Source of the DNA: Mytilus galloprovincialis
Taxonomy: Eukaryota; Mollusca; Bivalvia; Mytilida; Mytilidae
Reading direction: 5' to 3'
Length of the DNA: 64,000 bases
Assembly: GCF_965363235.1 (NCBI RefSeq)
Contig: NC_134839.1
Span: 95,127,743 to 95,191,742, forward strand
Shown: one piece after another, positions 1 to 64,000 of the stretch
How the letters are laid out: each line of letters starts with the position of its first letter
Numbering within the stretch: position 1 is the stretch's first letter
The notes under the pieces: model-generated
Seen by the model: only the letters and a program-made list of their open reading frames with translations
The model's database searches: none
What the model was told of the DNA's origin: nothing
Made by a program: the position numbers and the translations under genes

Positions 1-1103
1 CCAAGGGTCTACATGATTAGTAAATGGCTCTGGGAATGATCAAATGATTTTGTTGTATTTATGCCAGTGTTATATTGTTGTCTACCTTTGGTGTAGATCA
101 ACATCGGTTATTTAAGTGTTTTATAAGAAAAACTATTAGTTGTAGAGATTATATGTTTTATTTTACAAAGAATGTTTTGAATGTGAGCAACATAGTCATT
201 ACACTTTGAATTATTCTTTGAGGGATAACTACTTTAAAGCTGAGCGTCATAATGTTAGCCTATTTTCACTTGTCTTTAGAATCCATTGGGTATTCAATTA
301 ATGCTAGGACTACAAGGCTTGTCTTGCACATGGATACACTGAAATATTTCATTTTGAATATATTTCCCGAATGTTTTACATTACCACGAGATGTCTGTAG
401 GTTCAGAACACTCGCAAACATCAACGTAGTTCATGTTTATTTGTAAAAAAACAAATATTTAATCATCCGCTTCAAGGTTCAAAATGTCTACATTCATTGT
501 GTTTTTATATCTATTGAAAACCCCAATTGAAATAATTGTAAATAATGCTTACTGTGTCTCTTAAACTATTTCTTCTATGAATTCCCAACACTATTGTGGT
601 ATATACCAATAAAACTGCTAGTCTAATAAACATGATTTCTGTTCCAAAATATGAAAGAATATTTAAACACAATGGTTATATAGCTGAAAAATTGAAATAT
701 TATTGAGAATTTTATTAAAAAAACTCTTGGAATAATGAAACTGGAAGAAGACTGAACGTAAGTCCCTTGTCTATACTAAATAGTATTGTAAAAAATACTA
801 TGATGTCAAAGTTATGGCTATACTTCAGTGTTTTCGTAAAATATTATTGAACTACTGTCTCATGACTCGATTATTTACTTTCTGCCATTTACTATTAAAC
901 AGAATTTGTTAGCTGTGCATCCAAATTTTACAAACTATATTCTGTACTCAGTTCTCAACGGATTTTTTTTTATTAATTATGTATGAAAACTCCTGTAGCA
1001 TAACAAAGGTCGAATCATTACAAAGTATAAAGAAGCAAGTGTTTGTACATATAAAATCTATATTTCAAACATACTGTGAATAGGTACGTTATAATTAAAA
1101 ATA
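1..1103. other. AT-rich stretch, no gene seen
   Basis: No frame on either strand gives a protein-like translation, and I recognise no repeat. The 64-codon frame at 252-446 has no family resemblance and is of a length expected by chance in this composition. Confidence 0.5.
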
Positions 1104-1350
1104 CAAAATACCGGCAACAGTAGCAACGGTGTACAAAACTAATAAAACGATTGAGAAAAAACAAATCCGGGTTCTAAACCAAAACCGAGGGAACATATCA
1201 ACCATAAGAGGAACACATCGAAACAACAGGAACACCGAAGTGCAACAACAACAAACGCCAACACACATAGAAACAAACTATTTAAAAAAAAACTGCCATA
1301 TGCCTGACTGGGTACACGACATTTTAAGTAATAAATGTTGGTTGAGCCTG
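1104..1350 (+). repeat. Dispersed repeat, 'CTGTCATATTCCTGACT' family
   Basis: Shares an ordered set of blocks with 2041-2260, 14080-14350, 54530-54860, 58470-58620, 60740-61030 and, inverted, 63350-63470. The blocks are an A-rich stretch with aacaacaac runs, then ctgccatatgcctgact, a gacattt block, then gttggattgagcctg. This copy is diverged. The 75-codon frame inside it is a by-product of the A-rich composition. Confidence 0.6.
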
Positions 1351-1426
1351 ATTTAAACCTCCCGTAAAAATGTCAAAAACACTTTTGTTTTTATACTTGA
1401 CACTTACGAGTGGATTTCTTTTTATT

Positions 1427-1740
1427 CGAACCCCACTGATGAATCTTATGAAGACGAAATGCACTCTGACGTCTATAAAATCATACGCTTGAATGCACTC
1501 TGGCGTCTATAAAATCATACGCGTAAATGCACTCTGGCGTCTATAAAATCATGATGAATCTTATGAAGACGAAATGTACTCTGACATCTATAAAATCATA
1601 CGCTTGGTCGAACCCCACTGATGAATTTTATGAAAACAAAATGCACTCTGACATCTATAAAATCATACGCTTGGTCGAACCCCACTGATGAATCTTATGA
1701 AATTGAAACCCACTCTGACATCAATAAAATCATACGCTTG
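1427..1740 (+). repeat. Tandem array of ~64-bp units resembling a hammerhead core
   Basis: Units start with cgaaccccactgatgaatc and run to ataaaatcatacgcttg. Full or near-full units begin near 1427, 1551, 1609 and 1674, with shorter 28-32 bp partial units at about 1492-1550. Each full unit keeps ctgatga, a short inverted repeat, gaaa and a tctgacgtc or tctgacatc block in the order of the hammerhead motif at 11854-11897. The stem I strands no longer pair and the 10.1-11.1 pair of stem II is lost. This is most simply a satellite derived from a retrozyme end, not active ribozymes. Confidence 0.7.
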
Positions 1741-2040
1741 ATATCATCGATTATTTTTTATGTCAGATTTATCCCCGTAAATTTTCGTAACTTCGTCACT
1801 TTTAGAGGTCTTTGTGAAAATATCAGTTTCTGCACGAGAGTTAACAATGAATTTCCTCTGAAAATAAAATTTAATATATTATTAAGAATTGGGGCAAACA
1901 AACTATAATCACACATTATCTTAATTTCTTTCTATATCAAGATTTCAATTCAGTTCACATTAGAATTTCTTTAGTTTTAGTTTATTTTGAAAAATAAAGG
2001 CATTAGTACTATACCACTGTTTAAAATAGTAATAAATCAA
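1741..2040. other. AT-rich spacer, nothing recognised
   Basis: The plus-strand frame that starts at 1621 in the satellite runs on to 1908 and has no recognisable motif. Confidence 0.4.
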
Positions 2041-2260
2041 ATGAGCGAAATAAAAGCTGGGTAGCAAACACAAACTTCAGGAAACACATCAACTATACGA
2101 GAAAACCATTAGAACAACAACAGTTAACTACTACTACAAAAAAAAAAGCCAACATGAATTTTGATAACAACTGCTATATTCCTGACTAAATACAGGACAT
2201 TTTAAGAAACAGAATGTGTGTTTCGCCTAGTTGTATGGCTATCTAAAACTCCGGCTTATA
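2041..2260 (+). repeat. Dispersed repeat, diverged copy of the 1104-1350 family
   Basis: Carries the same order of blocks: aggaaacacatcaac, an aacaacaacag run, gataacaactgctatattcctgac, and acaggacattttaag. It lies only about 700 bp from the first copy, with the 64-bp satellite between them. Confidence 0.6.
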
Positions 2261-2739
2261 TGGCAACGACATATGGTTTTTGAGAAATAGAAAGAAAGGC
2301 GCTAGTTGTTTATCAAAATGTATAAACGACAAAAACAATACAGAAATTAGTTTCCTTGCTGTTCAAAACTTCCAAATTACAAACGCTAGTTGTGATCTTT
2401 TTTTTTTTGTGCAAATGTACTTTATACAAGGTATTAAATATAACTGGAAATCAACATAAAGTTTAGAAAACCTCTATTTCTTCTTACCGCTTAATTTCAT
2501 GATGTTAGTTAGATTAATTTATAATTTGATGTAACTATCATTTATTATTACTTATTTTACGAGTTTTTACATTTAACTTATTTATCATCATTTAAAAACA
2601 TATTGATCATTATAACTTTTTTTTAACAGCATAATAATATTTATTCATCTAATCTTGCTTGTTACAAATTTCACCAAGAGTCCAAGCTTCTCTTGACTTA
2701 CCCTGTTACACTCCACTAATTATCCAGGGAAATAAACAG
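2261..2739. other. AT-rich spacer, nothing recognised
   Basis: Long A and T runs. No coding signal or repeat that I can name. Confidence 0.4.
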
Positions 2740-4535
2740 CTGATCCAACTTATTAACTTATAACTAGAGGCTCTAAACAGCCTGTATCGCTCACCTTGGT
2801 GTATGTAAATATTAAACAAAGGACGCAGATAGATGATGATGTGTTTGTACAGCTTACTTTACTGAACATTCTTGCTGCTTACAACTATCTCTATCAATAA
2901 TGAACTTGGCCCAGTAGTTTCAGTGGAAAATGTTAGTAAAAATTTACAAATTTGATGAAAATTGTTAAAAATTGACTATAAAGGGAAAAAAATAACTCCT
3001 TAGGGGGTCAATTGACCATTTTGGTCATGTTTACCTATTTTTAGGTCTTACATTGCTGTACATTATTGCTGTTTACAGTTGATCTCTATCTATAATAATA
3101 TTCAAGATAATAACAAAAAACTGCAAAATTTCCTTAAAATTACCAATTCAGGGGCAGCAACCTAGCAACGTGTCGTCCGATCCATCTGAATATTTCAGGG
3201 CAGATAGATTTTGACCTGATAAACAATTCAACCACAGTCAGATTTGATCTTAATGCTTTGGTTTTTGAGTAATAAGTCAAAAAATGCATTTTACCCCTAT
3301 GTTCTATTTTTAGCCGTGGCGGCCATCTTGTTTGGATGGCCGGGTCACCGGACACATTTTTTAAACTAGATACCCAAAAGATGATTGTGGCTAAGTTTGG
3401 ATTAATTTGGCTCAGTAGTTTCTGAGGAGAAGATTTTTGTAAAAGATTACTAAGATTTACGAAAAATGGTTAAAAATTGACTATAAAGGGCAATAACTCC
3501 TAAAAGGGTCAACTGACCATTTCGGTCATGTTGACTTATTTGTTAATCTTACTTTGCTGAACATTATTGCTGTTTACAGTTTATCTCTATCTATAATAAT
3601 ATTCAAGATAATAACCAAAACAGCAAAATTTCCTTAAAATGACCAATTCATGGGCAGCAACCCAACAATGGGTTGTCCAATTCATCTGAATATTTCAGGG
3701 CAGATAGATTTTGACCTGATAAACAATTCAACCACATATCAGATTTGCTCTAAATGCTTTGGTTTTTGAGTTATACGCCAAAAACTGCATTTTACCCCTA
3801 TGTTCTATTTTTAGCCATGGCGGCCATCTTGGTAGGTTGGCCAGGTCACTGGACACAATTTTAAAACTAAATACCCCGATGATGGTTGTGGCCAAGTTTA
3901 GTTCAATTTGGCCCAGTAGTTTCAGAGGAGAAGATTTAAGAAAAATGGTTAAAATTGACTATAAAGGGCAATAACTCCTAAAGGGATCAACTGACCATTT
4001 CGGTCATGTTGACTTATTTTTAGGTTTTACTTTGCTGAACATTTTTGCTGTTTACAGTTTATCTCTACCTATAATAATATTCATGATAATAACCAAAAAC
4101 AGCAAAATTTCCTTAAAATTACCAATTCAGGGACAGCAACCTAACAACAGGTTGTCAGATTCATCTGAAAATTTCAGGGCAGATAGATCTTGACCTGATA
4201 AAATTTTTTACCCTTGTCAGATTTACTCTAAATGCTTTGGCTTTTGAGTTATAAGCCAAAAACTGCATTTTACCCGTATGTTCTATATTTAGCCATGGCG
4301 GCCATCTTGGTTGGTTGGCCGGGTCACCGGATACAATTTTTAAACTAGATACCCTCATAATCATTTTGGCCATGTTTAGTTAAATTTGGCCCGGTAGTTT
4401 CAGAGGAGAAGATTTTTGTAAAAGTTTACAGACGACGGACGACGGACGATGGACGCCGGACGACGACGGACGACGGACGCCAAGTGATGAGAAAAGCTCA
4501 CTTGGCCCTTCGGGCCAGGTGAGCTAAAAAATAAT
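2740..4535 (+). repeat. Long tandem repeat element, ~480-500 bp monomers, hairpin end
   Basis: Three successive monomers share blocks such as ataaagggcaataactcct (about 2980, 3482, 3962), tttaccc(c/g)tatgttcta (3288, 3788, 4269) and ggcggccatctt. The spacing is about 500 and 480 bp. The head reads ggctctaaacagcctgtatcgctcacctt and the tail is a gacggacgac-rich run, then a hairpin. I recognise this as a widespread bivalve repeat, probably a non-autonomous element. Small open frames inside it, such as 3140-3355, 3759-3974 and 4161-4373, repeat with the monomer and are not genes. Diverged relatives lie at 39795-40450 and 40593-40790. Confidence 0.75.
4495..4525. other. Terminal hairpin of the tandem element
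   Basis: A 14-bp stem, with one T-G wobble, closes a 3-nt TTC loop. The left arm starts agctcacttggccc and the right arm is gggccaggtgagct. It directly follows the gacggacgac run and marks the 3' boundary, after which the sequence becomes A-rich and unrelated. Confidence 0.75.
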
Positions 4536-4566
4536 ATAAAGGATGTCTAGTTATCTTATGCTGAGA

Positions 4567-4938
4567 TTTATCTATGCTAAAAATTCTTTCTAATTGACAA
4601 TAACATTGGACATCTTGATTTATATGCATCTATTCTAATATTAAATTCATTTTCAAAAATACTAAAGACATCAACAGTTTTTGTTCTCTGCTCGGATACA
4701 TAATATGACTTATAAATAGAAAAACTGAATACTGTTAGTATATAATTAAAAAAAAATATTTACTATCTGTGATTTTATATCCAAATACCAGATGTTGCAA
4801 TTTAATATCAAAATCTATTTTACTTCTTTTAAAGAGTTCATAGATGTTTTGCCAAAATTTATTCAAATATCTACACTTCAGAAAATAATGAGCATAATCT
4901 TCTTCTTGCTTACAAAAATTACACTTATCTGTCTTAGT
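4567..4938 (-). pseudogene. LINE C-terminal fragment (zinc-knuckle region)
   Basis: The minus-strand translation gives CNFCKQEEDYAHYFLKC followed by RYLNKFW. This is the C-x2-C...H-x4-C pattern with trailing aromatic residues found at the C-terminus of many non-LTR retrotransposon reverse transcriptases. The downstream part, IYKSYYVSEQRTK then CPMLLSIRKNF and a stop, continues in another frame, so there is at least one frameshift near 4740. No reverse transcriptase core is left. The upstream edge abuts the tail of the Penelope-like element at about 4939. An L1- or Tx1-like origin is my guess. Confidence 0.65.
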
Positions 4939-6205
4939 AAAGGAGGGACGAAAGATACCAAAGGGACAGTCAAACTGATAAATCCAAAACAAACTGACAA
5001 CGCCATGGCTAAAAATAAAAATAAAAAAAAACAAACAACAGCACACATGACACAATATAGAAAACTAAAGAATAAACAACATGAACCCCACCAAAAAAAC
5101 TAGGGGTGATCTCAGGTGCTCCGGAAGGGTAAGCAGATCCTGCTCTACATGCGGAACCCGTCGTGTTACCTATGTGATAACAAATCCGGTAAATAGTCTA
5201 ATTCGGTAGATCACATTCATGAAAGGGAAGAGGATTGTAGTTACGACGTAAGGAACATATCCGATATCATTTGTGAAACGGTTATTTATTCCATAACGGT
5301 CAACCAACTCGTAATGGCGTCCTTAAAATTTACGAAGGGATGGTTTCAACTTCACCATTTGGAACTCTTGAATTAATAGCTTCCTTGTGAGCAGTAACCC
5401 TCTATCAAGAAAATCATGATAGGAAATGCAAGCACGGGGATATCGTATCAAATGGGAGATATACCCCGTATGCAGGTGCTGCTGGAATGTTGCTACTTAG
5501 AAATGGAAAGTTCACAATTGGAAAGCTGAAATTATCTCTTTTGTCGTAAAGTTTTGTTTTCAACTGACCCTCATTGTCAATTTCTAGATGTAAGTCAAGA
5601 TATGAGGCCGACTTAACTGTATCTGTAGTATCCTTTATCTCTAGCTCGATGGGATAGATGCGTTCAACATAGTCACCAAATTTTGGATTATTTAGCGAAA
5701 GAAAATCATCTATATAGCGAAAAGTAGAACTAAAGGATATTGTTTACTTCTTATCTTTCTTCTTAAGAAGTTCCTGAATGAAGTCAGCCTCATAATAATA
5801 AAGAAACAAGTCGGCAAGTAGAGGGGCACAGTTTGTTACCATTGGAATGCCGACAGTCTGTTGAAAAACACGTCCTCCGAACGTAACAAATATGTTGTCA
5901 ATCAAGAAATCAAGCATCTTGATAATATCAGTTTCAGAGAATATTTTGTTCGAATCAGAGTGATCCTTTACAAAGTAGGATTTATCCCTCCCTAAGACAA
6001 GATACTTGTATCTACGTTGGCCATTCTTTTTTACAAAGCAAAGCAATACCAACTCTTTCAATTTGTCTTTTAGTTTGGAATGTGGAATACTAGTGTACAG
6101 AGTAGAAAAGTCAAATGTTTTAATACTGTTACAAGATGAAAGAGAGTTAGATTGTATGTACTCTAAAATATCTTTGGAATTTTTAACAATCATATTTAGT
6201 TCAGT
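4939..6205 (-). mobile_element. Penelope-like element, decayed, RT core plus 3' tail
   Basis: The open frame at 5744-6193 (149 aa) has FDFSTLYTSIP at residues 27-37 and QTVGIPM..NCAPLLADLF near residue 112. Both are signature blocks of Penelope-like reverse transcriptases. Further along the minus strand come RYIDDF (catalytic aspartates, near 5715), SYLDLHLEI, LYDKRDNFSFPIVNFPF and YGVYIS. The rest down to about 4939 is a non-coding tail ending in cagtttgactgtccctttgg and a gtccctcct block. No GIY-YIG endonuclease follows, nor in the sister copy at 10243-10822, so this lineage may lack it or share a deletion. The element is broken in several places and lacks its 5' part. Confidence 0.85.
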
Positions 6206-6341
6206 ATAATAACCAAATTATAAAAATGTTTAGATCCAAAATTATTGCATTTTGAGAAAGTTACCTTCTCCGGATCTCGCGGACTTATTTCTGTTGCTTT
6301 AAGATATTTTGATACTAACATTTTGAGCAGGCAAATATTAT

Positions 6342-6485
6342 ACATTTATTTCCCGTGTTGGAGGGAGATATGAAGATTTTTCATCCAAGAACATTCATAT
6401 TTTATGAGGGCTGTACCCAGTTAAATATAATTTTTCGAGGTAGAGCAAATTTTTATATCTCCCGAAGCCAAGGGAAATAAATGTT
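6342..6485. repeat. Short inverted-repeat element (MITE-like)
   Basis: The left arm acatttatttccc....gggagatat and the right arm atatctccc....gggaaataaatgt are inverted, with about 30-nt imperfect arms around an 80-bp AT-rich spacer. No clear target duplication was found. Confidence 0.5.
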
Positions 6486-9226
6486 TTATCCACTGCCTAT
6501 GCTTTGTTTCGACTTTAACATAGAATATTAGTTTGCATACATGTTTTTTCTTATCCGCCTGTTCCTATAGCTAAACCCGACAAACATATTGAACAGAACA
6601 AATCAATAGTTAATTATTATAGTCTTTTTGTCTTAACGCAGGCGGAAACCGTTTGAAACAGAACAAAAGAATCGAAGCTCTTTGTTAGAGAAGGCGAAAA
6701 ATGCTTACTGTAATGTTTACTTTAGTAACAAAAAAATTAAAAATTTATTGAAACAAATAAAATAACAATTTTCTTCTCAATTACGAAGTGTTCTATTTTA
6801 AAAACACCATTTGCATGAGGTTTCAATATATCTGTTACATAGTTTAGCAGAACAATTAGATATCAAGTCAACGACATGGGTATCTATCAAGTTGGATGTA
6901 GAAAATGCATAACCTCCGATTTTTTTTAAAAAAATTACCACGGACGGAGAACATATTAATCTATTAGTTCAGTAATTTTCGTGTCTGCCCTTCCATTATG
7001 TTACTCAAGAGAAAATTCTAAAAAATGGGTAACAGAGAAAATCGAGTGCACCTTTTTATGTTAGGGTGTGTTTGAGTTGAATATTTTGTCTTGAAAACGT
7101 ACAAAGCAAGAATATTTGATACATCATCTCGCTTCAGATTCTAATATTCTTATATATTAAAGCTACATGTTGACTTTATAACATAAAAAAAATCACATTA
7201 CTAAAAGATGAAATATATGGGTCGAGTGAAATACCTATCTAATGAATCATAAAAACAGAGTAGGTGTGTTCGAATAGCTATTTTTTTTTTAACTAAACGT
7301 ACTTGACGACAGTCTTTCAAGTTGGATGATGAAGATGCATATCTTCGAAAAAAATCATTTTTTTGTGTGAGATAACTAAGGTCTATAGTCTTCAACCACT
7401 AAAAAAATCTAGTCTGCCCTTCAACGAAATATTTAATTAGAATTTTTTTTAAATGTTTATGAATTTTTAAAAATTCCACCAGACAACCGATTAAACAATA
7501 GTTTTAAGTTGAATCAATGCAGACAAGATCATTAACTGATGCTCATTAGCAAGTAGATATATTTGTTTTTATTATACAACTGACATATAAGGATCGTAAC
7601 GGTGCTATGCGGATAAATGTATCGGTTTCCAAAAGCAAAATTGGCAGTGCGTCATCCCTACTATGGCTTCCATTTCTACGATTGTGAAAATTAACTGGCG
7701 TAATGGGGAGACAATTTTGACGAAGTAGATTCCTGACTGAACGTCTGAAATAAAATCAATGATCTTCGCTATCGTTTCAAAAAAAAGAGTTTAAAACGTT
7801 ATGAACATAAACCGCGCGAAATGTCGCATGATGTAGTCCCGACATTTCCGAAGGGAATATGCTCCTCGGAGGGGAATATGAAGATTTGTTCAATGACACA
7901 CATGATAGTCTCAACCAATCAAATATTGATTAAACTATCAATATATATATAAAGTTTATATAACCGATTAAAATGTATTGTTGATAACAAAATTATTGGA
8001 TACAACAAACCTTTTTTTCAGAAATATACTATTGCATTAAACCTCTCACGAAGGAATAAAAATATACTTACACTTGTGTTTCGAAATAAGTAGAACTGTC
8101 ACTACTTCATCATATACATTAATGATAAAAGTGAATCAGTTTTATACCACAAACGAAAATACAGATTGATGCGATGATGTGTAAAATGTATTCCTTTAGA
8201 ACATTTTTATCATTTATCTCCAGCAGGCAGGAATGTTTTCATCAAATATAGTTTAATGAATAAGAACAGATAATTGCCGTATTTGATCAGTGAACGAAAT
8301 AATAATTTGAGCATCATTATCATAAATGACAAAATATTTATAATGTTATGTGTTATAAGTTATAATTACAGAGGTGTCCATCATAACCAGCTGAAAGATA
8401 TTTTTATCTTTCTCAAAAAACTTCACTAATTACAGACTCAGTCATTAATGTTTTGTTTAAACTAAAGAAATTGTTCTATATCCCATATACATGTATTTCA
8501 TATGTACATGTTGGGATAAGATCAACATTATCTTTATAACTATCAGAATAATGTGTCATGGAATTGTTCGGAACAGTCCTATAACAATTTCACGAAAGAA
8601 CTGTCAAAATCAGTTGTAAGAGTACTAATTTGATAAGATAATGGCGGAATTGCCAAATTCAATCGAAATACTCCCCTAATCAAGAATAATTGTTTCTTTG
8701 TAGAGCCGTTTTAATGGACGGTGAAAAAGGATGCTTCTTGGTCATGTGTCAGAACAGTGCTCATTGTTAAATTTCGTACAGAGACTGATATGTGTTGACT
8801 TCATTTGTCTTATCGGCATCCATGCTACCAATATAAAAATAGGAAGATGCAATATGTTTACTTATAAGACAACTATTTAGTCAGTCACTGAAGGTTTTTA
8901 AAGACAATTACAACTAATTAAATAATTTAAATAATCATGTCTCACAGACATAAATCAATCACTAAACACCAAATACATTAAATGTATAAAAAACATAATC
9001 AGCTAGAAAATCACCATGTTGTGTAATGCCGAAATAAAGATATCAGCGGAATAAATGACCATAAGTGTTCATAACAGGATATGAATATAATTAAGTTTGG
9101 TTTTGATTTATGAATAACAAAGTCAATGTTAGTACTGATAAAATAAATATTCAAAAATTTTATCACAGTGTTCAATTGATAAACTTTACTGTTGTCAGGT
9201 CATTAAAGATTGCATATTTTGGCGTT
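6486..9226. other. Long AT-rich spacer, no gene seen
   Basis: No protein-like frame. A diverged direct repeat is present: 6888-7010 and 7316-7425 both start tcaagttggatg, then gaa.atgcat, and end tctgcccttc, about 428 bp apart. A short gaagggaatatgctcctcggaggggaatatg stretch near 7850 is locally repetitive. Confidence 0.45.
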
Positions 9227-9895
9227 AATATTGATTCACTTATAGGGTCTTTGCATCGGAACTAAACACATTTATTCAAAAACCAGTTGTTGGCATGACA
9301 CGGGTTATGTTCTTCTCATATATGTTATGATGGTATGATACTAAACCCCTAACGGGAAGGATTGTGCCTGATGTTCATATGATGAAATCATAATCTTTCA
9401 GTCAGTTTAATTGAAGTCTGGAGCTGGCATGTCAGTTAACTGCTAGTAGTCTGTTGTTATTTATGTATTATTGTCATTTTGTTTATTTTCTTTGGTTACA
9501 TCTTCTGACATCAGACTCGGACTCGAATTTTAATGTGCGTATTGTTATGCGTTTACTTTTCTACATTGGCTAGAGGTATAAGGGGAGGGTTGAGATCTCA
9601 CAAACATGTTTAACCCCGCCGCATTTTTGCGCCTGTCCCAAGTCAGGAGCCTCTGGCCTTTGTTAGTCTTGAATTATTTTAATTTTAGTTTCTTGTGTAC
9701 AATTTGGAAATTAGTATGGCGTTCATTATCACTGCACTAGTATATATTTGTTTAGGGGTCAGCTGAAGGATGCCTCCGGGTGCGGAAATTTCTCGCTACA
9801 TTGAAGACCTGTTGGTGACCTTCTGCTGTTGTCTTTTTCTATGGTCGGGTTGTTGTCTCTTTGGCACATTCCCCATTTCCATTCTCAATTTTATT
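9227..9895 (+). repeat. Composite mussel-type dispersed repeat
   Basis: The first part, ttgattcacttatagggtct to catctt, matches the minus strand of 19190-19440. The middle block, catgtttaaccccgccgca...gtcccaagtcaggagcctc, recurs inverted at about 19040-19120 and 45480-45560. The last block, gggtgcggaaatttctcgc to ccatttccattctcaattt, is the inverse of the gagaatggaaatggggaat blocks at 21718, 36328, 40481 and 44388. These parts occur both together and separately, so this is either one long element with truncated copies or a nested composite. Confidence 0.6.
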
Positions 9896-10242
9896 TTACC
9901 ATTATGATTAAAGTCTATCTTGATTGTATTTAAATTAACTTGCAAGTAACGTCACAGTAAAGATGACAATCTGTCATTTGTTAGTTCATATTTTTGAGGA
10001 GTTTGTTGTTGATATGGTTTTACTGATCAAATTGAGTATATTCTTTTTTGTAATATGGACACACCGATAAAAATAATTTGTGTACTTCATATTTTTCTCA
10101 TATCATAGCGAGACTTAAATACGATTAAGCTTACTATAAACGATAACAAAACGAACATAATTTAATTCGTTAATTTATTATCAAATAAAGCTCAGACAAT
10201 TTTTTTTTTTGTATTTTGCCGTTCATCATTTAAAGAATGTTA

Positions 10243-10822
10243 GAAACGAAACTTTAAGACAAAAGAGATAATTTCAGCTTTCCAATTGTGAACTTTCCAT
10301 TTCTAAGTAACAACATTCCAGCAGCACCTGCATACGGGGTATATTCTCCCAACTGATACGATATTCCCGTGCTTGCATTTTCTATCATGATTTTTTTTAT
10401 AGAGGGTTGCTGCTCACAAGGAAGCTATTAAACCAAGAATTCCAAATGGTGAAGTTGAAATCATCCTTTCGTAAATTTTACGGACGCCATCACGAGTTGT
10501 TTAGAATAACCGTTTCACAAAGGATATCGGATATGTTCCTTACGTTGTAACTATAACCCCATTCCCTTTCATGAATGTGACCTTCCGAATTAGACTATTT
10601 ACCGGATTTGTTATCACATATTTGCTTACCCTTCCGAAGAACCGGAGATCACCCATAGTTTTTGGTTGGGTTCGTGTTGGTTATTCTTTAGTTTTCTATG
10701 TTATGTCATGTGTACTGTTGTTTGTCTGTTTGTCTTATTTCATTTTTAGCCATGGCATTGTAAGTTTGTTTAAGATTTATGAGTTTGACTATCCCTTTGG
10801 TGTTTTTCGCCCCTCTTTGATG
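10243..10822 (+). mobile_element. Penelope-like element 3' fragment
   Basis: Colinear with the 3' half of the element at 4939-6205 but on the opposite strand. Both share ttacgacaaaagagataatt-type coding sequence, the frame pieces LIRYSRAC and SFRKFYGRH, the ggatttgttatcacat block and the tail to cgcccctct. It is truncated on the 5' side inside the reverse transcriptase thumb region and is decayed. The 107-codon frame at 10571-10894 mixes coding and tail sequence and is not a gene. Confidence 0.8.
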
Positions 10823-11806
10823 TGTGGTAATCATTCAATAATTTCCAGTGGTTCGATTATATATAATAAAACTATACAATTATTATCAATGTAGGCTACT
10901 ATATTTCCGGTATTACAATTGCATAATACTCTACAGACATTATGTTGTATCCATTTACTGAACCATACTGGATTATATATAAATTGAAAATGATATTGGC
11001 ATATGCAGTAACTATTATTATACAAAACAATTGAGAATTCCTGAAATTTAAACCTAGACCAATTAATCATTATGGTTTTGCAATTTGCGTAGGCTATGCT
11101 ATAAATCTAAATCTACAAACGAAACACAACATTTCAATGTTGAACTCGAGTACATAAACATCATTAAATTATATAAAATAAATCAATCTTTTCCGTTTCT
11201 ATCAAACAGCTCTATTTTTTGTTCAATATTCTACTTGAAACAACATTGGTTTTGACCGTTAATGGAGAAACAAGAATGAGCAAGAAAAGAAATAAAAACA
11301 TTTTTTTTCACATTCAACTGTTTCTGATTAAAAAAACCCTATAAACTCAAAATTTTTAATGAGAATATTTCAATTCGTTCATGAAAAGATTTTGGTAAAT
11401 AGGTAAATTGGTATTGGTATTGTTATATTGGTCCTAATCACTATAAAACCAAAAATGATGTCAACGAAGAAACAAAAAAAATACATAATGACACTCCATA
11501 GAAAAAGCACATAAGCGAACATTTAATACATTTTTACATTATTTGTGAAGTTGAAACGGAATATTTATCAACAAGGTAATCCTCAGATAGAGACGTTTGT
11601 TTCACATAACCCTTGTTCATCAACTGTTTACACAGGTACTGGTGACATTTTCAAAAGTCTTGAGTAGCAACTGCAAGCACTTGAAAAAGTATTGAAAAGG
11701 GAAATTTAGATGCCATGTGCGGGCGAAGTTTGTATATTGCTTCGAAAAGGGGAGGGGAGCAAAAAAAACAAAAAAACAAAAAAACAGATAGTCTCGTTTT
11801 GTCTCT
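10823..11806. other. AT-rich spacer, no gene seen
   Basis: Nothing protein-like on either strand and no repeat that I can name. Confidence 0.45.
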
Positions 11807-11853
11807 GCTCTTCAACTTTGTATATGTTTGGCTTTTTAACTATTTTGATCTGA

Positions 11854-11897
11854 GCGTCACTGATGAGTCTTATGTAGACGAAACGCGCGTCTGGCGT
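11854..11897 (+). ncRNA. Type I hammerhead ribozyme, canonical core
   Basis: Core CTGATGA (11860-11866), stem II GTC/GAC around loop TTATGTA (11867-11879), GAAA (11880-11883), minimal stem III ACG-CG-CGT (11883-11890) and cleavage nucleotide C11891. Stem I pairs 11892-11897 with 11854-11859 in six pairs, two of them G-U. All catalytic-core positions match the family consensus. The expected cut is between 11891 and 11892. The tiny stem III is typical of metazoan retrozyme and Penelope hammerheads, which usually act as dimers or gain stability from loop contacts. Confidence 0.88.
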
Positions 11898-12208
11898 ATT
11901 AAATTATAATCCTGGTACTTTTGATAACTATTTACACCACTGGGTCGATGCCACTGCTGGTGGACGTTTCGTCCCCGAGGGTATCACCAGCCCAGTAGTC
12001 AGCACTTCGGTGTTGACATGAATATCAATTATATGGTCATTTTAATAAATTTTCTGTTTACAAAATATTGAATTTTTTGAAAAACTAAGGATTTTCTTAC
12101 CCCAGGAGTAGATTACCTTAGCCGTATTTGGCACAACGCTTTAGAATTTTGGGTCCTCAATGCTCTTCAACTTTGTATTTGTTTGGCTTTTTAACTATTT
12201 TGATCTGA

Positions 12209-12252
12209 GCGTCAATGATGAGTCTTATGTAGACGATACGCGCGTCTGGCGT
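12209..12252 (+). pseudogene. Degenerate hammerhead ribozyme
   Basis: Lies 355 bp downstream of the canonical copy and is almost identical. The core reads ATGATGA instead of CTGATGA and GATA instead of GAAA. Both changes hit invariant core nucleotides, so self-cleavage is unlikely. Confidence 0.8.
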
Positions 12253-12290
12253 ATTAAATTATAATCCTGGTACTTTTGATAACTATTTGT

Positions 12291-12345
12291 CGTAGATTCT
12301 GGTACTAAGATGATCTCGTATGTCAAATTCAAAAAGGTTTAAGTT
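12291..12345 (-). mobile_element. Short Penelope-like RT fragment
   Basis: The minus strand reads FEFDIRDHLSTRIYD, matching the block before YDKRD(N/D)F in Penelope-like elements and in the copy at 18110-18345 (FELDIHSHLSTRI). It starts right where the plus-strand retrozyme ends. Confidence 0.6.
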
Positions 12346-12715
12346 CAAAAATTAGGCGGAGCAATTAATATATTTTATACAATCATCTATGTGTTGGTGG
12401 GTGTAGTAACACGTTTACGTATTTTGAGAGCAAATTTAATAAAAACCCTTTTGGTTTAAAATTTATGTATTTACATTTCAATTCTACAGCTTTGGGGTTT
12501 TCAATTATTTTGTAAAGGACCATTAGAATTTTGTTTTACATGTAGGTTTATGTCAGATCAGATTGGCGCTTGTTAAAATGTTTAAACCTGCGTCGTTTTT
12601 ATGCACCTGTTCTAAGTCAGAAGCTTGGTGTTTTGGTAATCGTTTTTTGATGTAGTTCATATAGATAAGACCGTTGGTTTTCATGTTTGATACTAGTCAT
12701 GTTGGGCTTATTGAT
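12346..12715. other. Spacer, nothing firm
   Basis: AT-rich. Near 12575 the words tgtttaaacctgcgtcgtttttatgcacctg are a diverged copy of the aaccccgccgcatttttgcgcctgtcc block at 9600. Confidence 0.4.
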
Positions 12716-12860
12716 CGGTAAAAGCCTACACGTAGGCTTCGTGTTGAAGGCTGTGCTTTAACTTATAATTGTTAACTTTATATACATCGTGACTTGGATT
12801 AAGACACGATGTATATAAAGTTAACACTCATACCACATCTTCTTATTTATATCTATAATA
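12716..12860 (-). repeat. SINE-like repeat end with internal snap-back
   Basis: Inverse of the gatgtggtatgagtgccaat family, recognisable by gttgaaggctgtgctttaac and cataccacatcttctta. It is interrupted by a perfect 22-bp inverted repeat (12770-12791 and 12805-12826) around a 13-nt loop. The palindrome aagcctac-ac-gtaggctt lies at 12722-12739. Confidence 0.6.
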
Positions 12861-13255
12861 ATGAGGTTTGTATTCATTGTGATGACATTATTAAAAACAA
12901 CAAACACACAGTCTCTTGTTGATTTAATTCAAAGGTGCAAATACATCCTTACAAATTGTGGAACCAAATTTAAAAACCTAAAACCTAATGATGCCTTAAT
13001 TTTTTTTAAAAAGACACGTCGGCAAGAAGTATACCTATAAACTTCTCCAGAAACAGTGTGTTCGTCTATTTCGAAAAGATGTTTACTTGTCAAATCCTTA
13101 AAAATATGTCTGACACCGATCACACCATATGTAAGAATGATACAAATTATTTGTCCAAAGGCGAAATTTGTATTTTGATCAACATATTTTTTTATTCTTC
13201 CAAGTCGAAGTAATGAATATCTATCCCCGTATTTATTACATATTTATGGTTTGAA
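12861..13255. other. Spacer, nothing recognised
   Basis: The 64-codon minus-strand frame at 12929-13123 has no motif and sits in AT-rich sequence. Confidence 0.4.
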
Positions 13256-13575
13256 AAGAGGAAAAAGATTTCAGAGGGACAATCAAACTCATAAACGGAA
13301 AATAAGCTGACAACGCCATGAATAAAAAATACCAAACTTGGTCAATCATGCACATGGGCTACATGTAATTTTTTTCTTACATAAAGAGATATTTGTCGAA
13401 TCACACTGCATTAAGAAATTAATTTGATTATTTTACCGAGCAGCATGAAACGATATTGCGATATTGCAAACAATAGTACACAAAACACAATATAGAAATG
13501 GGAAGACTGCAACAAAAACCCACACAAAATTTCGGTGTGATCTTAGGTGCTCTGAAAGAGAAAGCAGATGTTGCT
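13256..13575 (-). mobile_element. Penelope-like element tail, interrupted
   Basis: 13256-13330 matches the cagagggac.atcaaactcataaa...gacaacgccatg tail block. 13480-13573 matches cacaatatagaaa...ggtgtgatctcaggtgctc. About 150 bp of unrelated sequence separates the two, so the tail is split by an insertion. Confidence 0.6.
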
Positions 13576-14079
13576 TTACTCGTTAATTGTTGTTATCATG
13601 TAAGTACGCCCTAACCATATCTACATTATGTAAACTCATTTCGTGTGGAATTGGTTTGTGTTATCTTAAGAAAAACATTAGCAAATTTCTAATTGCAATC
13701 CCACGTAAATAGATTTAGGTTACATATTTATTAATACAATTGTCTTTTTGTATTGAGTAATATGTGGGTTGGTTTGTTTTGCAGCTATTTTATTATCTAA
13801 TGCAAAGAAATAAATGTAGTTTTAATTACCAGGAGAGAATCCCGCATTGATTTTATAATGATTGACGAATCTAAAACAAAGACTAATATTTGATTGTTTT
13901 AAAATATATCTTTACTGTCCTTGTATATTTTACCAAATCAGGAAGTGGATTTAAAAATCACGAGAAGAACAAACTGAAAGAAAACTAGTTAAATTAAATC
14001 GGATACAATTTTAATGTTTATGTTAAAACAAAACTGACTTTATTACATGGTTAAATGTACTAATTTACAAAAAAGTATA
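13576..14079. other. AT-rich spacer, no gene seen
   Basis: No coding signal or named repeat. Confidence 0.4.
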
Positions 14080-14350
14080 ATCACATCAATACTGAACTCC
14101 AAGGAAAATTCAAACGGAAAGTCTCTCATCAAATGGCAAAATCAAAAGCTCAAACGAATGGATAACAACTGTCATATTCTTGACTAGGTACAGGCATTTT
14201 CTTTGTAGAAAATGGTGGATTGAACCTGGTTTAATAGCTAGCTAAATCTCTCACTTGTATGACAGTCGCATTAAATTCTGTTATAATGACAACGATGCGT
14301 GAACAAAACAGACAGACATAACAGGTAAAAATGTAAAAAAAGGTGTACAG
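14080..14350 (+). repeat. Dispersed repeat, well-kept copy of the 1104-1350 family
   Basis: Starts with atactgaactcc.aggaaaattca and contains ggaaagtctctcatcaaa, aacaactgtcatattcttgac, ggattgaacctggttta, ctctcacttgtatgacagtcg and gatgcgtgaacaaaacagaca. The same order is found at 54530-54860 and 60740-61030. Confidence 0.7.
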
Positions 14351-14510
14351 CAGTCAACATTGTTGGATTATCTTAATCATTATAAATACAAACAAATTTG
14401 TAACAAGGAAGCACAATAGCATATATAAAATTTCAAAAGAGCATCCACTTTGTTTGAACTTTGATGGGTAGTTGTCTCATTGGTAATAAAATTACATCTC
14501 AAATTTTTAT

Positions 14511-14680
14511 TATGGCACCCTCAACGGAGTTGGGGTGACATATTGTTATTGTTCGTTTCTTTTTTATTATGGCACCCTCAACGGAGTTGGGGTGACATAT
14601 TGTTATTGTTCGATTCTTTTTTTCTTCTTATTATTATTATGTCACCCGATCGACAATGTCGGGTGACATATTGCTTTTCC
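14511..14680 (+). repeat. 57-bp direct duplication plus related hairpin
   Basis: ggcaccctcaacggagttgg...gacatattgttattgttcg is repeated at 14514 and 14571. A third relative at 14640-14675 forms a hairpin with arms gtcacccga and tcgggtgac. All end gggtgacatattg, like the boundary of the larger array that follows, so they are probably its end modules. Confidence 0.65.
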
Positions 14681-14689
14681 TCTGTTTCT

Positions 14690-17117
14690 TTGTTATTATT
14701 ATTATTCTTCCAACTATTTTGTCCACCACTTTTCTCGGAGCCAATGGAACCAATCTTAATGATAGTTAAGTATAATAGGGAACACAAAATTGCGGGTTGC
14801 AGTAGGGTCTAAGACCATAAAAAATGGCTGCGGTTTCCATGGAAACGGAACAATTGTGAAAAATTCCACTTTTTGTTTTTTTGGAATAATTTGGAGATGC
14901 TTAAACTCAGAATCATCATATTTTAATACAATGAAGGTGCCACCCATATACTGGTTTTGGATGATTTTGGCAACCATTGGAACTACTATGTTGCCATGGA
15001 AACTACACCAAAAATTTAAAAAATATGAAAATGCTCCAAATTTTTTGAAACTTTACAATAACGATGAGCAACTTTGGTAGATGTGGAATTTGGCGTTGGA
15101 ATTTCCAAAATGTCTGCCGTTTCCATGGAAACAATGCAAAAAGGTCAAAATGCTCCAAAAACTTCCGGGTTTGGTGAATAACTTTAGTATGCTTGAACTT
15201 AAAATCATCAAATTTTTACACAATATAGTTATCCACTATATACAGGTTTTGATTGATTTTGACAATCATTGGAACTACTCTGTTACCATGGATACAGGAT
15301 CAAATATCTCAAAAATTTCAAAATGCTCCAAAATTGATGAAACTTAATATGATAGTTGACTGGCAAGTCTGGATGAGACTTTTGACTTTGGAATTTCCAA
15401 AATGGCCACCGTTGCCATGGAAACTGCAAAAAAGTCAAAATTTCTCAAAATGCTTTGAACTTAATGAAACTTGATATTATTGTTAACTGCCAAGTACAGA
15501 TGAGACTTTTGACTTTGAAATTTTCAAAATGGCTGCCGTTGCCATGGAAACAGCAGAAATGTGATTTTTTTTTAAATGCTCTGAATGTACTGAAAATTTA
15601 CAGAAAGATGTATTGCCATAAATATATGTGCATTCACTGTTAAACCATTTTGAAATGGCTGCCGGTTAGTGGCAATAGGGGAAGGGTGACATCCGCTATT
15701 GCTTGCAATGGCAATTCTAGTTATATTTATTCTTCCACACTTTTTTGTCCATACTATTTCTCGGAATTGGCTTGATCAATATTGATGGAACTATACCATA
15801 ATGTTGATCACCATATTATATAGTGCAGTGGGGTATGGCATCATCAAGATGGCTGCCGTTGCCATGGAAACGAAACAAGTTTTAAAAAATCCAGTTTTTT
15901 GTTTTGGTGAACTGTTTGGATATGCTTGAACTCAGAAACGTTATATTTTAATACAATGTAGGTGCCCACTATATACAGGTGTTGGATGATTTTGACACTC
16001 ATTGGAACTACTATGTTGCCATGGAAACTACACCAAAAATTTCAAAAATCTCAAAATGCTCCAAACTTACTGAAACTTCATAGTAACGATGAGCAACATT
16101 GGAAGATGTGGAATTTGGCGTTGGAATTTCCAAAATATCTGTTGTTACCATGGAAACAATGCAAAAATGTCAAAACTTTCAAAAAAAAAAAAAAATGCTG
16201 CAAACTGGATGAAACTTTCCAGAAACGGTCACTGGCATAAGCAGAGTTGACTTTTGAAGTTGGAATTTTTAAAATGGCCGCCGTAACCATGGAAACAACA
16301 AAATTGTTTAAAAAATCAAAATGCTCCAAACTTTACGAAACTTTACAAAAATGATAATTTGCATGTGTATATTCATTCTTTGACTTTGGAATTTTCTAAA
16401 TGGCTGCCGCTCGCCTGGCAATGGGGGAAGGGTGCCATCCGCTATTGCTTGCAATCGCAAATCTAGTTTTCTTATTATTTTTCTTATTTTTATTCTTCCA
16501 CACTTTTTGTCCAAGACAGTTCTCGGAATTGAATGGACCAATCTTGATGGAACTATGCTATAATGTTGTCCACCATGTGAAGTTGTGCACCTGACTTTGG
16601 AATGTGCAAGATGGCCGCGGTTACCATGGAAATTAAAAAAATGTAAAAGAAAATCAAAATTCTAACTCTTTCGTTATAAGAGCCAACCTAATGAAACTCT
16701 GTGCAAATGTTGGTGGTGGGGCCCCGAGGTACCAACAGTACTTAGAAATTCCAAAATGGCTGCCATTGCCATGGAAACAGGAGAAATGTTTAACATTGAC
16801 CCTATGGGAAAACACATTAAAACTGTATTTTCTTTTAGAATTTTCAATGAAACCTACTGAAACTTTATGGATATGTACAATGGCAGATGTCAATTCCTTA
16901 TCTGTCATAAGAATTTAGGTAATGCTTCTCGTAACCATGGAAATAGCAAAAATTTCAAAAATTTCAAAATGCTCCAAAAGTGATGAAAACGTTACGATGA
17001 TGTGAAAAGACATCTGTAAATGCGGTCTTTGACATCGGAATTTCAAAATGGCTGCCCCTCACCTGGCAATAGGGGAAGGGTGTCATCCGCTATTGCTTGC
17101 AATCGCAAATCTAGTTA
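14690..17117 (+). repeat. Tandem higher-order array rich in CCATGGAAAC
   Basis: Three units (about 14690-15720, 15721-16468 and 16469-17117) each begin with a ttattattcttccacactttttgtcc-like block and ttctcgga.....tggaccaatcttgatgg. Each ends with gcaataggggaagggtg.catccgctattgcttgcaat. Inside each are 100-180 bp sub-repeats of the form aa(a/g)atggctgccgttgccatggaaac. About 13 copies of ccatggaaac or one-base variants are visible. Open frames here on both strands repeat the same translated words and reflect the array. I recognise it as a bivalve repeat of unknown class. Confidence 0.7.
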
Positions 17118-17714
17118 TGGTTGTTTTTGTATTCAAAAGGTCATCAACATCTTTTGCCTTAACAAGTCCAATAGGACTAAGAAAAATATACCAATAGTCC
17201 AACCTAATTTTCTATAGGCATTCATTAAAATCTAACAGCTATACAAATAAACCATTTTAGACTATTAAAATAGTGTTATAGTCCAATGAATGATGTAGTG
17301 CGAGACTTATATTTCATATACTAAACTGAACTCCAAAGAAATGTTGACATGCTGGGTTATTGATCAACCTATTTGACTATTGTTATTACTAATTAATTAA
17401 TTTAATAAAATTGTTTCAAAATTAACATCCTCATTCATAGCTTTTATATTATACGATTTTAAGTAATGAGACCAAATCTTTACACTGAAAGACATGCACA
17501 TGGTTAGGTTAACATTAACTATGACATATAATCGCGCGTTTGACATACATTAGTAAATTGGCATGTAAACGTTACAAAGGTAAATATAAAATAATTTTGT
17601 CGTTCAAAGTATGAACAGAATATAGCATACAGTTCTCTTAAAAATATCCTCTGCATAATCTAAATTAAAGGTTTCCCTTGTCCATCTTGCCGCTTGTCTA
17701 TAGGCTTATCTTGA
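17118..17714. other. AT-rich spacer, no gene seen
   Basis: No coding signal. A palindromic tacta-attaattaatttaataaaattg tract near 17390 is low complexity. Confidence 0.4.
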
Positions 17715-18345
17715 ATTTCTTGTAAAAAAAGAGCAAATAAACACCAAAGGGACATATAGACAAAGCACAAGAGCAAAAAGGATAGACAAGAATACACACA
17801 TATCATAGAACACTGACACAAAGGCGGGATGTATAAGTATAGAACATGTTACAGGTATATGTATCAAAGAAACACACAAAGTCATATCGAAAAGAACATT
17901 AGCAAAAATGAAAGATACGAAAACACAAATTATGGAACAACAACACTATGACGGGATTTATAAGTACAGAGTCACGTCAAATAGATATCACCAAAAACAT
18001 ACTTAACAGTAAAAGTAATATTAACAAATAATTAATAACAGATATAATAATAGAATACTATTAAACACTATTTAGATTATAAACAACGTCAATACGCAGA
18101 ATCTCTGCCTCAAGACCATCATTTTACAAAGTCTGCGTAGAATTTTCAAGATCTTGAGTACCGAATCAGTTTGGAAATGTATATTCCATATTTAGGTGGA
18201 GGTGTTGTTATATTGCTACTAAGGTGGGGGAATTTGACAATTTTAAAATTTAAATTGTCTCGTTTGTCATTGATTCTGGTACTGAGATGACTGTGTATGT
18301 CAAGTTCGAAGTATCTATACTATTAAACGAGAAGATCTCATTTTG
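17715..18345 (-). mobile_element. Second Penelope-like lineage, 3' coding end plus tail
   Basis: From about 18340 down, the minus strand translates FELDIHSHLSTRI, DKRDNLNFKIVKFPHLSSNI and YGIYISKLIRYSRS. This is the conserved stretch after the Penelope YIDD box, diverged from the element at 4939-6205. The following 400 bp to about 17715 is a probable 3' tail. It holds two diverged copies of a ~126-bp unit, marked by gacgggatttataagtacag at 17949 and ggcgggatgtataagtatag at 17823. The element is broken and lacks its 5' part. Confidence 0.7.
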
Positions 18346-18680
18346 TGTGTCGCTTCTCCTCCTTCCACAATAAATTAATCATCATGCCTCTGTGTCCTAT
18401 AGGTAACATGTATAGTCGCATTTGTCATCCATTCTAAAACGAAAAAAGAAATGTCCGGATATTTTCCCGTCATTGGACAAAACTTTAAGTCAGATTAGAC
18501 TTCTGGTTTGTGTTTTTCTGTACTTTGAACATACAAAGACTATGAATAAAGTATATAAATTTGCTTTCTGCTATAATTTTGAGTTCTAGCATGTATCATC
18601 CTTGCTTAACGTGTTTCAGTTTGGGTCATATTGGGAGGAAAACGAAAATGAATAATATTTGCTATTTACTATCAATTAGT
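18346..18680. other. Spacer, nothing recognised
   Basis: No coding signal or named repeat. Confidence 0.35.
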
Positions 18681-18685
18681 TTACA

Positions 18686-18725
18686 GTGGCGGATCCAGAA
18701 CTTTTCATAAGGGAGGGGGCGCTGA
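18686..18725 (+). repeat. Solo end of a cagtggcggatccag element
   Basis: cagtggcggatccagaactttt followed by a G-rich run matches the left end of the complete MITE at 32490-32612. No matching right end lies nearby, so this copy is truncated. Confidence 0.55.
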
Positions 18726-18892
18726 CTGACCTAAAAAAAACAATACTACACAAACAGGAAAAATTATATGAGGCTAAAAGATTGTGTAACAATACCGATA
18801 AATAGATGGAAAGCAAAACAATAAAAAGTGTTGAATATCATCGCACAAAGATGGAAAAACTGAACAGATGATATAAATTATACAATAATTGC

Positions 18893-18935
18893 AAATATTT
18901 CGGCTCAACAAATGGCCTTCTTCGGTATCGGGGAT
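18893..18935 (+). repeat. Penelope-like 3' untranslated motif
   Basis: aatatttcggctcaacaaatggcctt resembles aatatttcgctaaacaaattagcttc at 27858, which lies in the 3' untranslated part of a Penelope-like copy. The match is short and diverged. Confidence 0.4.
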
Positions 18936-18989
18936 GGGCTTCAGCTAGTTCACTAGTTCAGTGATAATGGACGTCATACTAAATCGCCG

Positions 18990-19567
18990 AAATATGCACA
19001 AGAAACTGAAATTAGAAATATAAAAGACAAACAAAGGCTAGAGGCTCCTGACTTGGGACATGCGCAAAAATGCGGCGGGTTTAAACATGTTTTATTTTTA
19101 AATATCAACCCACCCCCTTTAGCCTCTAGCCAATGTAAAATTAAAAAAATAACAATACGCACAGTAAAACTCAGTTCAAAAGAAGTCCGAGTCCGATGTC
19201 AGAATAGGTAAAAAAGGAACTTTACTAGCAGTTACTGACATTCCAGCTCAAGACCTCAATTAAGCTGATTGAAAGATTATGTCGTCATCATATGAATATC
19301 AAGTACAATCCCTCTCGTCAGGGGTTTAGTATTATACCATCATAAAATATATGAGAAGAACATAACCCGTATCATGCCAACAACTGGTTTTAGAATAAAT
19401 ATGTTTATTTCCAATGCAAAGACCATTATAAGTGAATCAATATTGAAAAAGCAGTTGAGTGATTTTATCACGTAGGCAAAATCAGTCACCTGTGTACTAT
19501 AAATACCTGTGTAACCTTCTTCGAAGCCTCGTTTTAAAGCACCAAGGCAAACCCATGGTAAAATCAA
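18990..19567 (-). repeat. Long dispersed repeat, minus-strand copy of 9227-9670
   Basis: Shares gaggctcctgacttgggaca, aatgcggcgggtttaaacatg, agaagtccgagtccgatgtcag, ttaagctgattgaaagattatg and tgccaacaactggttttagaa with the copy at 9227, inverted. The block beyond 19440 is not present at 9227. The 75-codon minus frame at 19340-19567 may be a remnant of a mobile-element protein, but I cannot place it. Confidence 0.6.
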
Positions 19568-19589
19568 AAGAGCTGTTTAACTTTGTAAC

Positions 19590-19705
19590 CTTTTTTTGAC
19601 TTTCGAACTTTTATATCTGGGAGTCACTGGTAAGTCTTGTGTGGACGAGGCGCGTTTTTGACGAATTGAATTTTAAACCTGATGCCTTTTGTTATCTATT
19701 ATTCA
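19590..19705 (+). pseudogene. Degenerate hammerhead/retrozyme end
   Basis: gagtcactggtaagtcttgtgt.gacgaggcgcg...gacgaattgaatttta.a.cctg lines up with the canonical motif at 11852-11920. The core is changed at several invariant places (CTGGTAA, GAGG). Confidence 0.6.
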
Positions 19706-19798
19706 TGTGTTTCTTTGACTAATACGTTCTCCTATTTATTTGTATTGAAGTCTTGTATTATTATGTTGTCATTTTAATGTTATATTTAACAATGCCAT

Positions 19799-19932
19799 TA
19801 AAAGAGGGACGAAAGATACCAAAGGGACAGTCAAACTCATAAATCTAAAACAAACTGACAACGCCATGGCTAAAAATGAAAAAGACAAACAACAGCACAC
19901 ACTCTTTTGTCGTAAAGTTTTGTTTTCAACCG
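19799..19932 (-). mobile_element. Internally deleted Penelope-like fragment
   Basis: On the minus strand, coding sequence ttgaaaacaaaactttacga is joined directly to the tail block tgtgtgctgttgtttgtc...gtccctctttt. In the copies at 4939-6205 and 10243-10822 these two parts are separated by several hundred bases. Confidence 0.7.
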
Positions 19933-20035
19933 ACATTAAAGTGTGAGGTTTGGCATGCCACAAAACCAGGTTCAACCCACCATTTTGTTTTTTAAATGTC
20001 CTGTACCAAGTCAGGAAAATGGCCATTGTTATATC

Positions 20036-20375
20036 ATAGTTCGTTTCTGTGTGTGTAACATTTTACGTTGTGTTTCCGTTGTGTCGTTTGTTTTCTCCTA
20101 TATTTGAGTGTGAATTCACATTGCTATAAGACGTGTCACGGTACTTTTCTATCCCAAATTCATATATTTGGTTTTGATGTTATATTGGTTATTTTCATCG
20201 GATTTTGTCTAATGCTTAGTCCGTTGCTATGTGTGTTACATTTCAATGTTGTGTCGTTGTTCTCCTCTTATATTTAATGCGTTTCCCTCAGTTTTAGTTT
20301 GTTACCCCGATTTTGTTTTTTGTCCATAGATTTACGAGTTTTGAACAGCGGTATACTACTGTTGCCTTTAATTAA
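20036..20375 (+). repeat. Dispersed mussel-type repeat
   Basis: Contains ttcgtttctgtgtgtgtaac, cctatatttgagtgtgaattc, gcgtttccctcagttttagt, gttaccccgattttgttttt and ttgaacagcggtatactact. I remember this order as a common mussel repeat. The first and second halves are related (gtgtaacattttacgttgtg and gtgttacatttcaatgttgtg), so it holds a diverged internal duplication. The 69-codon frame at 20068 is incidental. Confidence 0.5.
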
Positions 20376-21717
20376 AGCCAATATACGCAATCTGTAATGA
20401 ACTGACAACAGTATCGTAACTATATCCCTTCTAAAAAAGTCAGTTTAAAGGTTTTGTTACATGTTTCCTTTGAGGTGCATGCCGACATTGTTGTGCTTTG
20501 TAAAGAATATTACCATAGAAATTGGATGTGAAATATCTGAATGTATAAAATGTCTACAAATTGAATTATATTTACGAATGGTGTCCTTGTACCGATGATA
20601 AAATTTAGTAAATTGTTTTACTTTTTTGTGATATTAAAAAACCTGGTGTAATGTGCATACAAAAATGCAAGATATCAATTTCAATGTCTATAATTCCGTC
20701 GAAATTATATGGAAATAAATGGCCATCAGCAGTAATAAAACAATCACCGAGCGGATAACAATTTATAGTTTTAGGCTTCGGAACTCTTGAGAATTAGATA
20801 TCGCTAGGTATCAACTCAAGTTATCTAATTTCAATATGATAATAATCGAAACTATGGCGATTTTGATAACTTTTTTAATTAATTAACGAGAGGAAATATC
20901 AAGCAATACTCAATTCTCATGAGTTTTAATACCTATTTCTCGTATGGTTTACATTCTCTTAATAGAGGTTTCCCGATTTGCTACGTATCAGGTACGGTTG
21001 GTACGTAACACAACCGTTGGTGCTGTTTTGGAGATATCATTTTAAGCATGCAATTATTTTATTCATCATGATAAAATCAAAAGAATTCAAATGCGTATCA
21101 CTAAACAACTAGCTTAACGATTTATTTGATAACGATTTCAACGTTTCGAGGACTCTTTGTTTGTGATTATTTATGGAATGACTTAGTTCTGCACAAGTGC
21201 ATGAATCAAACAGACTTTTAACGAACTGGGTTCATAACACGACCTTAAGATTCTAAATATAGATTTGCGTTTCTCTTTGTTATTGGTATCGTAAGAAAAA
21301 TAAAGATTGTTTTCTTATAGAGTGAGACTGGAATAATTAAAATAATATCAATAGACTACTTTCTAAAACACATGATACTAGTGTTGGTTATATTTGTTAA
21401 CGTGTAAAATTTGCGTAGTTTTAATTTCGTATTGAGTATTAATTATATGTTGCATGATTTTTAAATTAGTCAAAGTTAATTATTCAAGTAATTTATTTCG
21501 ACCATAGGGACCTGAGATTTCATAATGAGTGATTAAATGGAATTCTCCGATATTTTTTTCTAGAAAGTAAAATTGAAAAAGTATTGATAAATCAGTTTTC
21601 ACTATATATTCGGTTGCCAATGAAATAAAATATTCTTGAATGATTGAATGTAATTAACTAGAAAAATTTTCATATAATTATACTAAAATATAACTGTACT
21701 GACACTTGAATATTTTA
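20376..21717. other. AT-rich spacer, no gene seen
   Basis: No coding signal. The block gaggtttcccgatttgctac at 20967 recurs inverted near 27260-27290, so a short dispersed repeat spans roughly 20950-21020. Confidence 0.45.
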
Positions 21718-21965
21718 TTACAAAAAATGAGAATGGAAATTTGGAATATGTCAACGAGACAACAACCCGATCAAAGAGCAGATAGCAGCCGAAAAGGTCT
21801 CCAATGCAGTGAGAAATTTCCGCAGCCGAAGGTGGACTTCAACTTTCCCCCGAATAAAAATGTGCACTATAGTTCACTGAAAATGGACGTCATACCATAT
21901 ATACTCCAAAACATATAAATGAACTAAAATTAAAAAAAAACAACATACAAGACTAACAAAGGTAT
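21718..21965 (+). repeat. gagaatggaaatttggaat repeat, intact order
   Basis: Holds gtcaacgagacaacaacccg, atcaaagagcagatagcagc, ggtctccaatgcagtgagaa, ccgaaggtggacttcaact and actaacaaagg. It is the uninterrupted version of the family seen at 36328 (split by an insertion), 40481 and 44388. Confidence 0.65.
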
Positions 21966-22257
21966 CGGTGTTGGGACTGATAAGTGTTTCTATTATTTGA
22001 TCCTTTATTCGTACAATTAACTTTTGTAAAATTTCCCATACGCGTGAATGACGATTTTTGCCAAATTTCAGAAAAATATAAGAATTGTATTATAGATAAT
22101 GAATTTGAACAACTAAAATAAACCTACAATACTAAATTCTATTATATAATGCAAAGACTTGCTCCTGATCATGTATTACAAATAAGTAAGTTTATCTCCG
22201 ATTTTATATGCTATCTACTTGCTATGAGACCCATTTTACAGTAAGTTGTCCTTTATA

Positions 22258-22492
22258 TAGACAGACAAGACAAGACAATATTTTATTTGAGTCTCACCTC
22301 TTATAAAACATTTACATAATATTACAATTTCCAATATAAAACAAGAGCCACTCTAAAAAGAGTTATGAGAGACTATAAAAAATGTTATATACATTAACAT
22401 ATATATATATATACACATACATAAAACATAAAACAAATTAAAAGTATACCAATGTTAAGAATAATATAAAACAAATTAAAAGTATACAAATG
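22258..22492 (-). other. LINE 3' untranslated region and microsatellite tail
   Basis: A 38-bp direct duplication (aataatataaaacaaattaaaagtataccaatgttaaga type, near 22430-22500) follows the stop. Further on are a short TA run, then tcaaataaaatattg and ttgtcttgtcttgtctgtc. The pentamer-like tail marks the retrotransposition end. Confidence 0.65.
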
Positions 22493-24361
22493 TTAAGAAT
22501 GTAATAGACATTTTCTTTTCAGTAAAATATCATAGCAGATTTTGGCAGTATAAAAGTAAACATTTTCATCACTAAATAAAAATACAAATTTATCGTCATC
22601 TGACATACTATTAAAATCATGACAAAAAGAATTAGCATGACTAAACAACTCAGCACGAAAATCTGCATATAGTGGACATTTCAAAATTACATGTTTCTCA
22701 TCTTCAATGGTATCATTACAAATAAAACATATTCTTTCATTAATAGGTAAGTTCTGATACCTGCCTGTTTCAATTTTTAGGGGCGCAACACCACAGCGAA
22801 ATTTTGCAAAAGCACTTCTAAATTTGCCTGCAATAGTTTTACAAATGTAATTTTCTACCTTAAATTCTGTTTTAAATAATTTATAAGTTCGAAGTTTGGC
22901 ATATTCATTCGAAACCAACTTATTATGCCATTCAGTTTTATATAAATCAATAGCTAAGCATTCTATATCTTTAATTACATTTTTAGTTAACAATATATCA
23001 CAGTTACAATATGGTTCAAGATTATACTCTTTAAACTTAGTCATCACTCTGAAGCACCAGTTTTTAATTGGCTTATTTCCATACTTATATGACCACATAA
23101 ATACTCTTTTGTTCAATCTATCATTGTCCATTTTACAAAATCTGGACCATAATCTAAAAACAGCTGTCCATTGCTTTACATTGCATGGAATCCATCCCAT
23201 ATCACCATACAGAGATAAGTTTGGTGTATACTTTCCTACACCCATAAAATATCTCATCGCTCTGTTTTTAACGGCATTTATGCAAGAGAATTCTCTTGTT
23301 CCCCATATTGAAGCACCATAATCGATGACTGACCATACAAGTGTGTCAAAAAGCTTTGTATAAGTAGAGTAACAAAAACCACCATTTGATTTACATTTTG
23401 CGATCAATAACCCAAGAGCTCTACTTGCCGACTTAGCAATAGCTTTTGCCATTAAATCATAATTCAAAAATTCTGTAAGATGTAAACCAAGGTAAGTATA
23501 TTGTATTACAATTTCAATATTATCATTACCTAGCATAAATGTATAAATAGACCTTGGAAAAGAAGATGGTCTAAAATGAATAATCTTAGATTTACTCAAA
23601 TTAACACTAATATCATTTTTATGACACCACATATGTAAAACATCTAAGAGCATCTGTAAGTCTGATTCATTTTCAGCAAATAAAACAATATCATCAGCAT
23701 AGAGCAAAATACATATTTTCTCTTCCTCTATTGGAATACCAACATTTAAACTTTTAACCTCATTTACTAAATTATTAATAAAAATATTGAATAAAATGGG
23801 CGATAACACACACCCTTGTTTTAAACCACATTGAACATCAAACCATTGGGTTAAATTCCCATTAACTTTAACACACGACTGTACTTTATGATATAAAGAT
23901 TTTAAAGCATTCAACATTTTACTACTAATTCCTATTGACTCAAGTTTACAAAATAATAAAAATCTGTTTACAGTATCATATGCTTTTTTGAAATCAATAA
24001 AAGCTGCAAAAGTTGATAGTTTACACATTTTTCTTGTTTCAATAATACTTGTAATTGTTGACAAATGATCAATAGTACTACGATTAGATCTAAAACCATT
24101 TTGTTCATCATGTATACAATTTAGCTCATCAAGCTTTACAGTTAATCTTGAATTCAGTACTCCGCAATACAGTTTATATGAAGTTGGCGCCAATGTTACT
24201 CCTCTGTAAGACATCGGGTCCCGAGGGTCGGAAGTCGAACTCTTCGGTATCGGGGTGATTATTCCTCTACTCCATAGCTCCGGTATCATTCCTGTATTAT
24301 AAAAAATGTTGAACACTTGAGTAAGGGCGTTTATAGCTGTCTGATTTTTATACATCTCCAT
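22493..24361 (-). CDS. LINE reverse transcriptase with zinc-knuckle, 622 aa open
   Basis: Copies element RNA into DNA at the nicked target. Visible blocks are YRGVTLAPTSYKL (52-64), FIDFKKAYDTVN (121-132, first catalytic aspartate), GLKQGCVLSPILFNIFIN (179-196), YADDIVLFAE (221-230, catalytic YADD), YLGLHL (290-295) and a C-terminal CFICNDTIEDEKHVILKC (545-562, C-x2-C-x8-H-x4-C). The methionine at 24361 is internal. One in-frame TGA just upstream (24365-24373) separates it from SKAGKSPG, which is the natural upstream continuation. The uninterrupted 1.87 kb frame implies a fairly recent insertion or recent decay. Small plus-strand frames inside it, such as 22896-23321, are shadows. Confidence 0.9.
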   Translation of the reverse strand: MEMYKNQTAINALTQVFNIFYNTGMIPELWSRGIITPIPKSSTSDPRDPMSYRGVTLAPTSYKLYCGVLNSRLTVKLDELNCIHDEQNGFRSNRSTIDHLSTITSIIETRKMCKLSTFAAFIDFKKAYDTVNRFLLFCKLESIGISSKMLNALKSLYHKVQSCVKVNGNLTQWFDVQCGLKQGCVLSPILFNIFINNLVNEVKSLNVGIPIEEEKICILLYADDIVLFAENESDLQMLLDVLHMWCHKNDISVNLSKSKIIHFRPSSFPRSIYTFMLGNDNIEIVIQYTYLGLHLTEFLNYDLMAKAIAKSASRALGLLIAKCKSNGGFCYSTYTKLFDTLVWSVIDYGASIWGTREFSCINAVKNRAMRYFMGVGKYTPNLSLYGDMGWIPCNVKQWTAVFRLWSRFCKMDNDRLNKRVFMWSYKYGNKPIKNWCFRVMTKFKEYNLEPYCNCDILLTKNVIKDIECLAIDLYKTEWHNKLVSNEYAKLRTYKLFKTEFKVENYICKTIAGKFRSAFAKFRCGVAPLKIETGRYQNLPINERICFICNDTIEDEKHVILKCPLYADFRAELFSHANSFCHDFNSMSDDDKFVFLFSDENVYFYTAKICYDILLKRKCLLHS

Positions 24362-24373
24362 CGGAATTTCATC

Positions 24374-25289
24374 TCAACCAGGAGATTTTCCCGCTTTTGA
24401 CAATTTTAAAATATTGACAACTTCTTCATTGGTTATTTCACTATCAAGAATATCATCGGTTATTATGCAACTGTTAACATCTTTTTCGGTAGTTTTATAT
24501 AAATTTCCAGAATTTAACATATTTGAAAAATCACATTTCCATTTATCTAAAACAATTTTCGGATCGTATCTTCCATTTTCACTTCCATTGGAATAATTTG
24601 CCTGTTGTTTCCTACTCCAATTTTCCCGATTTTCCTCCAAAATTCTTTTGGATTATCTTCTAAATTCTTTAATTCATCTTGCATACTATACCAGTATTGG
24701 CGTTTGGAACGTTGACACGCTTTATCGAAATGTTTCCTCTTTTGGACATAATTATGACGTAACGTACTTTTATTACAGGTTGCTTTAATCCATATTTTTT
24801 CGGCACTACAAACACAATTCCATAAAACGGTTAGTTCTTCATTCCGCCATGGTTTTTGCATCTACGGCGTTTGTTATTAAATCCATCCGTAATATATGTT
24901 TTACATGGAAGTTTACTTGACATCTCTGATTTTACCACTTTAACAAATTCACAATACATCTGGTCTAAATCGACTTGTGACTTATTTGAGTTTTCAAGGT
25001 CTAAAATAAGTTTGTTTAAGTCACAAATAGCTTCCGAATTCAATAGAAAGTCCTGAGGTATGTTTTGTATGTTTTGTATGTCGTACTTCGTCTTAACAGA
25101 TTGTTTGGTATTTTCACGTGCTATTTCAGTCACTAAAAAGTCTAGTGACATCTCTCATGATAACATAGAATGATCTGGAACAATTCCTTTTAAGTCATAT
25201 TTTCCGAAACCATTTACAGTGTCAACTAAAGTACTTGCACGACTTACACTAAACTTTTCAAAATTTTGTAATTTTTCGTAAGGTACTAT
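24374..25289 (-). pseudogene. LINE linker between endonuclease and RT
   Basis: Three overlapping minus-strand pieces are colinear with LINE proteins: 25151-24831 (MSLDFLVTEIAREN to CKTYITDGFNNKRR), 24861-24547 (KPWRNEELTVLWN, KRKHFDKACQRSKRQYW and ELKNLEDNPKEFWRKIG) and 24640-24374 (IVLDKWKCDFSNML and SKAGKSPG). Frames change near 24855 and 24570. Stops separate FGKYDLKGIVPDHSMLS from the first piece and the linker from the endonuclease. Confidence 0.75.
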
Positions 25290-25955
25290 TCAGTAATCTA
25301 CTACACTAGATCCTCGAGTAGATACGTACGTAAAGTCGTTTTGAATCGTATTTCGGCCATTAAGTATACAACAGCTTATATCAGATAGAAAATCGCAAAA
25401 TATACTTCCATACGTATTACATTTAAAATCAACTACATTTCGTTCTGGTAAGGAATCTACGCCTGGTATATAGTCTAGCATATCACCACATCGGCTATTC
25501 CAATCTCCACATAGATAAAACATATTTTCATTCGGAATTGTATAAATATCACCGATAATATTGTCAAAAAATTCTTGTGCGTTTACAGCTCTAGTAGAGT
25601 TCTCTGGTGGGAAATACACCACGAAAACATTTTGGACACAGTTTTTTTTTCCGTAAATCGAATCCACATGATTCCATCTTTACTGCTTTCCACAATTTCT
25701 ATTGAAAACTGGTCAGGAACTGACTAAAACACCAACTCCACCCGATCCACATTTCGCACGTTTATGTATATTATTTCGGTTATGGCCAAACCATTGATAT
25801 CCATTCATTACAATAGAATCATTTCCTCTTAAGTGTGTTTCCGCCAGTCCAACTATACGCAGATTACAGTGTGCGATAATATCGGTTAAAAGGTTAAATT
25901 TATCCCGTTTACAATCAGTATTCCATCCATTTTAGTTCCAAAATCCACATTTAAC
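25290..25955 (-). pseudogene. LINE AP-type endonuclease domain
   Basis: The order of motifs is that of the exonuclease-endonuclease-phosphatase fold: NGWNTDCKRDKFNLL, RIVGLAETHLRGND (catalytic E), GSGGVGVLV, VFVVYFPPENSTR, YLCGDWNSRCGD (metal-binding GD.N) and VDSLPERNVVDF. The domain makes the target-site nick. Two stops and one frameshift lie in the N-terminal third (about 25660-25930). The C-terminal 125 codons (25667-25290) are open. The usual final SDH-like block is seen just downstream as VPDHSML. Confidence 0.8.
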
Positions 25956-26183
25956 CTAGTACCCTCTTCGTTTACCATTTCGACCTCTGACGCCACCATT
26001 TCTACCACGTCCAGAATTATTATTTGCTGGTTGTGTTTTTGATTGTCCATTCACTTGATTGACATCGCTTTTATCGGCTACGACAGGATTTTTCTCCCTA
26101 GACACACGATTATCATATGATGTTGGACAAACCCTTGTTCCTCTCATATAGCGAACAGAGAAAATTATTATTGGATATACCAA
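25956..26183 (-). pseudogene. LINE N-terminal Gly/Arg-rich piece
   Basis: A 75-codon frame ending SGRGRNGGVRGRNGKRRGY sits directly upstream of, and in the same frame as, the endonuclease start, with one stop between. The RG-rich end would suit RNA binding. The methionine at 26183 may not be the true start. Confidence 0.55.
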
Positions 26184-26490
26184 TCATTTTTTGTACTAAT
26201 TTTAAAGAATTATTCAATGATAAAACATATATCTAGCTGTTCACAAATGAGCTTTTACCAACTTGTGCCTAGGAAAGAATATTAATCAGTGTTTTGATAT
26301 GAGATCGAGGTGGAAACAAAATATATAAATGATATTTGATTATTATGAGATATGTTGTAATAATTATTAAAGACACACGATCTGTTAGGCTCAGATCCTG
26401 TCCATAACATGATAGAAATATTTAAGGTTCTTGTTTTTAATTTTTCAAATCTCATCTACTTTTCTTATACCTACACACTTGCTCATTCGT
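26184..26490. other. Spacer upstream of the LINE
   Basis: Nothing recognised. The LINE 5' boundary may lie a little inside it. Confidence 0.35.
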
Positions 26491-26710
26491 GTTTATAGAT
26501 ATAGGAAGATGTGGTGTTAGTGCCAATGAGACAACTCTCCATCCAAATAACAATTTATAAAAGTAAACAATTATAGGTCAATGTACGGCCTTCAACACTG
26601 AGCATTGGCACACACCGAACAACAAGCTATAAAGGGCCCCAACATTACTAGTGTAAAACCATTCAAACGGGAGAACCAACGGTCTACTATTATGTTCATT
26701 TACTATACAG
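26491..26710 (+). repeat. SINE-like repeat, gatgtggtgttagtgccaat family
   Basis: Starts tagatataggaagatgtggtg, then tgccaatgagacaactctcc, aggtcaatgtacggccttca, acaacaagctataaagggcc, aaaccattcaaacgggaga and ccaacggtct. Other copies on the plus strand lie at 28803, 31570, 33241, 33540, 36850, 52222 and 57090. Inverted copies lie at 12716 and 36410. I see no polymerase III boxes, so the SINE label is loose. Confidence 0.65.
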
Positions 26711-27154
26711 ATAATTTTGAATATAATGTACGGAGAGTTTGAAAACGCTGTATAAGGTGTCAGATGCGGCACGAGTATCAAGATTTTTTAATACAAATTT
26801 TAATATTATATTTTAATGTCTATATATATATATATTCAATGAGGTCAATTTTGTATTTCAAAATAGCTCTTTTTTTTAATTGTTATTAAAGCCTACCCCA
26901 GAAAAATACTAACTTTTTTATTTTAAACTATTATATCAGTTTAACAGGCAAACATAAGATAAAGTATGCATGTGGTTTTTGTTTAGCTTCTTTTTGCCGA
27001 TGCAAATTCAGGGGAAACAAATCTTAATTTACAACGTCCGTTGCAACGGTTACTTGCAACGGTTTGTTGAAAGCATAATCGAGTACACGCAATATTGTTT
27101 GATATGAATAGGTAACATCATAGACTTGAAAGTTATACCACGTTGTAGCTAAAA
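26711..27154. other. AT-rich spacer, nothing recognised
   Basis: Holds a short TA run near 26820 and a locally repeated cgttgcaacggttacttgcaacgg block near 27040. Confidence 0.4.
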
Positions 27155-27234
27155 ATCATCTAAATACGTTTAATAATGATTTATGAAACATACATTGACA
27201 TCAAGGGCATATATGAATTAATTTCAAAAGTTCA
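27155..27234 (+). repeat. 80-bp perfect direct repeat, copy 1
   Basis: Starts atcatctaaatacgtttaat and ends caaaagttca. It is identical over 80 bp to 27673-27752, with 438 bp between the copies. Confidence 0.9.
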
Positions 27235-27507
27235 ATGACGGCTCCCAGTTCGTACTACGGTTGGTACCGTAGCAAATCGGGAAATCTCTAATAAGTGAAG
27301 CCACTTTATATTTTTTTTATTATGTGAAAAATCCGGATAATTTAAATTGCATTAATTTGTAGGATCCTTTACTATAGATAATTTAGCTGATCTGTAACAA
27401 TAACATCTTCATGCCTTATATATCATGTACTGTAGTACGCCGCTAGATTAAAACTGACGAGGAAAGGTAACACACAACCAGCGAAAGCTCTTTTTTTGAG
27501 AGCCCAG

Positions 27508-27672
27508 GTGGTCGTGTGGTCTAGCGGGACGGCTGCAGTGCAGGCGATTTGGTGTCACGATATCACAGTAGCATGGGTTCGAATCCCGGCGAGGGAAGAA
27601 CCAAAAATTTGCGAAAGCAAATTTACAGATCTAACATTGTTGGGTTGATGTTTAGACGAGTTGTATATATAT
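27508..27672 (+). mobile_element. tRNA-derived SINE
   Basis: The head has a polymerase III A box (gtggtctagcggg, about 27515-27527) and a perfect B box (ggttcgaatcc, about 27577-27587). No tRNA acceptor stem can be drawn. The body aaaatttgcgaaagcaaattt forms a small hairpin and the 3' end is a ta-repeat tail. Molluscan tRNA-SINE families such as RUDI are known; I cannot confirm which one this is. Confidence 0.7.
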
Positions 27673-27752
27673 ATCATCTAAATACGTTTAATAATGATTT
27701 ATGAAACATACATTGACATCAAGGGCATATATGAATTAATTTCAAAAGTTCA
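27673..27752 (+). repeat. 80-bp perfect direct repeat, copy 2
   Basis: Begins exactly at the end of the SINE tail and ends exactly where the tail of the Penelope-like piece begins. Confidence 0.9.
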
Positions 27753-28385
27753 TCCTACGTACGTATATATATATATATAAGTGTCTAAGAATGTAACTTT
27801 AACTCACTAGTGAGTGTTATAAAATTAGATGTTATATTTAATTCATTATTCACGCAATATTTCGCTAAACAAATTAGCTTCATCGGGCGTGTGCATCTAT
27901 CTAGGTGAAATCGGATGCATGACAAAAAATATCTTTGTAGCTTGACGGCTACACAAAATTTGTGTAAAAGTTAAACATATTGATTAATGGGGTAAATAAA
28001 ACATATTTTTGCCGTTTATTGTACATAACAATTTTTAAATCTAAACAAATAGTTGTTTTAGTTAAATAGAATGAAATTCATGATTTATTCCTTTGGTTTT
28101 GGGTAGAACTTTTTTTCATCCCTCTCATTAAGTCCATCAGGTTCAAGAGTACGTAGCTGATGCATCCAGAACCTTTCTCTCTGTTTTCACCTTTCGGTGT
28201 CCCAATTTTGGTTTACCTCAATTATTTGAAAGGTGATATTATCAAAAGTATGTCCTGTTCTTAAGAGGTGTCTCGTAATTGGACAGTTTCTTCCTTTTGT
28301 ATAGAACGACCGGTGATTGTTAAGTCTGCTGTTGATTTTAGTTTCTGTTTCACCAACATACTGCAGCTTGCAAGTGGAGCTTGCA
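27753..28385 (-). mobile_element. Penelope-like element: GIY-YIG endonuclease end and 3' UTR
   Basis: The minus strand from 28385 reads CKLQYVGETETKINSRLNNH, PITRHLLRTGHTFDNITFQ, RERFWMHQLRTLEP, DGLNERDEKKFYPKPKE and stop. This is the C-terminal half of the Penelope GIY-YIG endonuclease (YVGET; conserved arginine; RE.FW....T..P.GLN). The following ~330 bp has a 3' UTR with aataaacggcaaaa, a cgatgaagctaatttgttta motif typical of the group, a palindrome aactcactagtgagtgtt and a TA tail. The 5' part is missing and the copy is decayed. Confidence 0.8.
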
Positions 28386-28442
28386 AGTGGAAACTTGCAA
28401 GCTGCAGTATGTTGGTGCTTGCAAACGGCAGTATGTTGGTGA
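28351..28442. repeat. Inverted triplication of an endonuclease segment
   Basis: Perfect 24-bp inverted arms (28351-28374 and 28394-28417) enclose a 19-nt loop. They are followed by a further near copy in the second orientation (28418-28442). The repeated word encodes CKLQYVG of the adjacent endonuclease. Confidence 0.8.
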
Positions 28443-28802
28443 AGCTATTTCTGAATAAAAAATGCATAATTTTTTAGGATACTTATAAAATACAGACATT
28501 ACAAATTATTTAACAAAAAACAAATTGTGTTTATCTTTTTAAACAAAAAAGTTATGTCTTTCTTTCGAAAGGGAAAATATGATCACAAATCCGAATTTTG
28601 ATCAAATATACAAAATTTACTCAAAAAGTAGCACATGAAGGTATAATTTTTATTACATACTTGATTTAATCAAGAAAAAAATTGTCTCTATGGAAATTTT
28701 TATCAAAATGTAAATACGGGATCAAAACTGTATCATATGCCCTTAAAGCGTGCGTATTTAGTTTGAATCAAAAACAATATTGTTCTTTTTGATCTCTAAG
28801 AA
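28443..28802. other. AT-rich spacer, nothing recognised
   Basis: No coding signal. Confidence 0.4.
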
Positions 28803-29270
28803 ACGTTCAATAGATATAGGAAGATGTGGTGTGAGTGCCAATGGGACAACTCTCCATCCAAATAACAATTTTAAAAAAGTAAACAATTATTATAGGTCAA
28901 TGTACGGCCTTCAACACGGAGCCTTGGCTCACTCCGAACAACAAGCTATAAAGAGCCCCAAAATTACCAGTGTAAAACCATTCAAATGTGAAAACCAACG
29001 GTCTAAACTATATACTAGTACAATAAAAAAAACGAGAAACGAGAAACACGTATAAATTACATAAACAAACGACAACTACTGTACATCAGATTCCTGACTT
29101 AGGACAAGTGCAAACATTTGCAGCGGGATTAAACGTTTTAATGGATCCAAACCTTCTCCCTTTTTCTGAAACAGTAGCATAACATCACAACATAGAAAAA
29201 CACGGTAAAATATCAATTGGCAGGCTTAACTCAATAAATTTGATCTGCTATATCTGAATGCAAATGCACA
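28803..29270 (+). repeat. SINE-like repeat, long copy with tail
   Basis: Same head as 26491. It then continues through acataaacaaacgacaact into ttcctgacttaggacaagtg, agcgggattaaacg and aggcttaactcaat. This links the gatgtggtgtgagtgccaat head and the gacttgggacaggtgcaaa tail as parts of one family. Confidence 0.65.
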
Positions 29271-31569
29271 GTAAATAAAATATTAGGGACAAACATTCAA
29301 GGCCAAAAAGCAAACAAACAAGTCCAAACAAAGCCATGGCAAGTCACCACTGCGAAATATTTAACCCTTCGAAAATATTCACTTTAGAAAAAAAAAAGTT
29401 TTTGAAAAAAATACTGATTTTAAACCGTTTAAAAAAATAGCTGTAATGCTGATGTGACACGTTCGTACTTGAAAATACTTAGACTAGTTTGAGAGTATAT
29501 GTCATCGACCAGATTATTATGACCGTGTCCAACTGACCTAACTAGGTCATTATAATGCAGTCCTACTGACCATGTAGTTTTATGGCATATTAATGTCAGT
29601 TCTAGATCTTTGAATATCATATAAATTGTACGTAAAAGGTGGTCTTTAACTTCACTTTACTGTAAACAACTATTCATCATGAACCGGGTTATATTTGTCT
29701 GCATCAACAGTTTTCATCATAGATTTTCTAGTTCTTTATACTTTACACAATAAACTGAACTTCTCTCAATGTGATATATAAAGATAAGTGTTAAGAGGAA
29801 GTGTAGCAAATAGAAATGACATAAACTATTTTGAAAGTTATGACAATAGATTCAAGACATCTGGCACAGGAGGGCAGCACCTCAGGACGATTTGTCATGT
29901 ACGAAAGAAGATTACCGCTGGACTTCGGGGTCAAGTTTTTGATTTCTATACGTTCACTCCAAAACCATTTATTGCAAATGTCCTTTTTTTCTGTAGAAAT
30001 TGATAACTAGGACAATTAATTTATTTTAAAAGTTCGTCTGAACCAGTGTCAACTCTATCACAGATTTATGTATATACTTAATCAAAAATGTATTTATAAT
30101 AATTGTTCATAAAACGCTGATCCAGTCGACCTAGGTTATTTGAATCAATTCTTTGGTCTTTCTATTTAATTTTGCCTCTTATGAATTTTACGTCTTATGA
30201 ACACCAGGTATAGAAATTAGTTCACGAAATGGAGGTTGTTGGGTAAAATATTAAATACTGGTACATGTATATGCTGCTTCTCCGAACTTTTTTTTTTATA
30301 ACATTTCATATATCAAATGGCTGTTTAAATTGTTGTTCAGAACTGTGGAGATCATATGAATAAAACTATATTTCATTTTTTAAGTCACGATGATACAGAT
30401 TATATATATGTTTATTTCACGTTTTACATAGTGTACGTAGCTCAATTTATTTTCTGTAAAAAGGTTAATTGCCTCGATAATTTAATATCAGAAAAAAGAA
30501 ACTCGATTCGAAAATCAAAGAATTCGATTAGATTGGATCACAATTCATACTAACTTGGCCGTCTGCTAGGACTCACATTATATATAACATATAATATATA
30601 TAATGTATGCTATTTCTGATTACTAAAAAATACCTTGACAATACCTATTCATTTGTTGAATGTATTTATTTGCAAGTGTCTCTTTCTTCAACAGAAAATA
30701 AGGGGAGACATTAGTTTAAGCCCAATAATAATACAGTTTAGATATTGATAATTAAATTAGCCTAGATGATAGACCTAACGGGTTCAGAAAGGATCGTTCG
30801 AATAACGTCAGCTGGTCATTAATCTGTCTAACTGCTAATGTACTGAAATAAAAAATTCGTCAAAACAAGTGGTTTGATCCCGTATAGCCACCGCTACAAT
30901 TTAGTAATTTACGGTACAAGTCTGTTTAATAGACAAGGATTTATAGAAACGACGACTTTTTTTTATACCCCCACCCCAATAAGTGTTTTAATTTTTATGT
31001 TTTTAACTTTTAATTTCTTTTTTTTTCAAGTTATTGCAACAATTTTGCTTTATAAACAAAAACGAACTACGACTCATTGTAGAAGTTGTCCTTGTCTGCT
31101 TCTTTTGTTGGTAAATTTAATTGATTTGCACTGGTTGAAGAAGTATGATAGGCAGTTGATATATTTCTGGCATTACCTCTTGTTTGGATTCATAGTTCTT
31201 TCAAGTGATTATTCAATATTGATGATGTACTCTAATGTAGAAAATTATTCTTATTACACTGAAGGATATTGAAAAATTGATCAGTGTGTAATCAAAATCT
31301 CGAGCCCCCTATTTTATAAAAGATTTCAATAAACTTTATCTGTATACTGGATCATAGATTTATTTTGTTCCAATATAGGCCCTTGTACATCCAGGAAAAA
31401 TCCTACCAAGAATGCAAAAGAACGACGAAGGAAACATTTATATTGTACTACACCCAAAAGTAGATTTGTTTAAAAAGTCTACATAAACAAAGAATTTCAG
31501 CATTTTACAAAGTCGTGCTCTTGATAGTGAATGATCACGTCGGATTTAAAAAAAAAAAATAAATTGCAT
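29271..31569. other. AT-rich spacer, no convincing gene
   Basis: The longest frame, 132 codons at 30874-31272 (+), is hydrophobic and F/L/Y-rich. It has no motif, no splice pattern and no repeat support, and I do not call it. An atatataacatataatatatataat palindrome lies near 30580. Confidence 0.45.
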
Positions 31570-31635
31570 AATATATAGATATAGGAAGATGTGGTGTGAG
31601 TGCCAATGGGACAACTCTCCATCCAAATAACAATT
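31570..31635 (+). repeat. SINE-like repeat, head only
   Basis: tagatataggaagatgtggtg to catccaaataacaatta, then unrelated sequence. This is a 3'-truncated copy. Confidence 0.65.
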
Positions 31636-31894
31636 ATGCGTTTTTAACTACGGCTCTTGTGGTCCATCAATTTCTGATTTGGTTGAAGAGTTGGGTACCC
31701 ACAACTAAATTCTTCTAAAAAATGTTTTGTAAATACCTACCCAAAACCAAAGGTTTTATTCGTGCTAACACATTTTTGTTTAATTGACTTTTTTCATCGC
31801 TAGTCAACGTTTCGAACAATAGAAAACAATTGTTTTAAGTCGTTCATTGTTTAAGAAGCCCTATTGACTTCGTACAGATGAGAACTTGTGATTT

Positions 31895-32100
31895 TGAAAG
31901 TCTGTCGTAAAGACGCTGTACATCTCGAGTCCAGCACTGTTGATATGAAGTCCATCGCGGAAGTTGTAAACTCAAGTCCTACAAATGTAAAGTCTAACGC
32001 TTCAGATATAAAGTCCATAGCGCTAGAGATCTAAGTTGAGCACAGTAGAAATACACTCAAACGCTGCAGATTTAAAATCAAGCGCTGGAATGTAAATTAT
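31895..32100 (+). repeat. Minisatellite, ~20-25 bp units with aagtcca.cgct
   Basis: Diverged units of the form aagtccagc(g/a)ct..agat.t: gagtccagcactgttgatat, aagtccatcgcggaagttg, aagtctaacgcttcagatat, aagtccatagcgctagagat, aaatcaagcgctggaatg. This is the same motif as the array at 38285-38600. Confidence 0.7.
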
Positions 32101-32484
32101 ATATAAATATACTAAATAAATAAATGATTTGGAAAATACATTGAAGGTATAAAAAGTCATGAGAATTCCGAATGTCCCGTTGAACATAACAGAAAATAAC
32201 CGCAAGTCTCCGAATAAAAAGGTAAAGTAGGTCAAAGACGCTAAAATTATTTTATAACATTAAACATTTTAGCTAAACATTTTAGCATCGACGGTAAAGG
32301 AAGCTATAAGGTATTTATCTTCTCATTTTAATTATTTTGATAAGGAAACTAGATAAAAATAAAGCATCGTATAGATTTTTAAAACAAACCGAAGTATACA
32401 GTATATCGAACATCCTTTTATTTAATTCAGTCATTTTGTTTTCTTTTTTTTCCCTTTACTCATCCCTTATTTACGTAAATATGT
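32101..32484. other. AT-rich spacer
   Basis: No coding signal. It contains a direct ttttagctaaaca(t) repeat near 32270. Confidence 0.35.
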
Positions 32485-32489
32485 CTAGA

Positions 32490-32612
32490 CAGTGGTGGAT
32501 CCAGAACTTTTCCTAAGGGGGCCCGCTTCATTCATGCTTCAATGATTCCCTATATAATCAACCAAATTTCCCCCACAAAGGGTTTGGGGGGCGCCCCCTG
32601 GATCCACCTATG
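32490..32612. mobile_element. MITE, 123 bp, with target duplication CTAGA
   Basis: Terminal inverted repeats cagtggtggatccag and ctggatccacctatg match at 13 of 15 positions. The element is flanked by ctaga at 32485-32489 and 32613-32617. The interior is short with G- and C-rich ends. A truncated relative lies at 18686. The 5-bp duplication does not fix the superfamily. Confidence 0.8.
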
Positions 32613-32617
32613 CTAGA

Positions 32618-33059
32618 AGTTTTAAAACCACCCAATTAGGACATGTTGTTTATATGGCTAACGATATGTGCATCTAGCCACTTGACCAGTTGACGACTTG
32701 CATATATATTTGATTGCACATTTATTATCAAGTTCGACTGAATTTATTTAATGGATTTTTAATAATGTCAGATTTGAAAGAAATACATGTGAAGTATATG
32801 TTAGAAATCTTTTTATTCAAAACAGAATGTTAAAAGACATATAAAGGAAAGTTATGATCAATAAGTTGGTAAGCTTTAATTAGTTGGAAAAAAAGTTATA
32901 AATATAATAAAATGTATAATTATGTACAATAAATTGGCAAATTTGATACTCATGCAGTCGTTGTGAAGGGCATGCATATAATCATTCGGCCAAAAATAAA
33001 GAAATCAAGATTAAGATTGAATATTATTTTTATAATAAAATTAATTGTACATGTGTTAA
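32618..33059. other. AT-rich spacer, nothing recognised
   Basis: No coding signal. Confidence 0.4.
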
Positions 33060-33130
33060 TGACAGTGCTAGTGGGATATGTATCACCAGCACAATAGTAA
33101 GAACTTCTGTGTTGGCGCCATGATTTAGGA
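33060..33130 (+). mobile_element. Retrozyme body fragment
   Basis: gacagtgctagtgggatatgtatcaccagcacaatagtaagaac..ctgtgttgg is a diverged copy of 11964-12016 (gtggacg..tatcaccagcccagtagtcagcacttcggtgttg). No ribozyme part remains. Confidence 0.6.
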
Positions 33131-33240
33131 ACATAAAGAGTTACACTAGTCCGTCTGTCCCGAATGTCCCATAAAAACGGGTTCTGCTCTTCTTACTTTA
33201 GTTTGCCTCAATCAAATACTTCAAAACCTAAACACAATAC
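33131..33240 (+). repeat. Bivalve repeat, left half, split by an insertion
   Basis: tccgtctgtcccgaatgtcc, taaaaacgggttctgctctt and ctttagtttgcctcaatcaa lead up to 33240. The expected continuation (aaatttgaaatttttaagtg, tcacttttaccgttcaagag) appears at 33857-33930. Related pieces are at 34200 and 35735-35880. Confidence 0.6.
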
Positions 33241-33856
33241 ATAAAAGGAGCTGATGCATGAGTGCCAATGAGAACTCTCCACAAGAGACTAAATGACACA
33301 GAAATTAACAATTATACAATGTAGCCTAGGTCACCAACACGGTCTTCAACAATGGGCAAGGTTCATACCGCAAAGTCAGCTTTTAAAGGCACCGACATGA
33401 CAATGTAAAACAATTCAAACGAGAAAACAAACGGTATAAGTTATGTACAAAAAATAAACGAAAAACAAAATAGGCACGTGCATATAAAATAAGGCGGGGT
33501 TAAACATGTTAACGGGATCCCAACCCTCCCCCGTATGTGGCATGAGTGCCAATAAGAACTCTCCACAAAAGACCAGATCACACAAACACTAAAAACTATG
33601 GGTCATATGCAGTTTTCAACAATGAGCAAAGTCAATACCGCATATAGTTATCAATAAAAGGCACTGAAATGACATTGTAAAACAATATTCAAACGAGAAA
33701 ATAAACGAACAAATTTATGTAAAAAAAATGAACGAAAAACAAGTATGTAACACATAAAAAACGACATTCATTGAATTACAGGCTCCTGACTTACCACAAG
33801 CACATACATACCGAATAAGGCGGGGTTGAACATGTAAGCGGGATCCCCACCTCAAC
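33241..33856 (+). repeat. Tandem dimer of the SINE-like repeat, nested insertion
   Basis: Two full ~300-bp copies (33245-33538 and 33540-33856) lie head to tail. Each starts tgagtgccaat.agaactctccaca and ends taaggcgggg.t.aacatgt.a.cgggatcc. Together they sit inside the split repeat 33131-33240 / 33857-33930. Confidence 0.7.
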
Positions 33857-33968
33857 ACAAAATCAAATTTGAAATTTTTAAGTGTCACTTTTACCGTTCA
33901 AGAGTTATCATGTCCCTTTAAAAAATATAAGAAGTGCTGACTATTTCGTTTCCTTTGTCTTAAATAAG

Positions 33969-34192
33969 GAGGCCCCTCATGGGGGGTCCTAGTAATCACA
34001 TAATCACCATTTTTTTGCCAATATAATCACATAATCATTAAATATTTGCTTATCTTTAGTAATCAAATTATCATAAACTAAAAATACAGTCCTAGGTAAT
34101 CAAATAATCATGAAATATTTGGCTTAATAATCAAATAATCATTAAAAAAACGGCCAAGTAATCACATAATCAAAAACCCCATGAGGGCCCTC
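33969..34192. mobile_element. MITE, 224 bp, with target duplication AATAAG
   Basis: Terminal inverted repeats gaggcccctcatgggg and ccccatgagggccctc match at 15 of 16. aataag flanks both sides (33963-33968 and 34193-34198). The interior is built from about seven copies of taatcacataatca-like words in both halves, so the element looks like an expanded short-word array between inverted ends. Confidence 0.8.
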
Positions 34193-36327
34193 AATAAGTC
34201 TGACTCAATCAAATGTTATGAACCTTATACGCGATTCACATTACCCCATAACACAGATCTGTGAAGCTCAATATTGGGTCACGATGGCGTCACTGTTCAT
34301 GTTTTTGGGGAAAGACGGCTTCAAGCCGTCAATCCCCTATGGGGCTGACCAGAGTGACATTCCCTCACATCATTCATTTTGTTTTTATAGTGTGGAAAAC
34401 CCCCCAACAAATCTTACTTAGATTGAAGAGAAGGAGACCCAGAAATGAATAGTTTGACTTTAAACACTTTTTTACACATTTCCCTTCTGTTTCTAACGAA
34501 ATTATCGTATCTTGAGCTCTCCTTTACACTATTAACGTTTCTTTTACAATCCGGAAAAATCAGTATGACGAGATATTCTAAATATATCCAACCTACATTG
34601 TATTTTATAGTGACGTCATTCTTGGAATGCCACCAGAAGCAGGGATATCCTTCACTGGTTATTTAAATCATTCCCAGAGATCGTGCACTAATTACAAATT
34701 GGTATTTGCTAAATCTAAACATAATATTGTTTGCTGTAGATGATTCAAACATCAACATGCAATACTTTAATTTGTAGGTCAGCAACTTTCAAAGTAAACA
34801 AAGATCGTGGGGTTACATGAGATAGGGGAGAGAAACAATTTTATTGATTTTTTTCTGTATAAATTCTGTTTTGAGAATCTTCCTCCAATTCAGGAGCACC
34901 TCAACTGATGAGTAATTATCCACTTAAATAAAAGTTAATGTATTTAAACACTTAAAATGTGACATTTCATTGGATTAGTAGTCTTCCATTAAAACTAAAT
35001 CATTGTAATGGTAAAAAAAAAAAAAAATTAAAAATGTTGCATTTTGTAGTTTCAACCTATTTATTCATGAAATTTACAAATATTTCAAATTTAGGATTTG
35101 GAAACAAGCTTCACACAGTTTACATCAATCATATTGTTTTTTATTAGTACCTGTTTCCCTGTGATGAGAGTTGTAACTGGGAACTTTATCAATGGAAATT
35201 TAAAACTGAATAGATTTTTCAGTCCACACTTTCTTAAGAAAAAAATTAAAAATCCAAGAGTACTGTCACAAAAAATGGAAAATGGCCCTAGCCTGCAGTT
35301 CAGTGGTAAACAATCAAGATTTCAAAAAATATTGTAGTTGTTGTGAAATGACAGAATTCAGTTGAATTTTAGATAATTAACTATCAACTTTAATCAAATG
35401 TTTAGATTTAGAAGATGCAGATCTCTTCCATTGGTCCAAATTGAATCCTAAACTAAGGAAATGAAATTACATAAAAAACAAATGATTTCAATATTGTCAA
35501 CCTTTCTGCGTGTTCTAGCTGTTCTCTTTTATCATTCTTTATATGAAGACTATCAAAAGATACCCCCCCCCCCTTTTCCAAAAAAAAAAATAATTAAATA
35601 GAAACAAGGGTCGTCTTTCCCCTCAGAGCTATTCAGCTCTTTGATTTTTATATGTAAAAAGTTGTGGTACGATTACCAATGATACAAATGTCAACCCGGA
35701 GCCTTGAGATAGGAAAACTGCTAAATCTATTGTTTCTGTTCTTTAACTTTAATTTGCCTCAGCCAAATGTTTTGAAACTTATTCACAATGCTTATGGTCA
35801 CAAAACGGTCAAAATTACGCGAATCCTGCATCTATATGTGGAAGTTTACTCATTTTTTTCACAAGCAGGGGCATCTGTGATTAATAGACATATTCTACAT
35901 TTACTTCAGTAATCAGCTTATTTTCTTCCATTGAATTCTTTTTTAAATAAACTGAACTTGTACATTTTTTTTCAGGATCTCGGTGCAGTTTGGTAACAGA
36001 CAGTGATATCAAGTTAAATGTGACCAACTTAACAAAGTGTTTCACTAGATTGAGCTCTCTGTCTAAGTGTACTTTAATGGTTCTTAGCATTGAGTTCAGT
36101 TTATTGATATGCGTATAACTTCTGTGTGAATTTTTATGATGTAAAAGCAGACTATTCATACCTACATGTCCATGAAATGAAATCTAAGGTAAAATGATTG
36201 AAACATTTTGCATTATCTATCACAGCTGGCAGAACATGATGCTACTGAAGCAGTAAATTTTCTTACTTGATATTCACGGAAATTAAAGGATTTAGTTTCA
36301 TCTGAACCAAACATTCTAAAAAATTGA
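34193..36327. other. Spacer with repeat pieces, no gene seen
   Basis: A diverged bivalve repeat lies at 35650-35880 (ctttaatttgcctcagccaa, ttgaaacttattcacaatgc). A C12-A10 homopolymer junction is near 35565. Open frames of 62-92 codons at 34218-36159 show no motif. Confidence 0.45.
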
Positions 36328-36710
36328 GAATGGAAATGTGGAATGTGTAAAAGAGACAGTAACAATGTCAAAAGAGCAGAAAGCAGTCAAAGGCCATTTA
36401 TGAGTCCTCATAGCTGACTATGCGGTATGGGCTTTGCTCATTGTTGAAGGCCGTACGGGGACCTATAGTTGTTAAAGTCTGTGTCATTTTAGTCTTTTGT
36501 GGATAGTTGTCTCATTGGCAACCATACCACATCTTCTTTTTTATATCTTCAACAAAGCGAGAAAATCCCTCTTCCAGAGGCGGGCTTCAGATGGCCCTTA
36601 ACAAAATTTGTACCAGTTCAAACTTCAAATTATAAAATCAACTTACAATTAAAAATATACAAGACTAACAAAAACCAGAGACTCCTGACTTGACGTCAAG
36701 GTAATCATAC
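36328..36710 (+). repeat. gagaatggaaatgtggaat repeat with inverted SINE-like insert
   Basis: 36328-36405 is the left part of the family seen whole at 21718. 36410-36545 is the SINE-like repeat in inverse orientation (gggctttgctcattgttgaa, gtctcattggcaaccatacc). 36546-36710 resumes the first family (aagcgagaaaatccctcttc to cagagactcctgac). This is a nested insertion. Confidence 0.65.
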
Positions 36711-36849
36711 CAAGAGACACATCCAATATGCAAAGGTCAAGAGTCAAAAAGTCATAGTCTGGTCAAGAGATTCTTGTGAAAAAAAAAGGATTTTGATAAA
36801 AGGGTCATTGTGGTACACTAAACTAACAATATATCTTATGTATCTAATA

Positions 36850-37020
36850 TATCTTAGAAGATGTGGTACGAATGCCAATCATACAGTTAATTCTCCATTT
36901 AATTCAAACAAAATATACAAGTTTTACATTGAGGACAAAGGTCAAGCTCACATGAAGTTTCTCGTGCCAATAGACTCATATAGAAAACCTAGGGCAGAGA
37001 CAGAAACACAAGACATATAA
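36850..37020 (+). repeat. SINE-like repeat, diverged
   Basis: Marked by agaagatgtggtacgaatgcc, tacagttaattctccattt and caatagactcatatagaaaacc. Poorly matched after the head. Confidence 0.5.
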
Positions 37021-37525
37021 TAACTAAACTCAATTGAATGGAACTTGTATTGCAGGTCACTACAATTGCCTTCAACAAAGAATATAAACTCTCGCAACAA
37101 AGCAAGATTAACCCCGTCTTTCACTAAAGTTTGAGCAGGATTCTTTGCAACGATTATCTTAACACATATAATTGAGAATCGAGTCGTGCAGTTATGTCAA
37201 GAAATTAAAACGGTAAGATTAAACATTAAAACAGTAAAAACTAGCCTAAGGGTTTACCATTAATTTTTAACCCAACCATATGATAGTACTATGGTAAACT
37301 TATGGATACACATGATACAGTCATGAAATTGAATATTTGAAATAGTACGACCAGAACAATACAAGACAGAGTTGTAAACAAAAGAAAGTAATGATGCATA
37401 TCGAATTTTTAATTCCAATGCACAAATTAGGAACCGTAGTTTTCATTCAATTTATTTATCTAAAATGTACGCTTGGGTTAAACAATGGAAATTAACACTG
37501 TATATTTATATAAACGATCAATCTT
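37021..37525. other. AT-rich spacer
   Basis: No coding signal. Confidence 0.4.
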
Positions 37526-38275
37526 GTAAATAAATAAATAAATAAAATAAATAATCTTTATTTCAAGAGGATGATCCCATTAGTTAAAACTAATCTTCCT
37601 GAGAGTCCTCAAAATAATAATAACATATTTATAAGTACATAGAGTATTATAAAGTTATATTATACACAATATGCAATTGTATTTAAATAATAATGAAAAA
37701 GCATATTAATTTGCACAATTGATGAAAAATTTGTAACATTTTGTTTTAAAAGATACAAGTGTATTACTCATTTTTATTTCATTTGGTAAACTGTTCCATA
37801 TTTGAGAACCTGAATATGTAAATGTTTTCTTTAAAAAAATTGTTTTGGGTTTTGGAAGTTTAGTTTTTCATCAGCTGAACGTAAGTTATAATTTTGATTA
37901 TCAGTAAAATGAAAATTTTCTTGTAAATAGTTAGGAACCATACCTTTTGGTATTGAATGCGTTTTTCCACAGTTAACCAGTGTAAACTATTAAACAATAA
38001 ACTGGATGATGTCATTATGTCAGCTTCTACTATAACCCTAGCAGATTTCTTTAATAACTTATTAAGTTTATTTATTCCACTTTCACAACAGCTTCCCCAT
38101 ATATTGCAACAATAATCAAATAATGGCAGAATATAAGCATTAAAATAGATAATACGTATATGCATAGGTAAATATTTTCTTATCTTTTGTAATAAATTGA
38201 TTCTGTTTGATATAGTACATGACATTTTATCTATCTGCTGATTCCAATTTAGTAATGTAAAATCCAGCAATGGAG
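37526..38275 (-). pseudogene. LINE 3' fragment, RT C-terminal region with ATTT tail
   Basis: The minus-strand frame 38291-37860 reads LNWNQQIDKMSC, ISNRINLLQKIRKYLP, FNAYILPLFDYCCNIWG, KLNKLLKKSARVIVEA and LHWLTVEKRIQYQKV. This is the thumb/connection region of CR1- or jockey-like LINEs, after the catalytic core. A 3' UTR follows and ends in an attt repeat (taaataaataaataaata on the plus strand at 37529). It is a different family from the LINE at 22258-26183 and is 5'-truncated, as LINE copies often are. Confidence 0.8.
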
Positions 38276-38284
38276 TTCCGAAGT

Positions 38285-38600
38285 CCACCACTAGAGGTGC
38301 AAAAGTCTAGCGCTGTAAATGTAAAAGTCTAGCGCTGTAAGTGTAAAAGTTTAGCGCTATAGCGCTGTATATTCACTGTCAAGCGCTGAATATGTAAAGT
38401 CCAGCACTGGAGATTCAGAAGTCCAGCACTTTGAATGTAAAAGTCTAGCGCTATAACTGTTAATGTCTAGCCCTATATTTAAAGTCGTACACTGAAGATG
38501 TCAAGTCCAGCACAGGAGATCAAAAGTCGCACGCTAGAGATGTAGGTTTAAAGTCCAGCGCTAGATCTTTTTTATATATTTTTATTGCGCTAGACTTTAA
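38285..38600 (+). repeat. Minisatellite, aaagtctagcgctgtaaatgt units
   Basis: About a dozen 20-26 bp units with the palindromic core agcgct or variants (agcact, agccct). The first three (38297-38345) are nearly identical and later ones are diverged. The LINE fragment abuts its left edge. Same family as 31895-32100. Confidence 0.75.
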
Positions 38601-39794
38601 AAAAATCCACAATTCCTTGTCTGTATGAGACCAACAGGAAGGGCTCCTTAACATATAAATGACACACTTATGATCTCATTAAATAATTATGATTGATGAC
38701 GCTAACCGACATCATACATGACCTTAAAAATACCACAAGTCATAAATGGTTATACAGGTGTGAAATGGTAATAATGCATGGCTTTTCCAATAAAAACTCA
38801 TTGCACGATGTCTTCAATCCAACACGCAATAATCAGTTTTTGTTTCATAGATGCGTAGTAATAGAAATAAATTAGTTTGTTTTGTTCAAGTTTATTTACT
38901 TACACCGTATGACAGTATAGTGGCCTATGGACACAAGAAAATTTAATGAAAATAACGATTTTCTGTTTCTTTTGAATTATTAGTCTCTTTTTCTAGCTAA
39001 CAAGTAATCATTATGCCAAATACTAGAGTTATAATTGAAGCAGTTTCTTAGCATGATTTTGAAATGTTTTTAATGCTTTGAATTTTTAGACTCGACATAG
39101 CATAACTTTTCTATAATCCGAAAATATCTAAACAATAAATGCATGAAGGCGAAAGAACCAAACCCAGGAGTGAAAATAAACGGAATTGAAGTTGAGTAAG
39201 ACGAGGTGCGTAGACAGGGTAACCATTTCCTGGTATCCATCAACCATCCATTACATAACTCCAAAGTTACATCCAGAAGTAACTGTCAAATCCAGGAACA
39301 CGACGAAACAGATAATGCCAGGATGGTATATTGATATATAGTGGAGATGTGGAATATATGACATTTATAAGGTTAATTTCCAATAACTCTAGACACATGA
39401 CATCTACAGTTGCATGTGAAATAAAGGGGTCATATTAAAGATAGACATTATTCAAGAATAACATTACATTAACATAATTTCGATTAAACGGTATTAATAT
39501 AAGAATAAGGAAATGTGGTTTGATTGACATTGAGACAAGAGAACAAATGACGCGGATTTATTCATACTTTAGGTCACCATACAGACTTAAACTAGAAGCC
39601 ACAAAAAGCCTGTGTCGCTAAACTAGGTCTTCTGCCATATTAAACAAATGAGCATTGAAAAAAAAGAATAGAATTCATGACAAAATCTGTAGTTTCTCTT
39701 AGTTTCTTTAGTTTTTGCTCAAAACACAAAAAATTAAAAAAAAACTTATTAAATGGCAATCACTCTTATATAGATCTAGAGTGACAGTCTACTA
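38601..39794. other. Spacer with a diverged SINE-like piece
   Basis: 39490-39610 (aggaaatgtggtttgattga, aggtcaccatacagactta) is a diverged SINE-like copy. Otherwise AT-rich with no gene. Confidence 0.4.
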
Positions 39795-40450
39795 ACTATA
39801 TATGCAAAATATGACTTATTTGCAGATCTTGCATTGCTGATTATTTTCGTTATCTAAAGTTTTATTTGTATACCTTTTTTTTTTTATCATATAAGGCAAA
39901 ACGCAAAAGAATAGTAGAAATCGTCAATAAAGGGAATGACTGCAATACGGAGTCGTCGTATGATTTCTTTAGTGTTGTCCAATTTTTTTTACGTGCTGAT
40001 CATTTTTGCTTGTTCAAGTTTTTATCTGTTTATGATAAAACATTTAAAATATATCAGGCAAAACAAAAAAAAAACAAATATGGTTCAATACATCATCAAT
40101 GGACTATAATTATAATAAATGGATTTAGAATATGCTAAAAGCGACAATTATGACCCTGATTCCGCGCCATAACAAGGAGTCGACTGACGATTTCGACAAT
40201 GAGACTTTTAAGATATTTGTAGAAATTGTCTCAACTTTGCATTTTTAAGTTTCTCTTTTATCTTTGATAGTTTTCAATATAATAGTCAAAAAATCAAAAA
40301 AAAATTGTGAAATGTGTCAACTAATGGCAATAAATCTAATGGCAATAAATCTTATAAGAAGTCGACTGCAAGTTTTGACATATATACACAATTGCACACT
40401 TGGTAGAGCTAAACATTCTGAACATTTAGATTATCATATTCTCTGTTTAT
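39795..40450 (+). repeat. Diverged tandem relatives of the 2740-4535 element
   Basis: Three to four degenerate modules, marked by acttatttgcagatcttgcattgctga, tgactgcaatacggagtcgtcg, acaaggagtcgactgacgat and ataagaagtcgactgcaagt. The same words are spaced along the long bivalve element as gagtca(a/g)ctgac.atttcg.caatg.gac. Confidence 0.5.
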
Positions 40451-40480
40451 AACAGTTTTCAAAATAATGGACAAATAAAA

Positions 40481-40790
40481 TCGAGAACGGAAATGGGGAA
40501 TATGTCAAAGAGACAACAACCCGACCAAAGAGCAGACAACAGCCGAAGGCAACAAATTGGTCTTCAACGCAGCGAGAAAATTCCCGAAGGTTGTGCTCAG
40601 CAACTTGTATTTCACTGCTATGTTCTATTGTTAGCCAGGTCGGTCATTTTAGTTTGCAGTCGGGGTCAACACACATTTCTAAAACTAGATTCCCAAATAA
40701 TGATAGTGGCAAAGTTTGGCTATAATTTGGCCAAGCAGTTTTAGAGGATAAGATTTTTTTGTAAAAGTTAACGATTGGCCGATAGCACGC
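40481..40790 (+). repeat. gagaacggaaatggggaat repeat joined to one bivalve-element monomer
   Basis: 40481-40592 matches the 21718 family (gtcaaagagacaacaacccg). 40593-40790 matches one monomer of 2740-4535 (gctatgttctattgttagcc, aaactagattcccaaataat, tttggccaagcagttttaga). Confidence 0.6.
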
Positions 40791-41329
40791 AATTAAACAA
40801 ATCATAGCCCCAGTTGTACCTAACCCGTATACCTGGGTGTTGCTTCCCATTACTCCAGATTTCTTCAAGCGCGTTTTCCTTAGTTTTGTTGTTGTTCCAA
40901 GCGCATGATTTTTATTTTATTTAATTAGTCCTTGATTAGTCCTTGATGTATGTGATTAAATATGCAATCCATGGACGAGTTTATCCTTTTATGACGATAA
41001 CTGTGATTTATTTTAGGAAATGCATCAAATGTCTACCTCGATGACTGACTGCTCACCTGGTTATGCAAGTGACCCACGTTGAACTTTAGCGCCTTTGGTT
41101 TATTCAACTGTTAGTAGTTTATCTGTCTTTGGATTGAATACTTTTTAAATATGAAGGATTCAATCAAAGATAGTAAGTACCCTACATCCTGGAAAGAATA
41201 TGTAAAATTTACAAATTCAATAAAACTTTTTAAATATTGAAGAAAAACCAGTTGCTTTCACGTTACACTTTTTGTCATAATTTTCCCTTAATATCGGCTG
41301 ATTCGAACTTAGTCCGCCAATTAAGGTGG
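40791..41329. other. Spacer, nothing recognised
   Basis: No coding signal. Confidence 0.4.
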
Positions 41330-41610
41330 TACCTAACACTACAGGGAGATAACTCTGTATAGTCAGCTAAACGTTTTGATTACGTTGTGTTGTAAAGGGA
41401 ATATAAAGCTTCTCAATGATAAAAATTGGTGTTTGTTACAAACAGTGTAATTTTTCTGACTAAACGGTTGGTTCAAAATTTTTGTTAAAGGGTCAAAGTA
41501 AGTACTCTGCGCTCTCCTGGAAATGAAGCAGTATACCAAAATTTTCCTCCTGAAGCGACACCATACGACAAGCTAAGACCACTGAACTGCTAGCTGTAAA
41601 ATTTGAACCG
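41330..41610 (+). repeat. Mussel-type dispersed repeat
   Basis: aaggtggtacctaacactac, agggagataactctgtatag and attacgttgtgttgtaaagg form an order I remember as recurrent in mussel sequence. There is a single copy here. Confidence 0.45.
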
Positions 41611-42479
41611 AAAGTGTTGAAGATTTAATCGCATTGCCAATGAATACAGAATTAAATTGAACATGTACATCACGTTAATCAGAAACTTGTAAAGAATTGA
41701 AACATAATTTTAATTTATTTTCTAACTAATATCAATGATGATGCCGATTGTAGACAGATTATTCACCATTTAAGTACTCATTATATAATTTAAAAAACCA
41801 AACAATCAACTAATAATGGTTTATTAAAATACTCAATGTATGGATTGTATAAAAACGTTAAAATTGATAATAAAAATAGAAATTTCAGGATTTATTTAGA
41901 AACTTGTATGGAAGACATCCAGCTATACTAGATTTAAACAAAGAGAGACTACTCCATCTCACATAGGAGTACTGAATTTCTGTCTAACAACTATATACAC
42001 CTGTGACAAAATATATGTAGTGTAACCTTTTACGTCGGAAAATCCTACCAAACAATTTAAGATTATGGCATGAGTATATCCATTGGTCATTAACCATAAA
42101 AAAAACTCGCTGAAGAAAGTTACATTTGATAAAATTAAATTGTTTCATATGTGCTCATAACCTATAGCCAGCTAGGGATTTTGTTTTATTATCATTCATT
42201 TAATTTAGTACTTTATACCAAAGACCTATACATATTGTTTTTTTTAACAAATATGTATTTATGCTGTCGTTTATCTAACATATTAAATTGCTATATTCAT
42301 GTTTAGATAAGTATTCAAGATTTAAAATATAAGGGATTTGCGTTTTCTGCCTAAGGGCAAATTGATATGTACAAATTGGGGAGGTATGCAGATTCCAAAA
42401 TCTTAGGAGATGAGAAATTAAGCATCGACTACATGCACAAATACATGCAATTGCACTTAGAAATAAATTAAACGCTGCA
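41611..42479. other. AT-rich spacer, no gene seen
   Basis: No coding signal or named repeat. Confidence 0.4.
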
Positions 42480-42575
42480 TTTAAGACGCATTGGTGGCCA
42501 TCGGCTGTTGTCTGCTCTATCGTCGGGTTGTTGTCGCTCTTTTTTACACATTCCCTATTTCCATTCTCAATTTCA
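42480..42575 (-). repeat. gagaatggaaatagggaat repeat, end piece
   Basis: ggttgttgtcgctctttttt and ccctatttccattctcaatt match the end of 9227-9895. It directly precedes a retrozyme piece. Confidence 0.6.
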
Positions 42576-42584
42576 CACTAGCTG

Positions 42585-42755
42585 TGTTTGGCAAAACTTT
42601 TGGTGTTATAAAAATGCTCTCCAACTTCGTACTTTATTTGGTCTTTTTTAAACATGTTTGATTAGAGCGTCACTGATAAGTCTTTTGTACACGAAACTCG
42701 TGTCTGGCACAAATACAAAATTTCAATCCTGATATGTTTGGTATCTATGATTAGT
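42585..42755 (+). pseudogene. Diverged retrozyme end with degenerate hammerhead
   Basis: tagctgtgtttggcaaaac, gctctccaacttcgta and gagcgtcactgataagtc align with 12120-12290. The core reads CTGATAA, and stem II and stem I are mispaired. Confidence 0.7.
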
Positions 42756-43155
42756 TTCATTGCAATATTTTAAAATTTAAAAAAACAAGTTTTCAAGCAG
42801 ATAAGTAAACTTTTCAAGAACCAACTTTGAAACTTTCTCAATTTTCTTGTGTCTATTTTGTGTGTGAAAAAGGTCATGGTTGATTTGGTTTTTGTTACCT
42901 GTTGTACCGCCCAATATTTTTGGGGAATTCCTTTACGAGTATTACATGTGTAAGTACATGTTTAAAGATTCGCATTTTCTGCTTTATATCGAATTCATAT
43001 TTGCAAATTATGGAAGGTAATAAGACTGCCTATATTTGGAGTCATTACAACCATTAAAAGTCTCTGAAAATATAAAAAGCACTGTATAAAAGCCAATTAT
43101 AAAGAAAAGCCAACTCCGCCCTTTCTATATATAGGTACAAAAAATGTATGTTCAT

Positions 43156-43157
<2 letters not shown>
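42756..43157. other. AT-rich spacer
   Basis: No coding signal. Confidence 0.35.

Positions 43158-43236
<79 letters not shown>
43158..43236. repeat. (TA)n microsatellite, 79 bp
   Basis: Uninterrupted alternating TA. The minus-strand 88-codon frame across it is an artefact of the repeat. Confidence 0.95.
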
Positions 43237-43238
<2 letters not shown>

Positions 43239-44039
43239 GACAAAAAAATAAATAACGAGATGAGTTGCAGTACTGAGGAATTATTATATTGTCAAAATCT
43301 AGAAGTATGAGCATCAACAACAGTGGGCATTTATTTATATGTATTTTCAGATAACAAGGTCACGACCTAGATGTACAGAAATAAACAATGATCTGTACAG
43401 AACACCCAAAATCATCCGAGGTCAAGTTACATTTAAAACAAATAAGTAACCGTTCATACCGTAAAATATATCTTTATCTGTTAAACTAGGGATATTCTAA
43501 ATAAAAGTTAGATTGTCAAGGAGAGTGACAACTATCTAGCAAAGCAAAAACAAAAGGACTGAAACAACTACAGATCTTTACACAGTCCTCAACTATGAGC
43601 AACACTTATACCATATACATGTAGTATGGTATTACAGCTCCCGGTATAACACAAAACAATTCACAAGAGAAAAACATCGACCTAATATGAACCTTTAATG
43701 CCCCTATACTAAAACTAAGTCTGATATTGTATCATTGTACTTGTCTATGTAACATGGATTGGCTACTAGTAATTGCAACTTTAAGGTCAAGTTGTACATT
43801 GCCAATCACTCTTTCCTTCCATACAGGTTTTTTTTTTTTAGAGTACATGTAGTACGAGATTCTAGGTGTCCCAAGTCTATAATTCAGTGATTTTGGTGTG
43901 TTATTTAAAAATTATATGAACAAATCAGCCCCAATACGGATAAATCAGTATGTACAATACTGATGACATTGCCCTGTTAATATTGCTTTTCGGACTGGTC
44001 AAATACGGGAAAAGCCGTATTAGCACATGATTCAGTGAT
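43237..44039. other. Spacer with a diverged repeat
   Basis: 43510-43720 (gtgacaactatctagcaaagc, cagtcctcaactatgagcaa, aacacaaaacaattcacaag) resembles the SINE-like family, heavily diverged. aatacgggaaaagccgtatt at 44001-44020 is a short palindrome. Confidence 0.4.
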
Positions 44040-44140
44040 ATAGATACAATGGATAAGCGTTGATTCTTGAAAAAGAAACCATGAGCCCGGAGGGCGAATG
44101 GTTTGTTTTTCATGAATCAACGCTTATCCATTGTATCTAT
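44040..44140. repeat. Foldback, 43-bp arms, 15-nt loop
   Basis: 44040-44082 and 44098-44140 are inverted copies with about two mismatches. The loop gagcccggagggcga is GC-rich in an AT-rich setting. The 62-codon minus frame at 43925-44113 runs through it and is not a gene. Confidence 0.85.
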
Positions 44141-44899
44141 AACTTAAACTATTGTGTTAATGTCTTTTCAAAATTAAAGCCTATTCTTAGTTAGAAGGTA
44201 TTGTAAGTGAGTTTAAATAACCATGTATCGTGACAAACGATGCATTATAATAAATTATATATCCCAATTTAATGGTAAAAACAAAACAAGTATAACACAA
44301 CACGTCTGCCCTTTAAGATCTTCATTTATCAGTCATCTGAATATTTGTTTTGACAAAAAGAGACATATTCGATCTTATTTTTAATAAGATTGAGAATGAA
44401 AATGGGGAAGTGCCAAAGCCGGGGACAACAACTTGACAAAGAACATATATTATTGCATATCAATATAATATTTCCCACAGAAAGTAACCAAAAGTTAGCG
44501 TGCAATAAATTCTAATATTGCGCTAGTGCAATAAATCTTCAAAATTCTTGACGTCATCAACGACAAAATCTTAGTTTAAACTAATTTTTACTTTCAAATA
44601 TTATATTGCTATACAATAAAAGGGTTATTGCATGAATATTGGGGAATATTGGCACTCGTAGAACCTATAAATTGCACTCGCAATTTACGGATAAACAGAT
44701 GAAATCATACTATATTAATTCATAAAACAAAAATTGACACCTAGAATGTAAACATTTTTGTTTTAAACATGTGGAATAGCCAACAATGATCCGATAATAA
44801 ACGATCAAACTAGCTTTTATTAAACAAAATATCCACAATATCTTACAAAACAAGAAACAAAAACAGGAAAACTAGAGAATAGGGTCAACAAAAAGAAAA
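44141..44899. other. AT-rich spacer
   Basis: 44388-44440 is a truncated gagaatgaaaatggggaag repeat. A ttgcgctagtgcaataaatctt-type short repeat is near 44515. No gene. Confidence 0.4.
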
Positions 44900-44972
44900 C
44901 AAGGATTCGAACCTAAACCGATACGTTCTAACTCATTGAGCCTAACTATGAAACCTCGCGGCTACCAACTCA
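44900..44972 (-). mobile_element. tRNA-like SINE head, minus strand
   Basis: The minus strand has a tggtagccgcgaggt A box (44954-44968) and a perfect ggttcgaatcc B box (44903-44913), about 50 bp apart. There is no acceptor stem. Confidence 0.55.
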
Positions 44973-45087
44973 TACTATACGATTGCCTATTATTGTATAT
45001 AGAAACGTACAATCCCTGTGTGTCCGTTGTACCGATGTATATCATATATTCATTTATATAAATATAAATCAGACATTTAAATCGTAA

Positions 45088-45175
45088 CATATTGGTAGCC
45101 GAGAGGTTTCGTCGATATGTTGATGTTAGTAACACGTAACAGAATTCATGGACGGGTTCGATTCCCAGTGAAGGC
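45088..45175 (+). mobile_element. tRNA-like SINE head, plus strand
   Basis: tggtagccgagaggt A box (45093-45107) and ggttcgattcc B box (45155-45165). It is similar in plan to, and divergent from, the minus-strand copy 115 bp away. No acceptor stem, so not a tRNA gene. Confidence 0.55.
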
Positions 45176-45449
45176 ATATAGAAATTGCAAAAAAAATAAA
45201 GGTAAGTTTTTAAGATAATTCCATTAGTGAACAGAAATCAGTAAATTGGCCAATTCAAACTTAATGAAATTAGACACACAAAGAAAACAATCGAATATAA
45301 TTTGGTGAGTCCATTTCAGCGACGGATTTAGGAAGTGTTGATTCTAGAAAAAGAGTCTACGGTAAATGAATAGGTTGACGTCACCACAATGGTTTAACTT
45401 CCGGTATCTTTTATAGCCGTATTTTCCGAATTAAAAGTCTGCAATATAT

Positions 45450-45640
45450 TATAAATGAACTAAATTTAAAAATCATAAAAGACGAACAAAGGCCAGAGGC
45501 TCCTGACTTGGGACAGGTGCAAAAATGCGGCGGGGTTAAACATGTTTTTTGAGATATCAACCCTCCCCCTATACATCTAGTTAACTGTAGAAAAACAAAC
45601 ACACAGCAATACACACAGTTAAACTCAGTTGAAAAGCTGT
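45450..45640 (-). repeat. Dispersed repeat, gaggctcctgacttgggac tail piece
   Basis: Contains aggccagaggctcctgactt, aaatgcggcggggttaaaca and ttaaactcagttgaaa. Colinear with 19010-19190 and the inverse of 9540-9670. Confidence 0.65.
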
Positions 45641-45792
45641 AAATAAATAATTCTGTCATAGCACAATTATCTTTCAGTAATTATGGAATAACAAGGTTGA
45701 TATAGAATTGAAAAAAAATATGTCAGTCTTAGACTGGCTAAGTTCTCTATAGCTATAGACTTAAGTATTTGTGAGCCAAAAATCTGTAGATT

Positions 45793-45798
45793 TTTATT
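45793..45798 (-). terminator. Poly(A) signal of the first small gene
   Basis: AATAAA on the minus strand about 30 nt after the stop codon at 45832-45830. Confidence 0.5.
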
Positions 45799-45829
45799 AT
45801 GCCTTTGCAAAAAGTAATAACCGTTTTTG

Positions 45830-47546
45830 TCATTGGACAGCAGATTGATTATATTTTCCTTGGAATGACTGATTAGCCAAACTAGCTGCCTCGTCTCTGC
45901 TATATCCATAGGCCCAGTACATACACATCAATTCTCCCTTTGTTTCTATGTCGTCATCAAATTCGGGACTGAGGAGAAGATTTCTACATTCTTCTAGATC
46001 TGTTACATCCTGTCGAAATATAATACACTATCATTATCAATTTATCAATTTGCCCGAAAGTGTTAACATGAATTTCTATTTTATGTAACTTCTTGTTTAA
46101 ATCTTTTTAATTGTATGAATAAAACGAGATGTAAGAAAACAAAAGCTATCTGGATAGAGAAACACGGCACAGATAACCGAAAGACTCTATAAGAGGTCGA
46201 CATATCATAATATAGTATTCAACTACAGAAGATTGTGTCCTTTTTAAAGAAGGATATAATTGATAACAAAAACCACAAATAAATGAAATTATACTGTATC
46301 ACAGAATACTCGCAGTTACCGAAACTTGACGTACATAACCTGAAGATGAGAAATCATCCCGTCAAAATTCATGTATCCAATGCATGGGTCCAAATTTTGA
46401 AATTTCATCAAACAACAACACTCAACATTCCGAAAACAAAACCCAAGACGTACTAACACAAAACGAACACTACGAACCAAGATTTAAAGCAGCCTACAGT
46501 AAATGTAATTGTGATATCCTGAACATCTAAATAAATGGAATAGATGCATTCTACCATTCAACAAACTTTAAATTATCTAGTGAAAGTACATCACTTACAT
46601 GGCGTATTTTGCAGTAAAAGTATCCGGTTCAATATTAAAACTGGTGTAGTGTAAAACAATCCTTGAATAGTTGAGATCAGTTCTTAAAAGCGGCTAGAAC
46701 AAATGTAGTTGAAAAACACGTTCACCCAAGTTAACATTACAAATTAAGATTTCAATTTAAAAACGCCTTGTTTAATATATAAATTGTAAGGCCTTTTTAT
46801 GTGGTTGCCAGTAAAATAACTATCTACCTTCAACCAAAGGACAAGGTTGTTATCTGTTCTAGCTCTCTCGGGAAAAAGTTATATAAGATGGATTCGGCTA
46901 ATATTCTATTTAAGTCCGTTTTTGTCATACAGTTTCTCGCGTATTCTTGTATTGATAGATTCTTGGCTTCCAATATAAATTTTGAGCGTTCCTTTTGAAG
47001 TTAAATCATTCGAACAAACACGCCATGACAAACAACACAAAGCGTGTTATTCTCCATATTTTAATACGATACATTTGTTTCTAAGTTTGCTATATGAAAC
47101 ATAGTTGAATTAATTGTTCATCGGTTTTGTCGATCTGTATGATGACTAACTACACTATTACGTTAAAGAAAATGAAATACGTTTATAAATTATGACCTTG
47201 AATATCTTTTTGTTATCTTTATTCTCCTTCTGATATATATCATATAATGTATAGCATTTCTGTATGTAATTATGCAATTGAAAGATAATTGCATCCGACG
47301 CATGGCAAATTGTCTGACTAGTGGGAGCCTAATGAACCTAATTTACAGTTGCTTTAAAACTGCTGTACAAGCCATTACAGGGGAATGTTTGGATGGAAAG
47401 TAATACTACCCTGTTAGCTTATATAACTTATCGACGTACTTTTGCTGATTTTCCTGTGCAAGTTAAACTTGACTTACCTGCTCATTATGTGCCTGTAAAA
47501 TGTTACTCCAGAACAACATGTAACATATAAGGAAGAGAAACTGCAT
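45830..47546 (-). CDS. Small secreted two-cysteine protein, gene 1 (two coding exons)
   Basis: Exon 1 (47546-47478) encodes MQFLFLICYMLFWSNILQA plus HNEQ, a hydrophobic signal peptide, and ends at a consensus GTAAGT donor. Exon 2 (46009-45830) follows a ttatatttcgacag acceptor and encodes 59 residues to TGA. The reading frame joins in phase 0 across a 1468-bp intron, giving 82 residues and a mature chain of about 63. Key residues in exon 2: C8 (EECRNLLLS), C29 (CMYWAYGYSRDEAA), and acidic stretch EFDDDIET. The paralog at 57592-62374 has the same C-x20-C spacing and exon layout. A disulfide-linked extracellular peptide is inferred. I do not recognise the family. The frames at 45667-45909 (-) and 46801-46998 (+) are shadows or unrelated. 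Confidence 0.72.
46830..46991 (-). CDS. Candidate alternative or relic terminal exon in gene 1 intron
   Basis: 53 open codons to TGA after an AG in phase 0, so exon 1 of gene 1 could splice to it in frame. It contains IQEYARNCMTKTDLNRILAE, which resembles TQRYMECM...EEARKFAE of the second gene. It has only one cysteine and a poor pyrimidine tract before the AG. It could be a decayed duplicate exon or chance. Confidence 0.3.
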   Translation of the reverse strand, partial: ERSKFILEAKNLSIQEYARNCMTKTDLNRILAESILYNFFPRELEQITTLSFG

Positions 47547-47946
47547 TGTACCTGTAATCAACATGAATAATACGGAGTGATTTCAATTAGACAGCCAGGT
47601 AACAATACAAACATATTAAATCAAAAACTAGAGAGATCAACACACATCCTTAAAAATATCCTTTCTCAAAATGTCAAGCACTGTTACTAGAAAGTAACAC
47701 GTACTAAAGATAAACTATTAACCCTTACATGTATTTATAATGATTCAGTATAATGCAGTGTACAAGTTATTATTATATCTTCTTTACAAAAGTTTATATA
47801 TTTTAATATGCAGTCATTAATATCAGACTATAATATAGCACTAAAACCAGACTATAATAATATAGCAATCATCGAAATTTTAAAAGTAAATACTCCTAAT
47901 TAGATCGTACTCGTCTGCATGTTGAATGGTTAAGGACAACAATATA
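47547..47946. other. Upstream of gene 1, no further exon seen
   Basis: A ttgattacag acceptor-like site lies 5 nt before the ATG, so a 5' untranslated exon upstream is possible. None was located. Confidence 0.35.
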
Positions 47947-48484
47947 TGGGTCATTTTCAAAAAAATGTCGAATTTTGAAATTGAAAATTTTATTAAAAGT
48001 CACTTATTCAAACACCCCTCTACATAAGCAAATCTAAACAAACAGTACTTTTACAACAACATATTAAAAGATGCAATCTTAATGATGTCATACAAGAATA
48101 TCTTGAGACATTTTTTGATCGGTGGTACAATATTTTGTCTTTCCTATTACCATTTTCAAAAGAAATTTTGGGTTATTAAGAAAAGGTTTAGATAGAATGT
48201 TAAGCTTGTTTTACGTAGCCAATTAGATGGTTTTCAAGAGAATACACTTCTATATATATTCATTCTGTAAAATAATAGATTATTTGCCAATTTTCCAGGT
48301 TGTACTGCAAAATGCCTATAAACAATTTTTTTCAAAGGTTGTAAAAATTACCACCAGTAATGCAAGTCTAAGATAGCAATTTATATTGTTCGGCATTTTT
48401 TCACCCTTTCAAATAAACCCAACATTTAATCCCTCATAAGTTAGTTTACTTTTCTCTTTATTTCATTGGTAACAGGAATGTACG

Positions 48485-48755
48485 TTTCTGATAAAAGTCT
48501 ATCCTGTTACCTTTTTGTCTATCCTGTTAGTAACTTACCGATATCAGTATTGCACCTGTAAATGCTTAACTGGGAAGATTAAGACGTTATAACCTTAAGA
48601 TGAGTTCAAATAATGAAATATTTCATTCATTTTGCACCTATATGTTAAGATAAAAAAAAATTAACGACGTTTTTGTCTACAATTGTCTATCCTGTTATTG
48701 TAACCATAGCAATCATAGTAACAGGATAGACATAACAGGATAGAAAAATTTCTTC
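48485..48755. repeat. Subterminal motif cluster GTCTATCCTGTTA
   Basis: Three forward copies (near 48497, 48518 and 48688) and two inverted copies (taacaggataga, near 48720 and 48733). At the other end of the element ggcaacaggatggacatg (near 51158) and ggtaacagcatagacatg (near 50980) are diverged relatives. Such clusters often bind a transposase. Confidence 0.6.
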
Positions 48756-48761
48756 GTTTTT

Positions 48762-48790
48762 ATACGCCCGTCTTTTAGACGGGACGTATT
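48762..48790. repeat. tatacgcccgtc hairpin
   Basis: atacgcccgtct / agacgggacgtat form an imperfect stem around a 4-nt loop, then ccgtccgtccgtctgtccgt. It resembles the hairpin at 50796-50828. Confidence 0.6.
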
Positions 48791-48835
48791 ATGGTATACC
48801 GTTGTCCGTCCGTCCGTCTGTCCGTCCGTCGTCCA

Positions 48836-49553
48836 CACTTCGGACAATAACTCAAAAACACTTTCACCAATTTCCATGAAACTTAAGTGAATTGTTTATA
48901 TCTATTGACGTAAGCTCCCTTTCGTTTTTTTTTAATTTCAGATTTTAAGTTTTGGATTTATGGGGCTTTATTCATAAAAAAAGGGGGGATTTTCAACACT
49001 TCGGACAATAACTCAAAAAGGCTTTCACCAATGTCCATGAAACTTTGGTGAATTGTTTATATCTATTGATGTAAGCTCCCTTTATATTTTTATAAATTTC
49101 AGATTTTAAGTTTTGGATTAATGGGGCTTTATTCATAAAAAAAGGGGATTTTTAACACTTCGGACAATAACTCAAAAAGGCTTTTACCAATGTCCATGAA
49201 ACTTTGATGAATTGTTTATATCTATTGATGTAAGCTCCCTTTCAATTTTTATAAATTTCAGATTTTAAGTTTTGGATTAATGGGGCTTTATTCATAAAAA
49301 AAGGGGGATTTTTAACACTTCGGACAATAACTCAAAAAGGCTTTCACCAATGTCCATGAAACTTTGGTGAATTGTTTATATCTATTGATGTAAGCTCCCT
49401 TTCAATTTCTATAAATTTCAGATTTTAAGTTTTGGATTTATGGGGCTTTATTCATAAAAAAGGGGGATTTTTAACACTTCGGACAATAACTCAAAAAGGC
49501 TTTCACCAATGTCCATGAAACTTTGGTGAATTGTTTATATCTATTGATGTAAC
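48836..49553 (+). repeat. 160-bp tandem repeat, about 4.5 copies
   Basis: Units start cacttcggacaataactcaa at 48836, 48997, 49156, 49316 and 49475, with periods of 159-161 bp. Each holds catgaaacttt.gtgaattg, tctattgatgtaagctccct and tatggggctttattcat. The units are highly similar, so the expansion is recent. Confidence 0.9.
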
Positions 49554-50397
49554 AAATAATACTTAATGAAATCTGATGAAAACATAAAATTTGTAAAATC
49601 TTTAGTTCAATTTAAAACATTAAATTTCTTGTAAAAAATAGGTTCCATGAATGTCATACGTTTGTACTATTATTGAAAGGTTGCAAGGATGAAAGCACAT
49701 TAGCAGTCCCTGAGATACTAACTGTTCCCTGAGGCATATATCATTTTATGATAACATTTTTACTATCTAAGCTATGGATAAAAATCAAATACTGTTTTTG
49801 CATATAGGATGTTTTACTCTTGTTAAAATTGGTTGCAATTGAAATCACAAATGATACCTTAGCATTGCAGCTTTTTATAGAGTTCGGTTTCGGTGGAAGG
49901 GTTGAACGCAATAAAAAATGTTATAAAACATAACTAGTCTACAATAGCACATAATAAGTGAACAAGTGACAACATGAAAATCCTAACATGTGACTAAATA
50001 TTCCTTAAATGTTAAAGGGTGTCATTTTATGAAAAAAATAAGGAAATCAAGTCTCCTAAACATTTATCAATATTATCATCTTGTGAATATTCTAAACAAT
50101 AAAATGGTAATAATCATTATCCACCATATTAAGCACCATTTGAACAACGTTTGCATACATCTTTGTATAATTTAGTATGGATTCCTTACTGTGTTCAACA
50201 GAATCTAACTATGAGCAATATACCCCAAGAAAATTACTTTCTTTCAAACTACTATAAAATTTGGAAATCAGCCATAGAATTACTAAAACCAATAATCATA
50301 TATCACTTTCCTTATATTGCATCGAAGACTTCTATGTTATATGCCAATGTTAATGATATTTGTTTTTTATGCTAAATATTGAAAAGCTGAACTAGCT
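49554..50397. other. Interior of the element, no motif
   Basis: AT-rich. Two plus-strand frames (49990-50175 and 50151-50375) have no recognisable features. On the minus strand this would be the 3' flank of the acidic frame. Confidence 0.35.
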
Positions 50398-50511
50398 TTA
50401 ATCATCAGTGTCTTCTTCACTGTAATCACTGTCCTCATCATCAGAAAAATCCTCATTTTCATTCTCAGAAGAGGCCTCCTCATCATCAATGAAATCTTTA
50501 TCTTCATCATC

Positions 50512-50809
50512 AATGAAATCCTTACTTTCATCATCTACTTCCTCATTTAGATCATAACTTTCAGTAGAGTCACTTTCACCATCTTCACTTTCCCTGTTAT
50601 CTTCTTGCTGCTCCTCATTGTCATTGTAGTCTTTTTTGCCATTTTTATACGCCCGTCGTCAATGAAATCCTTACTTTCATCACCTACTTCCTCATTTAGA
50701 TCATAACTTTCAGTAGAGTCACTTTCACCATCTTTACGTTCCCTGTTATCTTCTTGCTGCTCCTCATTGTCATTGTAGTCTTTTTTGCCATTTTTATACG
50801 CCCGTCGTC
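50512..50809. repeat. 149-bp tandem duplication
   Basis: aatgaaatccttactttcat to tttttatacgcccgtcgtc occurs at 50512 and 50661 with only a few differences. Because 149 is not a multiple of three, it shifts the acidic frame. Confidence 0.9.
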
Positions 50810-50843
50810 TTTCAAACAACGGGCGTATCATGCGCTAAAGCGC
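50796..50843. repeat. Hairpin pair: atacgcccgt stem and gcgctaaagcgc
   Basis: atacgcccgt (50796-50805) pairs with acgggcgtat (50819-50828). gcgctaaagcgc follows at 50832-50843. On the minus strand this matches a bivalve transposon end that I recall as agggctgcgctttagcgcat. Confidence 0.6.
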
Positions 50844-51550
50844 AGCCCTTTATTGATAACTGTTGTGAAATAACTACTTCCTTTGGTGAAGTGATTATGG
50901 TTTTCTATTGTGAATTTGGTTTCCAACACGTTATTGCACTTTTTACAAGCATACTGTTGGTGTAATCAATCAAAATTGTTGGTAACAGCATAGACATGAA
51001 AAAAAGTACTCTATGTTTTTTACTAAATGTCTTGAAATTTCTTTTCTCTACACTTTCATTCAAAAAACGATAAAGATTACTTTGCACTTTTGAAATCAAC
51101 ACTGACTGATTCAATATTCATAGGGAGAATAATTTAACGGCTTATTTAAGTAGAGGCAACAGGATGGACATGAACCTCCCGTACGCTGATTGAATTTAGT
51201 TTGTAGATAATATGTTACATAAAATGGTAAAGAAGCTACGATTTTTCGTTAGAATAATAATTAACTTTCTTAAAAAGTCACTTTTGCAGATATCAAGGCG
51301 ATCAGAAAATCGTAAAAAATCATTTAAAATGTGTTTTTCTGACACTGTACGCACACAAATACCCCCAAAATCGGACTTTTAAAAATGCAGTTTAATCTTA
51401 CCAAAATAGATGTAAGGTGTGATTATTATTAATGTTCTGAATCACAAATCCGACAAGCTTTCTTTAAACCATTACAACTGGAATTTTCATTAGAAATAAT
51501 CAATTTAGCATGGGTGTACTGAAAATTTGACATTTTTTGAAAATGACCCA

Positions 51551-52221
51551 TATATGCACCCAACAGCTTTATGGGAGGATACTACAAAATGCTACAAGAA
51601 AAAAATTCAACGACGATATAATTGTCTTACTTCTGACAATCGCTGGTATTTGTAACACTTCAGCTCACATTACCTTTTAGAGAAAGTTATATTATTACAT
51701 ATGTTTAAATAAAAACACCCAGCATAAGATTGCGAGACTAACAGACACAGATACTTACTTTTAATAAACTATGTGACGCCTCATAAATCCCAATAATGTA
51801 AAATATTAAATGTGTACATTGGACATTGTGTAGGCGTGTTCGAAATGTCATCGAGATATTATAAGCTGATATACTTCAACGTTTTCATAATCAATAAATT
51901 GTAGAAATGTAATGTGCAAGCAACTATAGTTCTAATATATGGCTATCCAAGTATTTGCTGTTAATTCATATACGAATGAGATTTATTGAAATCTTTCCAT
52001 GCTAGGTTTTGTTCAGGAAGTAAGGTTAAATGTAGTTGTTCGCATCATTGTCCTTAACGATCTGTCTTTGATGGTTAGTTGTTTCATTGATAATCATACA
52101 ATATTTCCTTTTTTCTAGATTTTAATAGAAACAGATACTTTCTTTTCACAAATTTATTTTAAAAAGCACGTTCATGTTGTCTGAACCCAAGTGTTGACTA
52201 GGGTATGGAAATATCGTCATA
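51551..52221. other. Spacer, nothing firm
   Basis: A diverged inverse SINE-like end (ttagttgtttcattgataat) lies at 52073. acttacttttaataaac near 51756 would be a minus-strand GTAAGT donor, but the upstream sequence is not open. Confidence 0.35.
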
Positions 52222-52350
52222 GTCTTTATAGATATAAAAGATGTGGTATGAGTGCCAATGAAACAAATCTCCATTCAAGTCACATTTTTTAAAAGTAAAC
52301 TATTGTAGGTCAAAGTATGGCCTTCAACACGGAAATGTGGCTACATACAT
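52222..52350 (+). repeat. SINE-like repeat
   Basis: Marked by agatgtggtatgagtgccaa, taaactattgtaggtcaaag and tatggccttcaacacgga. The following 52351-52600 frames are not supported as genes. Confidence 0.6.
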
Positions 52351-53404
52351 GTATCATCTAGCTTTGAAAACCTTGATAAAAATGGGTGTATGTTTGGTTG
52401 TTCTGGATTTAAAAAAAAACAAACACGTTCGGTTAGAACAGGAGCGATATCTCCAGAAGAATACAAAATTCTCTTCAATAGCCCATCGTGTGTCCGTGAG
52501 TGGCATGTATTACTTGATTTATTTCACTTGACTGGGCGGAGTTTAACCGGTTCGCTCATAATAAACCAGTCGATCTATAGATACGTGTTTTAGGATAAAC
52601 TCATCAATTAAGTGTCCAGTAATTGTATTGTAAATTCCTTTGATGACACTGGTAGGTGATTAGAAATCAGGATTTATTATAACGGCAATCATCCGTATCA
52701 CACACATCTTCAAATAGACTGTCCTTATGCAAATTAAAACATAAGCTCCGCCCGATCAGTTGAAAAAACATTGGTAACACGTAGGAAAATGTTCATTGAT
52801 GGCAATATCCAACACACCTTTATTTTTACTTGAGCAGTAAAAATCCTTTTTGGATTTATTGTTTACCTTTACTTCTTTTTGTCCTGAAAATATATGGAAA
52901 GTTTGTTCCTGGGAGTAATGTAAACATAAATCAATGGATCAACCATGTGCTGTATTGGTGGGAAATGTCAATGATATACCAGCTGTAATTCAGTCTTATT
53001 TCCAGTGTCAAACTAATTAATTCTCTATGACGTGAAACTCTGTTTGATCTTGTGATCGAAGTCAAACTAGCTTAATTAAATATAGTAATTCAACCGTACT
53101 GTTAATTAACAAGATATGTTTTATTTATTTAACTTTTATTTGAAAGAACAATATGCAAAGGTCGTAGTATTTCGCTAGTATTTCATGTTTTTTAAACAAC
53201 TGAAATTTCTCAACAAAAACTAACCATTTATATACACCTTAAGTTTGTTATTTTAAGAACCAAATGATATCTTAAATTTCGTGCCTTCAAACAGATTTAA
53301 GATTCAAGATTCAAGATTAAAAGGTTTAAGATACGATAAATAGTCAAACAATATATTGTACCCTCTCTAAAAGTGTGGGCTATTATATAACATTCAGATT
53401 GTTC
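52351..53404. other. AT-rich spacer, no gene seen
   Basis: Two overlapping plus-strand frames (52337-52593) have no motif. agattcaagattcaagatta near 53305 is a short tandem repeat. Confidence 0.4.
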
Positions 53405-53835
53405 GTAATTTCGTTTGTTCTTCTGTCCGTCCGTTGGCCTAACAAATATTTCTGGAACACTTTTCTCAGATACTTATCAACAGAAAGACATTTTGTATGG
53501 TCAGCAGCCTGTTAGTCGTGCGGTGTAACGGTTCAGCACTTTTCGGATCTGTCAACCACCAACTTCTTGTTTGACGACACTTTAAAATTTTCAATATATT
53601 ATTTTTCGACACACTATACTCAAGTACTACCGAACAGAAAGACTTCACACTTGATCAGCAGCATGAACGTGATGAGTTGTACCGTGTGAGCACTTAACGG
53701 ATATTCCGGACACCTATTTCCTGTTTGTCGATGCTTTGATTGTGCAATATTTATTGAACTCAGTCTGTTGAAAAGAATGACTTGATATTAATCAGTCAGT
53801 GGGGCACCATTGATGAGTTGTAACTAAGGATTTTT
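53405..53835 (+). repeat. Diverged ~140-150 bp tandem repeat
   Basis: Three units marked by caacagaaagacattttgta (53477), cgaacagaaagacttcaca (53631) and tgaaaagaatgacttgat (53770). Each is followed by (a/c)agcagc or cagtcagtgg, then a tgatgagttgta-like block and cacttttcgga / cacttaacgga. The units are much more diverged than those of 48836-49553, so the array is older. Confidence 0.6.
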
Positions 53836-54080
53836 CAGTTCGGTCAGACAGCTACATATTGTTATCCAATTCTTTGAAATGAATTAATAGTGGGAAATTC
53901 TAACCACAACATCGTGTGCATTCTTGTTCAGGTTCATCTCAAGATTGAAAAAATATGGCCGTGTTTACACCGCAAAATCTACTCTCAGTACAGGCAATTA
54001 TATGCATCTAGGAATGTTTTGAGGCCTGGCTGGACCTAGATATATTAAAGTTAGACGTAGATTATGTTTTAAAAACTTAC

Positions 54081-54125
54081 CTGGGTTTTGATGTGCTTTT
54101 TCCAGTATGCAGATTATAGCAAAAT
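54081..54125 (-). pseudogene. Possible relic of the small-gene signal exon
   Basis: The minus strand reads gcacatcaaaaccCAG before a GTAAGT donor, matching gcacataatgagCAG|GTAAGT of gene 1 exon 1 with one extra base. The translation IICILEKAHQNP resembles SNILQAHNEQ. No ATG in frame. Confidence 0.3.
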
Positions 54126-54254
54126 AAACTTACACCTACGTTTCATTTGATAGAGTTCACTCAGTTGTACACCTCTGTCACATATTGTCTATCTAATGTC
54201 CACATAATTTATTTGAGTAGGTCTAACCGTGCTTTCAAATTAATCCCCACCCCA

Positions 54255-54420
54255 ATGAAACAACTCATACTGCAGTACAGGCTCTTGACTTGGGACAGGC
54301 ACATACATACAGAATGTGGCGGGGTTAAACATGTTAGCGAGGTCCCCCCATGTTTTTATAAAATTAAAACATTCAGTAAAAAATCTGCACAGTCCAGCTT
54401 CAATTAGGCTGATCGTTAAC
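54255..54420 (+). repeat. Dispersed repeat tail piece
   Basis: caggctcttgacttgggaca, gaatgtggcggggttaaaca, tgttagcgaggtccccccat and ccagcttcaattaggctgat. Same tail as in 33241-33856 and 45450-45640. Confidence 0.6.
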
Positions 54421-54529
54421 TTGAAAAATAAGATAAAAAATGGAATTTAATTATGCACGCTCCTTTAAATTCATGAAGCTGGCTAAGGTATAAAAATATT
54501 AAGTCTCGGGCGTTATTGTGAAAAACAGT

Positions 54530-54860
54530 AAAATCACAAAAATACTGAACTCCGGAGGAAAATTCACAACGGAAAGTCCCTAATCAAACGGCAAAATCAA
54601 TTGATAAAACACATCAAACGAATGGACAACAACTGTCATATTCCTGACTTGGAACAGGCATTTTCAAATGTGAAAAAATGTTGGATTGAACCTGGTTTTA
54701 TAGCGCTAAACCTCTCACTTGTATGACAGTCGCATCAAATTCCGTTATTTTTACAAAGATGCGTGAACAAAACAGACATCATCGGTAAAATAGTCAACAT
54801 ATGGTTACAGCAATCATCACTGTGTTACAATCTCAAAACAAACAAACATTTACAAAAAGG
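54530..54860 (+). repeat. Dispersed repeat, well-kept copy of the 1104-1350 family
   Basis: atactgaactccggaggaaa, ggaaagtccctaatcaaacg, aacaactgtcatattcctga, ggattgaacctggttttata and gtatgacagtcgcatcaaat. This is the longest clean copy in the window. Confidence 0.7.
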
Positions 54861-55249
54861 CACAAAAAGCATCTATCAAATTAAAAAACACAATAACAGG
54901 TGAATGCTTTGGTCAATCGAGGAATTGGTATTACGGACACTATTATCAAAGGGATGAATTCAGTTTTACCTTTTTGAAACAATTGTTCAGAATGTCATTG
55001 AATCCAAAAATTACTGTATAGAATAACTAAACAAACAGATGTTACCAAAATGGTGAGGACAGTCGTTGTCTTAAACATTAGAGGAAATAAATATTATATT
55101 GATACTTTGATTGAAATAGTCTAATGACTTTACGTGATGTTTATTCGCTCTCTTTATCTTCGAGAGTTAGTGAATCGTATGAAATTTTAATAAGGAGCGT
55201 CTAATATATATAGAAGATTTTAACAAATTTACATAAGTATATTTAGAAA
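54861..55249. other. Spacer, nothing recognised
   Basis: No coding signal. Confidence 0.35.
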
Positions 55250-55565
55250 CTCATTAATGATTGGTACCAAGCTTATTATTTGGAACGCAAAACGCGCGTT
55301 TCGTCTAAAGAAGGCTCACAAATTACGCTTGAACCCAAACAGTTTTAAGACCAAACAAAATACTAAGATGAAAAGCATTGAAAACCAGAATTTCCAAATA
55401 CGGCTAAGAGTATCTATACTTGGAGTAAAGAAATTGTACAATTCAACAAGTTATAAACCGTAAATTCTTAGAAAATGAACCAATAAAATATAGTTCATGT
55501 CAACATACAAGTCAGGTGATAACTCCGGTGATAAAACGTCCACCAAATGTGGCATCGACCTACTT
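55250..55565 (-). mobile_element. Retrozyme-like monomer, minus strand, diverged
   Basis: Read on the minus strand: gtcgatgccac.tttggtggacgtttt, a tatcacc block, ctcttagccgtatttgg, caatgcttttcatcttagta, then a hammerhead remnant (ctttagacgaaacgcgcgtt) and a ttggtacc end. Same order as 11930-12290. CTGATGA has become unrecognisable, so it is inactive. The 68-codon frame at 55257-55463 is a shadow. Confidence 0.7.
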
Positions 55566-55900
55566 GTTGCACAAACACATCAAATATACAAAGCTTATAA
55601 TTTGTCAGAACATTGAGAGCCAAAACTTCAGAAATGAAGTTCCACATACAACTAAAGTTATATTTGCCTGTGGTAGAAAAGGCTAAGTGTTATTAGAATA
55701 ATTCAATAAACTGCACGTTTAAAAAAATGAACGGATCGATAATGTTCATAATTAACACAAAAAAGTAGACTACTAGGTTCGTGGTACATATGGGGAGTAC
55801 GAAACATTCTCCAGCGGTGGCATTGACTAAGACTACTAGGTTCGTGATACATATTGGGAGTACGAAACATTCTCCAGCGGTGGCATTGACTAAGACTTAG
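55566..55900 (-). mobile_element. Second retrozyme-like monomer with amplified segment
   Basis: The minus strand shows ctcaatgttctgac, gttttggctctcaatg and taccacaggcaaat, which align with the monomer body. No ribozyme remains between it and the neighbour. Its gtcaatgccaccgctgg...gtttcgta segment is present twice as a 63-bp tandem. Confidence 0.55.
55768..55893. repeat. 63-bp tandem duplication inside a retrozyme copy
   Basis: gactactaggttcgtg.tacat starts at 55768 and 55831. The two units differ at only a few positions. Confidence 0.9.
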
Positions 55901-57089
55901 TGGTTGCCAAAAATGTAAAGATACCTAGCTTATAATTAAGACATCCTGTTAAATTTAAAGGCAAATTAATGTATGATTCTTAATCTCCTTAGTTGACGCT
56001 TTTATTTTTTGAAAACATTATCATGAAAATATGCAGTATATTTTCTTTCACATTAAATCAATAATTCAGATATTAAGTGGTCACTCCTTAAATATTTTTG
56101 GAATATATTTATGACTGTATAAGCACAACTGTTTTATGCGTAAAGGTGTATAAAACAAAAGATGAATCAGACGAAGAGTTATTAATGCAATAATGCATTG
56201 AATATGCTATAATTAATGTGAATTTATAACAAACGAAACATACTTTTAAATAACAATTGGCATGCAAAATAAAAGACAAAAACACAAATTCGTCTGGGTT
56301 TGGATAAAGCAAAAGGAATTAAGTTTTAATGAGTTTTATTGTTAGAAGCAAGTTTGGATTCATCTAAAACAATGTTGACACGTTTTTAATCAATCAGTAT
56401 GTCTCTTTATCATTGACATTAGTGACGTTCCTGAGCAATTTGTAAGTCACAGTCGAAGTATAGTATGCCACAGAAGAATAATGATAACAGAATGACGACA
56501 ACAGTTCAATTGTCATTCTCGTTTCAAGTGTAGGTGATAAGGCATATAGACGTTGTACCAAAACAGTTTAACCAGAAAATCTATGTTTCCTCTAAATGGC
56601 TTTAATCTTTCCATTATCTTTTCCCCACCTCTGTAAATAAACAAGAAAAAACTTGTCATTGGAGAATCGATAAACAAAGAATAAAAACAGATTTTCTAAT
56701 CATTTCTATTTTTTTTAAGATTGCTACACTACTTGTTTCCTTTGGATAACATTTATTTCCTTCACCGAACTTAAATTCGTGTGTAAACATTTTAACCTTT
56801 AGGGATACTTAACCCTACGATGATGTTGATACACATTGATATATATACATTTGACCTTCTCGGAAAGATACTGATGTTTTCATATGATTTGAAAATACTT
56901 TGCAATACAAACGATTATAGTTTATAGCTGCTCCCATCTGTTTTGTTATCTGTGTCTCAATTAACTATATGATGAGGTTATTCAAACGCATGATATTAAG
57001 ACAGAAAGTGATACATCGTAAATGGAATTATCAATCATAATGGATAATGTGAAAGGGATATATATTCGACTTCAATATAAAAACAAGGA
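55901..57089. other. AT-rich spacer, no gene seen
   Basis: The 67-codon minus frame at 56109-56312 has no motif. Confidence 0.4.
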
Positions 57090-57200
57090 TATGTAGTATG
57101 AAAGCCAATGAGACAACTATCCATCTGAGCCATATATTATATATACTGACGTAATAATCCAACATACAATGTAAAGACCACAAAGTATTTGTTTTTTCAC
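57090..57200 (+). repeat. SINE-like repeat, diverged
   Basis: ggatatgtagtatgaaagcc, then aatgagacaactatccatct. Confidence 0.5.
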
Positions 57201-57264
57201 ATGTTTTTGTGAAAAGTAATCGTTTAATCTTATCTAACAAATCTATTATAAGGAGCAAATGATC

Positions 57265-57500
57265 AGTATGCTGGAGTTTTGTTGAAATGGAGGAAGACCT
57301 GCTCAACAAATAGTCAGCATTTCAATTGGAACGAACTGTGCGACCCTACTTGTCGACTTCTATTTTCCTATAAATCGGAGTTCCTTCAGACACTTGTAAA
57401 AAACAAGATTGTCAAAGAAGCCAAGTCATAATATTTCACATTCAAATATGTTGATGATACAGCGGTCCACAAGTTCAAAATACTGGTAAAAAGACACTTA
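57265..57500 (+). mobile_element. Penelope-like RT fragment
   Basis: GTNCATLLVDFYF and, in another frame, a YVDDTAVHKFK word correspond to the GTNCAPLLADLF and YIDD blocks. Decayed and short. Confidence 0.6.
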
Positions 57501-57587
57501 AATTACCGAGATAACAATTAAATGTAAACAAACATTTGATATAGGATACTAAGCTATTGTTACAAAATATAACTAATGAATCGATAC

Positions 57588-57593
57588 TTTATT
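57588..57593 (-). terminator. Poly(A) signal overlapping the gene 2 stop
   Basis: The minus strand reads TGT TAA TAAAG: AATAAA begins inside the stop codon. Confidence 0.45.
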
Positions 57594-60500
57594 AACAAAA
57601 TAATATTTCTTTACCCATTTCAGCAAATTTTCTTGCCTCCTCTTTCGGAAATCCATAAGCCCAATACATGCATTCCATATAGCGTTGAGTGACTTTTCCC
57701 TTTCCTGATTCGTCGCTTAAAAGAATATCTCTACAATCATTCGTCCAATCCTCATCTGGTCGCGCCTGTAAAGATATAAATCCCCATAATATAGTTTCGT
57801 TTCAATATAAGTCTTGTCACTTTATAATTGTCTAAAAGTATAAAAAAACATCAAAATATAATAACCTACTTAAAAAAAAAAAACGATACCAATACAGCAA
57901 GCTACTAGATTTCATTCAAAATTTCAGCAATCACAATACTATCCTGATCAGGTGTACAAAGAGAGATAACAAATACAATTTTGATATTGACCTCACTGTG
58001 CTAAAATAAATGAATTGTTATGATTTTGTTGATTTATCATACGTTGCACGTTCATGCACCTGTTTCGTAGATTAGGGATATCATTTGCTCTCCTATTCTG
58101 AAAGGCTCACTAATTCCACTACTTTGCGATCTTCCAAGTTGTCGTAAGTAGTAATCTGCTAAACATTTAATATTTTCTTCATCTTCTCTATTACCCAAAC
58201 TAGTCAGGTCTGTCATTTTGAAGTCCATCTATAAACGATATGCATCTGACTGTAAGTCGACAAAGAAATGACATGCACAGTCAATTATTGAACTGATCGG
58301 CTAATTTTTCAAAAATCATTTTTCTGAAGCAGCAAAGCTAAATATTTTGTAACTTTACATGATAAATAATTGGGACCCACTACAAACGATTTTCACTCAC
58401 TGAGATCGGGTTGTAAATAAAGGGTCACTGGAAGGACAAACAACTTATTTCCGATTTGGGTTTCAAAATAAAACCCAGGGAAACGCATCAACTTTAAAGA
58501 AGAAGAAAACAACGGAACAACAGAAACACTGAACTGTAACAGTTAAACACGCCAACAAATGTTTTGATACCAACTGTCATATTCTTGAGAGGGTACATGC
58601 CATTTTAATTGTTACCTTCATCATACATGACCGTCTTTTTGCTTTAAATGGATAAATGACATGACCACCAATCACTATGGTTACTAGTATTATAAATCAT
58701 TTTTTAAAAATCTGTTCCTGCATTGAATATTTTATATCAATTGTTTGGCTCATGTTCGCTTTCAACCATTTTATTTGATAAATACACACTAACAAACTGA
58801 TCAATGTTGATAAGGTATGGACACATAGGATTAAACTTTTACATTCAAATCTAAATTTATTTTTTTTAGTGTTCTGTCAATTTTTTTTATATTTGGCACC
58901 TTCATTTTAAAATCTTGCAAGATAAGTCAATTGTATGTGAATATATCAAATGAGCGATACCTAGAATCTCTATTTTCTTCTGAGAAGTGGAAGGCTTATC
59001 GTTCATAAATATTGCCAGGCTATAGGCTAAAAAACAAAAAAATAAGACACAGATATTCTTTCCAAATGGGTAACAAGGTAATATTGCTGGGTGTTTCAAA
59101 ATGATTCACGAAAAAGCCTTTGGCTAAAATAAGTCTATGTAATCAGCTATAAAGACCGAGCTTCAGAGTTCTTATGGGACTACGTACTTGTGGGGCAGTA
59201 TGAACCAGATGTGTATACTTAACAAATTCAAATGATCTCTTAGAGTGTATACAATCTTAGTCTTTTTTCTCTTGCAAAAGTATTAAGAACATTGCACTTT
59301 TTTACCCTTTAGAAAAGTATTCCCCCCTTTTTTTTAATTAAGACATATTGAAAGAAATAAAAAAATGTAGATACACGTATCTTGTTTTGGGAAGATGTAC
59401 GTTTTAATTGGCATTCCTCTGGGAACCAATTGTGCTCCTCTTCTTGCTGACTTGCTCGTATGAGGCTGAAGTCATACGGGAGCTTCATATGCAGTATTGT
59501 GATAAGCTAGAATTATCTTACAACTACATGTTCATCTATAAAAATTACTAGAAAACACCTGCATATAGAGCGTGGTTAAAGTATGTAATCTGTTGTAGGA
59601 TGAAATTTTGTCAAGATTTTATGACTAAAGAAATTCAGGAAAGGTATCAAAAGTCATAGGTACTTGATGAGAGTAACATGTTATGTTTGTTTTCTGTATA
59701 CTATAAACATAAATATTCCATAAAAAGGTGTATTTTCTATTTACTATCAATTCCAAGTTTACTATCCACGGCAGTCACTGATATATTGAATGAGACTCTC
59801 TAAATAATATATTAGTGACCGCTGTGGATAGTAAACTTTTAATTAGTCTCTATATAATATACCAGTGACACCCGCACAATCGCGGGCATTAAGAGCGTGG
59901 TTGAAAGTATTTCAAGTATTGTGGGATGAATTTTTGTAAAAGATTTTATGATTGGAGAATTTAAGGAAAGGTACCAATAGTTATCAAAGGTACCAGGATT
60001 ATAATTTAGTACGCCAAAAGTCATATGTACTTGGTGACAGGAAACTTTATTTTAGTCCTCTGCCTTTTTCCCAAAGTCTGTATTTTTTTTTTTGCTTTCT
60101 GTTTTTCTGTATACTATGCACATAAATATACCACAAATAAAATGTATTTGCTATTTACTATCAATTCCAAGTTTACTATCGTCACTATCCAAGGAGGTCA
60201 CTGATATATTACATAGAGACTCTTTATATACTCGTGGATAGTAAACTTGGAATTGATAGTAAATAGCAAATACACTTTATTTATCGTATATGTATGATCA
60301 TAGTATACAGACAAACGCGAAAATAATGTCCTGTCCTCAAGTACGTGTGTAAATAATGTATTATTTTAAGACAGTCATAAACGGAAGTCTTGTCTATGAC
60401 TTAAAAGTCCGTCCGATGACGGAAACAATAAACAAACTTCTTTATTTTTGATTTTTTCTAAAAATAACCCAAACTGAATAATCATAAAACAAATGCGACA

Positions 60501-62374
60501 ATGCATGGTACCTATACGACACATATGCATAATGATAAATTTATTGTGGAAGGAAGAAAAGCGACACACAAAATGAGGTCTTTTCATTTAATAGTATAGA
60601 TGACATCTCATTTGATAATGGAAAGTTTTGTAACTATTTTGAACGCGTCTATTTTTATCAACTAGAAATAAATAAGACAATAGATTTCCTATCAGGATTG
60701 CTGCTTGTCAATAAAGCTACATAAATGAGGGTACAAACAAGATTAAAATCACTTAGAGGAAAATCAAATCGGAAAGTCCCTAATCACACTGCAAACTCAA
60801 ACGACAAAACACATAAAAAACGAGTGGACAAGAACTGTCATATTCCTAACTTGGTACAGGCATTTTCAAATGAAGAAACATGGTCTTATAACGCTTAACC
60901 TCTTAATTTGTACAACGGTCTCGTCAAGTTCCGATATATATTTATATACAATGATGCGTAAACTAAACAGACATAATGAATAAAATAGTCAAAATATGGG
61001 TAACCTCAGTCATTCTTAAATGTCACGGATGCCATCAAGAGATCTCTGTCATCATTGAAAATCTGTTTCAGAGATAACTACTTATATGTTCCAATTGTCG
61101 GGACCACAATCACTTCCTCGTCTTCGAATATACAAGTACATGAGCATACTGCCGATGGTAGGATCTTTTTACCCTTTCGAAGCACCTGATATCACCACCA
61201 TGTTTTGTTGAGAGTAGTCTCTAGGTTTCTATGCTGTGTTTTGTAGACTTGTTTATCGCTTGATGGTTTTTCGTCTTTTTTGTCTTGGCATTGTCAGTTT
61301 TCGACTTTGAATATTTCTTCAGTATCATTCACATTACGATTATTGAAATAATTATAATAAAAAAAAACTTGCCATATAGTTTATAGGGTTTAAATAGTTA
61401 ATGCTCTTCAACTTTGTACATGTTTGGCTTTTTAACTGTTTTGATATGAGCGTCACTGATGAGTCTTATTTAGACGAAATGCGCGTCTGACGTATTAAAT
61501 TATAATTCTAGTACCTTTGATAATTATAATCACACTTTTGTAATTTTGTTGCACTAAAATACACATCAAATCCAAAACAAGTTCATCTTTTTATTCAACC
61601 GATTAAAAAGTATTCAATTTTGTAAAAAAATTAGCAGGCCAACACCATGGGAGTTCTAAGATAAACATTTTAAAGCTTATTTGTCATAGAAGACGTTGTT
61701 TATATAAATATTGGATTTATTAAGTTTCGATAAGCCGCAAATGCTTGCAAGAGAGATGCCAAGACAACTAACACAGAGACCATATAAAAAAGGCAATTAC
61801 ATCTACTTAAGATGTTCGAACAAATTATTTATATTATTCAAGATTAAATATTACACATTCAGTTATAAAATAATGATGATAAATACCAAAGATGGTACTG
61901 ATTTCAATAATAACGGTACCTCCGACAACATAAAATGAAAGTTTCAGACAATTTAATTGCTTTAGTGTGGTTATTCCTTTTTCGAAGCAATAACAATCTG
62001 ACTTGTTTGATGGCGTCATGCGACGTAACGTTTTGAGTGAATCATAATGTCATACAGATAATTATTTGGAGGCTACGTCAATAAACAGACGACGAATGTC
62101 AGGTAGTGGCAATGGTTGTCAATAGCTCTAACAGACAAAAAATGTACAATTTACCCTTATTTCAATATCCGAGATCAAGGAAATCCATTAGGACATTTGT
62201 GCACAATCTCGTTTTTAAAACACTCGCGTATTCCTCGTGTAATTTAAATAAATCAATTTAGAATATGAAGTTTAAGCCTCAGAAGATACATGTAACAAAA
62301 GTAGTAACACTGACCTGAATTTGTTGTACATTCCATGAAAACAAAGATAACGTTAGAATCATGACGAAATGCAT
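57592..62374 (-). CDS. Small secreted two-cysteine protein, gene 2 (two coding exons)
   Basis: Exon 1 (62374-62315) encodes MHFVMILTLSLFSWNVQQIQ, a signal peptide, and ends at a GTCAGT donor. The terminal exon (57765-57592) follows a tatctttacag acceptor and encodes 57 residues to TAA. The join is phase 0, giving 77 residues. In the terminal exon C11 (NDCRDILLS) and C32 (CMYWAYGFPKEEARKFA) have the same 21-residue spacing as gene 1, and a third cysteine is last. Charge differs: gene 1 has an acidic loop between the cysteines, while this one has GKGKVTQR. The 4549-bp intron holds another open exon (58052-58228) and repeats, so the exon 1 assignment rests on phase and similarity to gene 1 exon 1. 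Confidence 0.62.
57766..58051. other. Intron sequence of gene 2
   Basis: AT-rich, nothing recognised. Confidence 0.35.
58052..58228 (-). CDS. Candidate alternative terminal exon in gene 2 intron
   Basis: 58 open codons to TGA after a cgtttatag acceptor in phase 0, so gene 2 exon 1 could splice to it. It contains ENIKCLADYYLRQLG and PFRIGEQMISLIYETG. GE.M...Y..G loosely matches GELMCMYWAYG of gene 1, but the second cysteine is absent. It may be an alternative ending, a diverged paralog exon, or an independent gene with an unseen first exon. Confidence 0.42.
   Translation of the reverse strand: MDFKMTDLTSLGNREDEENIKCLADYYLRQLGRSQSSGISEPFRIGEQMISLIYETGA
58470..58620 (+). repeat. Dispersed repeat, 1104-1350 family, diverged
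   Basis: acgcatcaactttaaagaag, aacacgccaacaaatgtttt and gataccaactgtcatattct. Closest to 2041-2260. Confidence 0.55.
58621..59395. other. AT-rich spacer, no gene seen
   Basis: The 65-codon minus frame at 58902-59099 is a lysine- and phenylalanine-rich chance frame. Confidence 0.4.
59396..59560 (+). mobile_element. Penelope-like RT core fragment
   Basis: GIPLGTNCAPLLADLLV is the canonical Penelope block before the YIDD box. The following YEAEVIREL fits. Very short and decayed. Confidence 0.65.
59555..59870 (+). repeat. Tandem unit A with foldback
   Basis: gagcgtggttaaagtatgta, ttttatgactaaagaaattc and tctgtatactataaacataa. It then has an inverted repeat, aagtttactatccac / gtggatagtaaactt (59752-59766 and about 59823-59838). 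Colinear with 59880-60317. Confidence 0.65.
59880..60317 (+). repeat. Tandem unit B with long foldback and retrozyme relic
   Basis: Same order as unit A. Between aggta and cataggtac-like words it carries an extra agttatcaaaggtaccagg...tagtacgcc block (59977-60020), which is the inverse of a retrozyme 3' end. It then holds a palindrome with 45-bp near-perfect arms (60136-60180 and 60237-60281) and outer arms extending to 60107 and 60310. Confidence 0.75.
60318..60739. other. Spacer, nothing recognised
   Basis: No coding signal. Lies within the gene 2 intron as modelled. Confidence 0.35.
60740..61030 (+). repeat. Dispersed repeat, 1104-1350 family
   Basis: ggaaagtccctaatcacact, aagaactgtcatattcctaa, cttggtacaggcattttcaa and aatgatgcgtaaactaaaca. 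Confidence 0.65.
61390..61530 (+). mobile_element. Retrozyme end with hammerhead
   Basis: atgctcttcaactttgtaca to ctagtacctttgataattat is colinear with 12159-12290. Upstream body blocks are absent, so this is a short copy of the ribozyme end. Confidence 0.75.
61450..61493 (+). ncRNA. Type I hammerhead ribozyme, canonical core
   Basis: CTGATGA (61456-61462), stem II GTC/GAC around TTATTTA, GAAA (61476-61479), minimal stem III ATG-CG-CGT and cleavage nucleotide C61487. Stem I has six pairs, and the G-U at position 3 of the 11854 copy is here A-U, which is a compensatory or stabilising change. It lies in the intron of gene 2 on the opposite strand. Confidence 0.85.
61531..62314. other. Intron sequence of gene 2, nothing recognised
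   Basis: Small frames at 61711-62019 have no motif. Confidence 0.35.
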
Positions 62375-63349
62375 AGTTCGACTTATATGAATGTGTGCAG
62401 CAAGAATGTGGAAGTTTGTGTTTATGATGAAAAAAGATCTACTGAAACAATCTCACACTGACAAATCTCCTATTTCATGCAAGCTTCTATACAGAATTAT
62501 TGATTAGCACTGATATCGCTTTACTATATCAATTTAAGTTTCTTCATTATTCACAAATATTGAATTATGATTAGGTATTACATGTTTTCAGAATAAAAGT
62601 AACAGATATCTGATGTTGATTCAGTAGTCAAAGACTAGTCATGTTTACATATACCAGAAGGTACTAGACAATGATAACACAGTGTATTTTATTGTCCACA
62701 ATACAACTGGGATATGTCGTTTTAGTGCAATATAAGGATGACGATGGAATTCCAGTGATATAAAACAATCCATTTAAAAAATAGAATAGTCTAATAGTAA
62801 AATAATAAGGTTTCTGTGAAGCTAATTATTTTTGTCGATGAATTACTTTAAACATATTTTATTGTTAAAAAATGACAAATGGATTAGACACAAGTCTATG
62901 TCGATGAATGATACGAATCAAATTCAAAAATAATACATGATTGTTTTGAAAAATATATTCTAGATACTGCCTTTGTCATCTTAGTTACGTGTCATAAAGT
63001 TCTTTTATTTGTCTTTGTAAATTAATAAATCTTACTGCTTATTCCATTTTTGGTAATATACTTTTGGCTTGACTCGGTACTTATGCATCTCGCCAATGTT
63101 TTTGTGCTGTGGCCATTTGTTTTGTATTCTTCTCTTCCGTTTTGGCTAATATGATTTGTCTATATACCAAATGTGTTTTTTTGTTTGCTGACCTATTGTT
63201 TGTTATAGTGATTATGATTTTAACACAATGTAGACTACTGGACTCCTATTATTGACATTTTTACATGTAATTTCTGTTTGGTTTGTTCATACATTGCTGA
63301 CAATATAATGGAATTTTATTGGACTATCATAAAAGTGAGAGTTTCAACT
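62375..63349. other. AT-rich spacer upstream of gene 2
   Basis: No further exon or clear promoter was found. Confidence 0.35.
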
Positions 63350-63470
63350 AGCTATGAAACAACGGTTCTACATTAGGAAATGCCTGTACCAATTCAGGAA
63401 TATGACTGTTGTTTTCCATTCATTTGATGTGTTTGATCTTGTAATTTAGAAGTTCGTTTTTTTTGGGGAT
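63350..63470 (-). repeat. Dispersed repeat, inverse copy of the 1104-1350 family
   Basis: aaatgcctgtaccaattcag, gaatatgactgttgttttcc and attcatttgatgtgtttgat are the inverse of the 54600-54670 blocks. Confidence 0.6.
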
Positions 63471-63589
63471 TTTGTTATTTAACTTTTTAGGATATATGTA
63501 TTTAAAAACATTTGAACAAATCTTAGATTACTATATACAGGATTATGTCAATAATATGGAACGCCACAGCTGTCTAATGTGGAACTCTG

Positions 63590-64000
63590 AAAGTACGTTA
63601 TGTTGTTCTATTATTACTTAATGATAGTTTGTCTTTACATAATATGGTTTTGACATTACGTAATGATGTTTTGTTATAACTCAATATGGAATAGTCATTA
63701 CATAATGATATTTCGATATTACATTTTATGGTTTCGTATTGACTTGATATAGTTTTGTCATTACTTAATATGGTTTTGTCATTACTCAATCGGTTTCACC
63801 ATTATTTAATGTGGTTATCCCATTAGGCAACGTGGTTTTAACATTACTTGATGTTTATGTGACATAACGTAATGTAGTTGTTTCATTACATGATGTGGTT
63901 TTGTTATTTCGTTATGATGATTGTCAAATTTTGTCAATTCTTTATATGGCTTTAACATTACGCAATGATGTTTGAAAATTTGACGATTTCACACTACATG
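63590..64000 (+). repeat. Diverged ~22-24 bp minisatellite, runs off the window
   Basis: Units follow tggttttgtcattacttaata with many variants: tggttttgacattacgtaatg, tggtttcgtattgacttgat, tggttttaacattacttgatg, tggttttgttatttcgttatg. About 17 units are visible. The minus-strand 63-codon frame with repeating ND(K)T(I) words is a reflection of it. Confidence 0.8.

Follow-up and report, generated by a model that had tools for sequence, protein, structure and literature searches.

Two neighbouring terminal exons sharing a CMYWAYG motif in Mytilus galloprovincialis: a candidate pair of old paralogs for small, probably secreted proteins without an assigned family

Two short coding segments on the minus strand of a 64,000-nucleotide stretch of Mytilus galloprovincialis DNA (hereafter the window) carry nearly the same two motifs, which raises the question of whether they are the ends of two related genes and, if so, what kind of protein these genes encode. 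The terminal exon of the first gene (gene A, exon 2, 45830..46009, minus strand) has 59 codons followed by TGA, with cysteines at positions 8 and 29 within the motifs CRNLLLS and CMYWAYGY..DEA, and that of gene B (57592..57765, minus strand) has 57 codons followed by TAA, with cysteines 11 and 32 within CRDILLS and CMYWAYGF..EEA. The paired cysteines are in both cases 21 positions apart, with 20 residues between them. Each whole protein has three cysteines, the third lying in exon 1 for A and at the C-terminus for B. Both reading frames are intact. An AATAAA starts 32 nt past the stop codon of A and another overlaps the stop codon of B, and since this signal adjoins both stops, the two exons fit as terminal ones. 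Upstream, the predicted first exon of A (47478..47546, minus strand) has 23 signal-peptide-like codons and a phase-0 donor CAG|GTAAGT (donor score 12.7), separated from exon 2 by a phase-0 intron of 1468 nt (46010..47477, minus strand). The corresponding exon of B (62315..62374, minus strand) has 20 signal-peptide-like codons and a phase-0 donor CAG|GTCAGT (donor score 8.2), and is followed by a phase-0 intron of 4549 nt (57766..62314, minus strand), inside which several of the repeats in the window occur. Both introns end in AG and are only moderately rich in pyrimidines before it (9/15 and 10/15 positions), and the splicing of both genes is a prediction from these signals. The two genes are 11.8 kb apart when measured between the starts of their terminal exons and 14.8 kb apart between their first exons. 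The coordinates, motifs, cysteine spacing and splice junctions (47478/46009 and 62315/57765) all agree with those given in the first-pass annotation of this DNA.

The similarity between the two terminal exons exceeds what chance would give. Compared against the 2897 open segments of at least 15 residues in the window, exon 2 of A matches that of B by BLASTP with 43.6% identity over 39 amino acids (E 8e-9), and tblastx gives 40.4% over 47 amino acids (E 6.2e-8). Their local alignment score of 94 compares with a maximum of 54 in 20,000 shuffles. The differences over 39 codons fall 12/12/22 on codon positions 1/2/3, a pattern of coding DNA, and the conservation therefore acts on the protein. At the DNA level, a match of 39 nt is found inside exon 2 (E 0.032) and no other alignment of the two loci is convincing (best E 0.11), so that the duplication is presumably old, and we infer that A and B are diverged paralogs. 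The window yielded no third copy: a profile built from the two sequences retrieves A and B alone there (next segment at E 0.69). A further way in which the pair could have been misread is as part of a mobile element, which the first-pass annotation had named as a reason to abandon it; within the window, none of the four exons overlaps with a non-self match at E<=1e-6, with dust on or off.

The upstream exons were examined by enumerating all ATG-to-GT stretches of 14-39 codons with a donor score of at least 4 on both strands of the window, which yielded 89 candidates. Four of these, at three distinct places, do at least as well as the weaker of the two predicted exons on both hydrophobicity and donor score, and two of the three places are the first exons of A and B, whose hydrophobic cores reach 2.74 and 2.61 (Kyte-Doolittle mean over 10 residues) next to good donors. 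This backs the earlier placement of signal-peptide-like exons upstream, as a ranking rather than an independent test, because the threshold was taken from these exons themselves. Both proteins are predicted to be secreted by way of an exon-1 signal peptide. Possible middle exons were sought in both introns as phase 0-0 exons of 8-69 codons. Strict rules returned none, and they would also exclude the acceptor of A and the donor of B; loosened acceptor and donor rules gave one candidate of 13 codons in the intron of A and two overlapping ones (17 and 10 codons) in that of B, all short and weak. The candidate in A is unlike those in B, so no middle exon is common to the two introns, and tblastx of one locus against the other gave nothing else convincing beyond exon 2 (next E 0.14). 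A model with two coding exons is the simplest, not the sole possibility. Alternatively, the terminal exons could be parts of proteins that are larger or start differently, or one of the copies could be a decaying pseudogene, with the upstream hydrophobic exons there by chance. These exons are short and only marginally similar to each other (the similarity is reached by 2.9% of shuffles), one equally good signal-exon candidate lies elsewhere in the window, the middle-exon candidates exist even if weak, and the intron of B holds repeats. Against this, a candidate on the correct strand and in the correct phase lies within 4.6 kb at each of the two loci, both frames are intact and their substitutions are constrained, and we regard this alternative as unlikely.

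Constraint was estimated with the Nei-Gojobori method. Over the 39-codon core, dN is 0.46 and dS 1.33 (dN/dS of about 0.35), and synonymous change exceeds nonsynonymous change (13/21 against 33/96, rounded counts; Fisher p 0.026). Judged by these substitutions, the reading frame of exon 2 is under constraint. The 28 flanking codons give a dN of 0.36 and a dS of 1.07, and the 11 codons in the middle, between the cysteines, a dN of 0.81 and a dS of 2.79, the latter saturated, with a ratio not above 1. Nonsynonymous change is more frequent in the middle (13/26) than in the flanking codons (20/70; p 0.057), which is suggestive of a freer loop, and the same pattern would also arise if constraint were relaxed in a loop that is exposed. 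The CR[ND][LI]LLS and CMYWAYG[YF] parts look structural, and it is in the stretch between them that the paralogs differ most. The pair had initially been described as a diversifying peptide; the core ratio of about 0.35 and a middle stretch not above 1 do not bear this out, and two sequences cannot settle it.

The terminal exons were modelled with AlphaFold2 from a two-row alignment containing A and B only, with one model led by each paralog. The model of A (pLDDT 75.4, pTM 0.58) has helices at residues 5-12, 15-19, 24-33 and 38-57, and that of B (pLDDT 81.5, pTM 0.66) at 5-15, 18-22, 27-36 and 41-55. The four helices are in matching register, and both models place the paired cysteines in helices 1 and 3, where they probably form a disulfide from one helix to the other; this pairing is not proved, as the first exon of A holds one more cysteine and B ends in one. 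Amphipathicity was significant in one of the six helix segments tested across A and B. Both exon-2 peptides are acidic, with pI values of 4.05 and 4.79 and 12 D/E in each against 4 and 9 K/R, respectively. Neither protein contains KR or RR, and the one RK found is in B. When the models were searched with Foldseek at E<=0.001, no PDB match was obtained for A or B and no BFVD match for B. The helix-loop-helix outline is one that A and B have in common with EF-hand proteins, and caltubin and calexcitin did come up in Foldseek at E 1.6 to 7.6; this is at noise level, there is no Pfam match, and no full calcium loop is seen by eye, so an EF-hand assignment was rejected.

Sequence searches gave no relative either. 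Pfam returned no family at E<=10 for either protein, and none was found in NCBIfam or among PDB sequences, where matches to DDX23 (E 1.2) and to a CDK5 activator (E 0.32) are at noise level. Profile-guided scans picked up 44 pattern stretches in GTDB and 20 in IMG/VR, none of which were confirmed. Exact scans for codons of CMYWAYG hit one viral place (IMG/VR) and three bacterial places (GTDB), and these are attributed to chance, because both the CR(N/D)(L/I)LLS part and the EEA part are missing from all four translations. The motif strings of A and B are absent from the open literature library, and the signature is not named in titles or abstract starts of the topical literature, among the matches listed. 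The initial statement that no known family has this signature therefore stands for Pfam, NCBIfam, PDB, BFVD (searched with B), IMG/VR and GTDB; these libraries include no general animal proteome, and members of the family could already have been deposited as uncharacterised entries. Taken together, the exon-2 similarity, the ranking of the signal exons and the empty Pfam, NCBIfam and PDB searches support the original reading that A and B are homologous and encode small, probably secreted proteins whose signature is not assigned to a family.

Which kind of secreted protein this could be was considered by comparison with known systems. Antimicrobial peptides (AMPs) are mostly cationic, while net positive charge is found in neither A nor B. 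Mussels are known to have multigene families of small secreted peptides, and the members of one of them, CRP-I, are small secreted precursors with the mature peptide in the last exon (PMC10138031), a gene plan to which A and B bear a likeness. The same paper gives CRP-I a six-cysteine knottin array, C(X3-6)C(X1-7)CC(X3-4)C(X3-5)C, and a KR/RR propeptide site (PMC10138031); both are absent from A and B, which differ from it in having two cysteines in exon 2 (and one terminal one in B) and a helical prediction. The mussel AMPs described in PMC7653742 (myticins, mytilins, mytimycins, myticalins, mytimacins and big defensins) have a signal peptide and a small mature product, as A and B do. That A and B would be a secreted antimicrobial family of this sort is favoured by their small size, the signal exon, a last exon that encodes the mature part, and the presence of paralogs in one region, as in the gene plans of CRP-I and the AMPs (PMC10138031, PMC7653742). 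The exon-2 peptides are, however, acidic, which makes a cationic membrane-lytic peptide less likely, and they have two or three cysteines and no KR or RR, so we consider this explanation unlikely, the sequence comparison with the AMPs having been made by way of Pfam, whose models may not cover every one of these families.

The plan of a signal-like exon and, after it, a short body in which two cysteines are set apart would also suit the precursor of a peptide hormone or neuropeptide with one intramolecular disulfide. Since there are no KR or RR sites (and one RK, in B), a processed neuropeptide precursor is less likely, and the predicted body is globular and helical in both models, which is not the type of typical processed neuropeptides; we find a precursor of this kind doubtful. 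Insect odorant-binding proteins are secreted and all-helical, with a disulfide between helix 1 and helix 3 and six conserved cysteines. A prediction that is all helix and puts the cysteines in helices 1 and 3 would be compatible with a small carrier of hydrophobic ligands, resembling these proteins or a saposin. A and B are, however, about half as long, have three cysteines per protein rather than the six-cysteine pattern, and match neither a Pfam family (PBP/GOBP included, at E<=10) nor a fold at E<=0.001 in Foldseek, in which a pheromone-binding protein appears for A against PDB at a noise-level E of 9.3. With 57 residues leaving scant room for a cavity, a carrier function seems quite improbable.

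The reading we prefer, with a confidence of roughly 0.55, is that A and B are paralogs, both built of two coding exons and both encoding a secreted, acidic, helical mini-protein with one disulfide that acts in extracellular recognition. Exon 1 would provide the signal peptide and exon 2 a compact four-helix body, giving a mature protein of about 57-63 residues once the signal peptide has been cleaved off. One disulfide would staple helix 1 (CR[ND][LI]LLS) to helix 3 (CMYWAYG), the aromatic residues of the latter may form the core, and its glycine would end helix 3 ahead of helix 4. The short segment that separates the two cysteines would be exposed and could change more freely, and this loop, together with the C-terminal end, may set the specificity of each paralog, while the C-terminal cysteine of B could permit dimers. 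Protein-protein recognition outside the cell could then be that of a ligand, an inhibitor, or a humoral or mucosal factor.

A broader proposal, which we put forward tentatively and hold to be possible rather than likely, is that the pair belongs to a so far undescribed family, confined to molluscs, of acidic four-helix mini-proteins with a single disulfide. Its conserved CMYWAYG core would bear an exchangeable loop, and the whole would serve as a recognition scaffold of another type than the cysteine-rich peptides. Among mussel genes with presence-absence variation, families that are restricted to certain taxa and have no known function are common (PMC7653742). A and B are a real, small orphan gene pair and not a new kind of system, and they provide a precise signature and two splice junctions with which one candidate family can be traced in transcriptomes.

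Between the two minus-strand paralogs, which are candidate small secreted proteins with a CMYWAYG signature (genes A and B), lies a strongly acidic open stretch (50401-50834, minus strand), whose frame is shifted and interrupted by a 149-bp tandem duplication and whose sole Pfam match, to TRM13 (E 0.016), is under the cut-off of that family. A tandem repeat at 48835-49552 has a 159-bp unit present in 4.5 copies at 95% identity. Elsewhere in the window, a LINE-like reverse transcriptase reading frame occupies 22493-24361 on the minus strand (Pfam RVT_1, E 1.9e-38) and is preceded on that strand by shorter frames (24547-25667), and a zf-RVT-like fragment is found at 4735-5055, also on the minus strand (Pfam E 1.7e-4, under its cut-off).

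The gene B intron (57766-62314) contains a 58-residue open segment at 58055-58228, on the same (minus) strand as the gene, which is perhaps a stray exon or a pseudogene fragment from another gene. Its Pfam match to RTP1_C1 is weak (E 0.036; 14.6 bits, under the 25.9 cut-off), and two weak PDB matches (E 0.011 and 0.012), one a TIM barrel of designed sequence and the other a construct of spike S2', were taken as chance. A near-palindromic repeat in this intron (60101-60316 and 59660-60344) is MITE-like in outline: aligned to its reverse complement, it matches at 83% across 219 columns. A dispersed repeat at 61400-61527 has two more copies in the window (12159-12286 and 11806-11931, 90-92% identity), with weaker matches at 42613-42706 and 55222-55379.

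About 200-370 bases past the stop of gene A lies another repeat (45458-45636), matching 9529-9690 and 19004-19182 within the window at 83-87%. On the other side of the gene, at 47547-47570 on the minus strand, the acceptor-like sequence TTGATTACAG ends five bases upstream of the ATG, which hints at a 5' UTR intron; inspection of gene B by eye gave no acceptor-like site of comparable clarity. Such an intron is present in genes of the mussel cysteine-rich peptide family CRP-I (PMC10138031).
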